Below are positions 1 through 64,000 of a stretch of 64,000 bases of DNA, in pieces. Below the pieces are notes generated by a model. It was given only the letters and a program-made list of their open reading frames with translations. It ran no database searches and was not told where the DNA came from. Position 1 is the first letter of the stretch; each line of letters starts with the position of its first letter. The DNA is from Labia minor (taxonomy: Eukaryota > Arthropoda > Insecta > Dermaptera > Spongiphoridae), in NCBI GenBank assembly GCA_963082975.1, contig OY720346.1:44803296-44867295 (forward strand), written 5' to 3'. A program made the position numbers and the translations under genes.

Positions 1-440
1 ATAGTAAGGGAGGTATTGTTTTCACACCAAATTTCACTTGTTGAGATTTTTACATATCTCCACGAATCATGCATTTTCTTAACAGAAAAAAGTATTTTTA
101 TCATGATGTCTGTCCGTCCGTCCGTATAGATGTTTACAGCTTGAACGGCTCAACCGATTTTGATGAAATTTGGTATATTTACTTAATGCATCAGTATGAT
201 GAATTGATCAACTTTTAGTGCAAATCCGGAAACCGGAAGTGGTAGTATTAGCGACCGATGATAGGAAGGGAAGGGTTATTTTCACACCAAATTTCACATG
301 AGAAGATTTTTTACATATCACCTCGAATCATGCACTTTGTATTGGTTTTAACCTCGAGAAAAATCATCTTTATTAGTTTTTTTCTTAATTTAAAATTATA
401 TGACGTCATCCAGCCATCCATGACGTCACAGTCTGGTCTT
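1..440 (-). repeat. Two partial Helentron-like (HINE/DINE-type) short elements
   Basis: Two adjacent related copies, about 1-240 and 250-440, read best on the minus strand. Both contain the phrase ttcacaccaaatttcac and a stretch matching the plus-strand element at 20098-20410. The first has a (gtcc)n microsatellite core near 110-127 and the typical tract aaccgattttgatgaaattt. The start of the first copy is the terminal region of the family, where a minus-strand CAATACCTCCCTTACTAT matches ends seen near 20390 and 24905. There is no coding capacity. The family call rests on architecture (short element, microsatellite core, structured end) and not on a database match. Confidence 0.55.
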
Positions 441-589
441 ACATATATATTATAAATAAAATAAAATTAAAAATGTTTATATTTATTATTTATGTATCCC
501 TATCTGTTTTTTATTAGATTAATAGATATATTAAAATTATTTGAAATTGTTTCTGTAGCCGGAAATTAATTTACTTCAAACCGACGGTC

Positions 590-1034
590 GGTTCGGACCT
601 GGCCACAGGTCAACTTATTTAAAGATAATTTTAATCAAGAGACGCCAAATTTTATTTTGCCTGGGGTGTTGACAACCCTAGAACCGGCCCTCAGTGTAGA
701 TAAAATTATTTGTCTCTTATAATAAAATTAAATATATAATATACGAATTAAAAGAGTTTTGTTAAATAAATTAAAGAATTAGAATTATTATTTTATCATT
801 ATAGGTTTAGGCACAGAGAATTTTAACAATTTTAAGAATATGATAAAACTATTCTGAACAGCCATGGGCTAATTTAATTTTTTTATTGCCATTATTATTA
901 TTTTCGGATAGAGCCAGAGTATCACACAGAAAGAGAAATTATTAATTATTGAATTTTCCTAGGCCGAAACTCGAGGCTTCAGTGTGGGAGACCGTCGAGC
1001 TAACCACTAAACCAATTAAGAGTCGCTATTATTA
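590..1034. repeat. Decayed repeat fragments, including a tRNA-like SINE head (minus)
   Basis: No gene is visible. About 640-700 has a GC-rich end (gaaccggccctca) resembling a worn hAT-type terminus. Minus strand 960-1018 resembles a tRNA-derived SINE head: an A-box-like TTTAGTGGTTAGCTCG is followed about 30 nt later by a B-box-like GAGTTTCGGCC. It abuts the (ATT)n run at 1025-1040 into which the neighbouring LINE is inserted. Confidence 0.4.
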
Positions 1035-4000
1035 TTATTATCCGACTTTAGCTCACTTTCTCAGCAAATTGCTGGAAAACTTTCACCCATCCCTTTAGAT
1101 GTTATATGGGATTGGGCTCGGACGGTGTGGAGAGGGAATTCACCCTAACCCACACGGATAACCTGTCTCTCAGCTCATCATTAGGAATTTCCGCACTATG
1201 TAGCAAGTTTGAAGAATAACAGACTTGTTAATCAGTGGTATATGGTCTTCTGAAATTCCCAATATTTTTAAATTTTTCTTCAAATTGTAACTGGAGACAC
1301 CCTCCACCGAGATAACCACCGGGATAATTTTCACCTCTCCAATCTTCCAAATGCGCCTGATCTCCATCGCGAGGTTCTGATATTTACTTATCTTTTCCTT
1401 TTCGGTTTTTCGGATGTTGTGACTAAGAGGGACCGCAATGTCAATCAGATAAGCCCACTTTTCTTTTTTATTTATTAGTAAAATGTCGGGCCTATTATGG
1501 TCGCAGGTTTTGTCGGTCAATATCGGGCGGTCCCAGTATAACACCCATGTGTTATTCTCCAGGACGGGATCAGGGACATACCTGTAGTAGGGGGTGGGGC
1601 TAGGAATCAGATGGTGTTGAAGAGACAGCTCCTGGTGGATAATCTTCGCTACCTGATTATGTCTGAGCGTGTAATCTGTCTCAGCCAGTGCAGCACATCC
1701 CCCAGTAATGTGTTCAATCGTTTCTCCCGGCAACCCACACTTCCGGCATCTATCGACGACTTTCATTTTTAGAATGTTTTTCTCATAATTTTTGGTTCTT
1801 ATGACCTTGTCTTGGATAGCCGTGATAAAGCCTTCAGTAGCGGGATATAGCTGACCCTTCTTGAAGATGGTGAAGGACGCCGACCGATCAATGAACTCGT
1901 CATCGAGAATGGATGGGTATCGGCCATGTAAAGCTTTGACCTTCCAAGATGTTATGCATTCTGAAGTAGAAGGTGGTTCTTCGAATTTACTATTAGGATC
2001 TTTCAGTTTAAGCGGAGAGTAGAGGTCATTCTCCACAATTCTAATTATCTTGGCATTTGCATGGCATTGAAAATACGAGCGCATCCGCCCAATCTGACTC
2101 GAACAGAGGCTAGCAATGTTGGTAAGGCCACGCCCCCCTTCAGAACGAGGCAGGTAGAGTCTCTCCACAGAAGATTTTGGATGATGGCAATTAAATTTAT
2201 TTAGGAGCCTTCTTGTCAGACGGTCCAGGCCCTCAAGATCAGTTTTGGTCCATTTTACAACTCCGAAAGAGTATGTAAGTATAGGGATTGCCCAGGTGTT
2301 GATGGCTTTGATAAGGTTCTTAGAGTTAAGCTTAGAATTTAGTAGCTTGCCCACCCTATACTTATACTTTTCGGTCAGTGATTTTTTGACAGCGCCATGG
2401 CAGATACCTTTATCTTGACCAAATCCTAAGTATTTGTAGAGTTCCCCCGATGGAAGTGGGGCAATGTTGTGGATGTTTTCTTCTTCAAGGCCTATCATCT
2501 TTCCTCTAGACACGTGGACAGTGGCGCATTTTTCAAGCCCAAATTCCATCCTGATATCATTGCTAAATTGCTTTGTGATGTTGATCAGTGATTGTAATCC
2601 GGGCTTGGTTTCAGAAAAGATTTTGAGGTCGTCCATGTACAGGAGGTGGTTGAAACGGATGTTGTCGCTTTTTGAAAATCTAAATCCAGTAGCCGATTTA
2701 TTTAACAGTGCGGACAGAGGGTTGAGTGCCAGGCAAAACCACAGGGGACTAAGTGAGTCGCCCTGGAAGATCCCTCTGTCAATTTTTATGTTGGCGATGT
2801 TTTTGCCATTCATAGTAATAGTTGTGCTCCAGGATTTCATCAGAACCGATAGGAAGGTGATCAATTTAGGATGGACTTTGTAAATTTCCAAACTTTTAAT
2901 GAGCCAGTTGTGAGGGACGGAGTCAAAAGCCTTCGAATAATCAATATAACAGGAATGGATGTTGCGTTTCCTTTTCAAAGCATGCTCTGTGATTACTTCA
3001 TCAATGACTAGTTGCTCTTTACAGCCCAGAGATTTCCTTATACAGCCTTTTTGTTCGGGCGCTAAGATGTTATTTAGCTCACAATGATTATATATTTTAT
3101 CATTAATGATTGAAGTGAGCAATTTGTAAATAACTGAGAGACAGGTTATCGGTCTGAAACTGTTTGGCTCCTGAGCATCTTCTTTCTTGGGTATAAGAAA
3201 CGTAGTGCCACGAGATAGAAAGAGTGGTAAAATAGTTGGTTCCTCAATGAGGCCAAGAAATAACGTTGCTAGATGTTCATGCATTACAGTAAATTTCTTA
3301 AGCCAAAAATTTTGCAGACCATCAGGACCCGCAGCCTTCCAGCTATTCGCTCTTCTGAGGGCCAGTTTAACATCTTCCGTAGCAATAACCATCGGCTCCA
3401 TAGCAGGCACGTCCCTAATCCCATCCATAACCTGTTCCATCCAAGGAGCATCCAACTCGGCCTGTGTGTTATCAGACCAGATTGTCCTCCAAAAATCTTC
3501 AACCTTTTTAACATCAGGCATTTTAGTATGGGGTTCTTTGTGGTCCAACGCTCTGTAGAAACCTTTTTCATTCATATGGAAGACTCGATTTTGTTCCTTT
3601 CGAAGATTACTTTCATTGTATCTTTTCAGCCTTGCTCCGTGGACTTTGGCCTTTTGCCTCATCTCATCACGGTAAATGGTCAGTTGTTTTTCCAGATCTT
3701 TAGATTCCCACGCAATATTAATATTTCTTAAGATGTTGGATATTTTGAAATGGATTCTTTTTGAGCGGGTCCCTTTAAGATATTCAGATACGATGTCTGC
3801 TTTCGAACGAAAGAGGTCTATCTTTCTCAATAAACGAATCTTCCAAGGAGGATCTTTCTGGATTTTCTTTTGAAGTCGAGATTTTAAGGGCTGTTGTTCG
3901 TTCGCTTCCAGTACCGTTAAGGCTGCAGAGTATAGATAGAGATGTAAGTCTTCTAATGTACGCCATTCTGATTTAAATTTATGTAATGCTTGGTTGGTCA

Positions 4001-4800
4001 TTTGTACAAGTTGGTTGGTCGAGCTTTTGAACACTAATTTTGGGAGTCTTGGTCTCGTCAGCGGGTCAGTGTCTCTATAAAATTCGACAGTGGTCTGTAG
4101 TCCGTTCAAGATGGAAGTCTCATCCTCTGAGGGGAAAACCAAGGAGTCCTCATTGGTGGTTACATCAATAACAGGAGCGTCGTGTTCTATGGTTCTCACT
4201 GGGGTCCCAGGGCTGTCGTTATTTTTGAGATTGTCCCGAATTTCATTGCGGATCCGCTGCAGTCTAGGCGGCGATAGATATCCTTTCTTTAGTATTAGAT
4301 TTTTCCTGTCTGCTAGATTTTGTTCAGACAGGTTAAGATCAGGATGTCGTTTAGTGAATTCTCGGTGGAGTTTTTGTCTCCATCCAGGCAACGGATCTTC
4401 TTGGCCTCTATTCACATAGAAAAAAGCGGACATGACTGACATGTTCATTTGCTTTGTCCATTTTCTACGTGTAGGGCGATTCTGTCCACTGGCAGTACTC
4501 AGGGACCCTGAGTACGAGCCAGATGGATCTGTTGGCTCTTGATCTAAGCGCCCATCATCCGTCGGGTGGTTTGAGGGAGCTGTAGCTTCTTCAGTGGCAG
4601 GGACCCGCTCTCTCAGTACCCTGTCACCGGTGGTTCGCAGGCTGCCATATCCAGCACCGGCTCCAGATATGCCCTGGCGACCCCCAGGCAGCGGCCGTTT
4701 TCCGAGGCTTTGCTCTTTTTTCTCCATTTTCATGGGTGTTGGTGGCTCCGGTAGGGGAAGGGGCGCCACGCCCTATCAGCCCTAGAAGCTGCCGTACCCC
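1035..4800 (-). mobile_element. R4/Dong-type non-LTR retrotransposon, apparently full length
   Basis: One long open reading frame fills the element and (TAA)n runs bound both sides (1025-1040 and 4801-4832). Dong elements of the R4 clade are known to insert into TAA repeats, which fits. After the stop codon at 1170 there is a 3' UTR of about 125 bp running into the TAA repeat, with no poly(A) tail, as expected for this clade. The 5' leader is only about 30-60 bp, so slight 5' truncation is possible. A truncated relative lies immediately upstream at 4833-4975. Confidence 0.8.
1170..4733 (-). CDS. R4/Dong-type reverse transcriptase with restriction-like endonuclease
   Basis: A single uninterrupted frame of about 1187 residues from the ATG at 4733; an upstream GTG at 4769 stays in frame, and a TAG lies just before that. 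The N-terminal 110 residues are Pro/Gly-rich, followed by a Myb-like basic region (RRKWTKQMNMSVMSAF). The central reverse transcriptase shows motif A (YIDYSKAFDSVPH), motif B (RGIFQGDSLSPLWF) and the catalytic LLYMDD box. The C-terminus has the CxxC-x7-H-x4-C finger (CRKCGLPGETIEHITGGC), then PDILLIN and LIDIAVPL, the PD..D core of the restriction-like endonuclease typical of R2/R4 LINEs. The protein nicks target DNA and primes reverse transcription there. No stop or frameshift is seen, so this copy may be young. R2 and other RLE clades are alternatives; the TAA target favours R4. Confidence 0.85.
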   Translation of the reverse strand: MKMEKKEQSLGKRPLPGGRQGISGAGAGYGSLRTTGDRVLRERVPATEEATAPSNHPTDDGRLDQEPTDPSGSYSGSLSTASGQNRPTRRKWTKQMNMSVMSAFFYVNRGQEDPLPGWRQKLHREFTKRHPDLNLSEQNLADRKNLILKKGYLSPPRLQRIRNEIRDNLKNNDSPGTPVRTIEHDAPVIDVTTNEDSLVFPSEDETSILNGLQTTVEFYRDTDPLTRPRLPKLVFKSSTNQLVQMTNQALHKFKSEWRTLEDLHLYLYSAALTVLEANEQQPLKSRLQKKIQKDPPWKIRLLRKIDLFRSKADIVSEYLKGTRSKRIHFKISNILRNINIAWESKDLEKQLTIYRDEMRQKAKVHGARLKRYNESNLRKEQNRVFHMNEKGFYRALDHKEPHTKMPDVKKVEDFWRTIWSDNTQAELDAPWMEQVMDGIRDVPAMEPMVIATEDVKLALRRANSWKAAGPDGLQNFWLKKFTVMHEHLATLFLGLIEEPTILPLFLSRGTTFLIPKKEDAQEPNSFRPITCLSVIYKLLTSIINDKIYNHCELNNILAPEQKGCIRKSLGCKEQLVIDEVITEHALKRKRNIHSCYIDYSKAFDSVPHNWLIKSLEIYKVHPKLITFLSVLMKSWSTTITMNGKNIANIKIDRGIFQGDSLSPLWFCLALNPLSALLNKSATGFRFSKSDNIRFNHLLYMDDLKIFSETKPGLQSLINITKQFSNDIRMEFGLEKCATVHVSRGKMIGLEEENIHNIAPLPSGELYKYLGFGQDKGICHGAVKKSLTEKYKYRVGKLLNSKLNSKNLIKAINTWAIPILTYSFGVVKWTKTDLEGLDRLTRRLLNKFNCHHPKSSVERLYLPRSEGGRGLTNIASLCSSQIGRMRSYFQCHANAKIIRIVENDLYSPLKLKDPNSKFEEPPSTSECITSWKVKALHGRYPSILDDEFIDRSASFTIFKKGQLYPATEGFITAIQDKVIRTKNYEKNILKMKVVDRCRKCGLPGETIEHITGGCAALAETDYTLRHNQVAKIIHQELSLQHHLIPSPTPYYRYVPDPVLENNTWVLYWDRPILTDKTCDHNRPDILLINKKEKWAYLIDIAVPLSHNIRKTEKEKISKYQNLAMEIRRIWKIGEVKIIPVVISVEGVSSYNLKKNLKILGISEDHIPLINKSVILQTCYIVRKFLMMS

Positions 4801-4832
<32 letters not shown>

Positions 4833-4975
4833 CATTGTACTTTCTCAGCATTTGTTTTTTTTTTTTGCTGGAAACTATTCACCTACCCCATAGATGTTAG
4901 GGGCTTACGCTATGTCTAAATGGGAAAGGAATTCACCCTGGCCCACTTTACTCTTCAGATTTCAATCTTTTCCAT
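4833..4975 (-). mobile_element. 5'-truncated R4/Dong-like 3' end
   Basis: About 140 bp resembling the 3' UTR of the element at 1035-4800. Shared blocks on the plus strand are ctttctcagca, gctggaaa, ttcacc, tagatgtta and ggaattcaccct, in the same order as at 1050-1145. It is flanked by (ATT)n at 4801-4832 and 4975-5001. Sequence identity is moderate, so it is an older insertion or a different subfamily. Confidence 0.65.
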
Positions 4976-5001
4976 ATTATTATTATTAATATTATTATTA
5001 T

Positions 5002-6407
5002 ATGACAATATTTATATATATTTGTTAAGTCATTACTGAGACTAGAATCAGAATATGGGTTTTTTTAAAAAAAATATATTTTTTGCTTAAAGATAAAATT
5101 TTAAACTAATTAAAAAAATCCATGTATTTATTTATTAAAGAATTTCAAAGAAAATGTATTACAAATATATATAATATAAATATTCTCATATAATAATAAT
5201 TATTATTATTACTATTATTTTTTTTTTGGGGTGGGGGGGAAATCTTTAAACCCTTATTATAATAATAGTAATAATGATAATAATAATTCAGATCAGATGG
5301 AATGAGGAGCAGAGGACGCTCCAATCAAAGATAGTTTGACGACCTGGAATGAACAGACCTTATGTCTATAAGAAATAGGAAGAAGAATATATTATTAATA
5401 ATAATAATGCTAATAAAAGAATTAAATTAGCCTGAGACTGATCAGAATAGCTTTTTCATAATTTTAAAATGGTTAAACGTCTCTGTAAGTAATAAAATAG
5501 ACAGAATGCAGACATCAATTAATTATTTACATTATTAAAATAAAATATATACCAATTATTCATGGATATTAAAAAGAATTATGTTGTTTCGAAGAGGAAA
5601 TTGTTTATATATATATATATATATATAATAATGATAAGGATATATTACATTATATTAATTATGTGCACTAAATCGGAATAAAAAGAAAAACTACACATCT
5701 CCTGTAAATAAAAACATTAAAATAATTTAGTATCAGTAATCAATACTTGAATAATAATAAAAGCTACCGAAATATTTATAAATAATTATATATATTGTAA
5801 TTTATATTATTATAATTATATTATTTTATTATTATTATTATTATTATTATATTAAAAATATTAAAATAGTTGTTGAAATTAATATATTATAAGAATTTGA
5901 TGAAGGAATAAAAATTTTAATGATAAATATACATTAATTAGAATGAAATTTTTAATTTTGTTCGCCATTTTGGAGGCGTTGCTTTTGAATTTCCGAGACC
6001 GGCCTCTTGCGAAACCACGCCCCCCCCCCCCCAACAACACAACAACTACCACCACCGTCAACGGTCTCTATTTATTCTTAATTGTGACATTTGTTAAACA
6101 AAATTTTGTTTTTTATTTTATTGCCATGAAGTCATTAATTCATTTAATTCATTTCCGTTTATTCATTCAAATTAAATTATAATAAATTAATTATTGTCAT
6201 ATATAATGTTTCTTTGCTTTGAATAACATAAATGCTTATTCTTATTTATTCGTTAAATTTATTTTATTATTAGTAAGTGAAAAGGTTAACAGTCTATGTA
6301 TTTTAATCAACTCTGCATTTATATGGAAATTAATTTGTGTTTTTTTTTTTTTTGAAAAAATATTCTTTAGGGCTAAAATAATAATTTTAAGTTATAAATT
6401 TTTATGT

Positions 6408-6450
<43 letters not shown>

Positions 6451-6511
6451 TCCTGGTATTATATGTTGCCGGTAGCATAAAACTTTTCATTTACTTCATA
6501 TTAAAAAATTA
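5002..6511. other. AT-rich intergenic DNA with microsatellites
   Basis: No gene is visible. It contains (ATT)n/(TAA)n stretches (5195-5220, 5260-5290, 5825-5850), (TA)n at about 5607-5628 and 6412-6446, and a poly-C run near 6020. The block at about 5290-5375 is more GC-rich and lies between two TAA repeats. It could be another worn LINE 3' end, but this was not shown. Confidence 0.5.
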
Positions 6512-7165
6512 GCTGGAGTGTCTCCACTCGACTATCTCGCAATTTGAATTGGATTAAATAACATAATATATTATTTTTAAATTAAATTTAATTAATTATA
6601 AATTATAAATAATAAATATTAAACCAGCGCATGTTTGGCTTTTTGTTGATGGCACCATGGCACGTGTTGGCGCGTGAGATATGCAGTGTTAAAAAATTAA
6701 TTCTGGTACTTTCAGCAATTCAATCAAGCTGAAATTCTATATATAGCAGTTTTATACAATTATTAATCATGTGAAAAATTATCAAACATATATTTTTATT
6801 TTTACGGTCACTTTAGAGGAAAAAAAATCAAAACGTTGTAGGTAATGACCCTCTTCCGGTTGACCTACATTTCTCAAAAGTTGATAGAAAACTATGAATT
6901 TTGAATAATGTCCATGTACCAAATTTCATCATTCTAGCTCAAACCGTTTTTGCGTAATCTTGCCTACATACATACACACACACACACATACACACACACA
7001 CACATACACACACACATACACACACACATACACACACACACACAGACATTTTTCTCAACCTTAGTGAAAATGATTCAGGAACCTTCAAAACGTATAAAAA
7101 CATCAAAATCTCAACATCGAAAATTTTCGTGATCGCAATACTATCTCTGGCGAGATAGTAAAAAA
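6512..7165 (+). mobile_element. Helentron-like non-autonomous element with (CA)n core
   Basis: The 5' end has a small hairpin (GGAGTGTCTCCACTC) followed by GACTATCTCGC at 6530-6540. The 3' end carries the exact reverse complement GCGAGATAGT at 7150-7159, part of a perfect 9-bp stem TACTATCTC / GAGATAGTA around the loop TGGC, followed by an A-run. A (CA)n-type microsatellite occupies 6968-7044. Subterminal inverted repeats, a microsatellite core and a 3' hairpin are the known architecture of Helentron-associated (HINE/DINE-1) elements. A divergent copy lies at about 17695-19470. Confidence 0.6.
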
Positions 7166-8327
7166 AAATAATAATAAAAAAGACAAAAATCAAAGTTACA
7201 CAAATTAATGAACGTAAAAAAAAAAAAAATTTGGCGCCCGGAAAGTCGCCAGGTTTGCTCGTGTGTTAGAAAAAATCTTTTATACTTTTGATTCAGACAA
7301 AATGTTAATAGAAGAAACCCACTTAAATATAAATGAAATTTTTTCTTTAACATGGAATTATCAAATAATTCGATACACATATTCATACATAAACTCAACC
7401 ACTATTAACATTCGTTCATTAATATAAATAAATTAGATGAAATAATTTAAAATCTTACTTCCGCAATCACAGTTTCCTTCTCCCTATTTGGAACAACTCA
7501 AATCTAAAATGGCTATCCTTTGGCAATTCAGGCCACACTTATTGATCATTAAAATACGAGTAAGCACACACTTACTTACATCAACTGAGAAATTAATTAA
7601 AAGCTCATTTTAGGAGCCCCCCACTCCCCCCAATTGACAGCAACCTAATGGTTAATAATGAAAAATCTATAAAAATGCAAATATCTGTTTTAAAATATTA
7701 TTTTTATTAATTATTATTATTTAGTGAGATCCATTAAATTCAATTTTATCTAAGGATTTAATTTAATTTTAGAATTAATGAAACAACTTAATATTGAAAA
7801 AATATGGTCTCGTTTTGGAATATTACTATTCATCTAAAAGATTAATATTTATTAATATTTTAATTTAATTAGGATCTTATAAAATTAATTTAAATTCAAG
7901 TTTAGATGCAAATAGTCTTACGAAAAAAAAAACAAAATTAAAAATTATAATATTAATTTATATCAGATTCAGTAATTATAAATAATCAGAAAGAAGAACT
8001 AGGTAAGTATATATTAATAATAAATAATTAAATAATTATACGAATTTTGAAAAATCGAAATGGGTATATTTTAAACCATCCGCATCCATTTTCCTATACA
8101 ATTCCTTCACATTAGTTTCACTACCCTGCGTTTGACACTTACCCCCCCCCACCCCATCAGTAAACAGGGGTGTCACCAAACAAAGAACCTTTTTTTTATA
8201 TCAGAAATATATATAATATACAAACTAAAACATATTTCGTTGTTTGTTATTTGTTCAATATTCACTGATAATAATTAATCAGAATAATTATATGAAATTG
8301 AATTAATTTGATTTTCTAGAGGTGAAA
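7166..8327. other. AT-rich DNA with one dispersed repeat
   Basis: No gene is visible. About 7440-7640 is a divergent relative of 9720-9905; shared blocks include taaaatgg, tatcctttggc versus tgtccttggc, and cattttag followed by gcc. A poly-C tract followed by ggggtgtcacc near 8142-8175 may be a worn DNA-transposon end. Confidence 0.4.
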
Positions 8328-8485
8328 ATAAATTAATATATTCATTCACCATTTTTTTCATTAAGTTATGAATTTATTATTAAAGGAATGAAAGTTTTTT
8401 TTTTTGGTTTCGATAAACTTCGCCTGGACCTTTCCTAGGGTCAGAGGTTCAACGTTATAGGTCAGGACCTGAATGGGACAATTTC
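8328..8485. repeat. Dispersed repeat, copy 1 (pairs with 12474-12630)
   Basis: About 155 bp nearly identical to 12474-12630, with landmarks attaagttatgaatttatta, cgcctggacctttcctagg and gttataggtcaggacctga. AGAGGTTCAACG is loosely B-box-like, so a SINE origin is possible but unproven. Confidence 0.65.
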
Positions 8486-10240
8486 ATATTTATATAATTA
8501 TTTTAAAACAAAACAAAAACAAAATATAAATATATATATATATCAATTGAATAAGTTTTTTAATTAAATATTTTTTTTTTAATATTTAGTTTACATTAGT
8601 TTTTTTAATGTCTGATAAATCAATTTATTTGTATTATAAAAGAATTTGATGCCAATTTAGGTCATCAACGTGATGTTATCATTTGTGCTGGAACCAAGGT
8701 AGCAAAGATAACACTTAGAAATATATTATAGATTCTTGGCCTAATTATCAAATAATCTACTAAATACTCTTGTAAAAGATTAAGTAGATTGAAAGAATAT
8801 ACTTAGATATATTATACCATATATTATAAATATTATTATTTTTGATTTATTATTAATTTGCTATTTATAAATAAGAAGGCTATCTAAAAATGGTCAAGTT
8901 GGCATTATAATGAAAAAATTAAATTATTGAAAATATATATTGATAATACCAGGGCACTAATCAAATTCAAGAAATTGATCTCAAAATATTTTCTATAAAG
9001 AAATCATCTTATATAAAAAAATGAAAATAAAAATATTTAATTGATACAAATTCTATTTTTTTTTTGTTTTTGTATTTTTTAAGGTTTAAGTTAAGGTTTT
9101 ATCGATTTACCGCTTAAAGAAAATTTGTTATCATATTATATTAATTATTATATATACATTTATTATTGCAATAGGTATATTGTTTTCACTATACTAGAAA
9201 CAGAAGTAATAAATATTAAATTTAAAGAGATATTTCAAAAATAAAAATATACTTGAAAACGACCCAATTGAGGCAACTGATTTCCTAGTTTGGGCCGGCA
9301 GTTCTCTCCCATTCCAAGAACCAAATGAGAACTGGAGGGCTAACCTTGTCGTTACAATATGAATTTCTAATACATAGACTTTTATTAATTTATTATTTAA
9401 TTAATTTGTGAGTTAATTACCATTAATTGAATTGTGAATTACTTAATTATTCATTTAATTATTACCCTTTATACGTTATTAAATTAAATTTATAACTAAC
9501 TTTATTCAATCAGTTAATATTATTCAATTGTTTCTTTTTAATTTGTTTCCTATGAAACTCGGTAGTTGTGACAAGGCGCGCATATACAGCGGATCTTTTA
9601 AGCCTAACACGGCATCCCTTATTAAGAATCACCCTCAGTTTATGTCGAGTAAATTTATATTGTGAATATGATAAAATAGGGACAATTGATTGACCTTTAC
9701 AATATTGCCCACATAAATTAAATTACTATTAGCATCTTGTTGTGAAAGATTCTTTCTGTCTACTTGAAACTACTCAAAACTAAAATGGATGTCCTTGGCC
9801 AATAGGGGATACATTTATTGAACATAAGGATACCCGTAATATCTACATCTACATAAATATTAAGCTAGTCCATTTTAGCAGCCGACCAATCGAAAGAAAT
9901 CTTATCCTATAGGTATATTTAAAATAATTAAATATTCGAATAAGAAAATTTTAAATTAATTAGATAGAAATATTTAAATAACAAATATTTTTAATATAAA
10001 TAGACAAATTCAATAATAATGAATGAATAATAATGAATAAGTAGAAAATATTTTAATTACAATACATTGATCATATTTTTTATCTAATTATTTAATAGAA
10101 AATTTTAAAAATATCAATATTAATTATATATAGTTTATAAAAACAAACAAATTTAATCAATAATAAATAAATATAAATATAAATAAATTTTGATTGGATC
10201 GGGCTGAATGGCTAAATGGGAACGGACTAACCATTCCGTA
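8486..10240. other. AT-rich intergenic DNA
   Basis: No coding region is recognisable. About 9720-9905 is the second copy of the repeat at 7440-7640. A more GC-rich block at 9260-9360 and another at 9555-9650 stand out from the AT background without a recognisable family. The (TA)n/(A)n content is high throughout. Confidence 0.4.
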
Positions 10241-10248
10241 AATATATG

Positions 10249-10541
10249 CAGTGGCGTACCGTGAGGTTCTTGCGCCTGGGGGCAACTGAGAAATTAGCGC
10301 CCCCTTTCTTATATATATATATATAATTTTTTTTTTAAAGAATATTAATGACGAATAACGAAACAGGTTTATATGGTTTTAATAAGCGTATAAATAATAT
10401 TTATTGACTTACATAAAATACAGTTTAACTTTAAATATTAATTCTTCTTTTGTTCCAAATTGGCTTCCCTAATTTTGCGCCCCCCTAAATTTGGCGCCCG
10501 GGGACATATGTCCCCCCCTGCCCCCCCTAGTTACGCCACTG
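10249..10541. mobile_element. hAT-type MITE, TIR CAGTGGCGTA, 8-bp TSD
   Basis: Terminal inverted repeats CAGTGGCGTACC and the end GTTACGCCACTG flank 293 bp without a transposase frame. The 8-bp AATATATG is repeated exactly at 10241-10248 and 10542-10549, as hAT transposases produce. GC-rich ends (gcgcccc) contrast with the AT-rich host DNA. The sequence just upstream (10200-10240) is weakly tRNA-like. Confidence 0.85.
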
Positions 10542-10859
10542 AATATATGTATATTTAGTTTTTTTGTATTTATATTATAATAATTATTTTTTTAAAAATA
10601 ATATTTTTGTTTAATATAAAAGTTTTTCACAAAGTATGTATATATATAATTCTATACTAATATATTTTTCAGAAAATTTACTTCATTTACTCATTTATAT
10701 AAATATTAATAGTTTAAATATTAAAAGTTTTAGAATTTTGTTTTTTGTAAAATTTAAATATTTTCAATTATTATAAGTAAAAATAATCTACTAAGAAACA
10801 ATATATTGATAACCTTTTTTAATTTGATTATTATATCTTTAAATAGATTTTATAATTAC

Positions 10860-11440
10860 TAAAATATAACTATTTTTTTCTGTGCTGCCATCTTCATGTC
10901 ATATATTTAGTTGTTTCTTTTTTTTTTGGCTCTCTTTAGAATTTAACTATTAATTGCTAATTTTATTTTTAGTAAAAACATAATCAAAATTTATTTAAAG
11001 TTATTCTATTTATCTAAGAAAAAATAGATTTTTAAATTAATGTTTTTGTTCTTTTGTTATAAATTATAGTAAATATTCATTAGTAATATAGTAATATGTA
11101 TAATCAATTGATTAAGTATGTGCTGCCATCTTCAGTTATATATTTAGAATTATTTTATTCCTTTCTACTTTTTGGAATTGAATAGTATTTTAAATATTAA
11201 TTTTATTAATTTTACAAATCTAATCAAAATTTATATAAATTTAATATATTTATGAGCTAAGATGGATTTTTAAGTAAAAGTTTTTTTTTGTTATAAATTA
11301 TAATAAAAATAATAGTAATATGTTTAATCAATTGATTATGTATGTGCTGCCATCTTCAAACAGTAAACGTAATATTTAGTCCCATTAAAATTTGAATTGA
11401 CATTTTAAATTTCCTTTATCACAGGCCATCCGTTATCATA
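10860..11440. repeat. Degenerate tandem repeat, unit about 230 bp, 2.5 copies
   Basis: The landmark tgtgctgccatcttca recurs at about 10881, 11118 and 11341 (spacings of about 236 and 223). Each is followed by atatttag and then related AT-rich sequence (taatcaaaatttat, aagtttttgtt). The copies are clearly diverged. Confidence 0.7.
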
Positions 11441-11498
11441 CACTAAATACACTAAATATTAATTTTTGAAAGTTTTTAGCGTCATCTGACGCTGCCCA

Positions 11499-11673
11499 CA
11501 GGGCCGCCCTAACCACAGGGCTAATTGGGCTATAGCCCTAGGGCGCAAGCCTTCTGGGGGCGGCATTTTTTATTGGTTTATATATTTTTACTAACCATTC
11601 TGTGTAATTTCTTATGAAAAGGGGCGCAAAATTTTAGGAGCCCACGGGCGCCGAAAATCTTAGGACGGCCCTG
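11499..11673. mobile_element. hAT-type MITE, TIR CAGGGCCGCCCTAA, 8-bp TSD
   Basis: The ends CAGGGCCGCCCTAA and TTAGGACGGCCCTG form near-perfect inverted repeats. The 8-bp GCTGCCCA flanks both sides (11491-11498 and 11674-11681). The element is 175 bp and non-coding. Confidence 0.85.
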
Positions 11674-11949
11674 GCTGCCCAGGAGTACTAATTAAAAAAA
11701 ATGGCGAGCTTGGCAAGGTTTTTAAATTTATTTTTATTTAGAAGGAATATTGGAAATTAAAAAAAATTGTAGAATTTTCAGTTATTAAATAAATATTTAT
11801 TTGGAGATAAAACTGACATTTCATCAATCAATTATGTTTTTTTTCAGAGTATTGATGAAATGTTTGTTTTATATTACCAAAATATATAATTTTTCATTTA
11901 ACTAAAAATTCCACAATTTTTTTAGGTAACTTACACATCTAAATGAAAC

Positions 11950-12478
11950 GTATCTCTTTTGACGACATCATATAAGATTCTCTTTAATAAAATTACGACC
12001 ATATGCGGAGGAAATACTATGAGAGTATCAATGCGGGTTCAGGACAAATCGATCAACTTTATATCAGATATTTTCATTAAGGCAGATATTAGAAAAAAAA
12101 CGCTAATTCAATATCTCCGTTCACTAATTTTTTGTAGATTTTATAAAAGTATATGACTTAATAATCCGGGGAAAACTTTTTCAAATCTTGATCTTTATGG
12201 GAATTCCAAACAAACTAGTACGAATGATTCAAATTTGCCTTGAAGGTATTAAAGGAAGAGTAAGATGCGGGAATCAACTAACAGTAACTTTCAAAATTCG
12301 GATGGGTTTGGTTAAAACAAGGAGACGCATTATCACCAATTTTTTTTTTAATTTAGTACTGGAATATGTAATTAGACAAATTGAGGAAAAATCAAACGGA
12401 ATCCAATTAAGCAAAAAAATTCAAGTATTAGGTTACGCAGACGACTTAAATATAATAAGAGATTCGGCAATTATTTAA
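11950..12478 (+). pseudogene. Decayed LINE reverse transcriptase fragment (plus)
   Basis: Translation gives a broken reverse transcriptase: a fragment with MGIPNKLVRMIQICLEG and RCGNQLTVTFKIRMGLVK, then FFNLVLEYVIRQIEE and the catalytic LGYADDLNII. Frames change near 12150 and 12310, so it cannot be functional. The same LINE sequence recurs in opposite orientation at 13000-13960, with shared DNA (cagacgacttaaatataata). Confidence 0.75.
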
Positions 12479-12630
12479 ATTAATATATTCATTCACCATT
12501 TATTTTTCATTAAGTTATGAATTTATTATTAAACGAATTTGAAAGTTTTTTTTGGTTTCGATAAACTTCGCCTGGACCTTTCCTAGGATCAGAGGTTCAA
12601 CGTTATAGGTCAGGACCTGAATGAGAATTT
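12474..12630. repeat. Dispersed repeat, copy 2 (pairs with 8328-8485)
   Basis: Near-identical to 8328-8485. It begins directly after the reverse transcriptase fragment, so one inserted into or beside the other. Confidence 0.65.
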
Positions 12631-12999
12631 AGAAAACTTAGAGAATATTTTCAAGTATCACACTTCAAGGAACATTATTTATGATATAAAACTGAGTTAA
12701 CTTCAATTTTTTTATCATAAAACATTACATCTTGTTTGTCAACAACGGTCTGCAAAATAACACCATTTCACACCTAGACGGGGGCTCCGCCCCCTGTACC
12801 CCCGAGTGGTACATAGTATTTGGTGGTTGAAAGTAGTAAAAGGTTTTCATCCATTTTGTTTCAATCCGTATATTACATAAAACATTCATTTCTTTTTGTG
12901 TTCTTATTCAAAATCTATTTTAATTTAATCAGTAAATTAATTATATATATTATTATTATTGTATATGTTATATCTATCTATCTATGTGGCTCAAAGATA
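12631..12999. other. Non-coding; GC-rich hairpin in AT-rich DNA
   Basis: No gene is visible. A perfect hairpin GGGGGCTCCGCCCCC lies at about 12780-12795 and is followed by tgtacccccg. Such motifs are common at transposon ends, but no element boundary was found. Confidence 0.4.
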
Positions 13000-13970
13000 C
13001 TCGAAAGTTCTTGGCCGCAACAACCACATTTCTCCAAGTGTCCCTATCCTGAGCCCTTATTCCATCTCTCTTACGTCCCTTCCTACGCGTCATTGGTTTT
13101 TCAAGCGGACGTTTTCCAATCGGTCTTCCCACCAATATCTTTTTCCTCTCCCATTCTTGCCACGTGCCCTGCCTATCGCAGCTTTTTCCCTTTTATAACC
13201 CTAACTATTTCTGAAGATGCAGAGAGGCCATGCAATTTCTTGTTATACAGTCTCCCTCATACCCGGTCACCTCATCTTTCTTTGGCCAATAAATGCAGGG
13301 AAGAATCCTATTCTCAAATACTCTGAATCTACTCTCATCTCCAAGGGTCATAGACCATGCCTCCCACCCATATAATGCAACAGGCAAAATAATCTTTTTA
13401 TATATTCCCTTTGATAATAATTTTGAAGAGATAAGCCTCTTTATTGCAGATAACAGGCGTTTCCCGATTGCAACCCCGATTTAAATTCTTCTCAAATATT
13501 ATTATCCTTCGTGATTACATTCAATTTTTCTACATATTCAAATTCTACATTTTGTATCTTAAGATTTTGTATGTTAATACTCTTCCTCTTTGTTACTAAA
13601 TATTTTTTCTTATCACTATTAATTTCAAACCTCCATTAAATTTTCCTCGCTATCTGTAATTGCAATTGCCGAATCTCCTATTATATTTAAGTCGTCTGAG
13701 TAACCTAATATTTTACAATTGATTTCCGCATCTTATTCTTTCTTTACTACCTTCAAGAGAAATTTGAAGATTGAAAATTTGAAAAAGTTTATCCGGATCT
13801 ATTGAGTTATGCGTATGTTTTACTAAAGTCTACAAATAATTAGTGAACAGAAATATTGAATTCGCGGTTTTGTTCCTAATATCTGTCATAATGAAAATAT
13901 CTTAATTAATGTTGGTCGATTTGGCCTGAACCCGCAATGATATCTCCTAATATTTCCTCCGCCTATAGTT
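13000..13970 (-). pseudogene. Decayed LINE reverse transcriptase C-terminal half (minus)
   Basis: Minus strand 13205-13387 encodes VALYGWEAWSMTLGDESRF followed by RVFENRILPCIYWPKKDEV, the conserved tail region of many insect LINE reverse transcriptases. At 13660-13710 the same strand carries the YADD-type box (here with a Ser codon), matching the fragment at 11950-12478. Several stops and shifts are present. Confidence 0.75.
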
Positions 13971-15689
13971 TATAAGTATTGTATATGTTATAATAGAGTA
14001 TAATATTTCTTGATCATTACATTTTGGTATTTTATTTTCATTGCTAGATTATTATTGAATATTTTTAATTATAATGAAACTTGAGAAAATGCAAAAATAG
14101 AGACTTGAGACAATTTATAAAAATTAACGGTATAAAACTATAGATAAATGACCAATATATACATTCATTAATAGTATTAATTTAAATTAATTGATTTATT
14201 TGTTTTTTTTATTATTAAGTTCATTTATTAATTTTTTTAGATCATAGTTATTTTCCTTAAAAGAAACTTAAATTCTGTGCTGCTAGGGGATTTGAAAATT
14301 ATTCGTCGCAATATGAAGATTTCGCTTACAGTTTCTGTCATGTCCGACCTCCATCCAACAGTTATTTTCTGTTAAGTTTTTTGCTTCTCTTAATCATGTG
14401 ATCTATATATTTAATTTTTTTTGATTCATTATAATAAAATTTAAACAAATAAAAATTTTTACTTTGTTAATTTATATAAATTTCAATATAAACTGATTGT
14501 GAGTGATACGCTTAGCCAATACTCTGAATATTTTGTGTACAAAAATATTGAATGTTCTTAGCGAGATTTGATATAATGTTGTACGATTTGTCCTAAATCT
14601 GAATTAGAAGAAAATTATAAATTGCCTCCTCTTCCAGCCCATTTCATTTACCCACCCATGTTGCATATGGCATCTAAATTTCTTAAAACTCCGTTTTTTT
14701 AATTTAAAATAGAAGGAGAGAAAGAGTTTTAAATTATATTCGAATAGTCTATATATTCTATATATCAGTATTTTTTTTCTGAATTTAATAGCAAGTTGAT
14801 TTTAAAAATTTTCCATTCTTAATGCATATGATTGATTACATGTGTTAAAATTTAAAAAAATTCAAATATTCTAATTTTTATATTTATATATACAATTTAA
14901 TATTATTTTTTATTAATATCATATCAAAAAAGAGAATTTATTAAAAATTAAAAATAAAAAAAGAAGCCTATTAATAAAAAATTGAATGGTGATTTAAATA
15001 TTTTATTAAATTAATTAAAATGAGACCTTTTAGAATAAATTATTTAATTGAAATGATATTTAAATATAAGAATTTAAAAAAATATTATATTCTTTGTTTG
15101 GCAATTGTTATTTAATTATGTGCAACATGATTCGACTTGCACAGAGCATCGTTATTTTTTATTAATATCACATAATAAAAATGAATCTTTTAAACATAAT
15201 AAATAAAAAAGACATTTTAATAAATTTAAAAAATATACCCAATTTAAAAATGTCAAAAATTTAAAACAAATTTATATCATCATATTTTAATTTTTATATA
15301 ATATATATATATATATATAGTTAATTAATAAGAGAGTAATTAAATTAAAATAAAAAACAAAGATAATATAATTCAGTCATTTTAATTCAGGTTAAATAAT
15401 ATTTTTTTTTATTATTCAATGATAAAATTTATATATTATTATATATATATTATAGAAAAGAAGAAATATTCAATTAAATAAAAAATAATTTAAGATAAAA
15501 ATATGATCTAATAAATATTTTAATTAAATTGAGAACTTTTAGAATAAATTATTTAATTGAATTGATATTTGTATATTAGAATTTAAAATAAAAAGGGAAA
15601 TATTATAATAATTCTTCGATTGGGGATCTCTATGATAATTCATTGTTTGAAATGATTCCGCTAGGCCGACAGTGAGCCGCGAGCTGCTC
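13971..15689. other. AT-rich intergenic DNA, no gene seen
   Basis: Low-complexity A/T sequence with (TA)n near 15300-15320. Two long stretches, about 14940-15090 and 15480-15590, resemble each other (tttagaataaattatttaattgaa-type phrases), suggesting an old internal duplication. No reading frame or RNA gene was recognised. Confidence 0.5.
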
Positions 15690-15866
15690 TTGAATGAACA
15701 ACACGGAGAATTATATAAACTTTAAAAAATTAATTTCTGCGGTTATTGATAAGATATTAATAAAATTTATAGCCTATGTTACTCTAGAGGTATATAAGAA
15801 TATTGTGATGTAATTTCAAAGAAATCGGTTCAGCCAATTCTGAGTCTATAAAATAGTAATTTTCCG

Positions 15867-15921
<55 letters not shown>

Positions 15922-16035
15922 GTGAAAAATTCTAAAGTCACTTTTGGATTCTAGAGGTCATGAAACGCGAAGATATGCAAAAATTTTTAAATTCTGAGCA
16001 ATGTGCAGACAAAAACCTTTTTTTATATATATAGA
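15690..16035 (+). repeat. Short element with (GACA)n microsatellite core
   Basis: The phrase aatcggttcagccaattctg precedes (GACA)n at 15864-15920, followed by cgtgaaaaattctaaagtc. This order (a 'cggttcagcc' tract, then a tetranucleotide repeat) is typical of pearl/HINE-like short interspersed elements. The ends were not defined. Confidence 0.5.
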
Positions 16036-16470
16036 TTATTTTTTATTTAAATATAAAATTGATTTGCCTAACGAGGAATTGTATGACCTCTATGCATCTC
16101 CAGATACAGTTAGAATTATAAAATCGAGAAAGCTGCGATAATGGCGAATAATATATTGGTGAGGAGACCGATAGATAGATAGATAAATGAAACGAATAAT
16201 ATTCATGTAATATATAATATTTATTATAAAAAATTAATTAAAATTACAAAATTTCATTTGTGATCACATCCTTTTTACATATTGTTTTGTTACAGAATTT
16301 TACAAAATGGTGTATTAAAACTTTATGCGAAAGAAATGTGAGTTTGTGAAGTCCGCTTGTGTGGATGATGGGTTGAGAAATTATGATACAGAGACTTTTG
16401 TGAAATAATGTTTATTATTATTGTTATTCCATATCAGGAGATCCCTACAGGATCGAAACTGATATTTGTA
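16036..16470. other. AT-rich intergenic DNA, no gene seen
   Basis: A short (gata)n run lies near 16172-16185. No coding region or mobile-element end was recognised. Confidence 0.45.
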
Positions 16471-16948
16471 TATTTTATATTATTTACATTTATATAATCT
16501 TCTGGTTTTGTTATTATTCACCCGATCGCTGCGCGTTGGTGCAGCGCCATCTCGCGTGCTCTGTGGTACTAGGCACCACAAGTTTATTAGTGAAATCATC
16601 ACTTTAAGGGCCTTTCATCCAAAGAATACCTCCGGGAACTTTTGGATTTCCCGAAATTTCTAAAGAGTGAATTTACAAAAATTCGGAGTTGTGGATATTA
16701 TCGGGTCAATAATAACAAAAAATTTGTTTATTTTATATTTACATTTATATAATCTTCTGGTTTTGTTATTATTCATCCGATCGCTGCGCTTTGGTGCAGC
16801 GCCATCTCGCGGGCTCTGTGGTACTAGGTACCACAAGTTTATTAGTGAAATCATCAATAAGGGCCTTTTCATCCAAAGAATACCTCCGGGAACTTTTGGA
16901 TTTCCCGAAACTTCTAAAGAGTGAATTTACAAAAATTCGGAGTTGTAG
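16471..16948. repeat. Tandem repeat, 255-bp period, with strong conserved hairpins
   Basis: Two units, about 16471-16694 and 16726-16948, are offset by 255 bp. Each holds a GC-rich island with consecutive hairpins: GCTGCGC/GTGCAGC, GTGGTAC/GTACCAC (perfect in unit 2, one mismatch in unit 1), CGGGAA/TTCCCG and GAATTT/AAATTC. Short frames exist on both strands but look incidental. The identity is unknown. Confidence 0.75.
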
Positions 16949-17690
16949 AGGGAGATTGTGGATATTTATAATATTTTCAAAGGATTCGTGGAAAAGGATG
17001 CTGTCTTTTGCTAACTTTGGATAAACCGCTTTATAATTTTTGTTCTCTAGGAGTTAAATCTTTTATCCTAGAGCAGTTTAACCTGCATAGAGAGATATAT
17101 GACCTGTTTTACCTGCAAAGAATCCAGGATTAGAAGGCAGAGCACTAATTTCTTCTCTGGAGCATGTAATGCCACTAGCTCCTGGAAGTGTATCGATATT
17201 TTTTTTCTTGGATTTTTCAATAAACCGACCTATCGATTATCTCGCCCAACAAAAACTAAAAAAAAATCAATAAAAGTATATATTACTGCTCTATATATCT
17301 AAAGAAATTATTCTAATTTTAATTTATTTTATATCAGTGAAGCCACAAGGTATAGGAATGGAGAGTTCGCCCCTTGTGTAACACCAAATTGGAAAATTTT
17401 AAAAATTTACAAAGATAATTGTATACCACAATAGTAATAAATTTGCTCAGACTTCAAATTCATTCTCTTTTTTTTTATTTATTTTTATGTAAAATTGACT
17501 GAAGTGGTAACAAACTCTTGTAACGCCACTATCTCTGACCCTGTCCTCATTTAAGCTCATTCTTCCTATCTATGTCCTTCATAATTATTTTTTTACTATT
17601 CTTTGTGATTCTAAATAATAAATATATTCTAAATTTTATTGTAAAAAAATAAAACTAAATTGGCCATTTTCTGTATATGTAAAATATAAA
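16949..17690. other. Unassigned DNA with a possible worn hAT MITE
   Basis: No gene is visible. About 17335-17535 starts cagtgaagccacaag and ends cttgtaacgccactat, an imperfect inverted pair reminiscent of the hAT MITE at 10249. No clear target duplication was found. Confidence 0.35.
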
Positions 17691-18017
17691 AATCTGGAGT
17701 GTCTCCAATCGTCTCTTAAATTTGAATTGGAGTAAATAACATATATTATATATATATTAAATTTAATTAATTATAAATTATAAATTAAAATTAATAAATA
17801 ATATTTATTAAACCACACACAGTGCGTCATTGACTCTTTGTTGATGGCGCCACTTCACGTGCTGGTAAGCAGTTAAAAAATTAATCCCGGTACTTTCAGC
17901 GATTCAATTAAATTGAAATTATATATACTTATAGCAGTTTTATACAATTTTTAATCATGCGAAAAACTATCAAACATTTATCATTATTTTTACGGTCAGT
18001 TTAGAGGAAAAAAAATC

Positions 18018-18610
18018 GGGAGTGTCCTCCCATAGACTTTCCCGCATGTAAATAGGTAATTAGGTTATTATTATTATGTTTTAACAACAATAAAAATAAA
18101 CAAACTAATTAATTTAAATTATAAAGTAAAATGGTTTAACACTATTATATATATTTATAATTTACACCTAACGCTACTTGTATAGGTAAAATGTCACTTC
18201 CGGTAGTCAGATCATGATGAAATTTGGTATCTGAATTTTTTACATATTTTTAAATCTATATACAAAATATGAAACAAATATCTCGAAGCAAACTCGTACT
18301 TTACTTGAAAGGTAAACGCAACCAGTGTAGGTAAAGTACCACTTCCGGTTAACCGATTTTGACGAAATTTTGATAGAAATCAACAAACTGTGAATAATGT
18401 CGGTGTACCAAATTTCGAAGTCCGAAGTTTCTGAGTATATTTGCTCACAGACAAACATTACATACATCCATACATACAGACATAATTCGAAAAATGGTAT
18501 TTTCCGGCTCAGGAAGGTCTAAAACGTCAAGATCTATCGAAATCTCGAAGTCGAAATTTTTGACGATATTCCAATACTTCCCTTATACGAAGTATGCGGG
18601 AAAGTAAAAA
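18018..18610 (+). mobile_element. Helentron-like element nested in another
   Basis: It begins GGGAGTGTCCTCCC, then GACTTTCCCGCAT (18035-18047). It ends with the reverse complement ATGCGGGAAAGT (18594-18605) inside a compound hairpin, followed by AAAAA. It carries the family's internal phrases (cacttccggt, gatagaaatcaaca, accaaatttcg). It interrupts the copy at 17695-19470 directly after aaaaaaaatc. Confidence 0.6.
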
Positions 18611-18767
18611 TGAAATCGTGGTAGTTAATGACCCACTTCCGGATGAGGTACATTTCTTAAAAGTTGATAGACAACTACGAATTTTGAATAATGCCCTTGT
18701 ACCAAATTTATTATTCTAGCTCAAACTGTTTTTGCATAATCTTGTCTACATACACATTTTTCTCAAC

Positions 18768-19416
18768 TAGGGCTTACAATATTGAGATCCCGGACGATTT
18801 TTGTCCGGTATTAAAAACCGGTATTTATGTGAAAATACCGGTATTTTGGTATTACGAATTTACGAATTTACAAAATGTGAATGATTTTTTAATGACAATA
18901 GTGCCGACATGTGTAGAATCAGAAAGAGCTTTTTCGGCCGCTGGTTATATTTGTACGAAAATTCGGTCCTCGCTTGATGATGAAACGCTTGATTCGTTGT
19001 TTTTTAAGAGCAAACTTTAATAAACAAAACGCAAGTTATTAATATTAAATACTTTCAATTTATATTTTTATATTTTTTACTTCTTTAATTATATTTAATT
19101 CTTTAATTATATAATACCATACGAGCCTATTATATGTAAAATGTAACATAGAATTTCATATTTACTTTATTTTACTTGCACGTTTTTTTGTATCTATCTA
19201 CTCCTACTCTCTATGTAATAAAATGAATAATATCTACTCGTTTCAGAACAATATTTATTGGATTTCATATATTATATTTGTTAAAAAGTCAATATAACTG
19301 AGGTAAGTAGAAATATAGTTAGTAAATTTATTATTAATAATACCGGTATCCCGGTATTTCAAATTTCAAATACCAAATACCGGTATTCAGATTTTAGTTC
19401 GGTATTGTAAGCCCTA
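18768..19416 (+). mobile_element. Internally deleted hAT transposon
   Basis: The inverted ends TAGGGCTTACAAT and ATTGTAAGCCCTA enclose 649 bp. A perfect 8-bp target duplication TTCTCAAC lies at 18760-18767 and 19417-19424. Repeated ccggtatt motifs occur near both ends. Most of the transposase is deleted; only the C-terminal dimerisation region survives. Confidence 0.9.
18870..19020 (+). pseudogene. hAT transposase C-terminal (hATC) remnant
   Basis: The frame to the stop at 19018-19020 reads through the hAT dimerisation signature: FLMTIVPTCVESERAFSAAG, followed by TKIRSSLDDETLDSLFF. Known hATC domains carry the same SERxFSxAG and KxRSSL core. Upstream catalytic parts are absent, so this is a fragment within a deleted element. 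Confidence 0.85.
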
Positions 19417-19524
19417 TTCTCAACCTTAGTGAAAATGACTCAGAACATATAAAAACATCAAAAAAAAAGGAAAAATAAATAGAAAATTTATAGAAATTAT
19501 AGATGATAAATTCGTAGTCCTGAA

Positions 19525-19925
19525 CTTTTTTTCTAAGAGGAACGGGAACATCTTCAAAAAGATATCACAGGATAGTGTCAGGTTCTGGAAAGTTTCAGGG
19601 ACTGACTAAACTCCCCTACCTTTCCTGGGCACCCGAGTATTTCTACCTGTTACAGGAATATCCTCATTGATGTTCATGTCCTGTCGTTCCTTTTATGTGA
19701 GCAACCCAACTTATTTCTATGATGTGCCCATCCAGAACACTCGGCCTTCTTCGTAGTTACGGAAAAATTTCGCTCTCTCTCCTATCCCAATCCTGAGTAG
19801 GAAAGAGTTGAAACATCCATGTTTGCTCATGAATTGGGTTATGTGGAAATCCAGGTCTCCATACTTCCTCTTAAGCCAGGATCCTTGATAAAAATAAGCT
19901 GTGGCCAGCCACAGAACTGACCGAA
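19525..19925 (-). pseudogene. Decayed LINE C-terminal fragment
   Basis: In broken minus-strand frames one reads a YGDLDFHITQFMSKHGCFNS-like stretch followed by FLLRIGIGE, a pattern conserved near the C-terminus of I/R1/jockey-group LINE proteins. Stops and shifts are present. The higher GC content stands out from its surroundings. Confidence 0.6.
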
Positions 19926-19953
19926 GATTTGAAATAAATTAATTTCCAAACAT

Positions 19954-19985
<32 letters not shown>

Positions 19986-20097
19986 CAAAAAAAAGATTTT
20001 TAAAACTTGAATTATAAAATGACTAAATTATATTAACTTGGTTTTTATTTTTAGTTTAATTACTCAATTATTAATTACAACTATATTTTAAGTATAA

Positions 20098-20410
20098 TGT
20101 TTCGGGACAATGAATATAAAATTAATATTTTATAAACTACCACTTCCGGTTTTTGGATATACACTAAAAGTTGATGAATTCATGTTACTGATGCATTAAC
20201 TAAATATACCAAATTTTATACAAATCCGTTGAGCTGTTCAAGCTGTACACGATTTTACGGACGGACGGACGAACCTACAGACAGAGGGACAGACATCATG
20301 CTGAAAATACTTTTTTCGGTTAACAAAATTCATCATTCATGGAGATATGTAAAAATTTCCACATGTGAAATTTGATATGAAAACAATACCTTCCTTACTA
20401 TCGTCGGTGG
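20098..20410 (+). repeat. Helentron-like element fragment with (ACGG)n core
   Basis: It matches the minus-strand sequence at 1-240 (cacttccggtttttgg, agttgatgaattca, tgatgcatt, ccaaattttat). It has an (ACGG)n core at 20257-20271 and ends acaataccttccttactatcg, the family terminus. Confidence 0.6.
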
Positions 20411-20813
20411 GTTAAAAAGTCCGATCAAGAAAATCAAGATTGAGAGAATCAGTTCTACTGATCATAGAACAACTAAACCCCGCTTAGGCGGCAACCGACT
20501 TGATAAGCACTTTCTTAGTGTGGAAAAAAAGAGGTTTTTTTATGGATGACAAATAAATATATACAGATAATTGAAAGATTTTTTTTAATTACTATATATA
20601 ATTTGTTAATTTGAAAAGAAAATATACATTTTATTTATTAATATATAATATATATAATACTTGTAAAAATAATATATTTTTTATAATAAAATTTTTTTTA
20701 AAAATATTTCATTTAATAATGTGATTAATAACATATTTTCATAGACCAATTAGAGTAAATATATTTATATGTATACAATTAGATAGAAATCAAATAAAAA
20801 AATTAAATTCATT

Positions 20814-25609
<4,796 letters not shown>

Positions 25610-25886
25610 GATTGATAAATTGAATTAAAAGAAATTAAAAACAAAATTCAATATAAATAAAATTAAAACCAATCCGGATGATGGTTTTTAATTGAATGAG
25701 AAATGGTACACGCACAATTTCGATTATATTATGCCTATATAATCTTTTATCTGGCGTGAACTCTACTTCATTAATTAAAGTAACATTTGCCAAAAAAAAA
25801 AATGCTGTGAAGTTAGATTCAAATAATGAGCGCTTAGTTTTAAAGTTAAATTCAATAGTATTATAATCATTATAATTTAATATGAA
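25610..25886. other. 5' flank of the aminotransferase gene
   Basis: AT-rich sequence upstream of the GOT2 start; promoter and 5' UTR are expected here. No unambiguous TATA or initiator can be assigned. It runs into the tandem duplication at 25887. Confidence 0.35.
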
Positions 25887-26149
25887 TCTTATCTTATTAT
25901 GCTAGCTAAAATTGTATATATGTATTTATCTATATATATTGGTTCTCAAAAACCGCTCTAACGATTTTTTTCAAATTCACACTAGATATAGTATTTATAA
26001 AGAAAAATTAAGTTTTATTGATGATATCTCTTGAAACATACAGCTTCATTATTAATTTCTTAATTGAAAATTATATATGGAAAACGTCAAAATTTTTAAT
26101 ACTGCCTGCTAAGACAGTAAAAAATGACAATTTTTTATCTAAATACATA

Positions 26150-26212
26150 TAGTCCAGCGGTTGGACTGATGTTTTAACGAGTGGATTTCGTCGGTTCGAA
26201 ACTCGCCGGGTG
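26150..26212 (+). repeat. tRNA-derived SINE-like head (copy 1; copy 2 near 27512-27573)
   Basis: An A-box-like TAGTCCAGCGG at 26150 and a B-box GGTTCGAAACTC at 26193 are spaced about 43 bp apart, as in RNA polymerase III promoters. A D-arm-like pair AGTCC...GGACT is visible. The acceptor stem does not close, so this is not called a tRNA gene. Confidence 0.5.
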
Positions 26213-26752
26213 AATCGTTATTTAAAAATGAAAATAATGATTTTGTTATTTTTTTTTCTTTTTATCTATTGTTTACTTTTTAATAAATTACTATTCTATA
26301 TTTATTTATTCATTGTTCTTTTATTAATAAAGTTTTAGATAGTTTTATAAGTTTTAATATTTTTTCAATAAAATATTATTCAATATATTTATTAATATTA
26401 TTTTATTTATTATTATTGAGTACCCGAAGTTCCATTCATTTTAATCAGATTGATGCAATGATGCAACAGTTAATAATTGTAATATTGTAATAAATTTCTA
26501 TCTTGAAAATTGTTACATATTATTCAGGATATTTTAAAAACTATTTCTTTCTTTAATTAATATTCATTTTTTCTATAAGTCAGATATATTTCCAAATATT
26601 AAATAATTTTTGAAGTGAAAACTTCTTTAGCGGCGTTGAGCACTTTTGCGGGATGGGGAAAAAGTATAGAACTCGCGTGATCGTGACCAACACCATGAAA
26701 CCATCTGCTTTCAAATTTCTTATAACAGAGCGCGAAATTTGAATTGTCATTA

Positions 26753-26903
26753 GAACTGTTTTATAAATTATCTCTAACATATAAATATATATTTATTATG
26801 TAAAGTTCATTTCATATATACATATATAATCAAAATTATACGAAATGAACTTCACATAATAAATATATATTTTATGTTAGAGATAAGAATTATAAAACAG
26901 TTC
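26753..26903. repeat. 151-bp palindrome (copy 2 at about 28116-28266)
   Basis: Arms of about 65 nt run from gaactgttttataa and ctctaacata to gttcatttc, and return as gaaatgaac, then tatgttagag and ataaaacagttc. Small mismatches and a 20-nt AT-rich centre remain. Such a structure can extrude a hairpin or be a foldback MITE. Confidence 0.75.
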
Positions 26904-28608
26904 GTATTGCAATATTTTAAACAAAGTTGTGTATTTATATATATATAAATATAAGTTACAAATTTGTTTAAAATATATGTTTAAAATAATATATAAGTTA
27001 TATATATATACATGCATATGAAATTCATCTTTCTCGTGAAATAGCGCGAATTTCGTCTGTTTTAAAATTTCTTACGCAGAAGTTTTCACTTCTGTCGGCC
27101 AGTCCCACGACTGCCAATTTTGCTTTTTTAATTCCGAAAAGCTGCAAAGCACGTTTTTTTGTCTTTAGTTTGTTTTATAACCACTTGGGGCGCTAAACAG
27201 TTTTTCAAAAAAACACTATAGAAAAAAAATATATGTACCTATATATCTTATCTTATTATGCTAGCTAAAATTGTATATATGTATTTATCTATATATATTG
27301 GTTCTCAAAAACCGCTCTAACGATTTTTTTCAAATTCACACTAGATATAGTATTTATAAAGAAAAATTAAGTTTTATTGATGATATCTCTTGAAACATAC
27401 AGCTTCATTATTAATTTCTTAATTGAAAATTATATATGGAAAACGTCAAAATTTTTAATACTGCCTGCTAAGACAGTAAAAAAATGACAATTTTTTATCT
27501 AAATACATATAGTCCAGCGGTTGGACTGATGTTTTAACGAGTGGATTTCGTCGGTTCGAAACTCGCCGGGTGAAACGTTATTTAAAAATGAAAATAATGA
27601 TTTTGTTATTTTTTTTTCTTTTTATCTATTGTTTACTTTTTAATAAATTACTATTCTATATTTATTTATTCATTGTTCTTTTATTAATAAAGTTTTAGAT
27701 AGTTTTATAAGTTTTAATAATAAATTTTCAATAAAATATTATTCAATATATTTATTAATATTATTTTATTTATTATTATTGAGTACCCGAAGTTCCATTC
27801 ATTTTAATCAGATTGATGCAATGATGCAACAGTTAATAATTGTAATATTGTAATAAATTTCTATCTTGAAAATTGTTACATATTATTCAGGATATTTTAA
27901 AAACTATTTCTTTCTTTAATTAATATTCATTTTTTCTATAAGTCAGATATATTTCCAAATATTAAATAATTTTTGAAGTGAAAACTTCTTTAGCGGCGTT
28001 GAGCACTTTTGCGGGATGGGGAAAAAGTATAGAACTCGCGTGATCGTGACCAACACCATGAAACCATCTGCTTTCAAATTTCTTATAACAGAGCGCGAAA
28101 TTTGAATTGTCATTAGAACTGTTTTATAAATTATCTCTAACATATAAATATATATTTATTATGTAAAGTTCATTTCATATATACATATATAATCAAAATT
28201 ATACGAAATGAACTTCACATAATAAATATATATTTTATGTTAGAGATAAGAATTATAAAACAGTTCGTATTGCAATATTTTAAACAAAGTTGTGTATTTA
28301 TATATATATAAATATAAGTTACAAATTTGTTTAAAATATATGTTTAAAATAATATATAAGTTATATATATATACATGCATATGAAATTCATCTTTCTCGT
28401 GAAATAGCGCGAATTTCGTCTGTTTTAAAATTTCTTACGCAGAAGTTTTCACTTCTGTCGGCCAGTCCCACGACTGCCAATTTTGCTTTTTTAATTCCGA
28501 AAAGCTGCAAAGCACGTTTTTTTGTCTTTAGTTTGTTTTATAACCACTTGGGGCGCTAAACAGTTTTTCAAAAAAACACTATAGAAAAAAAATATATGTA
28601 CCTATATA

Positions 28609-29073
28609 TTATATATTTATGTATTATTGAGGAGCACAAGTTCATTAATTTTAATCAGATTGATGCAAATGTGTAACATTTAATAATTGTAATAAATAAT
28701 TAAAGAATTGTGTATCAATATTTTTTAAAGGGTAGAGCGAGAGCTCGGTGTCCCAGGTATTAATATTACCAGCCAAATCCAATAATAATGAATCATTTTT
28801 TTTAACTTAAGTACCGAGCCGAGGCTCGGGGTCCCGGTACTTATATATTTATGTATTATTGAGGAGCACAAGTTCATTAATTTTAATCAGATTGATGCAA
28901 ATGTGTAACATTTAATAATTGTAATAAATAATTAAAGAATTGTGTATCAATATTTTTTAAAGGGTAGAGCGAGAGCTCGGTGTCCCAGGTATTAATATTA
29001 CCAGCCAAATCCAATAATAATGAATCATTTTTTTTAACTTAAGTACCGAGCCGAGGCTCGGGGTCCCGGTACT
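28609..29073. repeat. Tandem duplication, two units of about 232 bp
   Basis: The units start at about 28609 and 28841 and are essentially identical (gaggagcacaagttcatt; gggtagagcgagagctcgg; ccgagccgaggctcgg). Each ends in a hairpin with outer stem AAGTACCG / CGGTACTT and inner palindrome CCGAGCC-GA-GGCTCGG. The first part resembles an internal segment of the 1.36-kb unit (tttaatcagattgatgcaa), so the two arrays share an ancestor. Confidence 0.85.
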
Positions 29074-29915
29074 TAATGTTTATGATAGTAGATAAAACGG
29101 TTGAAGAATTAAAAATGAAAAAAAATAAAAATGTATGTGTTATTTTTTTTTATTTTTAGTTAAAATAAAGGAGAATAAATTAAAGTAAAAATATATTAAC
29201 AAAGTATATCCGATATTAAATAAAAAGAAAAGATAAAATGTCAATTTTTAGAGTAGACATGACAGATTGAGAGATGGGTGGGGATAGAAGTAAAATATTT
29301 TTAAAAATTAAAAATTTAATCATTTATTTAATTCTATTTTAATTATTTCATTTTAAATTTATAAAATATTAAATAAAAAAATAGAATTAAATAGGAATAG
29401 TATAATAATTGTATAGAGATTATATTTATATGCCCAAACGTTTTAATGAAAAATACATAAAAGAAGTACAATTCTTTTGATAATAATATCCGCAAAGAAA
29501 TAACTAAAAATAATAAAAATTTATTAATTAATTTATTTAATACTAATTAACAAATAAATTTTTATTAATATTAAAGAAATAAAGATTGGGCCCACTTTAT
29601 AAATGTTTAAAACTTGAATTTGCAATATTCACTAAATGAAGATAATTCATTTCAAAGAAAAGATTGTATGTAATAAAAATTTAAATTTGTATGAAAATAT
29701 TTACAAAATAAAATGTTATAAATATTTATAAATAATTTTATGATATACAAATTATTTGGTGAATTTTTATTTTACAATAAAGTTTTAAAAATTTTAGACT
29801 TGTATTTTATTGTTTTCTTAATTCGAAATGTAATAAAAGGATTGATTATTATATCATTAAATATCTTAATATTAAAAAATAAATAAATATTACTTACATC
29901 TTGATACAAATAACA
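29074..29915. other. AT-rich intergenic DNA, no gene seen
   Basis: A/T-rich sequence downstream of the small gene's stop codon. It probably includes that gene's 3' UTR. No repeat family or frame was recognised. Confidence 0.4.
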
Positions 29916-30972
29916 TTATTTATTTAATCCTTTTTTCTTTAATTTGCTATAGCAATAATTTAATTGATCTAATTCGGAAATGCCCATTCTTTCAACATTC
30001 CTGTTCTTAATTAATAACAATTTTATTTAAAATACAATTATAAATATAATTTGAATTTAATATATTTATATTTAATAATTTTATATTACATTTTTTTATA
30101 AAGTTTTTAGTAGAAGGATCAAAGAAACATTATTATATATATTTTTTGGTATAAACCTTATCTAGTAATATCCGTGATAATATTTCAATTAAGAAGATTC
30201 ATACGATTTTGAATTTTTCATCCATAAATTCATTTCTGTGGGTGGACAACTTTTCGATGAACGACATTTGATAATACTATTTAAAGATTTAGATTTATGG
30301 CCATAAATTGATGAACGAATGAAACAATTTTCTATTTTATTTTGTTTATTACCATTTATTTCTCTAAATAATAAGTTTTTTTATTAATTAAAAAATAAAA
30401 TACATGAAAAATATTTAAACAAACAAATAGGCACCTTAACCATAGGTTAACCAATTTTAATAAAAGTCCAAAATATATTGTATAAATAAGATAAAGAGAA
30501 AATGAGGAAAACATTTTATATATAAAAATAATACTTATATTTATTTATATGTATTGTTTTGTTTTTTGTATTAATAAATAAAGAAAAAGGATATCCAAAC
30601 TTATTTTTTTTAAATTTCTATATGTAAAACTCTTTTAATTTGTTTAATAAATATAAATATTAATAATTTTCAAATAAATATTATGTATATCTGTGTATTT
30701 TACTAAAAGTTTTTATTAAATACATCCCAAATTAATTTTTCTGATTAATTTTGCATTGAAAATATAAATATAAGCGGGGAAAATTTCCGAGCATATTCGT
30801 ATATTTCCGGTAAATTCCGTTTTTCCAACCCTCGAATTTATTTTTTTTTATTGAAAACTCGATAAAATGATATATATAAATCTATTTTGTAATTTAATTA
30901 ATTGTAAAATATTATAATGGTTTATTTAATAAACTTATATCCATTGAATCTTAAAATTTTATTAATTCCCAT
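29916..30972 (-). CDS. Small unrecognised protein, 2-3 exons, divergent from the integrase-derived gene
   Basis: Two 3' exons are well supported. 30363-30205 encodes a stretch containing IENCFIRSSIYGHKSKSLNS, then KSCPPTEMNLWMKNSKS. 30000-29916 encodes NVERMGISELDQLNYCYSK, then LKKKGLNK and a TAA. The donor TC|GTATGA and acceptor AACAG|G join in phase. A first exon at 30972-30935 (MGINKILRFNGY) also joins in phase, giving about 93 residues, but its donor (AA|GTTTAT) is weak. The protein is basic and hydrophilic, with no signal or membrane segment. Its start lies 121 bp from the ATG of the plus-strand gene at 31094, suggesting a shared bidirectional promoter. I do not recognise the family. Confidence 0.5.
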
Positions 30973-31093
30973 ATGTTTTTAATTAATGAATAATTTATTT
31001 CTATCTGCTATTGTCAAAACGAAGAAAAATGTGTTTGATATTTTTATTATTTTCTTTTAATTTATAATAATAAAAGATTAAATTAATTAAACA

Positions 31094-34000
31094 ATGGAGA
31101 TACCTTTAGATTGTGGTTTATTGGTTCCTGTAATTAATATTGAAAATTGCTCACAAGGTATATTATCCATGTTATTATATTCTATTTAGATATAATAATT
31201 GTGTGATGAAAATGTTTTAGCAAATGACCAATCACTAAAAGGAGATTGCATTTATACAGTAGCGTTGGCTAATGATAATTCTTTAGAAACAACCAGGAAT
31301 TTGGTACATATTCCTGTTCAATGTGATAATGAAACTTATCAAGCACTATCACAACAAATCAACAAAGAAACAATCAATCTTGAAGGAAATGATTATTCGC
31401 AACTCTCCAACATTCCTGTTCCAAATAAAGTAATTATACTTTGAAATAAATAAAATATATGTTTTTAGGGCAATATATACCACTGAAAAAAAGACATTTT
31501 ATTTTGTTATCAGAATTAAATTTTGAAAATGAATTAATATATTTGATTTGATTTGATTGATATATTTGTTTTTATACCATTTATTAACACTTGGAATATA
31601 TAAATATATATATACAAATACAAATAATTAAATAGTAATTGATTGTTAAAATTAATTAGACTAAATTGTAGCTTTTTTTATAAACTTTCAAAGTGCCCAC
31701 AAGGAATCTTTTTAAAATTTTTGATTTGTAACTAATTTTCATTTTCCAACGAAGTGTTTCTAATTACATTTGATTTACGATTTCACAGGGAATATTAATT
31801 TATCAATTAAATATAATCTTCCATTTACACATTATTATTATAAATTATAATCTATGGGTATTAAAAAATTATGATATGTTAATGATTATCTTTTTATAAA
31901 ATTTTGTTATTAATTAAGAGCTTAAATACAATAAAATTAAATAAAAAAACTTTCGAATGTAAAGGGAACAAGATGTAAACATTTTTTTAGAATCTAATAT
32001 GTTTTTTAATTTAGAAAGTGAAAGAAAGTAGATTCCATATAATCAAGAAACTGAACTTAATTTCCCATTAAAACTATTTTTAAAATTTTCAATAAAAACA
32101 AAATTTTTATGAGTTTTATTTATTTTATTTTTAATGTAAAATTAAATATTTATAATATTTCTAAAGGAAAATACTCATATTACTCAAGAATTAATGAACC
32201 AGACTCAAGATCGATTAATAAATAATACTTCTGAAGAAGAACAACAGCAATCATTACTCGACCCATCGGTACTTTATTTTAATGAAATTTATAATTATTT
32301 ATTAAATAAAACATTGCCAGATGATTCTTCACCATCACATATAAAAACAATTAAAAGAAGAAGTCATCAATATTGTATTAAAGATGGAATATTACATTAT
32401 GGGATTAAATCACCACGGAAAGTGATTATTTTAAAAAAAGATCAAATAACTCTTTTAGAAAATGCCCATGTTGAAAATCAAACAGGTAATTTATTATGAA
32501 ATATATAATTTCTTGCAGAAACTGATTCTTATTAGAATTCTATTATGATGTTATTATTTTTTTTTCACCTTAGATAATCATTTAAATTCAAAAAAAATGT
32601 TTACATTATTATCCAAAAATTATTTTTGGAAAACACTCGCATCGGATATAAATAAATTTATAAAAGAATGTAATCAATGTGGTGATCCATTAAAAAATAA
32701 ATCGGTGACAATTTCGAAAAATGAATTATTAGATCCTGCATTGAGTCGAGTGTGGCGTGAAGTTGAATTACAACTTTTGGGACCCTATACTTCTACAATA
32801 TCTCAAAATGAATATATAGTAGCCTTAATTGATCCAGCAACTGAATGGATCACAGCACGGCCTTTGCCCAGAGAAAATTTAGCAACACGAATTGCAGCAT
32901 TCATTTATGAAACATTTATATTAATTGGTTTCACTAAGTTACATATATGTGGTACAACACAAATTTTAGTTGAACAAATCGATAAGGCATTTAAAGAATA
33001 TCTCGCAGATTTAAATGATTTTTTAGCACATTTTATTGTCGATTTAAATGTGCTTAAAGTTGAACGATGTGAAACAAAATGTCCGTGGGCAAGAGATTTA
33101 TTATTAGAATTTGTTAGTAATTCCAATTCAAAATGGGATGAGAAATTGAAACACTTTGTATTTGCTTATTGTTGTACATTTACAAAAAATACAATTGGAT
33201 CGCCATTTTTAAGAATGTTCAAACGTTTGCCATACAACGAATCAGAAGAAAATGCTGAAAATATTCCAATTGGGAAAAATATAAAAAAATATGGAATCAA
33301 GGTAGGCAATTCATTTATTATTAATTTAACATTTTATATTTTATTTTAAAATAAATAAATACTATTTTCAATAAAAAATCAATTTCCAAAAAAGGGAGAT
33401 TTCTTAAACCCTAAAATTTATATTTTTAAGTAAAAAGTACTTTAATAATTCATTGGATTACATTTAAAATTTATATCCTTAAACTCTTTTATATAATCAA
33501 TTGTACACTCATTTTATAATTTTTAAAATCCAAAATAATTGTTAAGAAAGTACTTTAATAATACAAAATAATATTTAAAAAAATATTTAAAAAATTTTAC
33601 TTTAATCAGTTTAAAATCTTTGATTTAAATTAACAACTTTTAAATATACTTACTTTTTTTAAAAGAATTCTTTCTGATTTGACCATTCATAATTTTTTAG
33701 ATAAAAATCTATTTATATAATAAATTAATTTTAATTAATATTTAATTTTTAATACAATTTATTAAATATTTTTTTACATTTCGTTTTTTTCTAACCAAAC
33801 AATTTTTTTTTATTATTTTTAACTATTTTCCTTTGGGTGTGGTTTTATTATTTCTTTGTATTTTATTGGTTCCCCTCTATTTTTTTTAATTTTGAAAAAG
33901 CATATCCTCCCATATTATATACCAATGATTATTTAAAAGAAAAAAATCAGCCAATGAGAAATGACATATAAATTATATTCGACCAATAGTAAAAAATAAA

Positions 34001-37000
34001 TTTATATTTACATTTAAAACTCTATTTTTTTAAATTTTATCACATTTAGAAAGTATAATTTCTTTTTTAGTAAATTTTATTTATCAGTTTATCCAAAAAA
34101 ATAAACCTTAATTTTTAAATTAACTAAATTATTAATATAATTTAACATAGTTAATTAATCTTAATTATTTATTTAATTCTTAATTTTAAGGTTTTATGAG
34201 AGACTTTTTCGGTTATATTTTTTTTAGTTTTTTCTTTAATTTTATTTATTTATTTATTTCTACAAATTTATGGGTGGTAAAATTAAATAGATATGTATTA
34301 AACAACATTTAAAATTTAATACATTAATTAATCAATTTAATTGTCCTTATTTCAATGACAAAAATAAAAATTGTTTTCTATTTTAAAGAACCGTTTATTT
34401 AAGTCTTTTTTATGAATGAAAATTAAATTTCCTAATTGATTAATTATTTTTAGTGTTCATTATGTAAAATGGAATTTTCAAATAATCATTCATTAAAAGA
34501 ACATGAAAAATCTATTCATGAAAATTTTCCACAAACTAAATTAACTGAAAATTCAAAAAATCAACAATTATCCAATATAAAAGTTATAATAGATAATGAA
34601 GAATATGTTGACGATCCAGATATTATTCAAATGGATACGAATATGATTAACGAAAATTGTAATGAAATAAATATTGATCGAAATCAACGTAAAGCAAAGA
34701 TTCGTGCAATATCAACATTTCGAAAGAATAATGAAAATATTTTACCGACAGGTATTATTATTATTATATTTTAATTATTTAATTTTAATATCTACTAACA
34801 ATATTTCATAAATACTCCCATATGATAATGAGCATCTAATCTAAATTATAATTGTTGAAAAATTAATATATATATTATTTATTGTTTATATATAGATATC
34901 ATTTTATTATTTTTTTAATTATTAATTTTTAAATTAATTTTAAAAAATGTTCTAACATATGACCTTACACTTTTCCTTTCATCCAGAATGCCTCTCTACT
35001 CCCGTCCAAGCAGTCCTTGGCTACTCTTCCATTAACACACCTCTTACACTGCACTCAGGTGATCAATAGTGAGATCTCAGTAGTTTTGAGAAACATATAT
35101 GTAACTTATGAGCGCTTGGAACTGTCGAAAGCATGATACAATGTCCCATTCATCAAGCGATCCTATTTCAATTGCATGTAAAATGGTTGAACGTGAGGTT
35201 TTCAATATTTGTTTTAATATTTATTTATTCCCCTATTAAAAAGGAATTTTTATGCTTATATATTACAATATACAATATATTTTTATATAAGTATATATTG
35301 ATTATTTATTTATTTTGTTTTAAGGTGGTTTAACGAGATTGGAAAAACTCATGGTCTTAGCAAGTAAAAAAGATAAAATTTCAATTCAAGGTGAAAATTC
35401 TGATGTCAAATCAAATACGGTCGCTGCAGTAAAAGAGATTTTAGCAGCAACAAAAGAAGAAAGAAGATTTAGAGGTAAATATCATAAATATTCTTTGGAA
35501 ACTCAAGATCAAATGGTAAAGTATGCAATTGAAAATGGTAGCCAAAAGACTGCCTATCATTTTTCTCATATTCTGGGAATCCCAGTAAGTGAATCAACTA
35601 TAAGAAATATTGTAAAAGCATTTCGTAGTTATAGTAATATTTCACTTTCCCTACGTGAAGAAATTGCACAATATGCACTTCATTTTGGTTCAGAAAGTGC
35701 CGCTAAACATTATTCGGAACGATTGAATAGGGTTATAAAAAGATCCCATGTACGAAGATTTGTTCAAACTTATTTACATTTTAATTCCTCTAACGATACA
35801 TCAATTAATTCTTCTTTTGATAATTTAGAAAAGAATAAAAAAACAAAAATTGTTTATACATCAGAAATGAAAGAGAAAATTGGTGAATATGCATGTCGAA
35901 CATCAATTATGGAAACCATTGAACATTTTAGTAAAATATTACCTTTTCATATTAAACCAAGTGCTGTTAGAAGATTTCGTAAATTATATATGGATCATCA
36001 TAAAGGTACATTACTTTCCCTTCCACAACAACAAACTCATATGGAACATCAATTAGAAACATCATCCAATAATAATAATAATAATAATACAAATGAACTA
36101 ATCAATCCACCGATTAATCCAATAAATAATTTTTCTGAACAAACGGACCTATTGAATGCCCAATTAAATGAAACAACAAATAATACTTTACCAATAATAC
36201 AACAACAACATTATACAACATTAACAAATTCTTATGAAACTTATAATAATTTACAATCCGGTTTTATTTTTACACATCCTTATAATGTATCATCTGAATT
36301 TTCTAATTCGGATAATAATTTTCTTAATCCAAATGAATCCACCTCCAATGAAAATAATCCAATACTTCATATCGATGATAATGATTTAAATGATTGTGGT
36401 GATAAATTATCAGATTCACAAAATCCAATGAATGATTATCATTTAGGGAATACGAATAATGATTTTATTGTGCCAACAAATTATGATACGTTAACCGAAC
36501 CATCGACCATTGTAAATAATAATGATAAAGAACAAATGAATGTAGTAGAAAAGAATATAAAAAGAAAAAAAAGAGATAAAACAGAATCATCTTCAAAAGG
36601 GAATCATGATAATAAAGATAGTAATTTAGATAATTCAACAACAACAATGACCAATACAACAACAACACCACCAAGTGCCAAAATAAATAAAAAATCATCA
36701 CGTGGCGTTTATACGGTATATACACCTGAATTACGTGCTGAAATGGGTAGATACGCAGCTGAACATGGCAATCAACAGACTTGTATCTATTTTCAAAATT
36801 TATTAGGTGTATCCGTACCGGAAAGTACAATAAGAGGTCTACGTGATAAATATTTAGCTAAAAAACAAGGTGGCGAACCTGAGCCTAATGCATTGGATTA
36901 TAGCCCAAGAGGACGTCCAATGCGTTTAGGCAAATATGACGTCACTGTTTTAGAATGTATTAAAGATCTCATTAGGGGTGGTGAAAAACCATCAGCCTTC

Positions 37001-37141
37001 TTAGTTATAGCCACCGCCCGACAAGTATTAATGCAACAAAATCCCTCACTATTAGAGGAAAATGGTGGCAAAATCAAATTAAATATTAGCTGGGCTAAAT
37101 CATTTCTTAAACGAAATGGCATTAATAATAAAAATTCATAA
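31094..37141 (+). CDS. Integrase-derived zinc-finger and HTH-repeat protein (6 exons)
   Basis: Exons 31094-31157, 31221-31429, 32167-32485, 32574-33301, 34454-34751 and 35325-37141 join in phase with GT-AG introns into 1144 residues. Residues about 180-240 carry an H..H..CxxC integrase zinc site (KECNQCG). Residues about 255-420 follow a Ty3/gypsy-type integrase core, but the positions of the DDE triad read as non-acidic residues (LQLLGPY; ICGTTQ; CPWARDLL). A canonical C2H2 finger (CxxC-x12-H-x4-H) follows at about 441-462. Four repeats of about 55 residues (about 588, 642, 712 and 1002) share a [EQ]YA..[NF]G...A..HFS..L pattern and look like HTH units. An Asn/Thr/Gln-rich linker separates repeats 3 and 4. 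The C-terminal 80 residues resemble a CENP-B-like DNA-binding segment (SWAKSFLKRNG). It is inferred to be a domesticated nuclear DNA-binding protein, related in part to GIN1-type proteins. Confidence 0.8.
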
Positions 37142-37926
37142 ATTAATTTGGTCCTAATTGAGATTTATCAAAAAAAATAAATAAATAAATGTTGTCTATT
37201 TTTATATACCTCTATTAAAATATACATCTTTATAAAAAATGAACAATATAATCCTTTTTTCTAGTCAATTCGCAATGAAATTATTTAATTTGTATTTGTA
37301 TTTTTTTTATAATTATGGCTTATAATTATTAATTTTATATTTTTTGTTAAATAAAATTATTTATTATTATTATTAAAAGTTAATTCGTTTTATATATATA
37401 TATATATACAAACCTTAAATGAAATATATCATATTCCACATATCCATATTCCATTTCAGACCATTATTTATTTAAGTAAAAAAAAAACTTATATTATTTA
37501 TTTCATTTCATCATCGTTCATTCACCATAAATTAACAAATATATAATAATTATTATTTATATTATATATATTTTATACTTATATTGATATCGAGTTACCA
37601 TAAAAAAGTTTGTTTTTAATTTGATTTATTTTTTTAGTATTTTTACTATCTGTGTCTAATTCAATCTTTTTCTAAATTCTTTTCTTATCCGAAAATTGAT
37701 AATCAGTTAGTTATATATCCATTCAAATAATATTATTTTCAATTATACATTGAATCAATTTTGCTATTTCGATAATAAATTATCTTCTCTATTTTAGGAA
37801 TAAATTAAATTAAAGATAAATTAAGAAACTCTAAATACACTTCCTAGATTAAGGATAAATAAATAAAATTCTAAACATATATTTTTAAATATTCTTATAT
37901 ATATTATGTATCTATATATAGAGGAG
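37142..37926. other. 3' flank, AT-rich, no gene seen
   Basis: Probable 3' UTR of the preceding gene (aataaa-like motifs at 37175-37190) followed by A/T-rich spacer with (TA)n at 37393-37408. Confidence 0.4.
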
Positions 37927-38517
37927 AAGGTGTAAATATGGGCTATGGTGAATATATGGGAAAATAGAATTTTAGGTTTGCTTGATACTCTATTCTCATG
38001 GCGATCATTCGAGGTGCTCTAAACATTTTAGCAAATTTTGAGGCCAGCCTGCTTTTACAGGTTCGTACATTCTATTTTTTCTTCCCATGTTATGCTCACA
38101 TAATTCATTGCATATGCGTAAAGCGTTTTATTTAATTTTTAAACTTAAAGATACTTTTCGAAATATATATTGAAACCCAAAAGATAAGGTGATCAATATT
38201 TTCAAATTGGCGTGATGGTGTAAATATGGATTTGTCGATAATCGTCTAAGAAAAATGAACTAAAAACCTGATTTACTGGCAATTTTGTGCAACGACCCAA
38301 TTTCAAGTGATAATATTTCTTGTTTTGTAATTAAACATTTAAAACACATCAATGTTTTTTCATTTGCCATTTTTAAAACAGTATTAACAGTAGTCCATTT
38401 TTTCACCATTGCAATCATTGCTCAAATATTGATTTCATAAAAAAATAGAATATTTAAAAAATTAAATGTATTTATAAGTAACTTTAATACAAGTAAACTT
38501 CATTCCTGCAACATAGA

Positions 38518-39210
38518 AGGGTAGGTCAATAAGTCCGTGACTTTTTGATTTCCCGTCTCTTAAATGAAATAGCAACACTACTCCTGTTAGCAGGCAACCA
38601 TCAGCTGACCCCTGTCGAAATTTGAACCAGCTGGGCATTTTAGTTTTTGTTTGACATTCATTAATCGCAGACTAGCTCGTGATTTGAGAAGAAAATGGAA
38701 AAAAGTGAATTTCCATAAATTGGGATACGAATTACTTCCTCATCCGCCCTATTCTCTGGATTTAGCCCCGGGTGACTATTTCTTGTTTGCAAACCTGAAG
38801 AAATGGCTCGGCAGAAAGAGTTTTGACTCCCCAACTATTAAATCATCTTACAATCAAATACCTATTTGTATTTATTAAAGGTTTTGTGGTTATTTTGATA
38901 ATTATTAAGGGAATTTTTATTAAAAGACCAGATTGTTTGTATAAAATTATTCATTAAATTTTCGACTGCAGAATAAGCAATTTAATAAATAATTTTATAC
39001 AAACAATCTGATCTTTTAATAAAAATTCCCTTAATAAATACCTATTTTGATGTTCCGAACAAATCTTATTTTTTGGAAGCGATAATAAAATTGGAGAACC
39101 TTGGAAGAAGTATATAGAGCTCAAAGGAGACTACGTTGAAAAATAAAACAATTTTTATCCAAAAACGTGTGTTTCATTCAAAAAGTCACAGACTTACTGA
39201 CCTGCCCTCG
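38518..39210 (+). mobile_element. Mariner relic with a foldback insertion
   Basis: The ends agggtaggtcaataagtc and gacttactgacctgccct are imperfect inverted repeats. Between them is a short transposase piece with the mariner landmark [19 protein letters not shown] followed by GDYFLFANLKKWL, whose final D belongs to the catalytic triad region. It is cut short by an insertion of about 170 bp at 38868-39035. Confidence 0.8.
38868..39035. mobile_element. Foldback MITE, about 168 bp, with 10-12-bp target duplication
   Basis: The target AAATACCTATTT occurs on both sides (38856-38867 and 39036-39047) but only once in the related mariner copies of the SDR introns. Inside, arms of about 50 nt (ttaagggaatttttatta, agattgtttgtataaaatta) are inverted around a centre near 38975. 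The superfamily is not recognised. Confidence 0.7.
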
Positions 39211-39423
39211 TGAGTGTGTGTGGGGGGAGGTGCACTTTATTTGCAAAAATGAGCAATTGTCGTGAATTATATTTCTATATTAAGCCAAGCTCCTAATCAA
39301 AAAAAGAAATTTATTTTAGAAAATTATAAAAAAATTTTAAGTTATATAATATATTTCTTAATAATTCTTAATAAATAAATATTTTAAAATGCAAAAAATT
39401 AATTTTTAAATAATTCAAAAATA

Positions 39424-39520
39424 TAGAGTTCAAAGGAAACTACTTTGAAAAATAAAATAATTTTTATCAAAAAACGTGTTTTATTCAAAAATTCACAGAC
39501 TTATTGACCTGCCCTAGTAG
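39424..39520 (+). mobile_element. Second mariner 3'-end fragment
   Basis: About 95 bp repeats the end of the neighbouring mariner relic: gagttcaaaggaaactac, aacgtgtt and gacttattgacctgccct. It is a separate, slightly different copy. Confidence 0.6.
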
Positions 39521-39974
39521 ACTGTGGTCTATGTTGAAGGAATTAATTTTACTGAAAGTTAATTTTTAATACGATGCTGGAGTTAGAAAAAAGGTAGCCC
39601 ATATTTACACCTTATAATAAATAAATAGTCTTTTATCAAATTTTGAAATTTATTAAACAAGGACTATCCACGTTATTTATAAAATTTATGAATTTATATA
39701 ACTTTTAGAAGAGTTTGAAACAATGAGGTATCATTCTTATTTTTTAGTTTTTACTTTATAAATAGGTAAGTGCTTTTATGATTATTATTTTATTAATATA
39801 TATATAAATAAAAAAAACCTTAAGTTGAGATATTTAATAGATTTCAATATAAATTACATTAACATCTTTATAAACAATATATATATATATTTACAAATCT
39901 ATTTAGTCATTTATATATTTTTCAACTGTTATCCTTACTATATATAGGTGTACTTTACATTCAATTATGATTTA

Positions 39975-41477
39975 TTAAATTTGTAATTTTTTTCTTTCTC
40001 TCTCATTGAATTCAATTTCAATATCATTTAAATGTTTTTTAACAAGAAAAATTAATTTCTCATTTTCATATTTTTTCGCTACTTTCAATGATTCTTTAAG
40101 ATATTTTTTAGCTTCATTTAGAAGTTCTTTTTCGAAATATAACATTCCTAAATTCATTAGAATTTCTGCCTTTTCAGGCATTTCAATTTCTAATTTTTGT
40201 GAAATATCTAAGGATTCTTTAAAAAATTCAATTGATTTATCGAATTCTTTTATTTTATAATGTATATAACCCATATCATTTAATAAAAGAACATTCATTT
40301 CATGCATTTTTCCAAATAATCCAATGGCTACTTCTTGTGCATTTAACATTAAATTTAATGCCTCTTTTGATTTATGCATTTTCTCTAAAAATTTTCCATA
40401 ATGATGTAATGTGATAGACCAAAGAAATTGTATATTCTCATCATGAATACCACTTTCTAATTTTTTTTTTAATGTGTTATAACAAAAGAGATAACCATCA
40501 AGTGCTTTATTATCATTTAATTCATTATAAATATCTGCTAATTTTAAACTTATATTAATTACTTTTAAATCATCTTTTTCTGTACCAGTTGATAATAATC
40601 GTTGCAAAATTTCTTTAAATAATTTCTCTGCCTTTGTATATTGTTCTTGGTCATATGCTAAATTAGCGAGAAGGTCATAAGCATATGTAATTGCTTCAAA
40701 ATTTTGTTGTTCTTGTGCTGATTTCAATGCCAAATGAAGCATACGCTCTGCTTTAAAAAATTCACCTCTCTAAAAAGATTTCAATCATATATTTTTCAAG
40801 ACTTCACTAAGATAGATATTATTTAAATAGATTCATTATATATGTTATTATTATAATTTATAGATATTAAGTTTTTTAAAAAGATGAACAAATAAAATTT
40901 TTTAATATTAAGAATTATGTATTTGTAACATGGAGACATTTTATGTTTTTAGCACGGCATAAAAAAGGTTGGGAAACACTGTTATAAAGAGATGTTTATT
41001 ATGCTATTATATATGTTAAGAAAGATATATACGGTTAGATATTGAGTGATTTAATTTAATTTGCTATTTATATTATATTAAAATATTTAAATTGTAAGTA
41101 AATGAGGGAGCTAGCTAGATCCTATTAAAATTTATTTTAAGAAATTAAATTATTTTTACCTGAATAAGCAAAACACTTCTTTTTAAAAGAGTTATTGTAG
41201 GATTTTCTTCTTCTTTGTCTTTATTAAAAAACCCAAAAATCCCACCAAATAAATAATATCTAAAATTATTTTGTGATGATTTATGTGTACATTTTTGATA
41301 ATAGTTCAAACGATTTCCCCCTTGATAAGATAATTGTAAATTATTAAAAAAATAATTAGAATATTTTATTCGTTTATAATTTATTATATAATTATATCGT
41401 TCATAAAATATTAATAATTTATTTATTTTCAATTTATTTTGAATGATAAGATTAAAAATACTTTTTACAAATGACAT
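39975..41477 (-). CDS. TTC19: TTC19-like mitochondrial TPR protein, intact copy (2 exons)
   Basis: TTC19 is an inner-mitochondrial-membrane TPR protein that supports respiratory complex III by clearing Rieske-protein fragments. Exon 1 is 41477-41160 (106 codons) and exon 2 is 40769-39975 (264 codons plus stop), with a phase-0 GT-AG intron, giving 370 residues, close to the usual length. Exon 1 is basic and Asn/Tyr-rich with a short hydrophobic stretch (YYLFGGIFGFF) before an acidic KDKEEENP, as in family members. Exon 2 carries TPR-like helices: EFFKAERMLHLALKSAQEQQ, AITYAYDLLANLAY, LFKEILQRLL, then repeats such as LNDMGYIHYKIKEFDKSIEF and MNLGMLYFEKELLNEAKKYL. The 3' third lies outside the duplicated segment, so only this copy is complete. 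Lack of an N-terminal comparison is the main uncertainty. Confidence 0.85.
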
Positions 41478-42048
41478 AATTAATTAATAGAATAATACTG
41501 ATTTAATTCAAACGCAAAAGTGTTTAAAATTATTGCTTAATATTTATATAATTTTCCTAATTTATTTTATTTTTACTTTCGTGATTATATTTCTTACACA
41601 GACGATCCGTTCTTTCTTGGTTATAATTTGCCTTCATATTTCAATTCAACAATTCTAATAAGACAGATGTCGCTTTGAATAGTTACGATTTTTTTTCAAT
41701 AAAATAATCCAAATATTTTTATATTTTTTTTTTAAATTTTCACTTAAATTTTAATTTATTGTTTAATGATAACATTTACACATTCATGCAATTTTATATA
41801 TTGATATTTATATTTTTTTTAATTTACTTAATAAATTAATTAAATTAATAAAATATATATAAAATTCCTCAACACATATTTTATATTTTAAATATTATAA
41901 AATGAATTATATTTCATTATATAATATATAATATAATTTAAAAACTATTTTATTATATAAGTTAAATAAAATAATTAGAGCAATAAAAAAACGAGAACAA
42001 AATGTGAAAGTGAAAATTAAGAGGGCGAATGTGATTGAGAGAAGAGAA
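41478..42048. promoter_or_regulatory. Intergenic space between divergent TTC19 and SDR starts (copy A)
   Basis: About 570 bp separates the two divergent start codons (41477 minus, 42049 plus). It should contain both promoters and 5' UTRs. It is duplicated almost unchanged at about 56646-57216. A short upstream ATG (42002) is followed at once by TGA. Confidence 0.5.
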
Positions 42049-45000
42049 ATGGATATGGCATACTTTTCTTCTTCTGAAATGATATTAATTTATTTTGTAT
42101 TATTTTTGTTTGTTTTGTTAATTGTAATTAGGAAATTATTGGAAAGAAGATGGAAACAATATAACATTACAATATCATTGGAGAATAAAGTGTTTCTTAT
42201 TACAGGAGCAAATTCAGGGCTTGGTAAAGTAACAACGAGAGAACTGGTGAAAAATCATGCAACAGTTATAATGGCATGTAGAAATATGAATGCAGCTAAA
42301 GAAACGATAAATGAAATTAGAAAATCAATTAAAACTGGAAAAATAGTATAATTATTTATATAATAATAAATAAATTAATAATAATAATAATATTAATATA
42401 TTAACCAAATAAATTATATTTTAGATTCCAATGGAATTAGATCTTGCCTCATTAAAGTCTATAAAACATTTTTCAGAAAAAATTTTAAAAACTTTTCCTA
42501 AAATTGATGTGCTTATTAATAATGCTGGTGTTTGTTTTCCACCAGAAGTTAGTGGAAAAACATTAGATGGATATGAAATTAATTTTGGTGTTAATTATTT
42601 AGGACATTTTTATTTAACTAATCTTCTATTGGATCTATTAAAAAAATCTGCTCCATCAAGGTATTTTAAAATTTTATATATTTATATATTTTAAAGTATC
42701 TAATATTCCATTAAAAATATATTGGAATGATAGTTATGTAACAGATCTTAAAATTTGAAATCTAAATTATAACAGTATTATAGCGCAAGTTTCTGCCAAC
42801 TGGGGCTGATGCCACATTTGCCGCCCTAACACCCATTCACACATTGAATAAATTTTCCTCCCCTCAAAATTCACTAACAAGTTTTTAATTTGACAATTCC
42901 ATAATTAACAACTACAAATAATTTTAATGAAAAACATTTAATATACAAATAAACATTTTTAATTAGTAAAAATATTGAAACATTTATTTAAATCATTCTG
43001 AGACATAAAAAATAAGATTACTATGAATTTGTAAATTATTTATTTAATTATTTAAATTTGAGAATTTAATCAATTCAATTAAAATAATAATTCCATTAAT
43101 ACTCACATATGTGATTGTATATATAGTATTTATATTTAACTTATATAAATAAGATATTTTTGAATTATTTAAAAATTAATTTTTTCATCTTAAAATATTT
43201 ATTTATTAAGAATTATTAAGAAATATATATTCTATAACTTAAAAATTTTTTATAATTTTTTAAAATAAATTTCTTTTTTTGAGTAGGAGCTTGGCTTAAT
43301 ATAGAAATACAATTCACGATAATTGCTCATTTTTACAAATAAAGTGCATCTCCCCCCACACACACTCACGAGGGCAGGTTAGTAAGTCTGTGACTTTTGG
43401 AATGAAACACACATTTTTGGATAAAAATTGTTTTATTTTTCAACGTAGTCTCCTTTGAGCTCTATATACTTCTTCCAAGGTTCTCCAATTTTATTATCGC
43501 TTCCAAAAAATAAGATTTGTTCGGAACATCAAAATAGGTATTTGATTGTAAGATGATTTCATAGTTGGAGTCAAAATCTCTTTCTGCCGAGCCATTTCTT
43601 CCAACACGAAATAGTCATCCGGAGCTAAACCCGGAGAATAGGGCAGATGAGGAAGTAATTCGTATCCCAATTCATGGAAATTCAATTTTTCCCATTTTCT
43701 TTTCAAATCACGAGGAAGTTAAATAAAAACTAAAAGACCCAGCTGGTTCAAATTTCGACAGGAGTCAGCTGATAGTTACTTTCTGACAGGAGCACTGTTG
43801 TCATTTGATTTAAGATACGGGAAATTCAAAAAATCACGGACTTATTGACCTGCCTCGAATATTGCCATGAATAAAAATTAATATAAGAAAAGACTATTTT
43901 AAGATATAGAGTATAAATAATAATGCTATTCTAATCTTTTACTAGCTAATATTAATCGTTCGTTTCTCCATGGATGTTCGTAAAAATACCTACATATACA
44001 ATTTACACATTATTTTTTTTAATATCTTAATATACAGTTAATTAAGTATATTAATATTATATTTATTTTCTATTTAAATTTTATTTAAGGATTGTAATAA
44101 ATGGCTCTGTTCTTCAAGAAAGAGGAAATATTGATTTTGGTAATTTTCACGGCGAGAAACAATTACCTAGAATAACGGATGTTTGGGATAATCCATTATA
44201 TAACAATTCCAAATTAGCATTATATTATTTTGTTAAAGAATTTATAAAACGAAACAGAAATATTAGTGGTGTTGATATTTATATATTATGTCCAGGATTT
44301 GTTTTTACCAATATTGGTCAATATCTTAAAATGAAATGGTATGAATATGTAAAATTATTACCAAGAATATATATTCATATGAAAACACCCACACAGGTAT
44401 TTATAGGAGACAATTTTTTATTTTATTTTATTTTTTTTATTAACTTATTTATACATGTATTTATATTTAAAAAACCAATTTCTAACAATTATTTTTCTAT
44501 TTATGATGTCTGAATAAAATAAAATTTCATGAAAATAAGATTTTTTGTGTTTCTTGTTTTATATATATATATAAGTCATAAGAATACAAGAATTCGTTGG
44601 TGAGACTTTAACGAAAATTTTTACTATATATTTATATACACAGTATTAAAATTTAATAGTGGAGATGGGATAGAAATATTTATATCCTTATTTAGGTATA
44701 TAATTTCAATTTCGGACAAATTGGAGAAATAATATATTTTATAATAATTTCCTTTTATTATTTATTTTAATTTCTTTCTTCATCTTCTAATATTTTATTT
44801 ATTTCTTTATTCTGACAATTATTATTTTTTGTCCTGATCCTAAAATACAAAATATGTATTTAAAGTAAAAATAACATATTACTATATAAATATTTTATAG
44901 GATAATAAATAATCTAAATATATTTTTGAAAAATTATTATAAATAAATGATATAACTTTACTAAATCAAGACTTATCGAATAATTATTAGACATTTTATT

Positions 45001-45378
45001 AACAATTAAAGAGATAATAACCAATAAATGCTCTATCATTTATTGAATTTGAATTTAAAATTGAATTTTTCCAAAAATTGGATTAGATATTACATGATTT
45101 TATAGATCATTATTTTTATTAACAAGTACATATCTATATATATAATTTATACTTATAATTATAATTGATTAAATATAATAATAAAATTAAATATATTAAT
45201 GAATATTTCACTGTTTCAGGGAGCGCAAACAATCATAAAATGTGCTACAGATCCAAGTCTAGAAAATATTACTGGATATTTCTTTGAAAATTGTGATATT
45301 TATGATCCGAAAATTGAACTAGACAGCAAAATTGCATCTAAACTTTGGAAAATAAGTGAAGAATTTTGTAATAAATAA
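42049..45378 (+). CDS. Membrane-anchored SDR, retinol-dehydrogenase-like, copy A (4 exons)
   Basis: Exons 42049-42345, 42425-42660, 44090-44396 and 45220-45378 join in phase to 332 residues, the length of RDH11-14-type enzymes. An N-terminal membrane helix ([17 protein letters not shown]) precedes basic residues. The classical SDR marks are all present: cofactor loop [29 protein letters not shown], catalytic Ser in INGSV, YNNSK (YxxxK) and PGFVFTNIG. It is inferred to be an NADP(H)-dependent oxidoreductase of lipophilic alcohols/aldehydes on the ER or a mitochondrial membrane; the substrate is not known. Intron 2 contains a mariner relic. The start at 42049 gives the proper anchor; an in-frame GTG at 42004 is not needed. 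A near-identical paralogue lies at 57217-60017. Confidence 0.88.
43368..43857 (-). mobile_element. Mariner relic in SDR intron 2, copy A
   Basis: The ends agggcaggttagtaagtc and gacttattgacctgcct are imperfect inverted repeats. The minus strand encodes the mariner fragment [20 protein letters not shown] followed by DDYF. Together with flank 43143-43366 it is the inverted counterpart of 38518-39420. Confidence 0.8.
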
Positions 45379-45965
45379 GATTATTATTATTATTTCAATA
45401 ATTCAATTTTTTAAAATTTTTTGTAAATTTGAAAATATATGTAATAAATATATTAATATTTTATTAAGTATATTTATTAATTTACATATATTTATTATTA
45501 AGTTATTAATCAGTGTGTTACGGACTATTTATAACAAAACTTCATTTTTTACAGTTACACCTTTTTCTATTTTTCTAATCAGTTTCTATTCTCCTCTATT
45601 AGCCTAAAAATGCTTATTGAATTTATTATGTATTTATTTTAATTGAAAGAGAAAAAAATTAATTCATCTCTCTTTAGGTTTTCACCTGTTATCGCCTTAT
45701 GGAAAGAACTCAGAAAAAGATTTGAACGGTGATTAAAAGTAATAGAAAAAGAGATGAGATGATTTCATAGTGAAGGTTGATTATTGAGGCCAAGAACTTT
45801 CAAAATACACAGTGATACATTGATTGTCATTTTTAAAAACAAAAATTAAAATAACTGATTAAATAGGAGAAAACGTTATTGATTGAAAACAAAACTCGTT
45901 GGTTTTATGCAATAAGTATATTTAATTAAGTATATTCAATTCACATTCATTCAATTTCATTCATA
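45379..45965. other. 3' flank of SDR copy A, exon-like shreds
   Basis: No complete gene is visible. About 45675-45735, after tctctttag, reads open for a short HLLSPYGKNSEKDLNG-like peptide, which may be an exon remnant. Compared with copy B (60018-60850), a segment of about 240 bp is missing after 45757. Confidence 0.35.
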
Positions 45966-45973
45966 GTTTAAAT

Positions 45974-46206
45974 CAGGGGTGAGCAACCTTTTTAAACCAA
46001 GGGCCAATTAAAATTTTAAAATTTTGTGGCGGGCCGCACTTACTAACAATTTACAAAGCTTTATATATATACTAATAAACATTATAATATTGTTTATAAA
46101 TAATCGAGACGAATAATAAAATTCTATTTTAGAAATGCTCGGCGGGCCGCAGAAAAACATTTAAAGGGCCGCATGCGGCCCGCGGGCCGCGGGTTGCTCA
46201 TCCCTG
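45974..46206. mobile_element. hAT MITE specific to copy A, 8-bp TSD
   Basis: The ends CAGGGGTGAGCAACC and GGTTGCTCATCCCTG are inverted repeats around 233 bp with GC-rich gggccgc blocks. GTTTAAAT flanks both sides (45966-45973 and 46207-46214). Copy B has a single GTTTAAAT at about 60851 and no insert. Confidence 0.95.
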
Positions 46207-47590
46207 GTTTAAATTTTTTTTTCTTATGAATATAAAATATGTCTGATTGTTTGATTTCTAAATTTATTAAAGTATCATTAGTTACATAATAGCCCATATA
46301 AAAATTCTCCGTGGATTTTTGGTACATTTTTTGAACAAAAATTTTCTTTATTGAATATCAATTTTGATTAAGTACATGTTGACCATTTTATTATGTGCAT
46401 TTAACATTAAATTTAATACCTCTTTTGATTTATGCATTTTCTCTAAAAATTTTCCATAATGATGTAATGTGATAGACCAAAGAAATTGTATATTCTCATC
46501 ATGAATACCACTTTCTAATTTTTTTTTTAATGTGTTATAACAAAAGAGATAACCATCAAGTGCTTTATTATCATTTAATTCATTATAAATATCTGCTAAT
46601 TTTAAACTTATATTAATTACTTTTAAATCATCTTTTTCTGTACCAGTTGATAATAATCGTTGCAAAATTTCTTTAAATAATTTCTCTGCCTTTGTATATT
46701 GTTCTTGGTCATATGCTAAATTAGCGAGGTCATAAGCATATGTAATTGCTTCAAAATTTTGTTGTTCTTGTGCTGATTTCAATGCCAAATGAAGCATACG
46801 CTCTGCTTTAAAAAATTCACCTCTCTAAAAAGATTTCAATCATATATTTTTCAAGACTTCACTAAGATAGATATTATTTAAATAGATTCATTATATATGT
46901 TATTATTATAATTTATAGATATTAAGTTTTTTAAAAAGATGAACAAATAAAATTTTTTAATATTAAGAATTATGTATTTGTAACATGGAGACATTTTATG
47001 TTTTTAGCACGGCATAAAAAAGGTTGGGAAACACTGTTATAAAGAGATGTTTATTATGCTATTATATATGTTAAGAAAGATATATACGGTTAGATATTGA
47101 GTGATTTAATTTAATTTGCTATTTATATTATATTAAAATATTTAAATTGTAAGTAAATGAGGGAGCTAGCTAGATCCTATTAAAATTTATTTTAAGAAAT
47201 TAAATTATTTTTACCTGAATAAGCAAAACACTTCTTTTTAAAAGAGTTATTGTAGGATTTTCTTCTTCTTTGTCTTTATTAAAAAACCCAAAAATCCCAC
47301 CAAATAAATAATATCTAAAATTATTTTGTGATGATTTATGTGTACATTTTTGATAATAGTTCAAACGATTTCCCCCTTGATAAGATAATTGTAAATTATT
47401 AAAAAAATAATTTTTTTTTTTTTTTTTTTTTCCCTTTATTTTATTTACAATCAGCTCAGTTTTGGAGCTATAAGTAAATTTGATAATAATTTATTTACAT
47501 ACACTCTCACACTCAGACACTCATACATTCATTCATTCATTCTCACATTCACACATCACTTGAAGAGAAAGTCGGCCATCGACGACGTCC

Positions 47591-50314
47591 CTATTTTAGT
47601 TTCACCCTCCAGTTTTTTGATATAGCACGCTCCTCAATATCGAGAACGTGGGTCTTCTTAAGTCTCCTGTAGACTTCACTGTTGTCTAGGAGAGCAATCG
47701 CTGATACATTTGGATGATTTTCTAGTTTTTTAATATGTTTGATGAATGACTGATGGATCACTTCTCTGACTGGTGGGACGAGAAGGTCATTGTGCAAGCT
47801 TGCATTTGAGACGTACCAGGGTGCATTTGCTATGCATCTAAGTATTTTGGATTGCACTCTTTGTATTTTATTTATATTGGACTCGCTGGCAGTTCCCCAG
47901 ATTTGACATGAGTATTGCCAGATTGGCTTAAGCATTGACTTGTAAAGCAGTACTTTTGTTTTAAGTGTAAGTTGTGAGTTTTTTCCCAACAGCCAATACA
48001 TTTTTTTATATTTGATGTTTAATTCATTCTTCTTTTTGTCTATGTGAATTTTCCAGTTTATTTTCGAATCAAGATACAGTCCAAGATACTTCACAGAGTT
48101 ACTTTGGGGAATGATTTGGGAATTTAGGTAAACGGATGGACATATGATTTTTCTATTTGTGAAAGTGATGTGATTCGATTTGGTCTCGTTTACATGAATC
48201 CTCCACCTATGAAACCAATTTTGGATGGTGTCAAGTTTTTCTTGAAGTTTGTTCGAAGCAGTACCTGGATCTGAGCTGGTTACTAGTATGGAGGTATCAT
48301 CAGCATAGGTAGCAATGAATGAGTCTTCACTTGTTGGTATGTCCGCAGTATACAGAGAATAAAGAAATGGTCCAAGAATGCTGCCTTGGGGAACTCCTGC
48401 ACGTATTGGATGATATTGAGATAATTCATTTTCTACCCGAACTTGGAACCAACGATCTTGAAGGTATGATTTAAATATCCAATAGTAATGGTCAGGAAAT
48501 ATTTTTTTTATTTTATATAAAAGTCCTTGATGCCAAACTTTGTCAAATGCTTGTTTTACATCAAGAAACACGCCGGAGCATATTTTCTTTTCTTCCAGGG
48601 TTGTTTGGATAACGTTAACAATTCGATGAATTTGTTGAGAAGTAGAGTGTTGGCGTCTAAATCCATATTGATGATCGGGTAATATTTCGTCAATTTCGAC
48701 ATCAGCCTTTAGTCTCGTTAAAATAAGTTTTTCAAAGATTTTTGATGTTTGGGGAAGAAGACTAATTGGTCGATATGAGGAGACTTCCGACTCTTGTTTT
48801 CCTGATTTAAGAATCATGATAATATGAGCAATTTTCCATTGAATTGGGAAATTGCGAGTTCTTAAAATTGCATTGAATATTTGAGTGAGTAGAAGTATTC
48901 CTTTTTTCGGGAGTTTTTTTAAGACCTCAACAGTGATTAGGTCATATCCGGGGGATTTTCTCCTGTTTGACTCGTGCTTAAGAATATTTTCGATTTCTTT
49001 TGAGGAGAATGATTGGATTTGAGGAGATAACTGTAATGGAGAATCCAGAAAGTTTTCTATTTCTAGATTCTCATGGTTTGGACAAGTTTGGGGAAAAGGA
49101 TTGAAAGTATATTCCAAATGTTTAGAGAAAGTTTCAGCTTTTTCTATATTTGTTCTGGCCCAAGTATTTGTATCGGTTTTTAATGGGGATACAAATTGCT
49201 TGGGTCTTTTTAAATATTTAGTTGCATTCCAGAGAGAATGATCATTATTTCCTTGAGGAGATAAATTTGAAAGGAAGTCTTGCAAAGTATCGTTTTTGTT
49301 TTTTATAATTAGGTTCTTAAGTTCTTTTGAAACCCTATTGAATGCCAGTTTATCTGGTGGGTATTGACTCCTTTGCCATATTTTTCGAAGTATTCTTTTC
49401 TCTTTCAGTTTTTCTTTAATCTCCAGTGGGTAATTTATTCGCTTTTCTTGATTGTCTATTTTTGGTGTAGATACCCAAGCTGAATCATGTATATTTTTAT
49501 TGAAATATTCAATTGCGTGTTCAATATCTTCTTCGGTTTTAAGGGGGATTTTAGTGTTAAGATTATCTTCAAGATTTTGTTTGAAAAGAGCCCAGTTAGT
49601 CTTTTTATTGCATATTGTAGGGGTTCTTTCTTTTTTTATAATCATGGAGCTTATAGTAGCAATCACTGGGGTGTGGTCAGAGCTAAGATCCAAACATTTT
49701 TCGATAGTGTAATATGAATTTGTCAAACCATTTGATACAAAGAAATCCAGTAGATCGGGCAATCTACTGGGATCTGAGGGCCAATAAGTTGGCTTACCAG
49801 TAGAAATAATATTGTAACCTCTCGACAAAATTGTTTTAAGCAGGTTTCTTCCTTTGGGTGTTATAACTCGAGAACCAAATGATGTGTGTTTTGAATTGAA
49901 GTCACCTCCAACTATGAATTTTGGACCAAGTGTTTCAAAGAAATTTTCAAAATTTTCTTTGGTGATGGAATGACGAGGAGGGCAATAGAGAGCGCTTATT
50001 ACAAGATGTGTTCCATTTATGCCAGTAACTTGTATTGATGTGGCTTGAAGAAAGTTTTTTTCATATTTCTCCAATTCTAGGTGATATATTGTTCTTTTAA
50101 TGAGAATTGCAGTCCCTGCATGGGCCGTACCATCAGGATGGAGTGTGGTGTAACAGTTATATCCAGGAATCGAGAAATAGCTTTTATTTGTGAAATGCGT
50201 TTCGGATATCAATAGTATGTCAATTTTTTCATTATGTAAGAAGATCTCTAATTCGAGACCTCGTTGTGCTAAACCATTAGCATTCCAGAGTGCTATTCTA
50301 AAAGAATCAGCCAT
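47591..50314 (-). CDS. Jockey ORF2: AP endonuclease and reverse transcriptase
   Basis: 907 residues with no interruption. The N-terminal apurinic-type endonuclease shows LWNANGLAQRG, the catalytic ISETH, GGDFNSKHTSFGS and SSDHTPV. The reverse transcriptase shows SYRPISLLPQTSKIFEKLI, motif A FLDVKQAFDKVWH, motif B GVPQGSILGPFLYSLY and motif C ATYADDTSIL. A C-terminal tail follows with no RNase H, as usual for jockey. Its ATG overlaps the end of ORF1 by 8 bp (AATGGCTGA arrangement), a known way to couple translation. All key residues are present, so it may be active or recently active. Confidence 0.93.
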   Translation of the reverse strand: MADSFRIALWNANGLAQRGLELEIFLHNEKIDILLISETHFTNKSYFSIPGYNCYTTLHPDGTAHAGTAILIKRTIYHLELEKYEKNFLQATSIQVTGINGTHLVISALYCPPRHSITKENFENFFETLGPKFIVGGDFNSKHTSFGSRVITPKGRNLLKTILSRGYNIISTGKPTYWPSDPSRLPDLLDFFVSNGLTNSYYTIEKCLDLSSDHTPVIATISSMIIKKERTPTICNKKTNWALFKQNLEDNLNTKIPLKTEEDIEHAIEYFNKNIHDSAWVSTPKIDNQEKRINYPLEIKEKLKEKRILRKIWQRSQYPPDKLAFNRVSKELKNLIIKNKNDTLQDFLSNLSPQGNNDHSLWNATKYLKRPKQFVSPLKTDTNTWARTNIEKAETFSKHLEYTFNPFPQTCPNHENLEIENFLDSPLQLSPQIQSFSSKEIENILKHESNRRKSPGYDLITVEVLKKLPKKGILLLTQIFNAILRTRNFPIQWKIAHIIMILKSGKQESEVSSYRPISLLPQTSKIFEKLILTRLKADVEIDEILPDHQYGFRRQHSTSQQIHRIVNVIQTTLEEKKICSGVFLDVKQAFDKVWHQGLLYKIKKIFPDHYYWIFKSYLQDRWFQVRVENELSQYHPIRAGVPQGSILGPFLYSLYTADIPTSEDSFIATYADDTSILVTSSDPGTASNKLQEKLDTIQNWFHRWRIHVNETKSNHITFTNRKIICPSVYLNSQIIPQSNSVKYLGLYLDSKINWKIHIDKKKNELNIKYKKMYWLLGKNSQLTLKTKVLLYKSMLKPIWQYSCQIWGTASESNINKIQRVQSKILRCIANAPWYVSNASLHNDLLVPPVREVIHQSFIKHIKKLENHPNVSAIALLDNSEVYRRLKKTHVLDIEERAISKNWRVKLK

Positions 50315-51614
50315 TTTTAGTCATGTTATTTATAACTTTCGTTAGCAAGTTAAGGATGATGCTGTTTTGATTTAAAAGCTGATTAAACATAGATTTGAAT
50401 TCGTTGATAAGAGTTGTTAACTGAATATTGATGTCATTTGGATGGTCGTTATAATTTTTATTTTGGACATCATTGGAATAAGATGCATGTGGATATCTGT
50501 GTTGAGTGTTTTGACTCGAGGAAGGAGGTGGTGGAGTAGGTGGTATTTGAGGATGAGGAGTTTTATGTTCTTGACTGTTTGTGATGTTGGAATGGTTAAA
50601 AGGTTTTCCCCTTCTTTTTTGAATGTCTGTGTATGTTTTACATCCTTTGTAGTTTGCCGGATGATTTCCTGAACAATTAGAGCAAGTCGCAGGGGTTTCT
50701 TTTGGTTTCGTGCACTTGGTAGATTCATGAGACCCACTACATCTAACACACCTAAAGGGCTTAAGGCAGTAAGATTTTGTATGGTTGAAGGACTGACACC
50801 TGGTGCATTGAGGAATTATTTTATTTTTTCTCGGAGGTTCAATTTTTATTTTAGTATTTAATAAATAACATATATTATAAATAAGTTTATTATCCTCATT
50901 TGGTTCAAGGTCAAGAAAAAATAGTGAAAGCGGCTCTTTGGAAATTCTATGTTTAACATTGGTTATATTTCTGACATCAAATCCTTTTTCAGTTAATTCG
51001 AATTTGATATCTTCAATATCAGCAGAATAATGTAGATTTTTGATAACAACACGAAATGAGCGATCTTCTTTGAGTTGATATGTGTGATGAGTAATATTGT
51101 TTTCCCTTAGAAATTTTGCAAGCTTTCTGAAGGCATCGCTTGTTAATACATTTATTTTCACATTAGAATTTGCCATGGCTTTGCAAATATATTCATCTTT
51201 AGTTAAAACTTTCGAAATGCATTTAATCATTTCGGAGAAATTTACGACGTCATATATAAAAATAGGTGGAGGTTTCGGAGTTTTCGGGGTATCATTATTT
51301 TTAGGATTTTCATTATTTAAATTGATATTTCTTTTTAGCTCGTGATTTGAGAGCGGGGCAAATCGATTTGATTGCTGAATGTCGAAAGATAATTGTGAGG
51401 CATTTTGAGTACCTGAACTTGATCTCCGCCTTTTAACTCGCTGCCACGATGTATCGTAGTCGTCAAGTCCAATCCTAATATCATTATTTGATGAATATTG
51501 AGGTGTTGGAGACGATGATGTTGTTTCTTGGGCATCAGTTGTCATCATGTTGGATGAAATATTATCATTATTTGATGATATTTGAACACTAGGAGGGACA
51601 TTTCTTGATGTCAT
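50307..51614 (-). CDS. Jockey ORF1: gag-like RNA-binding protein
   Basis: 435 residues. The N-terminal third is polar and Ser/Asn-rich. The middle carries the RRM-like/PRE_C2HC region of insect LINE gag proteins. Three clustered zinc knuckles follow: CTRCQSFNHTKSYC, CVRCSGSHESTKC and CSNCSGNHPANYKGC. The C-terminus is Pro/Asn-rich (PPTPPPPSSSQ). It packages element RNA. It ends in TGA overlapping the ORF2 start. Confidence 0.9.
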   Translation of the reverse strand: MTSRNVPPSVQISSNNDNISSNMMTTDAQETTSSSPTPQYSSNNDIRIGLDDYDTSWQRVKRRRSSSGTQNASQLSFDIQQSNRFAPLSNHELKRNINLNNENPKNNDTPKTPKPPPIFIYDVVNFSEMIKCISKVLTKDEYICKAMANSNVKINVLTSDAFRKLAKFLRENNITHHTYQLKEDRSFRVVIKNLHYSADIEDIKFELTEKGFDVRNITNVKHRISKEPLSLFFLDLEPNEDNKLIYNICYLLNTKIKIEPPRKNKIIPQCTRCQSFNHTKSYCLKPFRCVRCSGSHESTKCTKPKETPATCSNCSGNHPANYKGCKTYTDIQKRRGKPFNHSNITNSQEHKTPHPQIPPTPPPPSSSQNTQHRYPHASYSNDVQNKNYNDHPNDINIQLTTLINEFKSMFNQLLNQNSIILNLLTKVINNMTKNG

Positions 51615-51866
51615 TTTGAGATGGGGGGCCCAGGCCCCTACTTATTGTTTAAAAACTATTCGAAAAAAAAAAATTTTATTTTTTTTTTTAAATATTTATT
51701 CTAATGAATAAGTGAAATGAGAAAGAATTATATATATAAATATATATTAAACTATTTATAGACACTGATCCGCTTACTTCTAAGGTTCAATGAGAACTAA
51801 AAAAAAAAAATAATTAGAATATTTTATTCGTTTATAATTTATTATATAATTATATCGTTCATAAAA

Positions 51867-52061
51867 TGTTATGTATTTAAATAAATACAATTAACTATAA
51901 TTGAAGAAGTTTATTAATCGCGTTAAAATGTATACAATAATAATAATAATAATATGTTTTAATAAACAACAATTACGTCAGCTATATAAGCCTTCTTGAC
52001 AACAAAATATAAGTGAACTAACTTCTGTAAGATTTAAAAGATTAATTTAAAAGATACTTTA
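51867..52061 (-). repeat. 3' LTR of the Ty3/gypsy element
   Basis: Starts tgttatgtatttaaataaat on the plus strand and ends gatacttta. It is preceded on the element strand by the purine-rich GCAGGGGAGAC, a fitting polypurine tract. Confidence 0.9.
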
Positions 52062-52109
52062 GTCTCCCCTGCTAATGAAAAATATTAAAAATTTGAATTA
52101 TAACATGTT

Positions 52110-55100
52110 TTACAAATTAAGTCTTTTCACTGGTTTCCTTATCCGAACTGATCGCCGCACAAACTGTGGAGAAGTAGATTCAGGTGGCTTCTGCTTCTGT
52201 GAAGAAGTAGGGGGCTGGACCTCCCTTGGACTCGATCCCTCAGTTCTGGAAATTGGCCCATCAGCTCTCTCAGTAGGTGGTGGGAGAGTGACAAATATTT
52301 TCTTTTGCTCTTGGCCCTCAGCCCGTGTGTAGCCGCTAAGATGTTGGTCAGGATCTTCCCGTTTTCTACATTCAGTAGATATCAGCTGGTCCACATGTCT
52401 CTTTAATACATATCCAGAGTCCAACTTCACCAAGTAGTGTAATTTACCTACTCTATTCAATATAATTCCAAAGTAGTGTCTTGATAGCACTCTTTGTCCC
52501 TTACAGAATTGTCTCTCTGTCTTATGCTCTTCTGGTCTAAGATAAAGGCCTATTGGTACTGGTTTTAAAAGGTGTAATTTTGTTTTTAACTGTCTTCCAA
52601 TATGATGTTCGGCTGGTGTTTTACCGTCAACTAGCGGTGTAGTCCTATAGTAGAATAATATATCTTGTAATTTTTCTTTAATGGAGCCGCTTTGAAAATT
52701 TAACATTGCTTTTCATTTTTGTTTTACCGTTTGAACTAATCTTTCAGCCAAACCATTCGTTGCTGGGTGGTTTGGAGCTGAAAATAATTGTATAATTCCT
52801 TGCGCTGCACAAAAATTTGTAAATTCATGAGATTTGAAGTAAGTTGCATTGTCAGTTACTATAATGTATGGAAGACCTTGATTTACAAATATATTCTTAA
52901 ACGCTTTTATGGTACTCTCTGATGTTGGAGAAGATGCTTGATAGTTAATTTCCAGCCACTTAGTCTTCGCATCTACAACTATTAAAAAATATTTTCCCTC
53001 CAATGGACCTGCATAGTCAGCATGGATCCTTTGCCAGGGCTCTTTCGGATCCTCCCAGTGATGAAGAGGTGCTTTTGGAGCTTGTTTGTGCACTTCCGCG
53101 CAATTGTTGCACGATTTAACTAAGGATTCAATATCCTGTGTGTTATGCAACTCATTAAGTATAGCTTGTTGTAACGTACGTGGTATCACGACTCGCCCTC
53201 CTCTCATGACAATTCCTTGATTTACTGAATACTCCATATTTTCTAAATTACTTTTAGCTAATAGCTCTTTTCTAAAATTAGACAATTCTTCATCTTTGTC
53301 AGTTTCTTTTTTTACGGTCACAGCAGTGATAGCTTCTGATATGTGTGATATACACAATTTATTTATTGTATTTTGTTCAAATTCATAAGATTCATCAACA
53401 AATCCTTCTTTTACACTTGAGACCGGTGATCTTGATAGATAATCAACATGTGTATGTTGGGCCGCAGAGCGATATTTAATTTGATATTCAAATTGCCTTA
53501 AAAATAGAGCGTAGCGTGTCAAACGTAGTGCAGTGATAGCAGGCAAATTCTTTGCAGGATTAAAGATTGATTCTAATGGTTTATTGTCGGTTATGAGAGT
53601 AAATTTTTTTCCGTATAGGTATTGGAACAACTTTTTAGTCGCCCAAAAAATTGCCGTCGCCTCCTTATCTAGATGGCTATAATTTTTCTCTGCATTTGTC
53701 AATGTCCTGGATATAAAATCAATTGGCTTTAATACGCCATTTACCTCATTCGACAAAATAGCAGCTAGCCCAAATGGACTTGCATCGCATTCCAGAACTA
53801 GCGGTAAGTCCGGATCGTATGGCATCACTGACTAATTCATCTTTAATTTTTTTAAATGCTCTTGCACAGTCTTTGGTCCAGTTAAATTTGACGTCTTTTT
53901 TTAATACGTTAGAAAGAGGATGTAGTAACTCAGATGCTCTTGGAATAAATTTGCAATAAAATAATGCAAGACCCATAAATGAACGTACCTCATCAGCATT
54001 TTTCGGTGCTGGTGTAGCCATAATAGCAGATACTTTTTCAGGATCTTTTTCTAGTCCTTTTTCAGATATAATATATCCAAGGTATTTAATTTTTTTTACA
54101 AAAAATTTACATTTCTTTTTATTTAAATGTATGTTAAATTTTTTTAATTGATCTAAACATTTAATTAAATTATGTTTACATTCTTGTACTGTACGTCCTT
54201 GTATCACAATGTCATCAAAATATTCGAAGCATCCTTCAAGTCCGCTTAATATAGGGTCTAATACTCCATGGAATAAGCTTGGTGCAGTTTTCAGACCAAA
54301 AAATAATCTTTTTGCCTTATAAGTTCCCCGATGAGTACTTATAGCTGCTATCTGAGCGCTTGGTTCATCCAATTTTATATGCAAATATGCTCTCGAAATA
54401 TCAAGGACACAATAATAGCTTCCTGTTCTTAATTTTGTAAATAATTCTTGAATTTTTGGGATGGGGTGGTGTGCATCCACCAACTGTTTATTTACTGTGA
54501 CTTTATAGTCAGCACATAATCTCACTCCTTTATTATCTGCCTTTGGTACAATTACCAGAGGTGTTCCCCATGGACAATATTCAATTTTCCCAATAATACC
54601 TTGTTTTTCAAGGGCATCCAATTCATCATTAACTTTTGGTAACAACGCAAATGGAACAGTTCGAGGTTTCAAGAAAATAGGCTTTGCCTCCTCGCGTAGC
54701 TGCAGTGATACTTCTAAATTCGGAATGACTCCAGCAGTTTCATCAAAAACTGATTTGTATGTTTGTAAAATATAATCAATATTTTCATTTAAGTCAGGCT
54801 GAATAGCATGAATTTTGTGATTTTGAATAATATCAAAATATAAAATATTTAAATTTTTAATCCATTGACGTCCCATAATAGGAGAAAAATTTTCTGCAAC
54901 TATGTATAACTCTCCAAGAATTGTTTTATCTTTATAAGAAACGTTTACTTTAGCTATGCCAAGTGGTTTAATTGATGTGCCATTATAAGCTTTAAACTTT
55001 GTATAACAAGGATGTATTTTGATTGTTTCAAAATTCAATTTATTTAAATCATTTTCAGATAATATTGATACTGGAGAACCAGTGTCTAGCTTAAAGGGCT

Positions 55101-55122
55101 GACATTTGTCGTTAATAAACAA
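52110..55122 (-). pseudogene. pol of the Ty3/gypsy element, broken
   Basis: 55122-53746 holds the protease (KLDTGSPVSIL) and the reverse transcriptase (LDISRAYLHIKL; FEYFDDIVIQ). Around 53825 the frame shifts, and RNase H continues in another frame (VLECDASPFGLAAILS). Integrase follows (HADYAGPL; IVTDNATYF; NGLAERLV), but its N-terminal zinc region looks shortened: the HNTQDIESLVKSCNNC stretch lacks about 25-30 residues of the usual HHCC module. A TGA at 52710-52712 ends the frame, and the C-terminal part (52706-52110) is open again. The copy is not autonomous. Confidence 0.85.
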
Positions 55123-55127
55123 ATCAA

Positions 55128-56243
55128 CTAATATTTTTTTATTAGTATCTCAATAATATTATTGATAAAATATTCGTCTTCACTTAACTCTATGTCTTCA
55201 ATATCATACTCAATAGTTTTGATTTTTCTAAGATTTTGTTTGCTAAAATTTGTGTTGCTGAGGCAAAACTTAGCAAGATGTCCTCGTTTGTCACATTTGG
55301 AACATCGAAGCTTATGTTTTGATCTACATGATGCTGTAGCATGTGTATTATTCCCGCAGCAAAGACATAAGCCTTTGTACATATATGTTTTATTTTTACT
55401 TTGATAAGAACAATTACGATTATATTGTGGTTTATTATTAAATATTTGTGACTTTTCTTGTGTTTTAACAGGTTTCTTTGTGTGGCCTATTTTGTTAATC
55501 TCAGCACCAGAATCCTTCACCACGTTAGAATTCTCAAAAATATTATTTTTCTTATATTCTTCTTCATTCTCCTTTCTTGCTGCCTCAATATTTAATGCAT
55601 ATTCTAAAACTTTATTTACATCTGCCGTGTCAGCTGATTCCATTTGCAAAATTTTCTCTCTTATGTTTGCATCACTTAAACCTCTAATAAATTGAGCTAT
55701 GAACACTGAGTCTACTTGCTGGCTGCACCCATTGCACTCCCATTTACATTTTTGACTGCTTAATTTCAAAGCAGCTATATAAGCTGATAACGTTTCTTGC
55801 TTTAATTGAATCCTTGATAAAAATTTATGCCTTTCTGTGAAAACATTGATAGTTAGACACAGTTGCTTTTCTAATAGTTCAATATTTTCTTTATACGTCA
55901 GTTCATTAGGTTTTTTAGGTGCACAGAGAGATGATAGCAATTTATAAGTTTGACTACCGATACAGTTTAATAAAATTTGTTGCTTAGCAACCCGGACTTC
56001 ATCCGTATCAGCCGTGAGTTGTCGTAAATTGAAAAAATTTTCTAGTCTTTCTTTGTATAAAGAAAAATCCTCATCTTTGTTATAAATTTCGAAAGTTACA
56101 CTATGTGACATTAATGTATGGCTGACTGGATTAGGAGCATTTGTTGGTTGTGATTGCCTTATTGATAAATTTTGAATTATAAGTGCTAACGCATCACCTT
56201 GCTGTTGTAGAGCTTGCAATATTGCTGATTGTGTCTCTGCCAA
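55128..56243 (-). pseudogene. gag of the Ty3/gypsy element
   Basis: A frame of 371 codons with two CxxC-x4-H-x4-C knuckles near the C-terminus (CLCCGNNTHATASC and CSKCDKRGHLAKFC). The expected start position has TTG, with a TAG two codons earlier; the first ATG is about 40 codons inside. The start may be mutated or non-standard. Confidence 0.8.
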
Positions 56244-56360
56244 TAACTAAAGATGGCAATAATAATAGAATTTTAAATCAATCGCTCTTAGATAATATTT
56301 AAATAAATTACATAATTTTCAAAAAATAAGGTGACTTAACTTGACTTGTCGTTTTAAATC

Positions 56361-56370
56361 CTCGTCGCCA
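56361..56370 (-). other. Primer binding site, tRNA-Ser type
   Basis: The plus strand reads CTCGTCGCCA, the exact 3' end of serine tRNA of the GCU type as known from animals (…CTCGTCG plus CCA). On the element strand this is TGGCGACGAG, four bases inside the 5' LTR. tRNA-Ser priming is known for the mag lineage. Confidence 0.75.
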
Positions 56371-56374
56371 CTTT

Positions 56375-56569
56375 TGTTATGTATTTAAATAAATACAATT
56401 AAATATAATTGAAGAAGTTTATTAATCGCGTTAAAATGTATACAATAATAATAATAATAATATGTTTTAATAAACAACAATTACGTCAGCTATATAAGCC
56501 TTCTTGATAACAAAATATAAGTGAACTAACTTCTGTAAGATTTAAAAGATTAATTTAAAAGATACTTTA
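56375..56569 (-). repeat. 5' LTR of the Ty3/gypsy element
   Basis: 195 bp, matching the LTR at 51867-52061 except for about two substitutions (for example aactat/aaatat and gacaac/gataac), which indicates a recent insertion. Confidence 0.9.
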
Positions 56570-57216
56570 CATAAAATATTAATAATTTATTTATTTTCAA
56601 TTTATTTTGAATGATAAGATTAAAAATACTTTTTACAAATGACATAATTAATTAATAGAATAATACTGATTTAATTCAAATGCAAAAGTGTTTAAAATTA
56701 TTGCTTAATATTTATATAATTTTCCTAATTTATTTTATTTTTACTTTCGTGATTATATTTCTTACACAGACGATCCGTTCTTTCTTGGTTATAATTTGCC
56801 TTCATATTTCAATTCAACAATTCTAATAAGACAGATGTCGCTTTGAATAGTTACGATTTTTTTTCAATAAAATAATCCAAATATTCTTATATTTTTTTTT
56901 AAAATTTTCACTTAAATTTTAATTTATTGTTTAATGATAACATTTACACATTCATGCAATTTTATATATTGATATTTATATTTTTTTTAATTTACTTAAT
57001 AAATTAATTAAATTAATAAAATATATATAAAATTCCTCAACACATATTTTATATTTTAAATATTATAAAATGAATTATATTTCATTATATAATATATAAT
57101 ATAATTTAAAAACTATTTTATTATATAAGTTAAATAAAATAATTAGAGCAATAAAAAAACGAGAACAAAATGTGAAAGTGAAAATTAAGAGGGCGAATGT
57201 GATTGAGAGAAGAGAA

Positions 57217-60017
57217 ATGGATATGGCATACTTTTCTTCTTCTGAAATGATATTAATTTATTTTGTATTATTTTTGTTTGTTTTGTTAATTGTAATTAGG
57301 AAATTATTGGAAAGAAGATGGAAACAATATAACATTACAATATCATTGGAGAATAAAGTGTTTCTTATTACAGGAGCAAATTCAGGGCTTGGTAAAGTAA
57401 CAACGAGAGAACTGGTGAAAAATCATGCAACAGTTATAATGGCATGTAGAAATATGAATGCAGCTAAAGAAACGATAAATGAAATTAGAAAATCAATTAA
57501 AACTGGAAAAATAGTATAATTATTTATATAATAATAAATAAATTAATAATAATAATAATATTAATATATTAACCAAATAAATTATATTTTAGATTCCAAT
57601 GGAATTAGATCTTGCCTCATTAAAGTCTATAAAACATTTTTCAGAAAAAATTTTAAAAACTTTTCCTAAAATTGATGTGCTTATTAATAATGCTGGTGTT
57701 TGTTTTCCACCAGAAGTTAGTGGAAAAACATTAGATGGATTTGAAATTAATTTTGGTGTTAATTATTTAGGACATTTTTATTTAACTAATCTTCTATTGG
57801 ATCTATTAAAAAAATCTGCTCCATCAAGGTATTTTAAAAATTTTATATATTTATATATTTTAAGGTATCTAATATTCCATTAAAAATATATTGGAATGAT
57901 AGTTATGTAACAGATCTTAAAATTTGAAATCTAAATTATAACAGTATTATAGCGCAAGTTTCTGCCAACTGGGGCTGATGCCACATTTGCCGCCCTAACA
58001 CCCATTCACACATTGAATAAATTTTCCTCCCCTCAAAATTCACTAACAAGTTTTTAATTTGACAATTCCATAATTAACAAGTACAAATAATTTTAATGAA
58101 AAACATTTAATATACAAATAAACATTTTTAATTAGTAAAAATATTGAAACATTTATTTAAATCATTCTGAGACATAAAAAATAAGATTACTATGAATTTG
58201 TAAATTATTTATTTAATTATTTAAATTTGAGAATTTAATCAATTCAATTAAAATAATAATTCCATTAATACTCACATATGTGATTGTATATATAGTATTT
58301 ATATTTAACTTATATAAATAAGATATTTTTAAATTATTTAAAAATTAATTTTTTCATCTTAAAATATTTATTTATTAAGAATTATTAAGAAATATATATT
58401 CGATAACTTAAAATTTTTTTATAATTTTTTAAAATAAATTTCTTTTTTTGAGTAGGAGCTTGGCTTAATATAGAAATACAATTCACGATAATTGCTCATT
58501 TTTGCAAATAAAGTGCACCTTCCCCCACACACACTCACGAGGGCAGGTTAGTAAGTCTGTGACTTTTGGAATGAAACACACATTTTTGGATAAAAATTGT
58601 TTTATTTTTCAACGTAGTCTCCTTTGAGCTCTATATACTTCTTCCAAGGTTCTCCAATTTTATTATCGCTTCCAAAAAATAAGATTTGTTCGGAACATCA
58701 AAATAGGTATTTGATTGTAAGATGATTTCATAGTTGGAGTCAAAATCTCTTTCTGCCGAATCATTTCTTCCAACACGAAATAGTCATCCGAAGCTAAACC
58801 CGGAGAATAGGGCAGATGAGGAAGTAATTCGTATCCCAATTCATGGAAGTTCAATTTTTGCCATTTTCTTTTCAAATCACGAGGAAGTTAAATAAAAACT
58901 AAAAGACCCAGCTGGTTCAAATTTCGACAGGAGTCAGCTGATAGTTACTTTCTGACAGGAGCACTGTTGCCATTTGATTTAAGATACGGGAAATTCAAAA
59001 ATCATGGACTTATTGACCTGCCTCGTATATTGCCATGAATAAAAATTAATATAAGAAAAGACTATTTTAAGATATAGAGTATAAATAATAATGCTATTCT
59101 AATCTTTTACTAGCTAATATTAATCGTTCGTTTCTCCATGGATGTTCGTAAAAATACCTACATATACAATTTACACATTATTTTTTTTAATATCTTAATA
59201 TACAGTTAATTAAGTATATTAATATTATATTTATTTTCTATTTAAATTTTATTTAAGGATTGTAATAAATGGCTCTGTTCTTCAAGAAAGAGGAAATATT
59301 GATTTTGGTAATTTTCACGGCGAGAAACAATTACCTAGAATAACGGATGTTTGGGATAATCCATTATATAACAATTCCAAATTAGCATTATATTATTTTG
59401 TTAAAGAATTTATAAAACGAAACAGAAATATTAGTGGTGTTGATATTTATATATTATGTCCAGGATTTGTTTTTACCAATATTGGTCAATATCTTAAAAT
59501 GAAATGGTATGAATATGTAAAATTATTACCAAGAATATATATTCATATGAAAACACCCACACAGGTATTTATAGGAGACAATTTTTTATTTTATTTTATT
59601 TTTTTTATTAACTTATTTATACATGTATTTATATTTAAAAAACCAATTTCTAACATTTATTTTTCTATGCTCTATCATTTATTGAATTTGAATTTAAAAT
59701 TGAATTTTTCCAAAAATTGGATTAGATATTACATGATTTTATAGATCATTATTTTTATTAACAAGTACATATCTATATATATAATTTATACTTATAATTA
59801 TAATTGATTAAATATAATAATAAAATTAAATATATTAATGAATATTTCACTGTTTCAGGGAGCGCAAACAATCATAAAATGTGCTACAGATCCAAGTCTA
59901 GAAAATATTACTGGATATTTCTTTGAAAATTGTGATATTTATGATCCGAAAATTGAACTAGACAGCAAAATTGCATCTAAACTTTGGAAAATAAGTGAAG
60001 AATTTTGTAATAAATAA
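57217..60017 (+). CDS. Membrane-anchored SDR, retinol-dehydrogenase-like, copy B (4 exons)
   Basis: Exons 57217-57513, 57593-57828, 59258-59564 and 59859-60017 mirror copy A and also give 332 residues. [20 protein letters not shown] and the N-terminal membrane helix are unchanged. One difference seen is Phe for Tyr in LDGFEINFG. Intron 3 is about 530 bp shorter than in copy A. Upstream it has the same 570-bp space, but that is now joined to the LTR element instead of an intact TTC19, so its regulation may differ. Both copies look functional. Confidence 0.88.
58536..59025 (-). mobile_element. Mariner relic in SDR intron 2, copy B
   Basis: The duplicate of 43368-43857, with several substitutions (for example GLASDDYF versus GLAPDDYF). 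It was already present before the segmental duplication. Confidence 0.8.
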
Positions 60018-61038
60018 GATTATTATTATTATTTCAATAATTCAATTTTTTAAAATTTTTTGTAAATTTGAAAATATATGTAATAAATATATTAATATTT
60101 TATTAAGTATATTTATTAATTTACATATATTTATTATTAAGTTATTAATCAGTGTGTTACGGACTATTTATAACAAAACTTCATTTTTTACAGTTACACC
60201 TTTTTCTATTTTTCTAATCAGTTTCTATTCTCCTCTATTAGCCTAAAAATGCTTATTGAATTTATTATGTATTTATTTTAATTGAAAGAGAAAAAAATTA
60301 ATTCATCTCTCTTTAGGTTTTCACCTGTTATCGCCTTATGGAAAGAACTCAGAAAAAGATTTGAACGGTGATTAAAAGTAATAGAAAAAGAGATGAATGA
60401 ATCACATTCCCTCTCTTAATAACAAAATTACAATCGATCAATAGTAGACCTTTTTTGATAATTTTGACGATTTGCCGTTATCCAAAGAAGAGATTAAAAA
60501 AAGAATTAGAAAAAATTAATAATAAAAATAATAATAATAATAAGTTAAAATTAATTTATTTTCAGAAATACTAAAAATCAAAGGAAATTTACCTTTAAGT
60601 GAAAATCCAAAATTGGATTTTTAACAATGATGATTTCAGAGTGAAGGTTGATTATTGAGGCCAAGAACTTTCAAAATACACAGTGATACAATGATTGTCA
60701 TTTTTAAAAACAAAAATTAAAATAACTGATTAAATAGGAGAGAAAAAACGTTATTGATTGAAAACAAAACTCGTTGGTTTTATGCAATAAGTATATTTAA
60801 TTAAGTATATTCAATTCACATTCATTCAATTTCATTCAAATCATTAAGTAGTTTAAATTTTTTTTTCTTATGAATATAAAATATGTCTGATTGTTTGATT
60901 TCTAAATTTATTAAAGTATCATTAGTTACATAATAGCCCATATAAAAATTCTCCGTGGATTTTTGGTACATTTTTTGAACAAAAATTTTCTTTATTGAAT
61001 ATCAATTTTGATTAAGTACATGTTGACCATTTTATTAT
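60018..61038. other. 3' flank of SDR copy B, with exon-like shreds
   Basis: 60395-60630 is absent from copy A. It contains two short plus-strand peptides that look coding: DNFDDLPLSKEEIKKRI at about 60450-60510, and LKIKGNLPLSENPKLDF followed by TAA at about 60573-60625, preceded by a tttcag acceptor-like site. Stops (TAGTAG at about 60443) interrupt the frame. This may be a remnant of an unrecognised gene. Confidence 0.35.
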
Positions 61039-62027
61039 CTATGGCCTTTTGCCATTTTCATAATTCAAGCTTCATAATTCAATCGGTGTAGAACTGTGGT
61101 TTATCGTTAAAAACCTGATTTTGAAAAAATGATTTTCAGTGGTGTTTTCAGTATAGGCTAAACAAATGGTCAGTGAGTGCACCGTCCAGACAATAGGGTG
61201 GATACATTAAAACGTCCCAAATAAATTTCGTCAATAGAGTGCCAAACCATCTTAATGGAAAAAAAAATTTCTGTTGGACAATTCTTGTCAAATTGAAGAT
61301 TGAATTGATATTTTTGGCAGGTTGAAGCAGCTCATAATGAAAAATTTCCTTCCAATACCACCAAACATCTTTTACATCGAAATTTACTGAAAGGAATCAA
61401 GTAAACCACTTCTGGATATTTCTTTTAGTTAAAGTATACCCACCGTATACTTTACTTCATAAATTTTTCAGAATATTTTTGCAGTGTTTTTACCGTTTTT
61501 AATAAAAATAGCATTTCTTGCGATAATTCACCAATTTTCAAATGAATATAACTTATTACACGTGTAATCAATTAGAATATTAGTAAACTATCTCCACAGA
61601 AGTGTAGACTAAATTTTCACATTTTAAGCATATGTTCGTTTGAGGTAATTTGGTGAGTTGCCAAATATATACGAATCTAGTACACTATCTAGTGGTAAAA
61701 AACTGCAGAAAATTTTTATGACTCAGATGGCGTATCACTTGTCGATTACAACTCTCACGCCCACGCTCAATCTCGCAACCGCGGTTTTTCTGTCCAACTT
61801 GCTTCTCTGAGGGTTACAATCATTAACCTAAGGGGAACACTCCCCATTGTTGTGATCGCCAAGTGGAACGCATATTAATTATTTAATACAATCAATTATT
61901 TACCTATATATGTATATATATATATATATATTGAATTAAATAAGCATGTTTGCTATATAAATAGATATATATTAAGATTGTTTATTAAATTAACAAAGTA
62001 ATAAAAAAAGATATAACTTTTACAAAT
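61039..62027. other. Unique intergenic DNA, higher GC, no gene recognised
   Basis: The composition changes sharply at the duplication end: 61039-61880 is clearly less AT-rich than its surroundings and lacks long homopolymers. It has no long frame and no recognisable repeat ends, so it may be an old mobile element. 61880-62027 is AT-rich with (TA)n and includes the 3' flank of CFAP58. Confidence 0.4.
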
Positions 62028-64000
62028 TTATGCTGTATTTGAAATAAAAGTGGTTTGGGTCATAACTACAAAACCTCCACCCATAACTTTCTTTTTCTTA
62101 TTTTCTCCCTCATCAACTTCACTTTTTAAATTTAAATTTTTTTTTGGAATTTTTTCTAATTTTTTTTTAATATTAAAATATTTATTTTTGAAATCTTTTA
62201 ATTCATTTTGAACACGTTCTAAATCAAATTTATTATCAGTTACTATCGATTCGTACATAAAATTTTCTGCTATTAAGCATTTTTTCTCCCGATTACTTTT
62301 TCTTAATGCCACCTGTGTTTTTTGTAAAACAATAGCAAAATCAGGTCCTGGCTGTCGTGATAAAATTTTTCTCAATTCAAAATATAATCGTTCCGTTTCG
62401 CGTAATTGATTTTGTTTTTCAATAAATTGATTGCTTTTATGTAAAAGTCTCTTTTGTAATAATTGTATTTTTTGTATCATATCATATGCATCAGGATCAG
62501 AACTTTTCAATATCCGCCATCGATGAATATTCAATGGATTTTCAAGTTCTTCTTCTAAAGCGTGACATCTCAATTTCTCTGTTGTCAAATCCCGTTCTAA
62601 ATGGAGAATCTCTTGACGTAAATCAGTCATATTTGTTATATTCTTTGATAAAAGATTTTTCTCCTGTCTTAAACGTTTAATTTCTATCTTCAGGAGTCTT
62701 ATATCGTCCAGTCTCTGTGCATATTGTGCCTCGCCTTTATTTAATGCTGTTTGTAATATTCGTATTTTATCATATAATAATCCCAATTCATCATTTCGAC
62801 GAACAAGCTGTGTCCCTAAAATATCCCTTTCATTCAATATATTATCCATTTCTTTTTTCAAACGTGTTTTATCCTGTTCAGCTAAACGTAGTAATTTTTC
62901 AAGTTTTGCCACTTGGGCAAACAATTCTTGAATTTCATGCCTTCGTTCACTCAATTCATTCTGTGTTTTATTTAAATCAATTTTCAAACTTTCTTTCTCT
63001 TTATCACATTTCTTTAATGCAAATTGTTCACGAATCAATTGTATCTCTTTTGTTGTAATATCCTCTTTTAATTGTTCAATTTGATGAGAACAGATTTTTA
63101 ATTTATCCTTTAATTCGGATATATTATCCTGTGCTTCTACTAAATTTTTATTTAATTGATTTCTTTCCGAACGAATTTCTTCATATTGATTTTGCATCAT
63201 TCGTATTCTTCCTTCAGCTTCTGCTAACATTTTCTTTAAACTACTTAATTCATGAACTTGCAATTTCATTTCATCTTTTAAATCAAGTAATTTTTGATTT
63301 AAATCTAAATTCGATGCCATTTGTTTATTATGCTCTTTATCTTGAAATTCAATTTTTTTATAACATTTATTTAAATCCATTTTAATATCTTCCAATTCCA
63401 TATCTAATCTTTTTTTCACTTGTTCTAATATTTTATAATTATTTATTAATTCACCATATTCATTTGAAATTTTCATATTATTCGATTTTAATATTTCTTT
63501 TTCACGATTAGTCAAATCAATATATTTTTTATCTTGATTAAATTGTTTAATTAAACGTTCAATTTCTCTTTCCACTGTGTCAATATGTTTTTTCGATTTA
63601 ATCAATTCCTGTTCAAAATTGGATTTTTGATTTTCACACAATGCTAATTTTTTCGATATATTTTCATTCACTTTTGTCATTTGTGATAATTCATTTCTTG
63701 TTTTAATTATTTCTTCCTCTTTACGTCGCGATTCATATCTTCTCTGATTTAATTCTTGATTTAAATTTTGTATCGATGTCATATGCGTTTGAATTTCCTG
63801 ATTCATATTTTGTATTTGATTTATATGCGCGACATTTTCACGAAACAATTTTTCACTGTGATCTTTTTCATTTTTCAATAGCGTTTCTAAACGATGCACA
63901 TTTTTTTTTGCATTTGCAATTTGTGATTGAAATATTACAATTTCAGCATCTTTTCCTGCTATGACATTCAAGGCATTTGCAAGTTCCGTTTCCGAACGTC
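62028..64000 (-). CDS. CFAP58: CFAP58 (coiled-coil cilia/flagella protein), 3' part
   Basis: An open frame of 657 codons runs off the window end and stops at 62028, so the start is outside. Nearly all of it is heptad-patterned coiled coil rich in Glu, Lys, Gln and Asn. The C-terminal signature is distinctive: EVEIKRLRQEKNLLSKN-like text (here KIEIKRLRQEKNLLSKN), CHALEEELENPLNIHRWRIL, then SDPDAYDMIQKIQLLQKRL and ARQPGPE-like LSRQPGPDFAIVL. These match the conserved tail of CFAP58/CCDC147, which is needed for sperm flagellar axoneme and midpiece assembly. The final 40 residues (EGENKKKKVMGGGFVV) are unlike the core. No intron is seen in this part. Presence of the gene suggests motile flagellated sperm. 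Confidence 0.85.
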   Translation of the reverse strand, partial: RSETELANALNVIAGKDAEIVIFQSQIANAKKNVHRLETLLKNEKDHSEKLFRENVAHINQIQNMNQEIQTHMTSIQNLNQELNQRRYESRRKEEEIIKTRNELSQMTKVNENISKKLALCENQKSNFEQELIKSKKHIDTVEREIERLIKQFNQDKKYIDLTNREKEILKSNNMKISNEYGELINNYKILEQVKKRLDMELEDIKMDLNKCYKKIEFQDKEHNKQMASNLDLNQKLLDLKDEMKLQVHELSSLKKMLAEAEGRIRMMQNQYEEIRSERNQLNKNLVEAQDNISELKDKLKICSHQIEQLKEDITTKEIQLIREQFALKKCDKEKESLKIDLNKTQNELSERRHEIQELFAQVAKLEKLLRLAEQDKTRLKKEMDNILNERDILGTQLVRRNDELGLLYDKIRILQTALNKGEAQYAQRLDDIRLLKIEIKRLRQEKNLLSKNITNMTDLRQEILHLERDLTTEKLRCHALEEELENPLNIHRWRILKSSDPDAYDMIQKIQLLQKRLLHKSNQFIEKQNQLRETERLYFELRKILSRQPGPDFAIVLQKTQVALRKSNREKKCLIAENFMYESIVTDNKFDLERVQNELKDFKNKYFNIKKKLEKIPKKNLNLKSEVDEGENKKKKVMGGGFVVMTQTTFISNTA

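Follow-up and report, generated by a model that had tools for sequence, protein, structure and literature searches.

A probable host gene of Labia minor predicted to join an integrase-derived region to an array of HTH-like repeats

According to the portion of PMC12863088 cited here, the domestication of transposable elements has been documented well in vertebrates, but reports from non-model organisms are few, and especially so from crustaceans. In a window of Labia minor DNA (the whole stretch analysed, 64,000 nucleotides of contig OY720346.1), positions 31094 to 37141 encode an integrase-like protein, raising the question of whether this locus is part of a mobile element or a host gene built from one. 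The initial annotation, made from the sequence alone, had proposed an integrase-derived host gene of six in-phase exons, with a retained H-H-C-C zinc site, an integrase-like core with a non-acidic triad, a canonical C2H2 finger, four repeats of about 55 aa and a CENP-B-like tail. We consider it reasonably probable that the locus is a single-copy host gene encoding a nuclear, multi-module DNA-binding protein with an integrase-derived front and an HTH-array back.

Six predicted exons, which like all features described below lie on the plus strand, give a gene model of 3,435 nt encoding 1,144 aa without an internal stop. All five modelled introns are GT-AG, and the exons join in phase into a single open frame. 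Exon 1 (31094..31157; aa 1-21 plus 1 nt, placed by gene model and frame score) has an in-frame TAA two codons 5' of its ATG. Exon 2 (31221..31429) supplies the N-terminal region, in which a Pfam scan of the whole protein recognised no family. Exon 3 (32167..32485) holds the stretch preceding the zinc site together with the first zinc-site histidine, and exon 4 (32574..33301) holds the other three zinc ligands and the integrase-like core. Exon 5 (34454..34751) begins with the C2H2 pattern, and exon 6 (35325..37141), a 605-codon open frame, contains the HTH-like parts and the stop codon. A polyadenylation-like AATAAA (37176..37181) is the first of six AATAAA/ATTAAA within 300 bases 3' of the stop. 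In a leave-one-out codon test, the modelled frame was the top-scoring frame in 6/6 exons, at 0.30-0.53 bits per codon (0.47 for exon 2), whereas 500 background segments averaged -0.29 and peaked at 0.28. GC by codon position was 39/33/15%, compared with 15-24% in the introns. Since stops occur at a frequency of 0.083 in adjacent non-coding DNA, a 605-codon open frame would arise by chance with a probability of about 1e-23. At the level of sequence, the coding unit is real, and the six in-phase exons of the initial annotation were recovered, their splicing being predicted.

The integrase region was compared with elements from the same genome, namely 22 loci (L002, L003, L035-L054) and the window's own gypsy element. 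Sixteen rows entered the tree and the triad count: L003 and L050 were excluded for near-duplication; in L038, L042, L043, L044 and the window element, also excluded, the matched stretch was too short; and, of the two frames of L051, one was used. Among seven element frames scanned with Pfam, five had RT and/or RNase H; L036 and L041 had integrase domains only, so their element type is not proven by Pfam. Six of the 16 rows were among those scanned: RT and/or RNase H was present in four, and the remaining two had integrase domains only.

The gene product matched Integrase_H2C2 (PF17921) at E=4e-10, and H192, H200, C230 and C233 aligned with H, H, C and C in 16/16 element rows. An HMM built from the genome's own integrases matched aa 174-415 over model positions 10-244 of 249, with an E-value of 8e-31 that refers to a database of this one protein; Pfam rve was not listed in the Pfam scans of the gene product. 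In the MAFFT alignment, the triad columns read Q-G-E in the gene versus D-D-E in 16/16 element integrases, with Q264 (32771..32773) in the first Asp column, G324 (32951..32953) in the second and E364 (33071..33073) in the Glu column. Loss of the entire catalytic triad was rejected because BLAST, HMMER and MAFFT all pair E364 with the catalytic Glu, HMMER with middling local certainty. An AlphaFold2 model of exon 4 alone reached a pLDDT of 36, and the E364 assignment rests on sequence alignment. The proposed zinc site and integrase-like core were thus confirmed, and the D-D-E triad expected of an active integrase or mobile element is not intact. The non-acidic triad held for both Asp columns and failed for the third, and of the two families that the initial annotation had named for exon 4, Integrase_H2C2 was found and rve was not.

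Exon 4 is present as a single 100% copy in the 604-Mb assembly, and the rest of its 128 matches are at most 33% identical (150 of 560 candidates were scored). The fourth repeat (R4, see below) and the tail gave three genome matches, all within this gene. No RT or gag match adjoined the gene when the element frames of the 22 loci and one window element were used as queries. A gapless search of positions 30000-38500 (8.5 kb) revealed no direct repeats or inverted pair bracketing the gene; six AT-rich inverted pairs were present (25-56 nt, 71-92% complementary), none with arms on both sides of it. Membership of a multi-copy element was rejected on the copy number of exon 4 among the candidates scored and on the flanks, where the element-frame queries and the gapless search gave neither RT/gag matches nor bracketing repeats. 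Together with the five modelled introns and the loss of two Asp alongside a kept zinc site, these results agree with the proposed integrase-derived host gene, within the limits of the searches; its source may be an integrase of Ty3/gypsy or of Ginger type. Very probably, this is a real animal gene built from a mobile-element integrase.

Downstream of the core, exon 5 encodes C-x2-C-x12-H-x4-H at aa 441-462 (C441, C444, H457 and H462; 34454-34519), a pattern read directly from the translation, and all Pfam C2H2 scores for it were under the cut-off (best E 0.012). Pairwise alignment identified four HTH-like repeats in exon 6: R1 (aa 589-644), R2 (aa 644-695) and R3 (aa 714-767), all at 35471..36007, and R4 (aa 999-1055) at 36701..36871. 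For 6/6 pairs, none of 2,000 shuffles equalled the pair score, and R1-R3 gave pairwise z values of 9.3-10.9. A Pfam scan listed none of CENP-B_N, BrkDBD, HTH_psq or ABP1 for R1-R4. The linker at 36008..36661, 48% of whose residues are N, Q, S or T, is likely disordered, judging from its composition. RGRP at aa 1068-1071 immediately precedes a second, CENP-B/Tc5 transposase-like HTH (about aa 1071-1142; 36917..37132). HTH_Tnp_Tc5 (PF03221) matched this tail at E 0.019, 0.004 and 0.00096 in three Pfam scans, the best score being 19.5 bits, under the cut-off of 22.2. AlphaFold2 modelled R4 and the tail as two helical domains (mean pLDDT 76), with R4 a predicted three-helix domain. When the tail model was searched with Foldseek, the CENP-B-DNA structure 1hlv ranked first and transposase DNA-binding domains appeared in rows below, with 0/63 rows reaching E <= 0.001. 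PDB sequence searches returned two BCL11A C2H2 fragments at E ~1 and, in a separate search, one row at E 0.91; another gave six rows, the best being a designed repeat protein (12 positions, E 0.0015), and no single stretch passed alone. The four repeats of the initial annotation therefore stand; its canonical finger stands as a pattern with sub-threshold family scores, and its CENP-B-like tail as a leading structural row and a family match below the cut-off.

Several known genes resemble parts of this architecture. GIN2 (Gin-2), as described in the parts of PMC3424704 and PMC2836005 cited here, is a vertebrate integrase-derived gene that shares with the Labia minor gene a multi-exon structure, a retained HHCC and a partly eroded DDE; the C2H2 pattern, the four HTH-like repeats and the CENP-B-like tail are additions of the latter, for which Ginger1 descent is a candidate origin. 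Imagin of malacostracan crustaceans is likewise an arthropod multi-exon gene with an H2C2 zinc finger and a defunct integrase core; in the same excerpted source (PMC12863088), the kuruma shrimp protein has 585 aa and a disordered region, lacks the conserved D and E and sits between two MMUT exons, whereas the Labia minor gene encodes 1,144 aa with an HTH-like array and keeps the Glu column. NYNRIN/CGIN1 also joins an integrase part to a host protein, but its integrase comes from an endogenous retrovirus and its partner is a copy of KIAA0323, and the cited part of PMC3424704 mentions no HTH array for it. CENP-B, JRK and POGK combine a first HTH with HTH_Tnp_Tc5, and POGZ has only the second (PMC7386202, in part). 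The Labia minor tail is a candidate for the same pogo-type layout, with 1hlv at the head of its structural rows; it differs in that the first HTH-like unit is present fourfold, the family score is sub-threshold and no DDE_1 transposase domain was listed at E up to 10 in the Pfam scan of the whole protein. CENPB and HTH-Psq transcription factors are both groups with an rve superfamily signature, and the cited passages of PMC10027918 mention no C2H2 plus four-repeat layout for them. A literature search, with most subscription journals outside its reach and hence no proof of absence, found no description of an integrase, C2H2 and multi-HTH gene. Domesticated integrase genes are already known as a general kind, and the Labia minor gene is probably a variant with an added multi-HTH module, an interpretation that would fit the evidence.

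Could the locus instead be a relic or low-copy mobile element, a Ginger-like DNA transposon or gypsy fragment whose frame is open by chance or through recent arrival? The integrase homology is clear, and Ginger1 transposases may have introns, extra C-terminal domains and a low copy number (PMC2836005, in part). Against this, two catalytic Asp are gone while 3.4 kb stays open across five introns, exon 4 is single-copy among the candidates scored, bracketing repeats were not found by the gapless search, and the Pfam scan of the gene product listed no OTU or Ulp1 family; we regard this explanation as very unlikely. Scarcely more probable is a role in genome defence, in which a catalytically dead integrase would interfere with live Ty3/gypsy integration complexes while the HTH units aimed it at element DNA. 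Integrase copies are indeed numerous in the genome; they sit in long open frames, often of ~1,500 codons, and share up to ~30% identity with the gene product. A role against retroviruses has been proposed for CGIN1 (PMC3424704, in part). On the other side, identity to the genome's own elements is low (~19-33%), and the tree placed no element family specially close to the gene, the placement of whose long row is unsure.

Two adjoining genes, an integrase-C2H2 gene of exons 1-5 and a single-exon multi-HTH gene that would start from an ATG a few codons into exon 6, would be a rather doubtful alternative, if a less remote one. All HTH-like parts do lie in exon 6, where an ATG occurs about ten codons into the open frame; the exon 5 frame stays open for only about seven codons beyond its donor, and the exon 5-6 splice is a prediction. 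The points on the other side are ones that we grade as weak: phase is kept from donor to acceptor, the exon 6 frame begins directly at the acceptor-like TTTTAAG, and the gap is 573 bp at 24% GC. Two frames bounded by stops, of 57 and 73 aa, lie within this gap. That the gene is old and conserved widely among arthropods, and already in databases as an uncharacterised protein, is a fair contender at somewhat below even chances and is compatible with the host-gene interpretation; the architecture would then not be special to this lineage. We count for it a C-terminal motif pattern that presumably resembles that of certain invertebrate proteins. Protein and motif scans of IMG/VR viral contigs with gene parts other than R1-R3 and exons 1-3 gave no confirmed relative, which weighs against it but has little bearing on animals. 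The best weak viral match (L065, E 0.005 over 27 aa) was discarded as it sits in an unrelated open frame, and a scan with the window's own gypsy integrase gave no relative.

For the single host gene that we favor, the joining of six exons into one protein, the nuclear location, the DNA binding and the regulatory role are what we infer. The front part would descend from a Ty3/gypsy- or Ginger-type integrase that retained its HHCC zinc site and an RNase H-like core minus two of three metal ligands; with these gone, the core is expected to be incapable of cutting or joining DNA, and the integrase part may now be used for nucleic-acid binding and oligomerisation. Sequence recognition would come from the back part, through the C2H2 finger and the array of HTH-like units, the last of which may pair with the second HTH through the RGRP linker, an arrangement like that of pogo/CENP-B-type DNA-binding domains. 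A DNA-binding regulator is plausible given the C2H2 pattern, the HTH-like parts and the basic stretches. More tentatively, and with the odds against it, the protein could be a chimera joining two DNA-handling parts that come from transposons and are unrelated to each other, an inert retroviral-type integrase acting as an oligomerising scaffold and a four-unit HTH ruler ending in a CENP-B-like bipartite domain. If so, its binding sites would be arrayed or repeated in the DNA, and it would act as an architectural factor or as one that binds satellites or transposons. A gene with a defined second DNA-binding module offers a direct route to the use of an integrase core unable to cut, the candidate targets to tell apart being transposon ends, satellites and host promoters.

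Two further short stretches can be noted. Ahead of the zinc site, L141, P142, Y160 and Y169 (32314-32400), read directly, occupy the place where Ginger1 has YPYY, defined as Y/F-P-Y/F-Y/F (PMC2836005, in part). A genome search with 120 aa around them returned the self match and weak rows from E 0.0017, and G-x-L/I-x-Y-like stretches also occur in the genome's own element rows. Inside the N/Q/S/T-rich linker, the basic NIKRKKRDK at 36554-36580 is, from its composition, a candidate NLS.

Aligned with 16 rows of mobile-element integrases from the same genome (17 rows in all), the integrase gene (31094..37141, plus strand) showed zinc ligands at H192, H200, C230 and C233, which bears out the retained H-H-C-C site of the initial annotation. 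The catalytic columns, holding D, D and E in 16/16 element rows, read Q264, G324 and E364 in the gene. The triad had been described as non-acidic; this holds for the two Asp columns but not for the Glu, which is kept as E364, a pairing also made by BLAST and by HMMER, the latter with middling local certainty. Loss of two metal ligands abolishes canonical integrase catalysis. With two ligands gone, the protein should, judged from its sequence, lack this activity. Of the proposed zinc and core folds, Pfam recognised the HHCC zinc domain (E=4e-10), and rve was absent from its listing for the gene at E up to 10. A profile built from the genome's own element integrases matched residues 174-415 (E=8e-31 against a single-sequence database), the match covering 10-244 of the 249 model positions.

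The gene lies on contig C4 of a 604 Mb assembly of 71 contigs. As proposed, its six exons form a coding unit: the rebuilt model is 3,435 nt long and encodes 1,144 residues without an internal stop, and its five introns (63, 737, 88, 1152 and 573 bp) are all GT-AG, the splicing being predicted. When each exon was scored by the codon usage of the other five, the modelled frame was the best-scoring one in all six, at 0.30 to 0.53 bits per codon, against a mean of -0.29 and a maximum of 0.28 for 500 random non-coding segments. Two codons 5' of the ATG there is a stop codon in frame, and some 35 bases separate the gene's own stop codon from an AATAAA. These results place the coding unit far beyond chance. 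Exons 1 to 6 would be spliced into one protein, the joining of exon 5 (34454..34751) to exon 6 (35325..37141) being the strongest structural doubt. Intron 5 has a GC content of 24%, versus 15-19% in the other four; the excess seemingly comes from 34960-35200, perhaps an inserted repeat.

Exon 4 (32574..33301) has one identical copy in the genome, itself, and the other 127 matches reach at most 33% identity (150 of 560 candidates scored). Searches of 18000-47000 with long frames from 22 element loci and from the gypsy element in the window matched only exon 4 and a few adjoining bases, the single exception being 35 residues of an element frame at 19777-19881, more than 11 kb from the gene. Gapless searches of 30000-38500 found no direct repeats of at least 24 nt. 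They did find six inverted pairs, AT-rich and 25-56 nt long, but no pair brackets the gene. A gene with five introns that is present once and has lost two catalytic residues looks like a typical domesticated gene. Its branch in the tree is about 3 changes per site long and falls outside every element clade; the tree program warns that so long a row is placed with little certainty. Where Ginger1 has the pre-zinc motif Y/F-P-Y/F-Y/F, the gene reads L-P-Y-Y, and a genome search with this stretch returned itself and then weak matches from E 0.0017 (at least 150 matches).

Among known cases, GIN2 keeps HHCC with an eroded DDE (PMC3424704); Imagin, an arthropod case, keeps H2C2 with a dead core (PMC12863088); Ginger1 transposases carry YPYY, H2C2, DDE and GPY/F, some with introns (PMC2836005); and the rve-derived mammalian genes GIN1, SCAND3, KRBA2 and NYNRIN have introns (PMC3257199). 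PMC10027918 mentions an rve signature in CENPB and HTH-Psq factors, so there is some parallel for a fusion of such domains. Our full-text literature search found no gene with the whole architecture. Orthologues may already be in protein databases as uncharacterised proteins.

The product is best read as a nuclear DNA-binding protein with a putative regulatory role. The HTH array and C2H2 finger would select sites, while the inert integrase part would bind nucleic acid and oligomerise; the basic stretch NIKRKKRDK (residues 950-958) suggests nuclear import. A defence role, in which the product interferes with gypsy integration, is possible, the sole point in its favour being the many elements in the genome.

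The window also holds a recent segmental duplication pair (41402-45963 and 56570-60838) in three blocks: 41402-44500/56570-59668 (99.3%), 45028-45762/59667-60400 (99.9%) and 45758-45963/60629-60838 (97.1%). The copies are separated by a LINE and a gypsy element. A piece of a TPR gene (TPR by Pfam) is likewise recently duplicated at 40336-41357/46394-47412 (99.6%). The integrase gene is outside these segmental duplications. A 1.36-kb tandem duplication (25886-27246/27245-28609; 99.6%) is followed by two 245-bp copies (99.2%), the whole stretch spanning 25886-29084. Long open frames of two non-LTR retrotransposons and one Ty3/gypsy-type element lie at 1170-4772, 47591-51641 and 52110-56246 (all minus strand), and suggest that these elements are young. 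Both retrotransposons carry RVT_1, one also an endonuclease and PRE_C2HC; the Ty3/gypsy-type element carries RNase H and rve, its first frame being without a Pfam match.

Elsewhere, integrase matches on contig C2 (17092128, 17115425 and 17138722), each with one TAG inside, are spaced by exactly 23,297 bp, as would be expected from either a large tandem array or an assembly repeat. On contig C9 (49983765-49995128), partial retroelement units form a tandem array, with four integrase matches spaced by exactly 3,590 bp and one TGA inside each.
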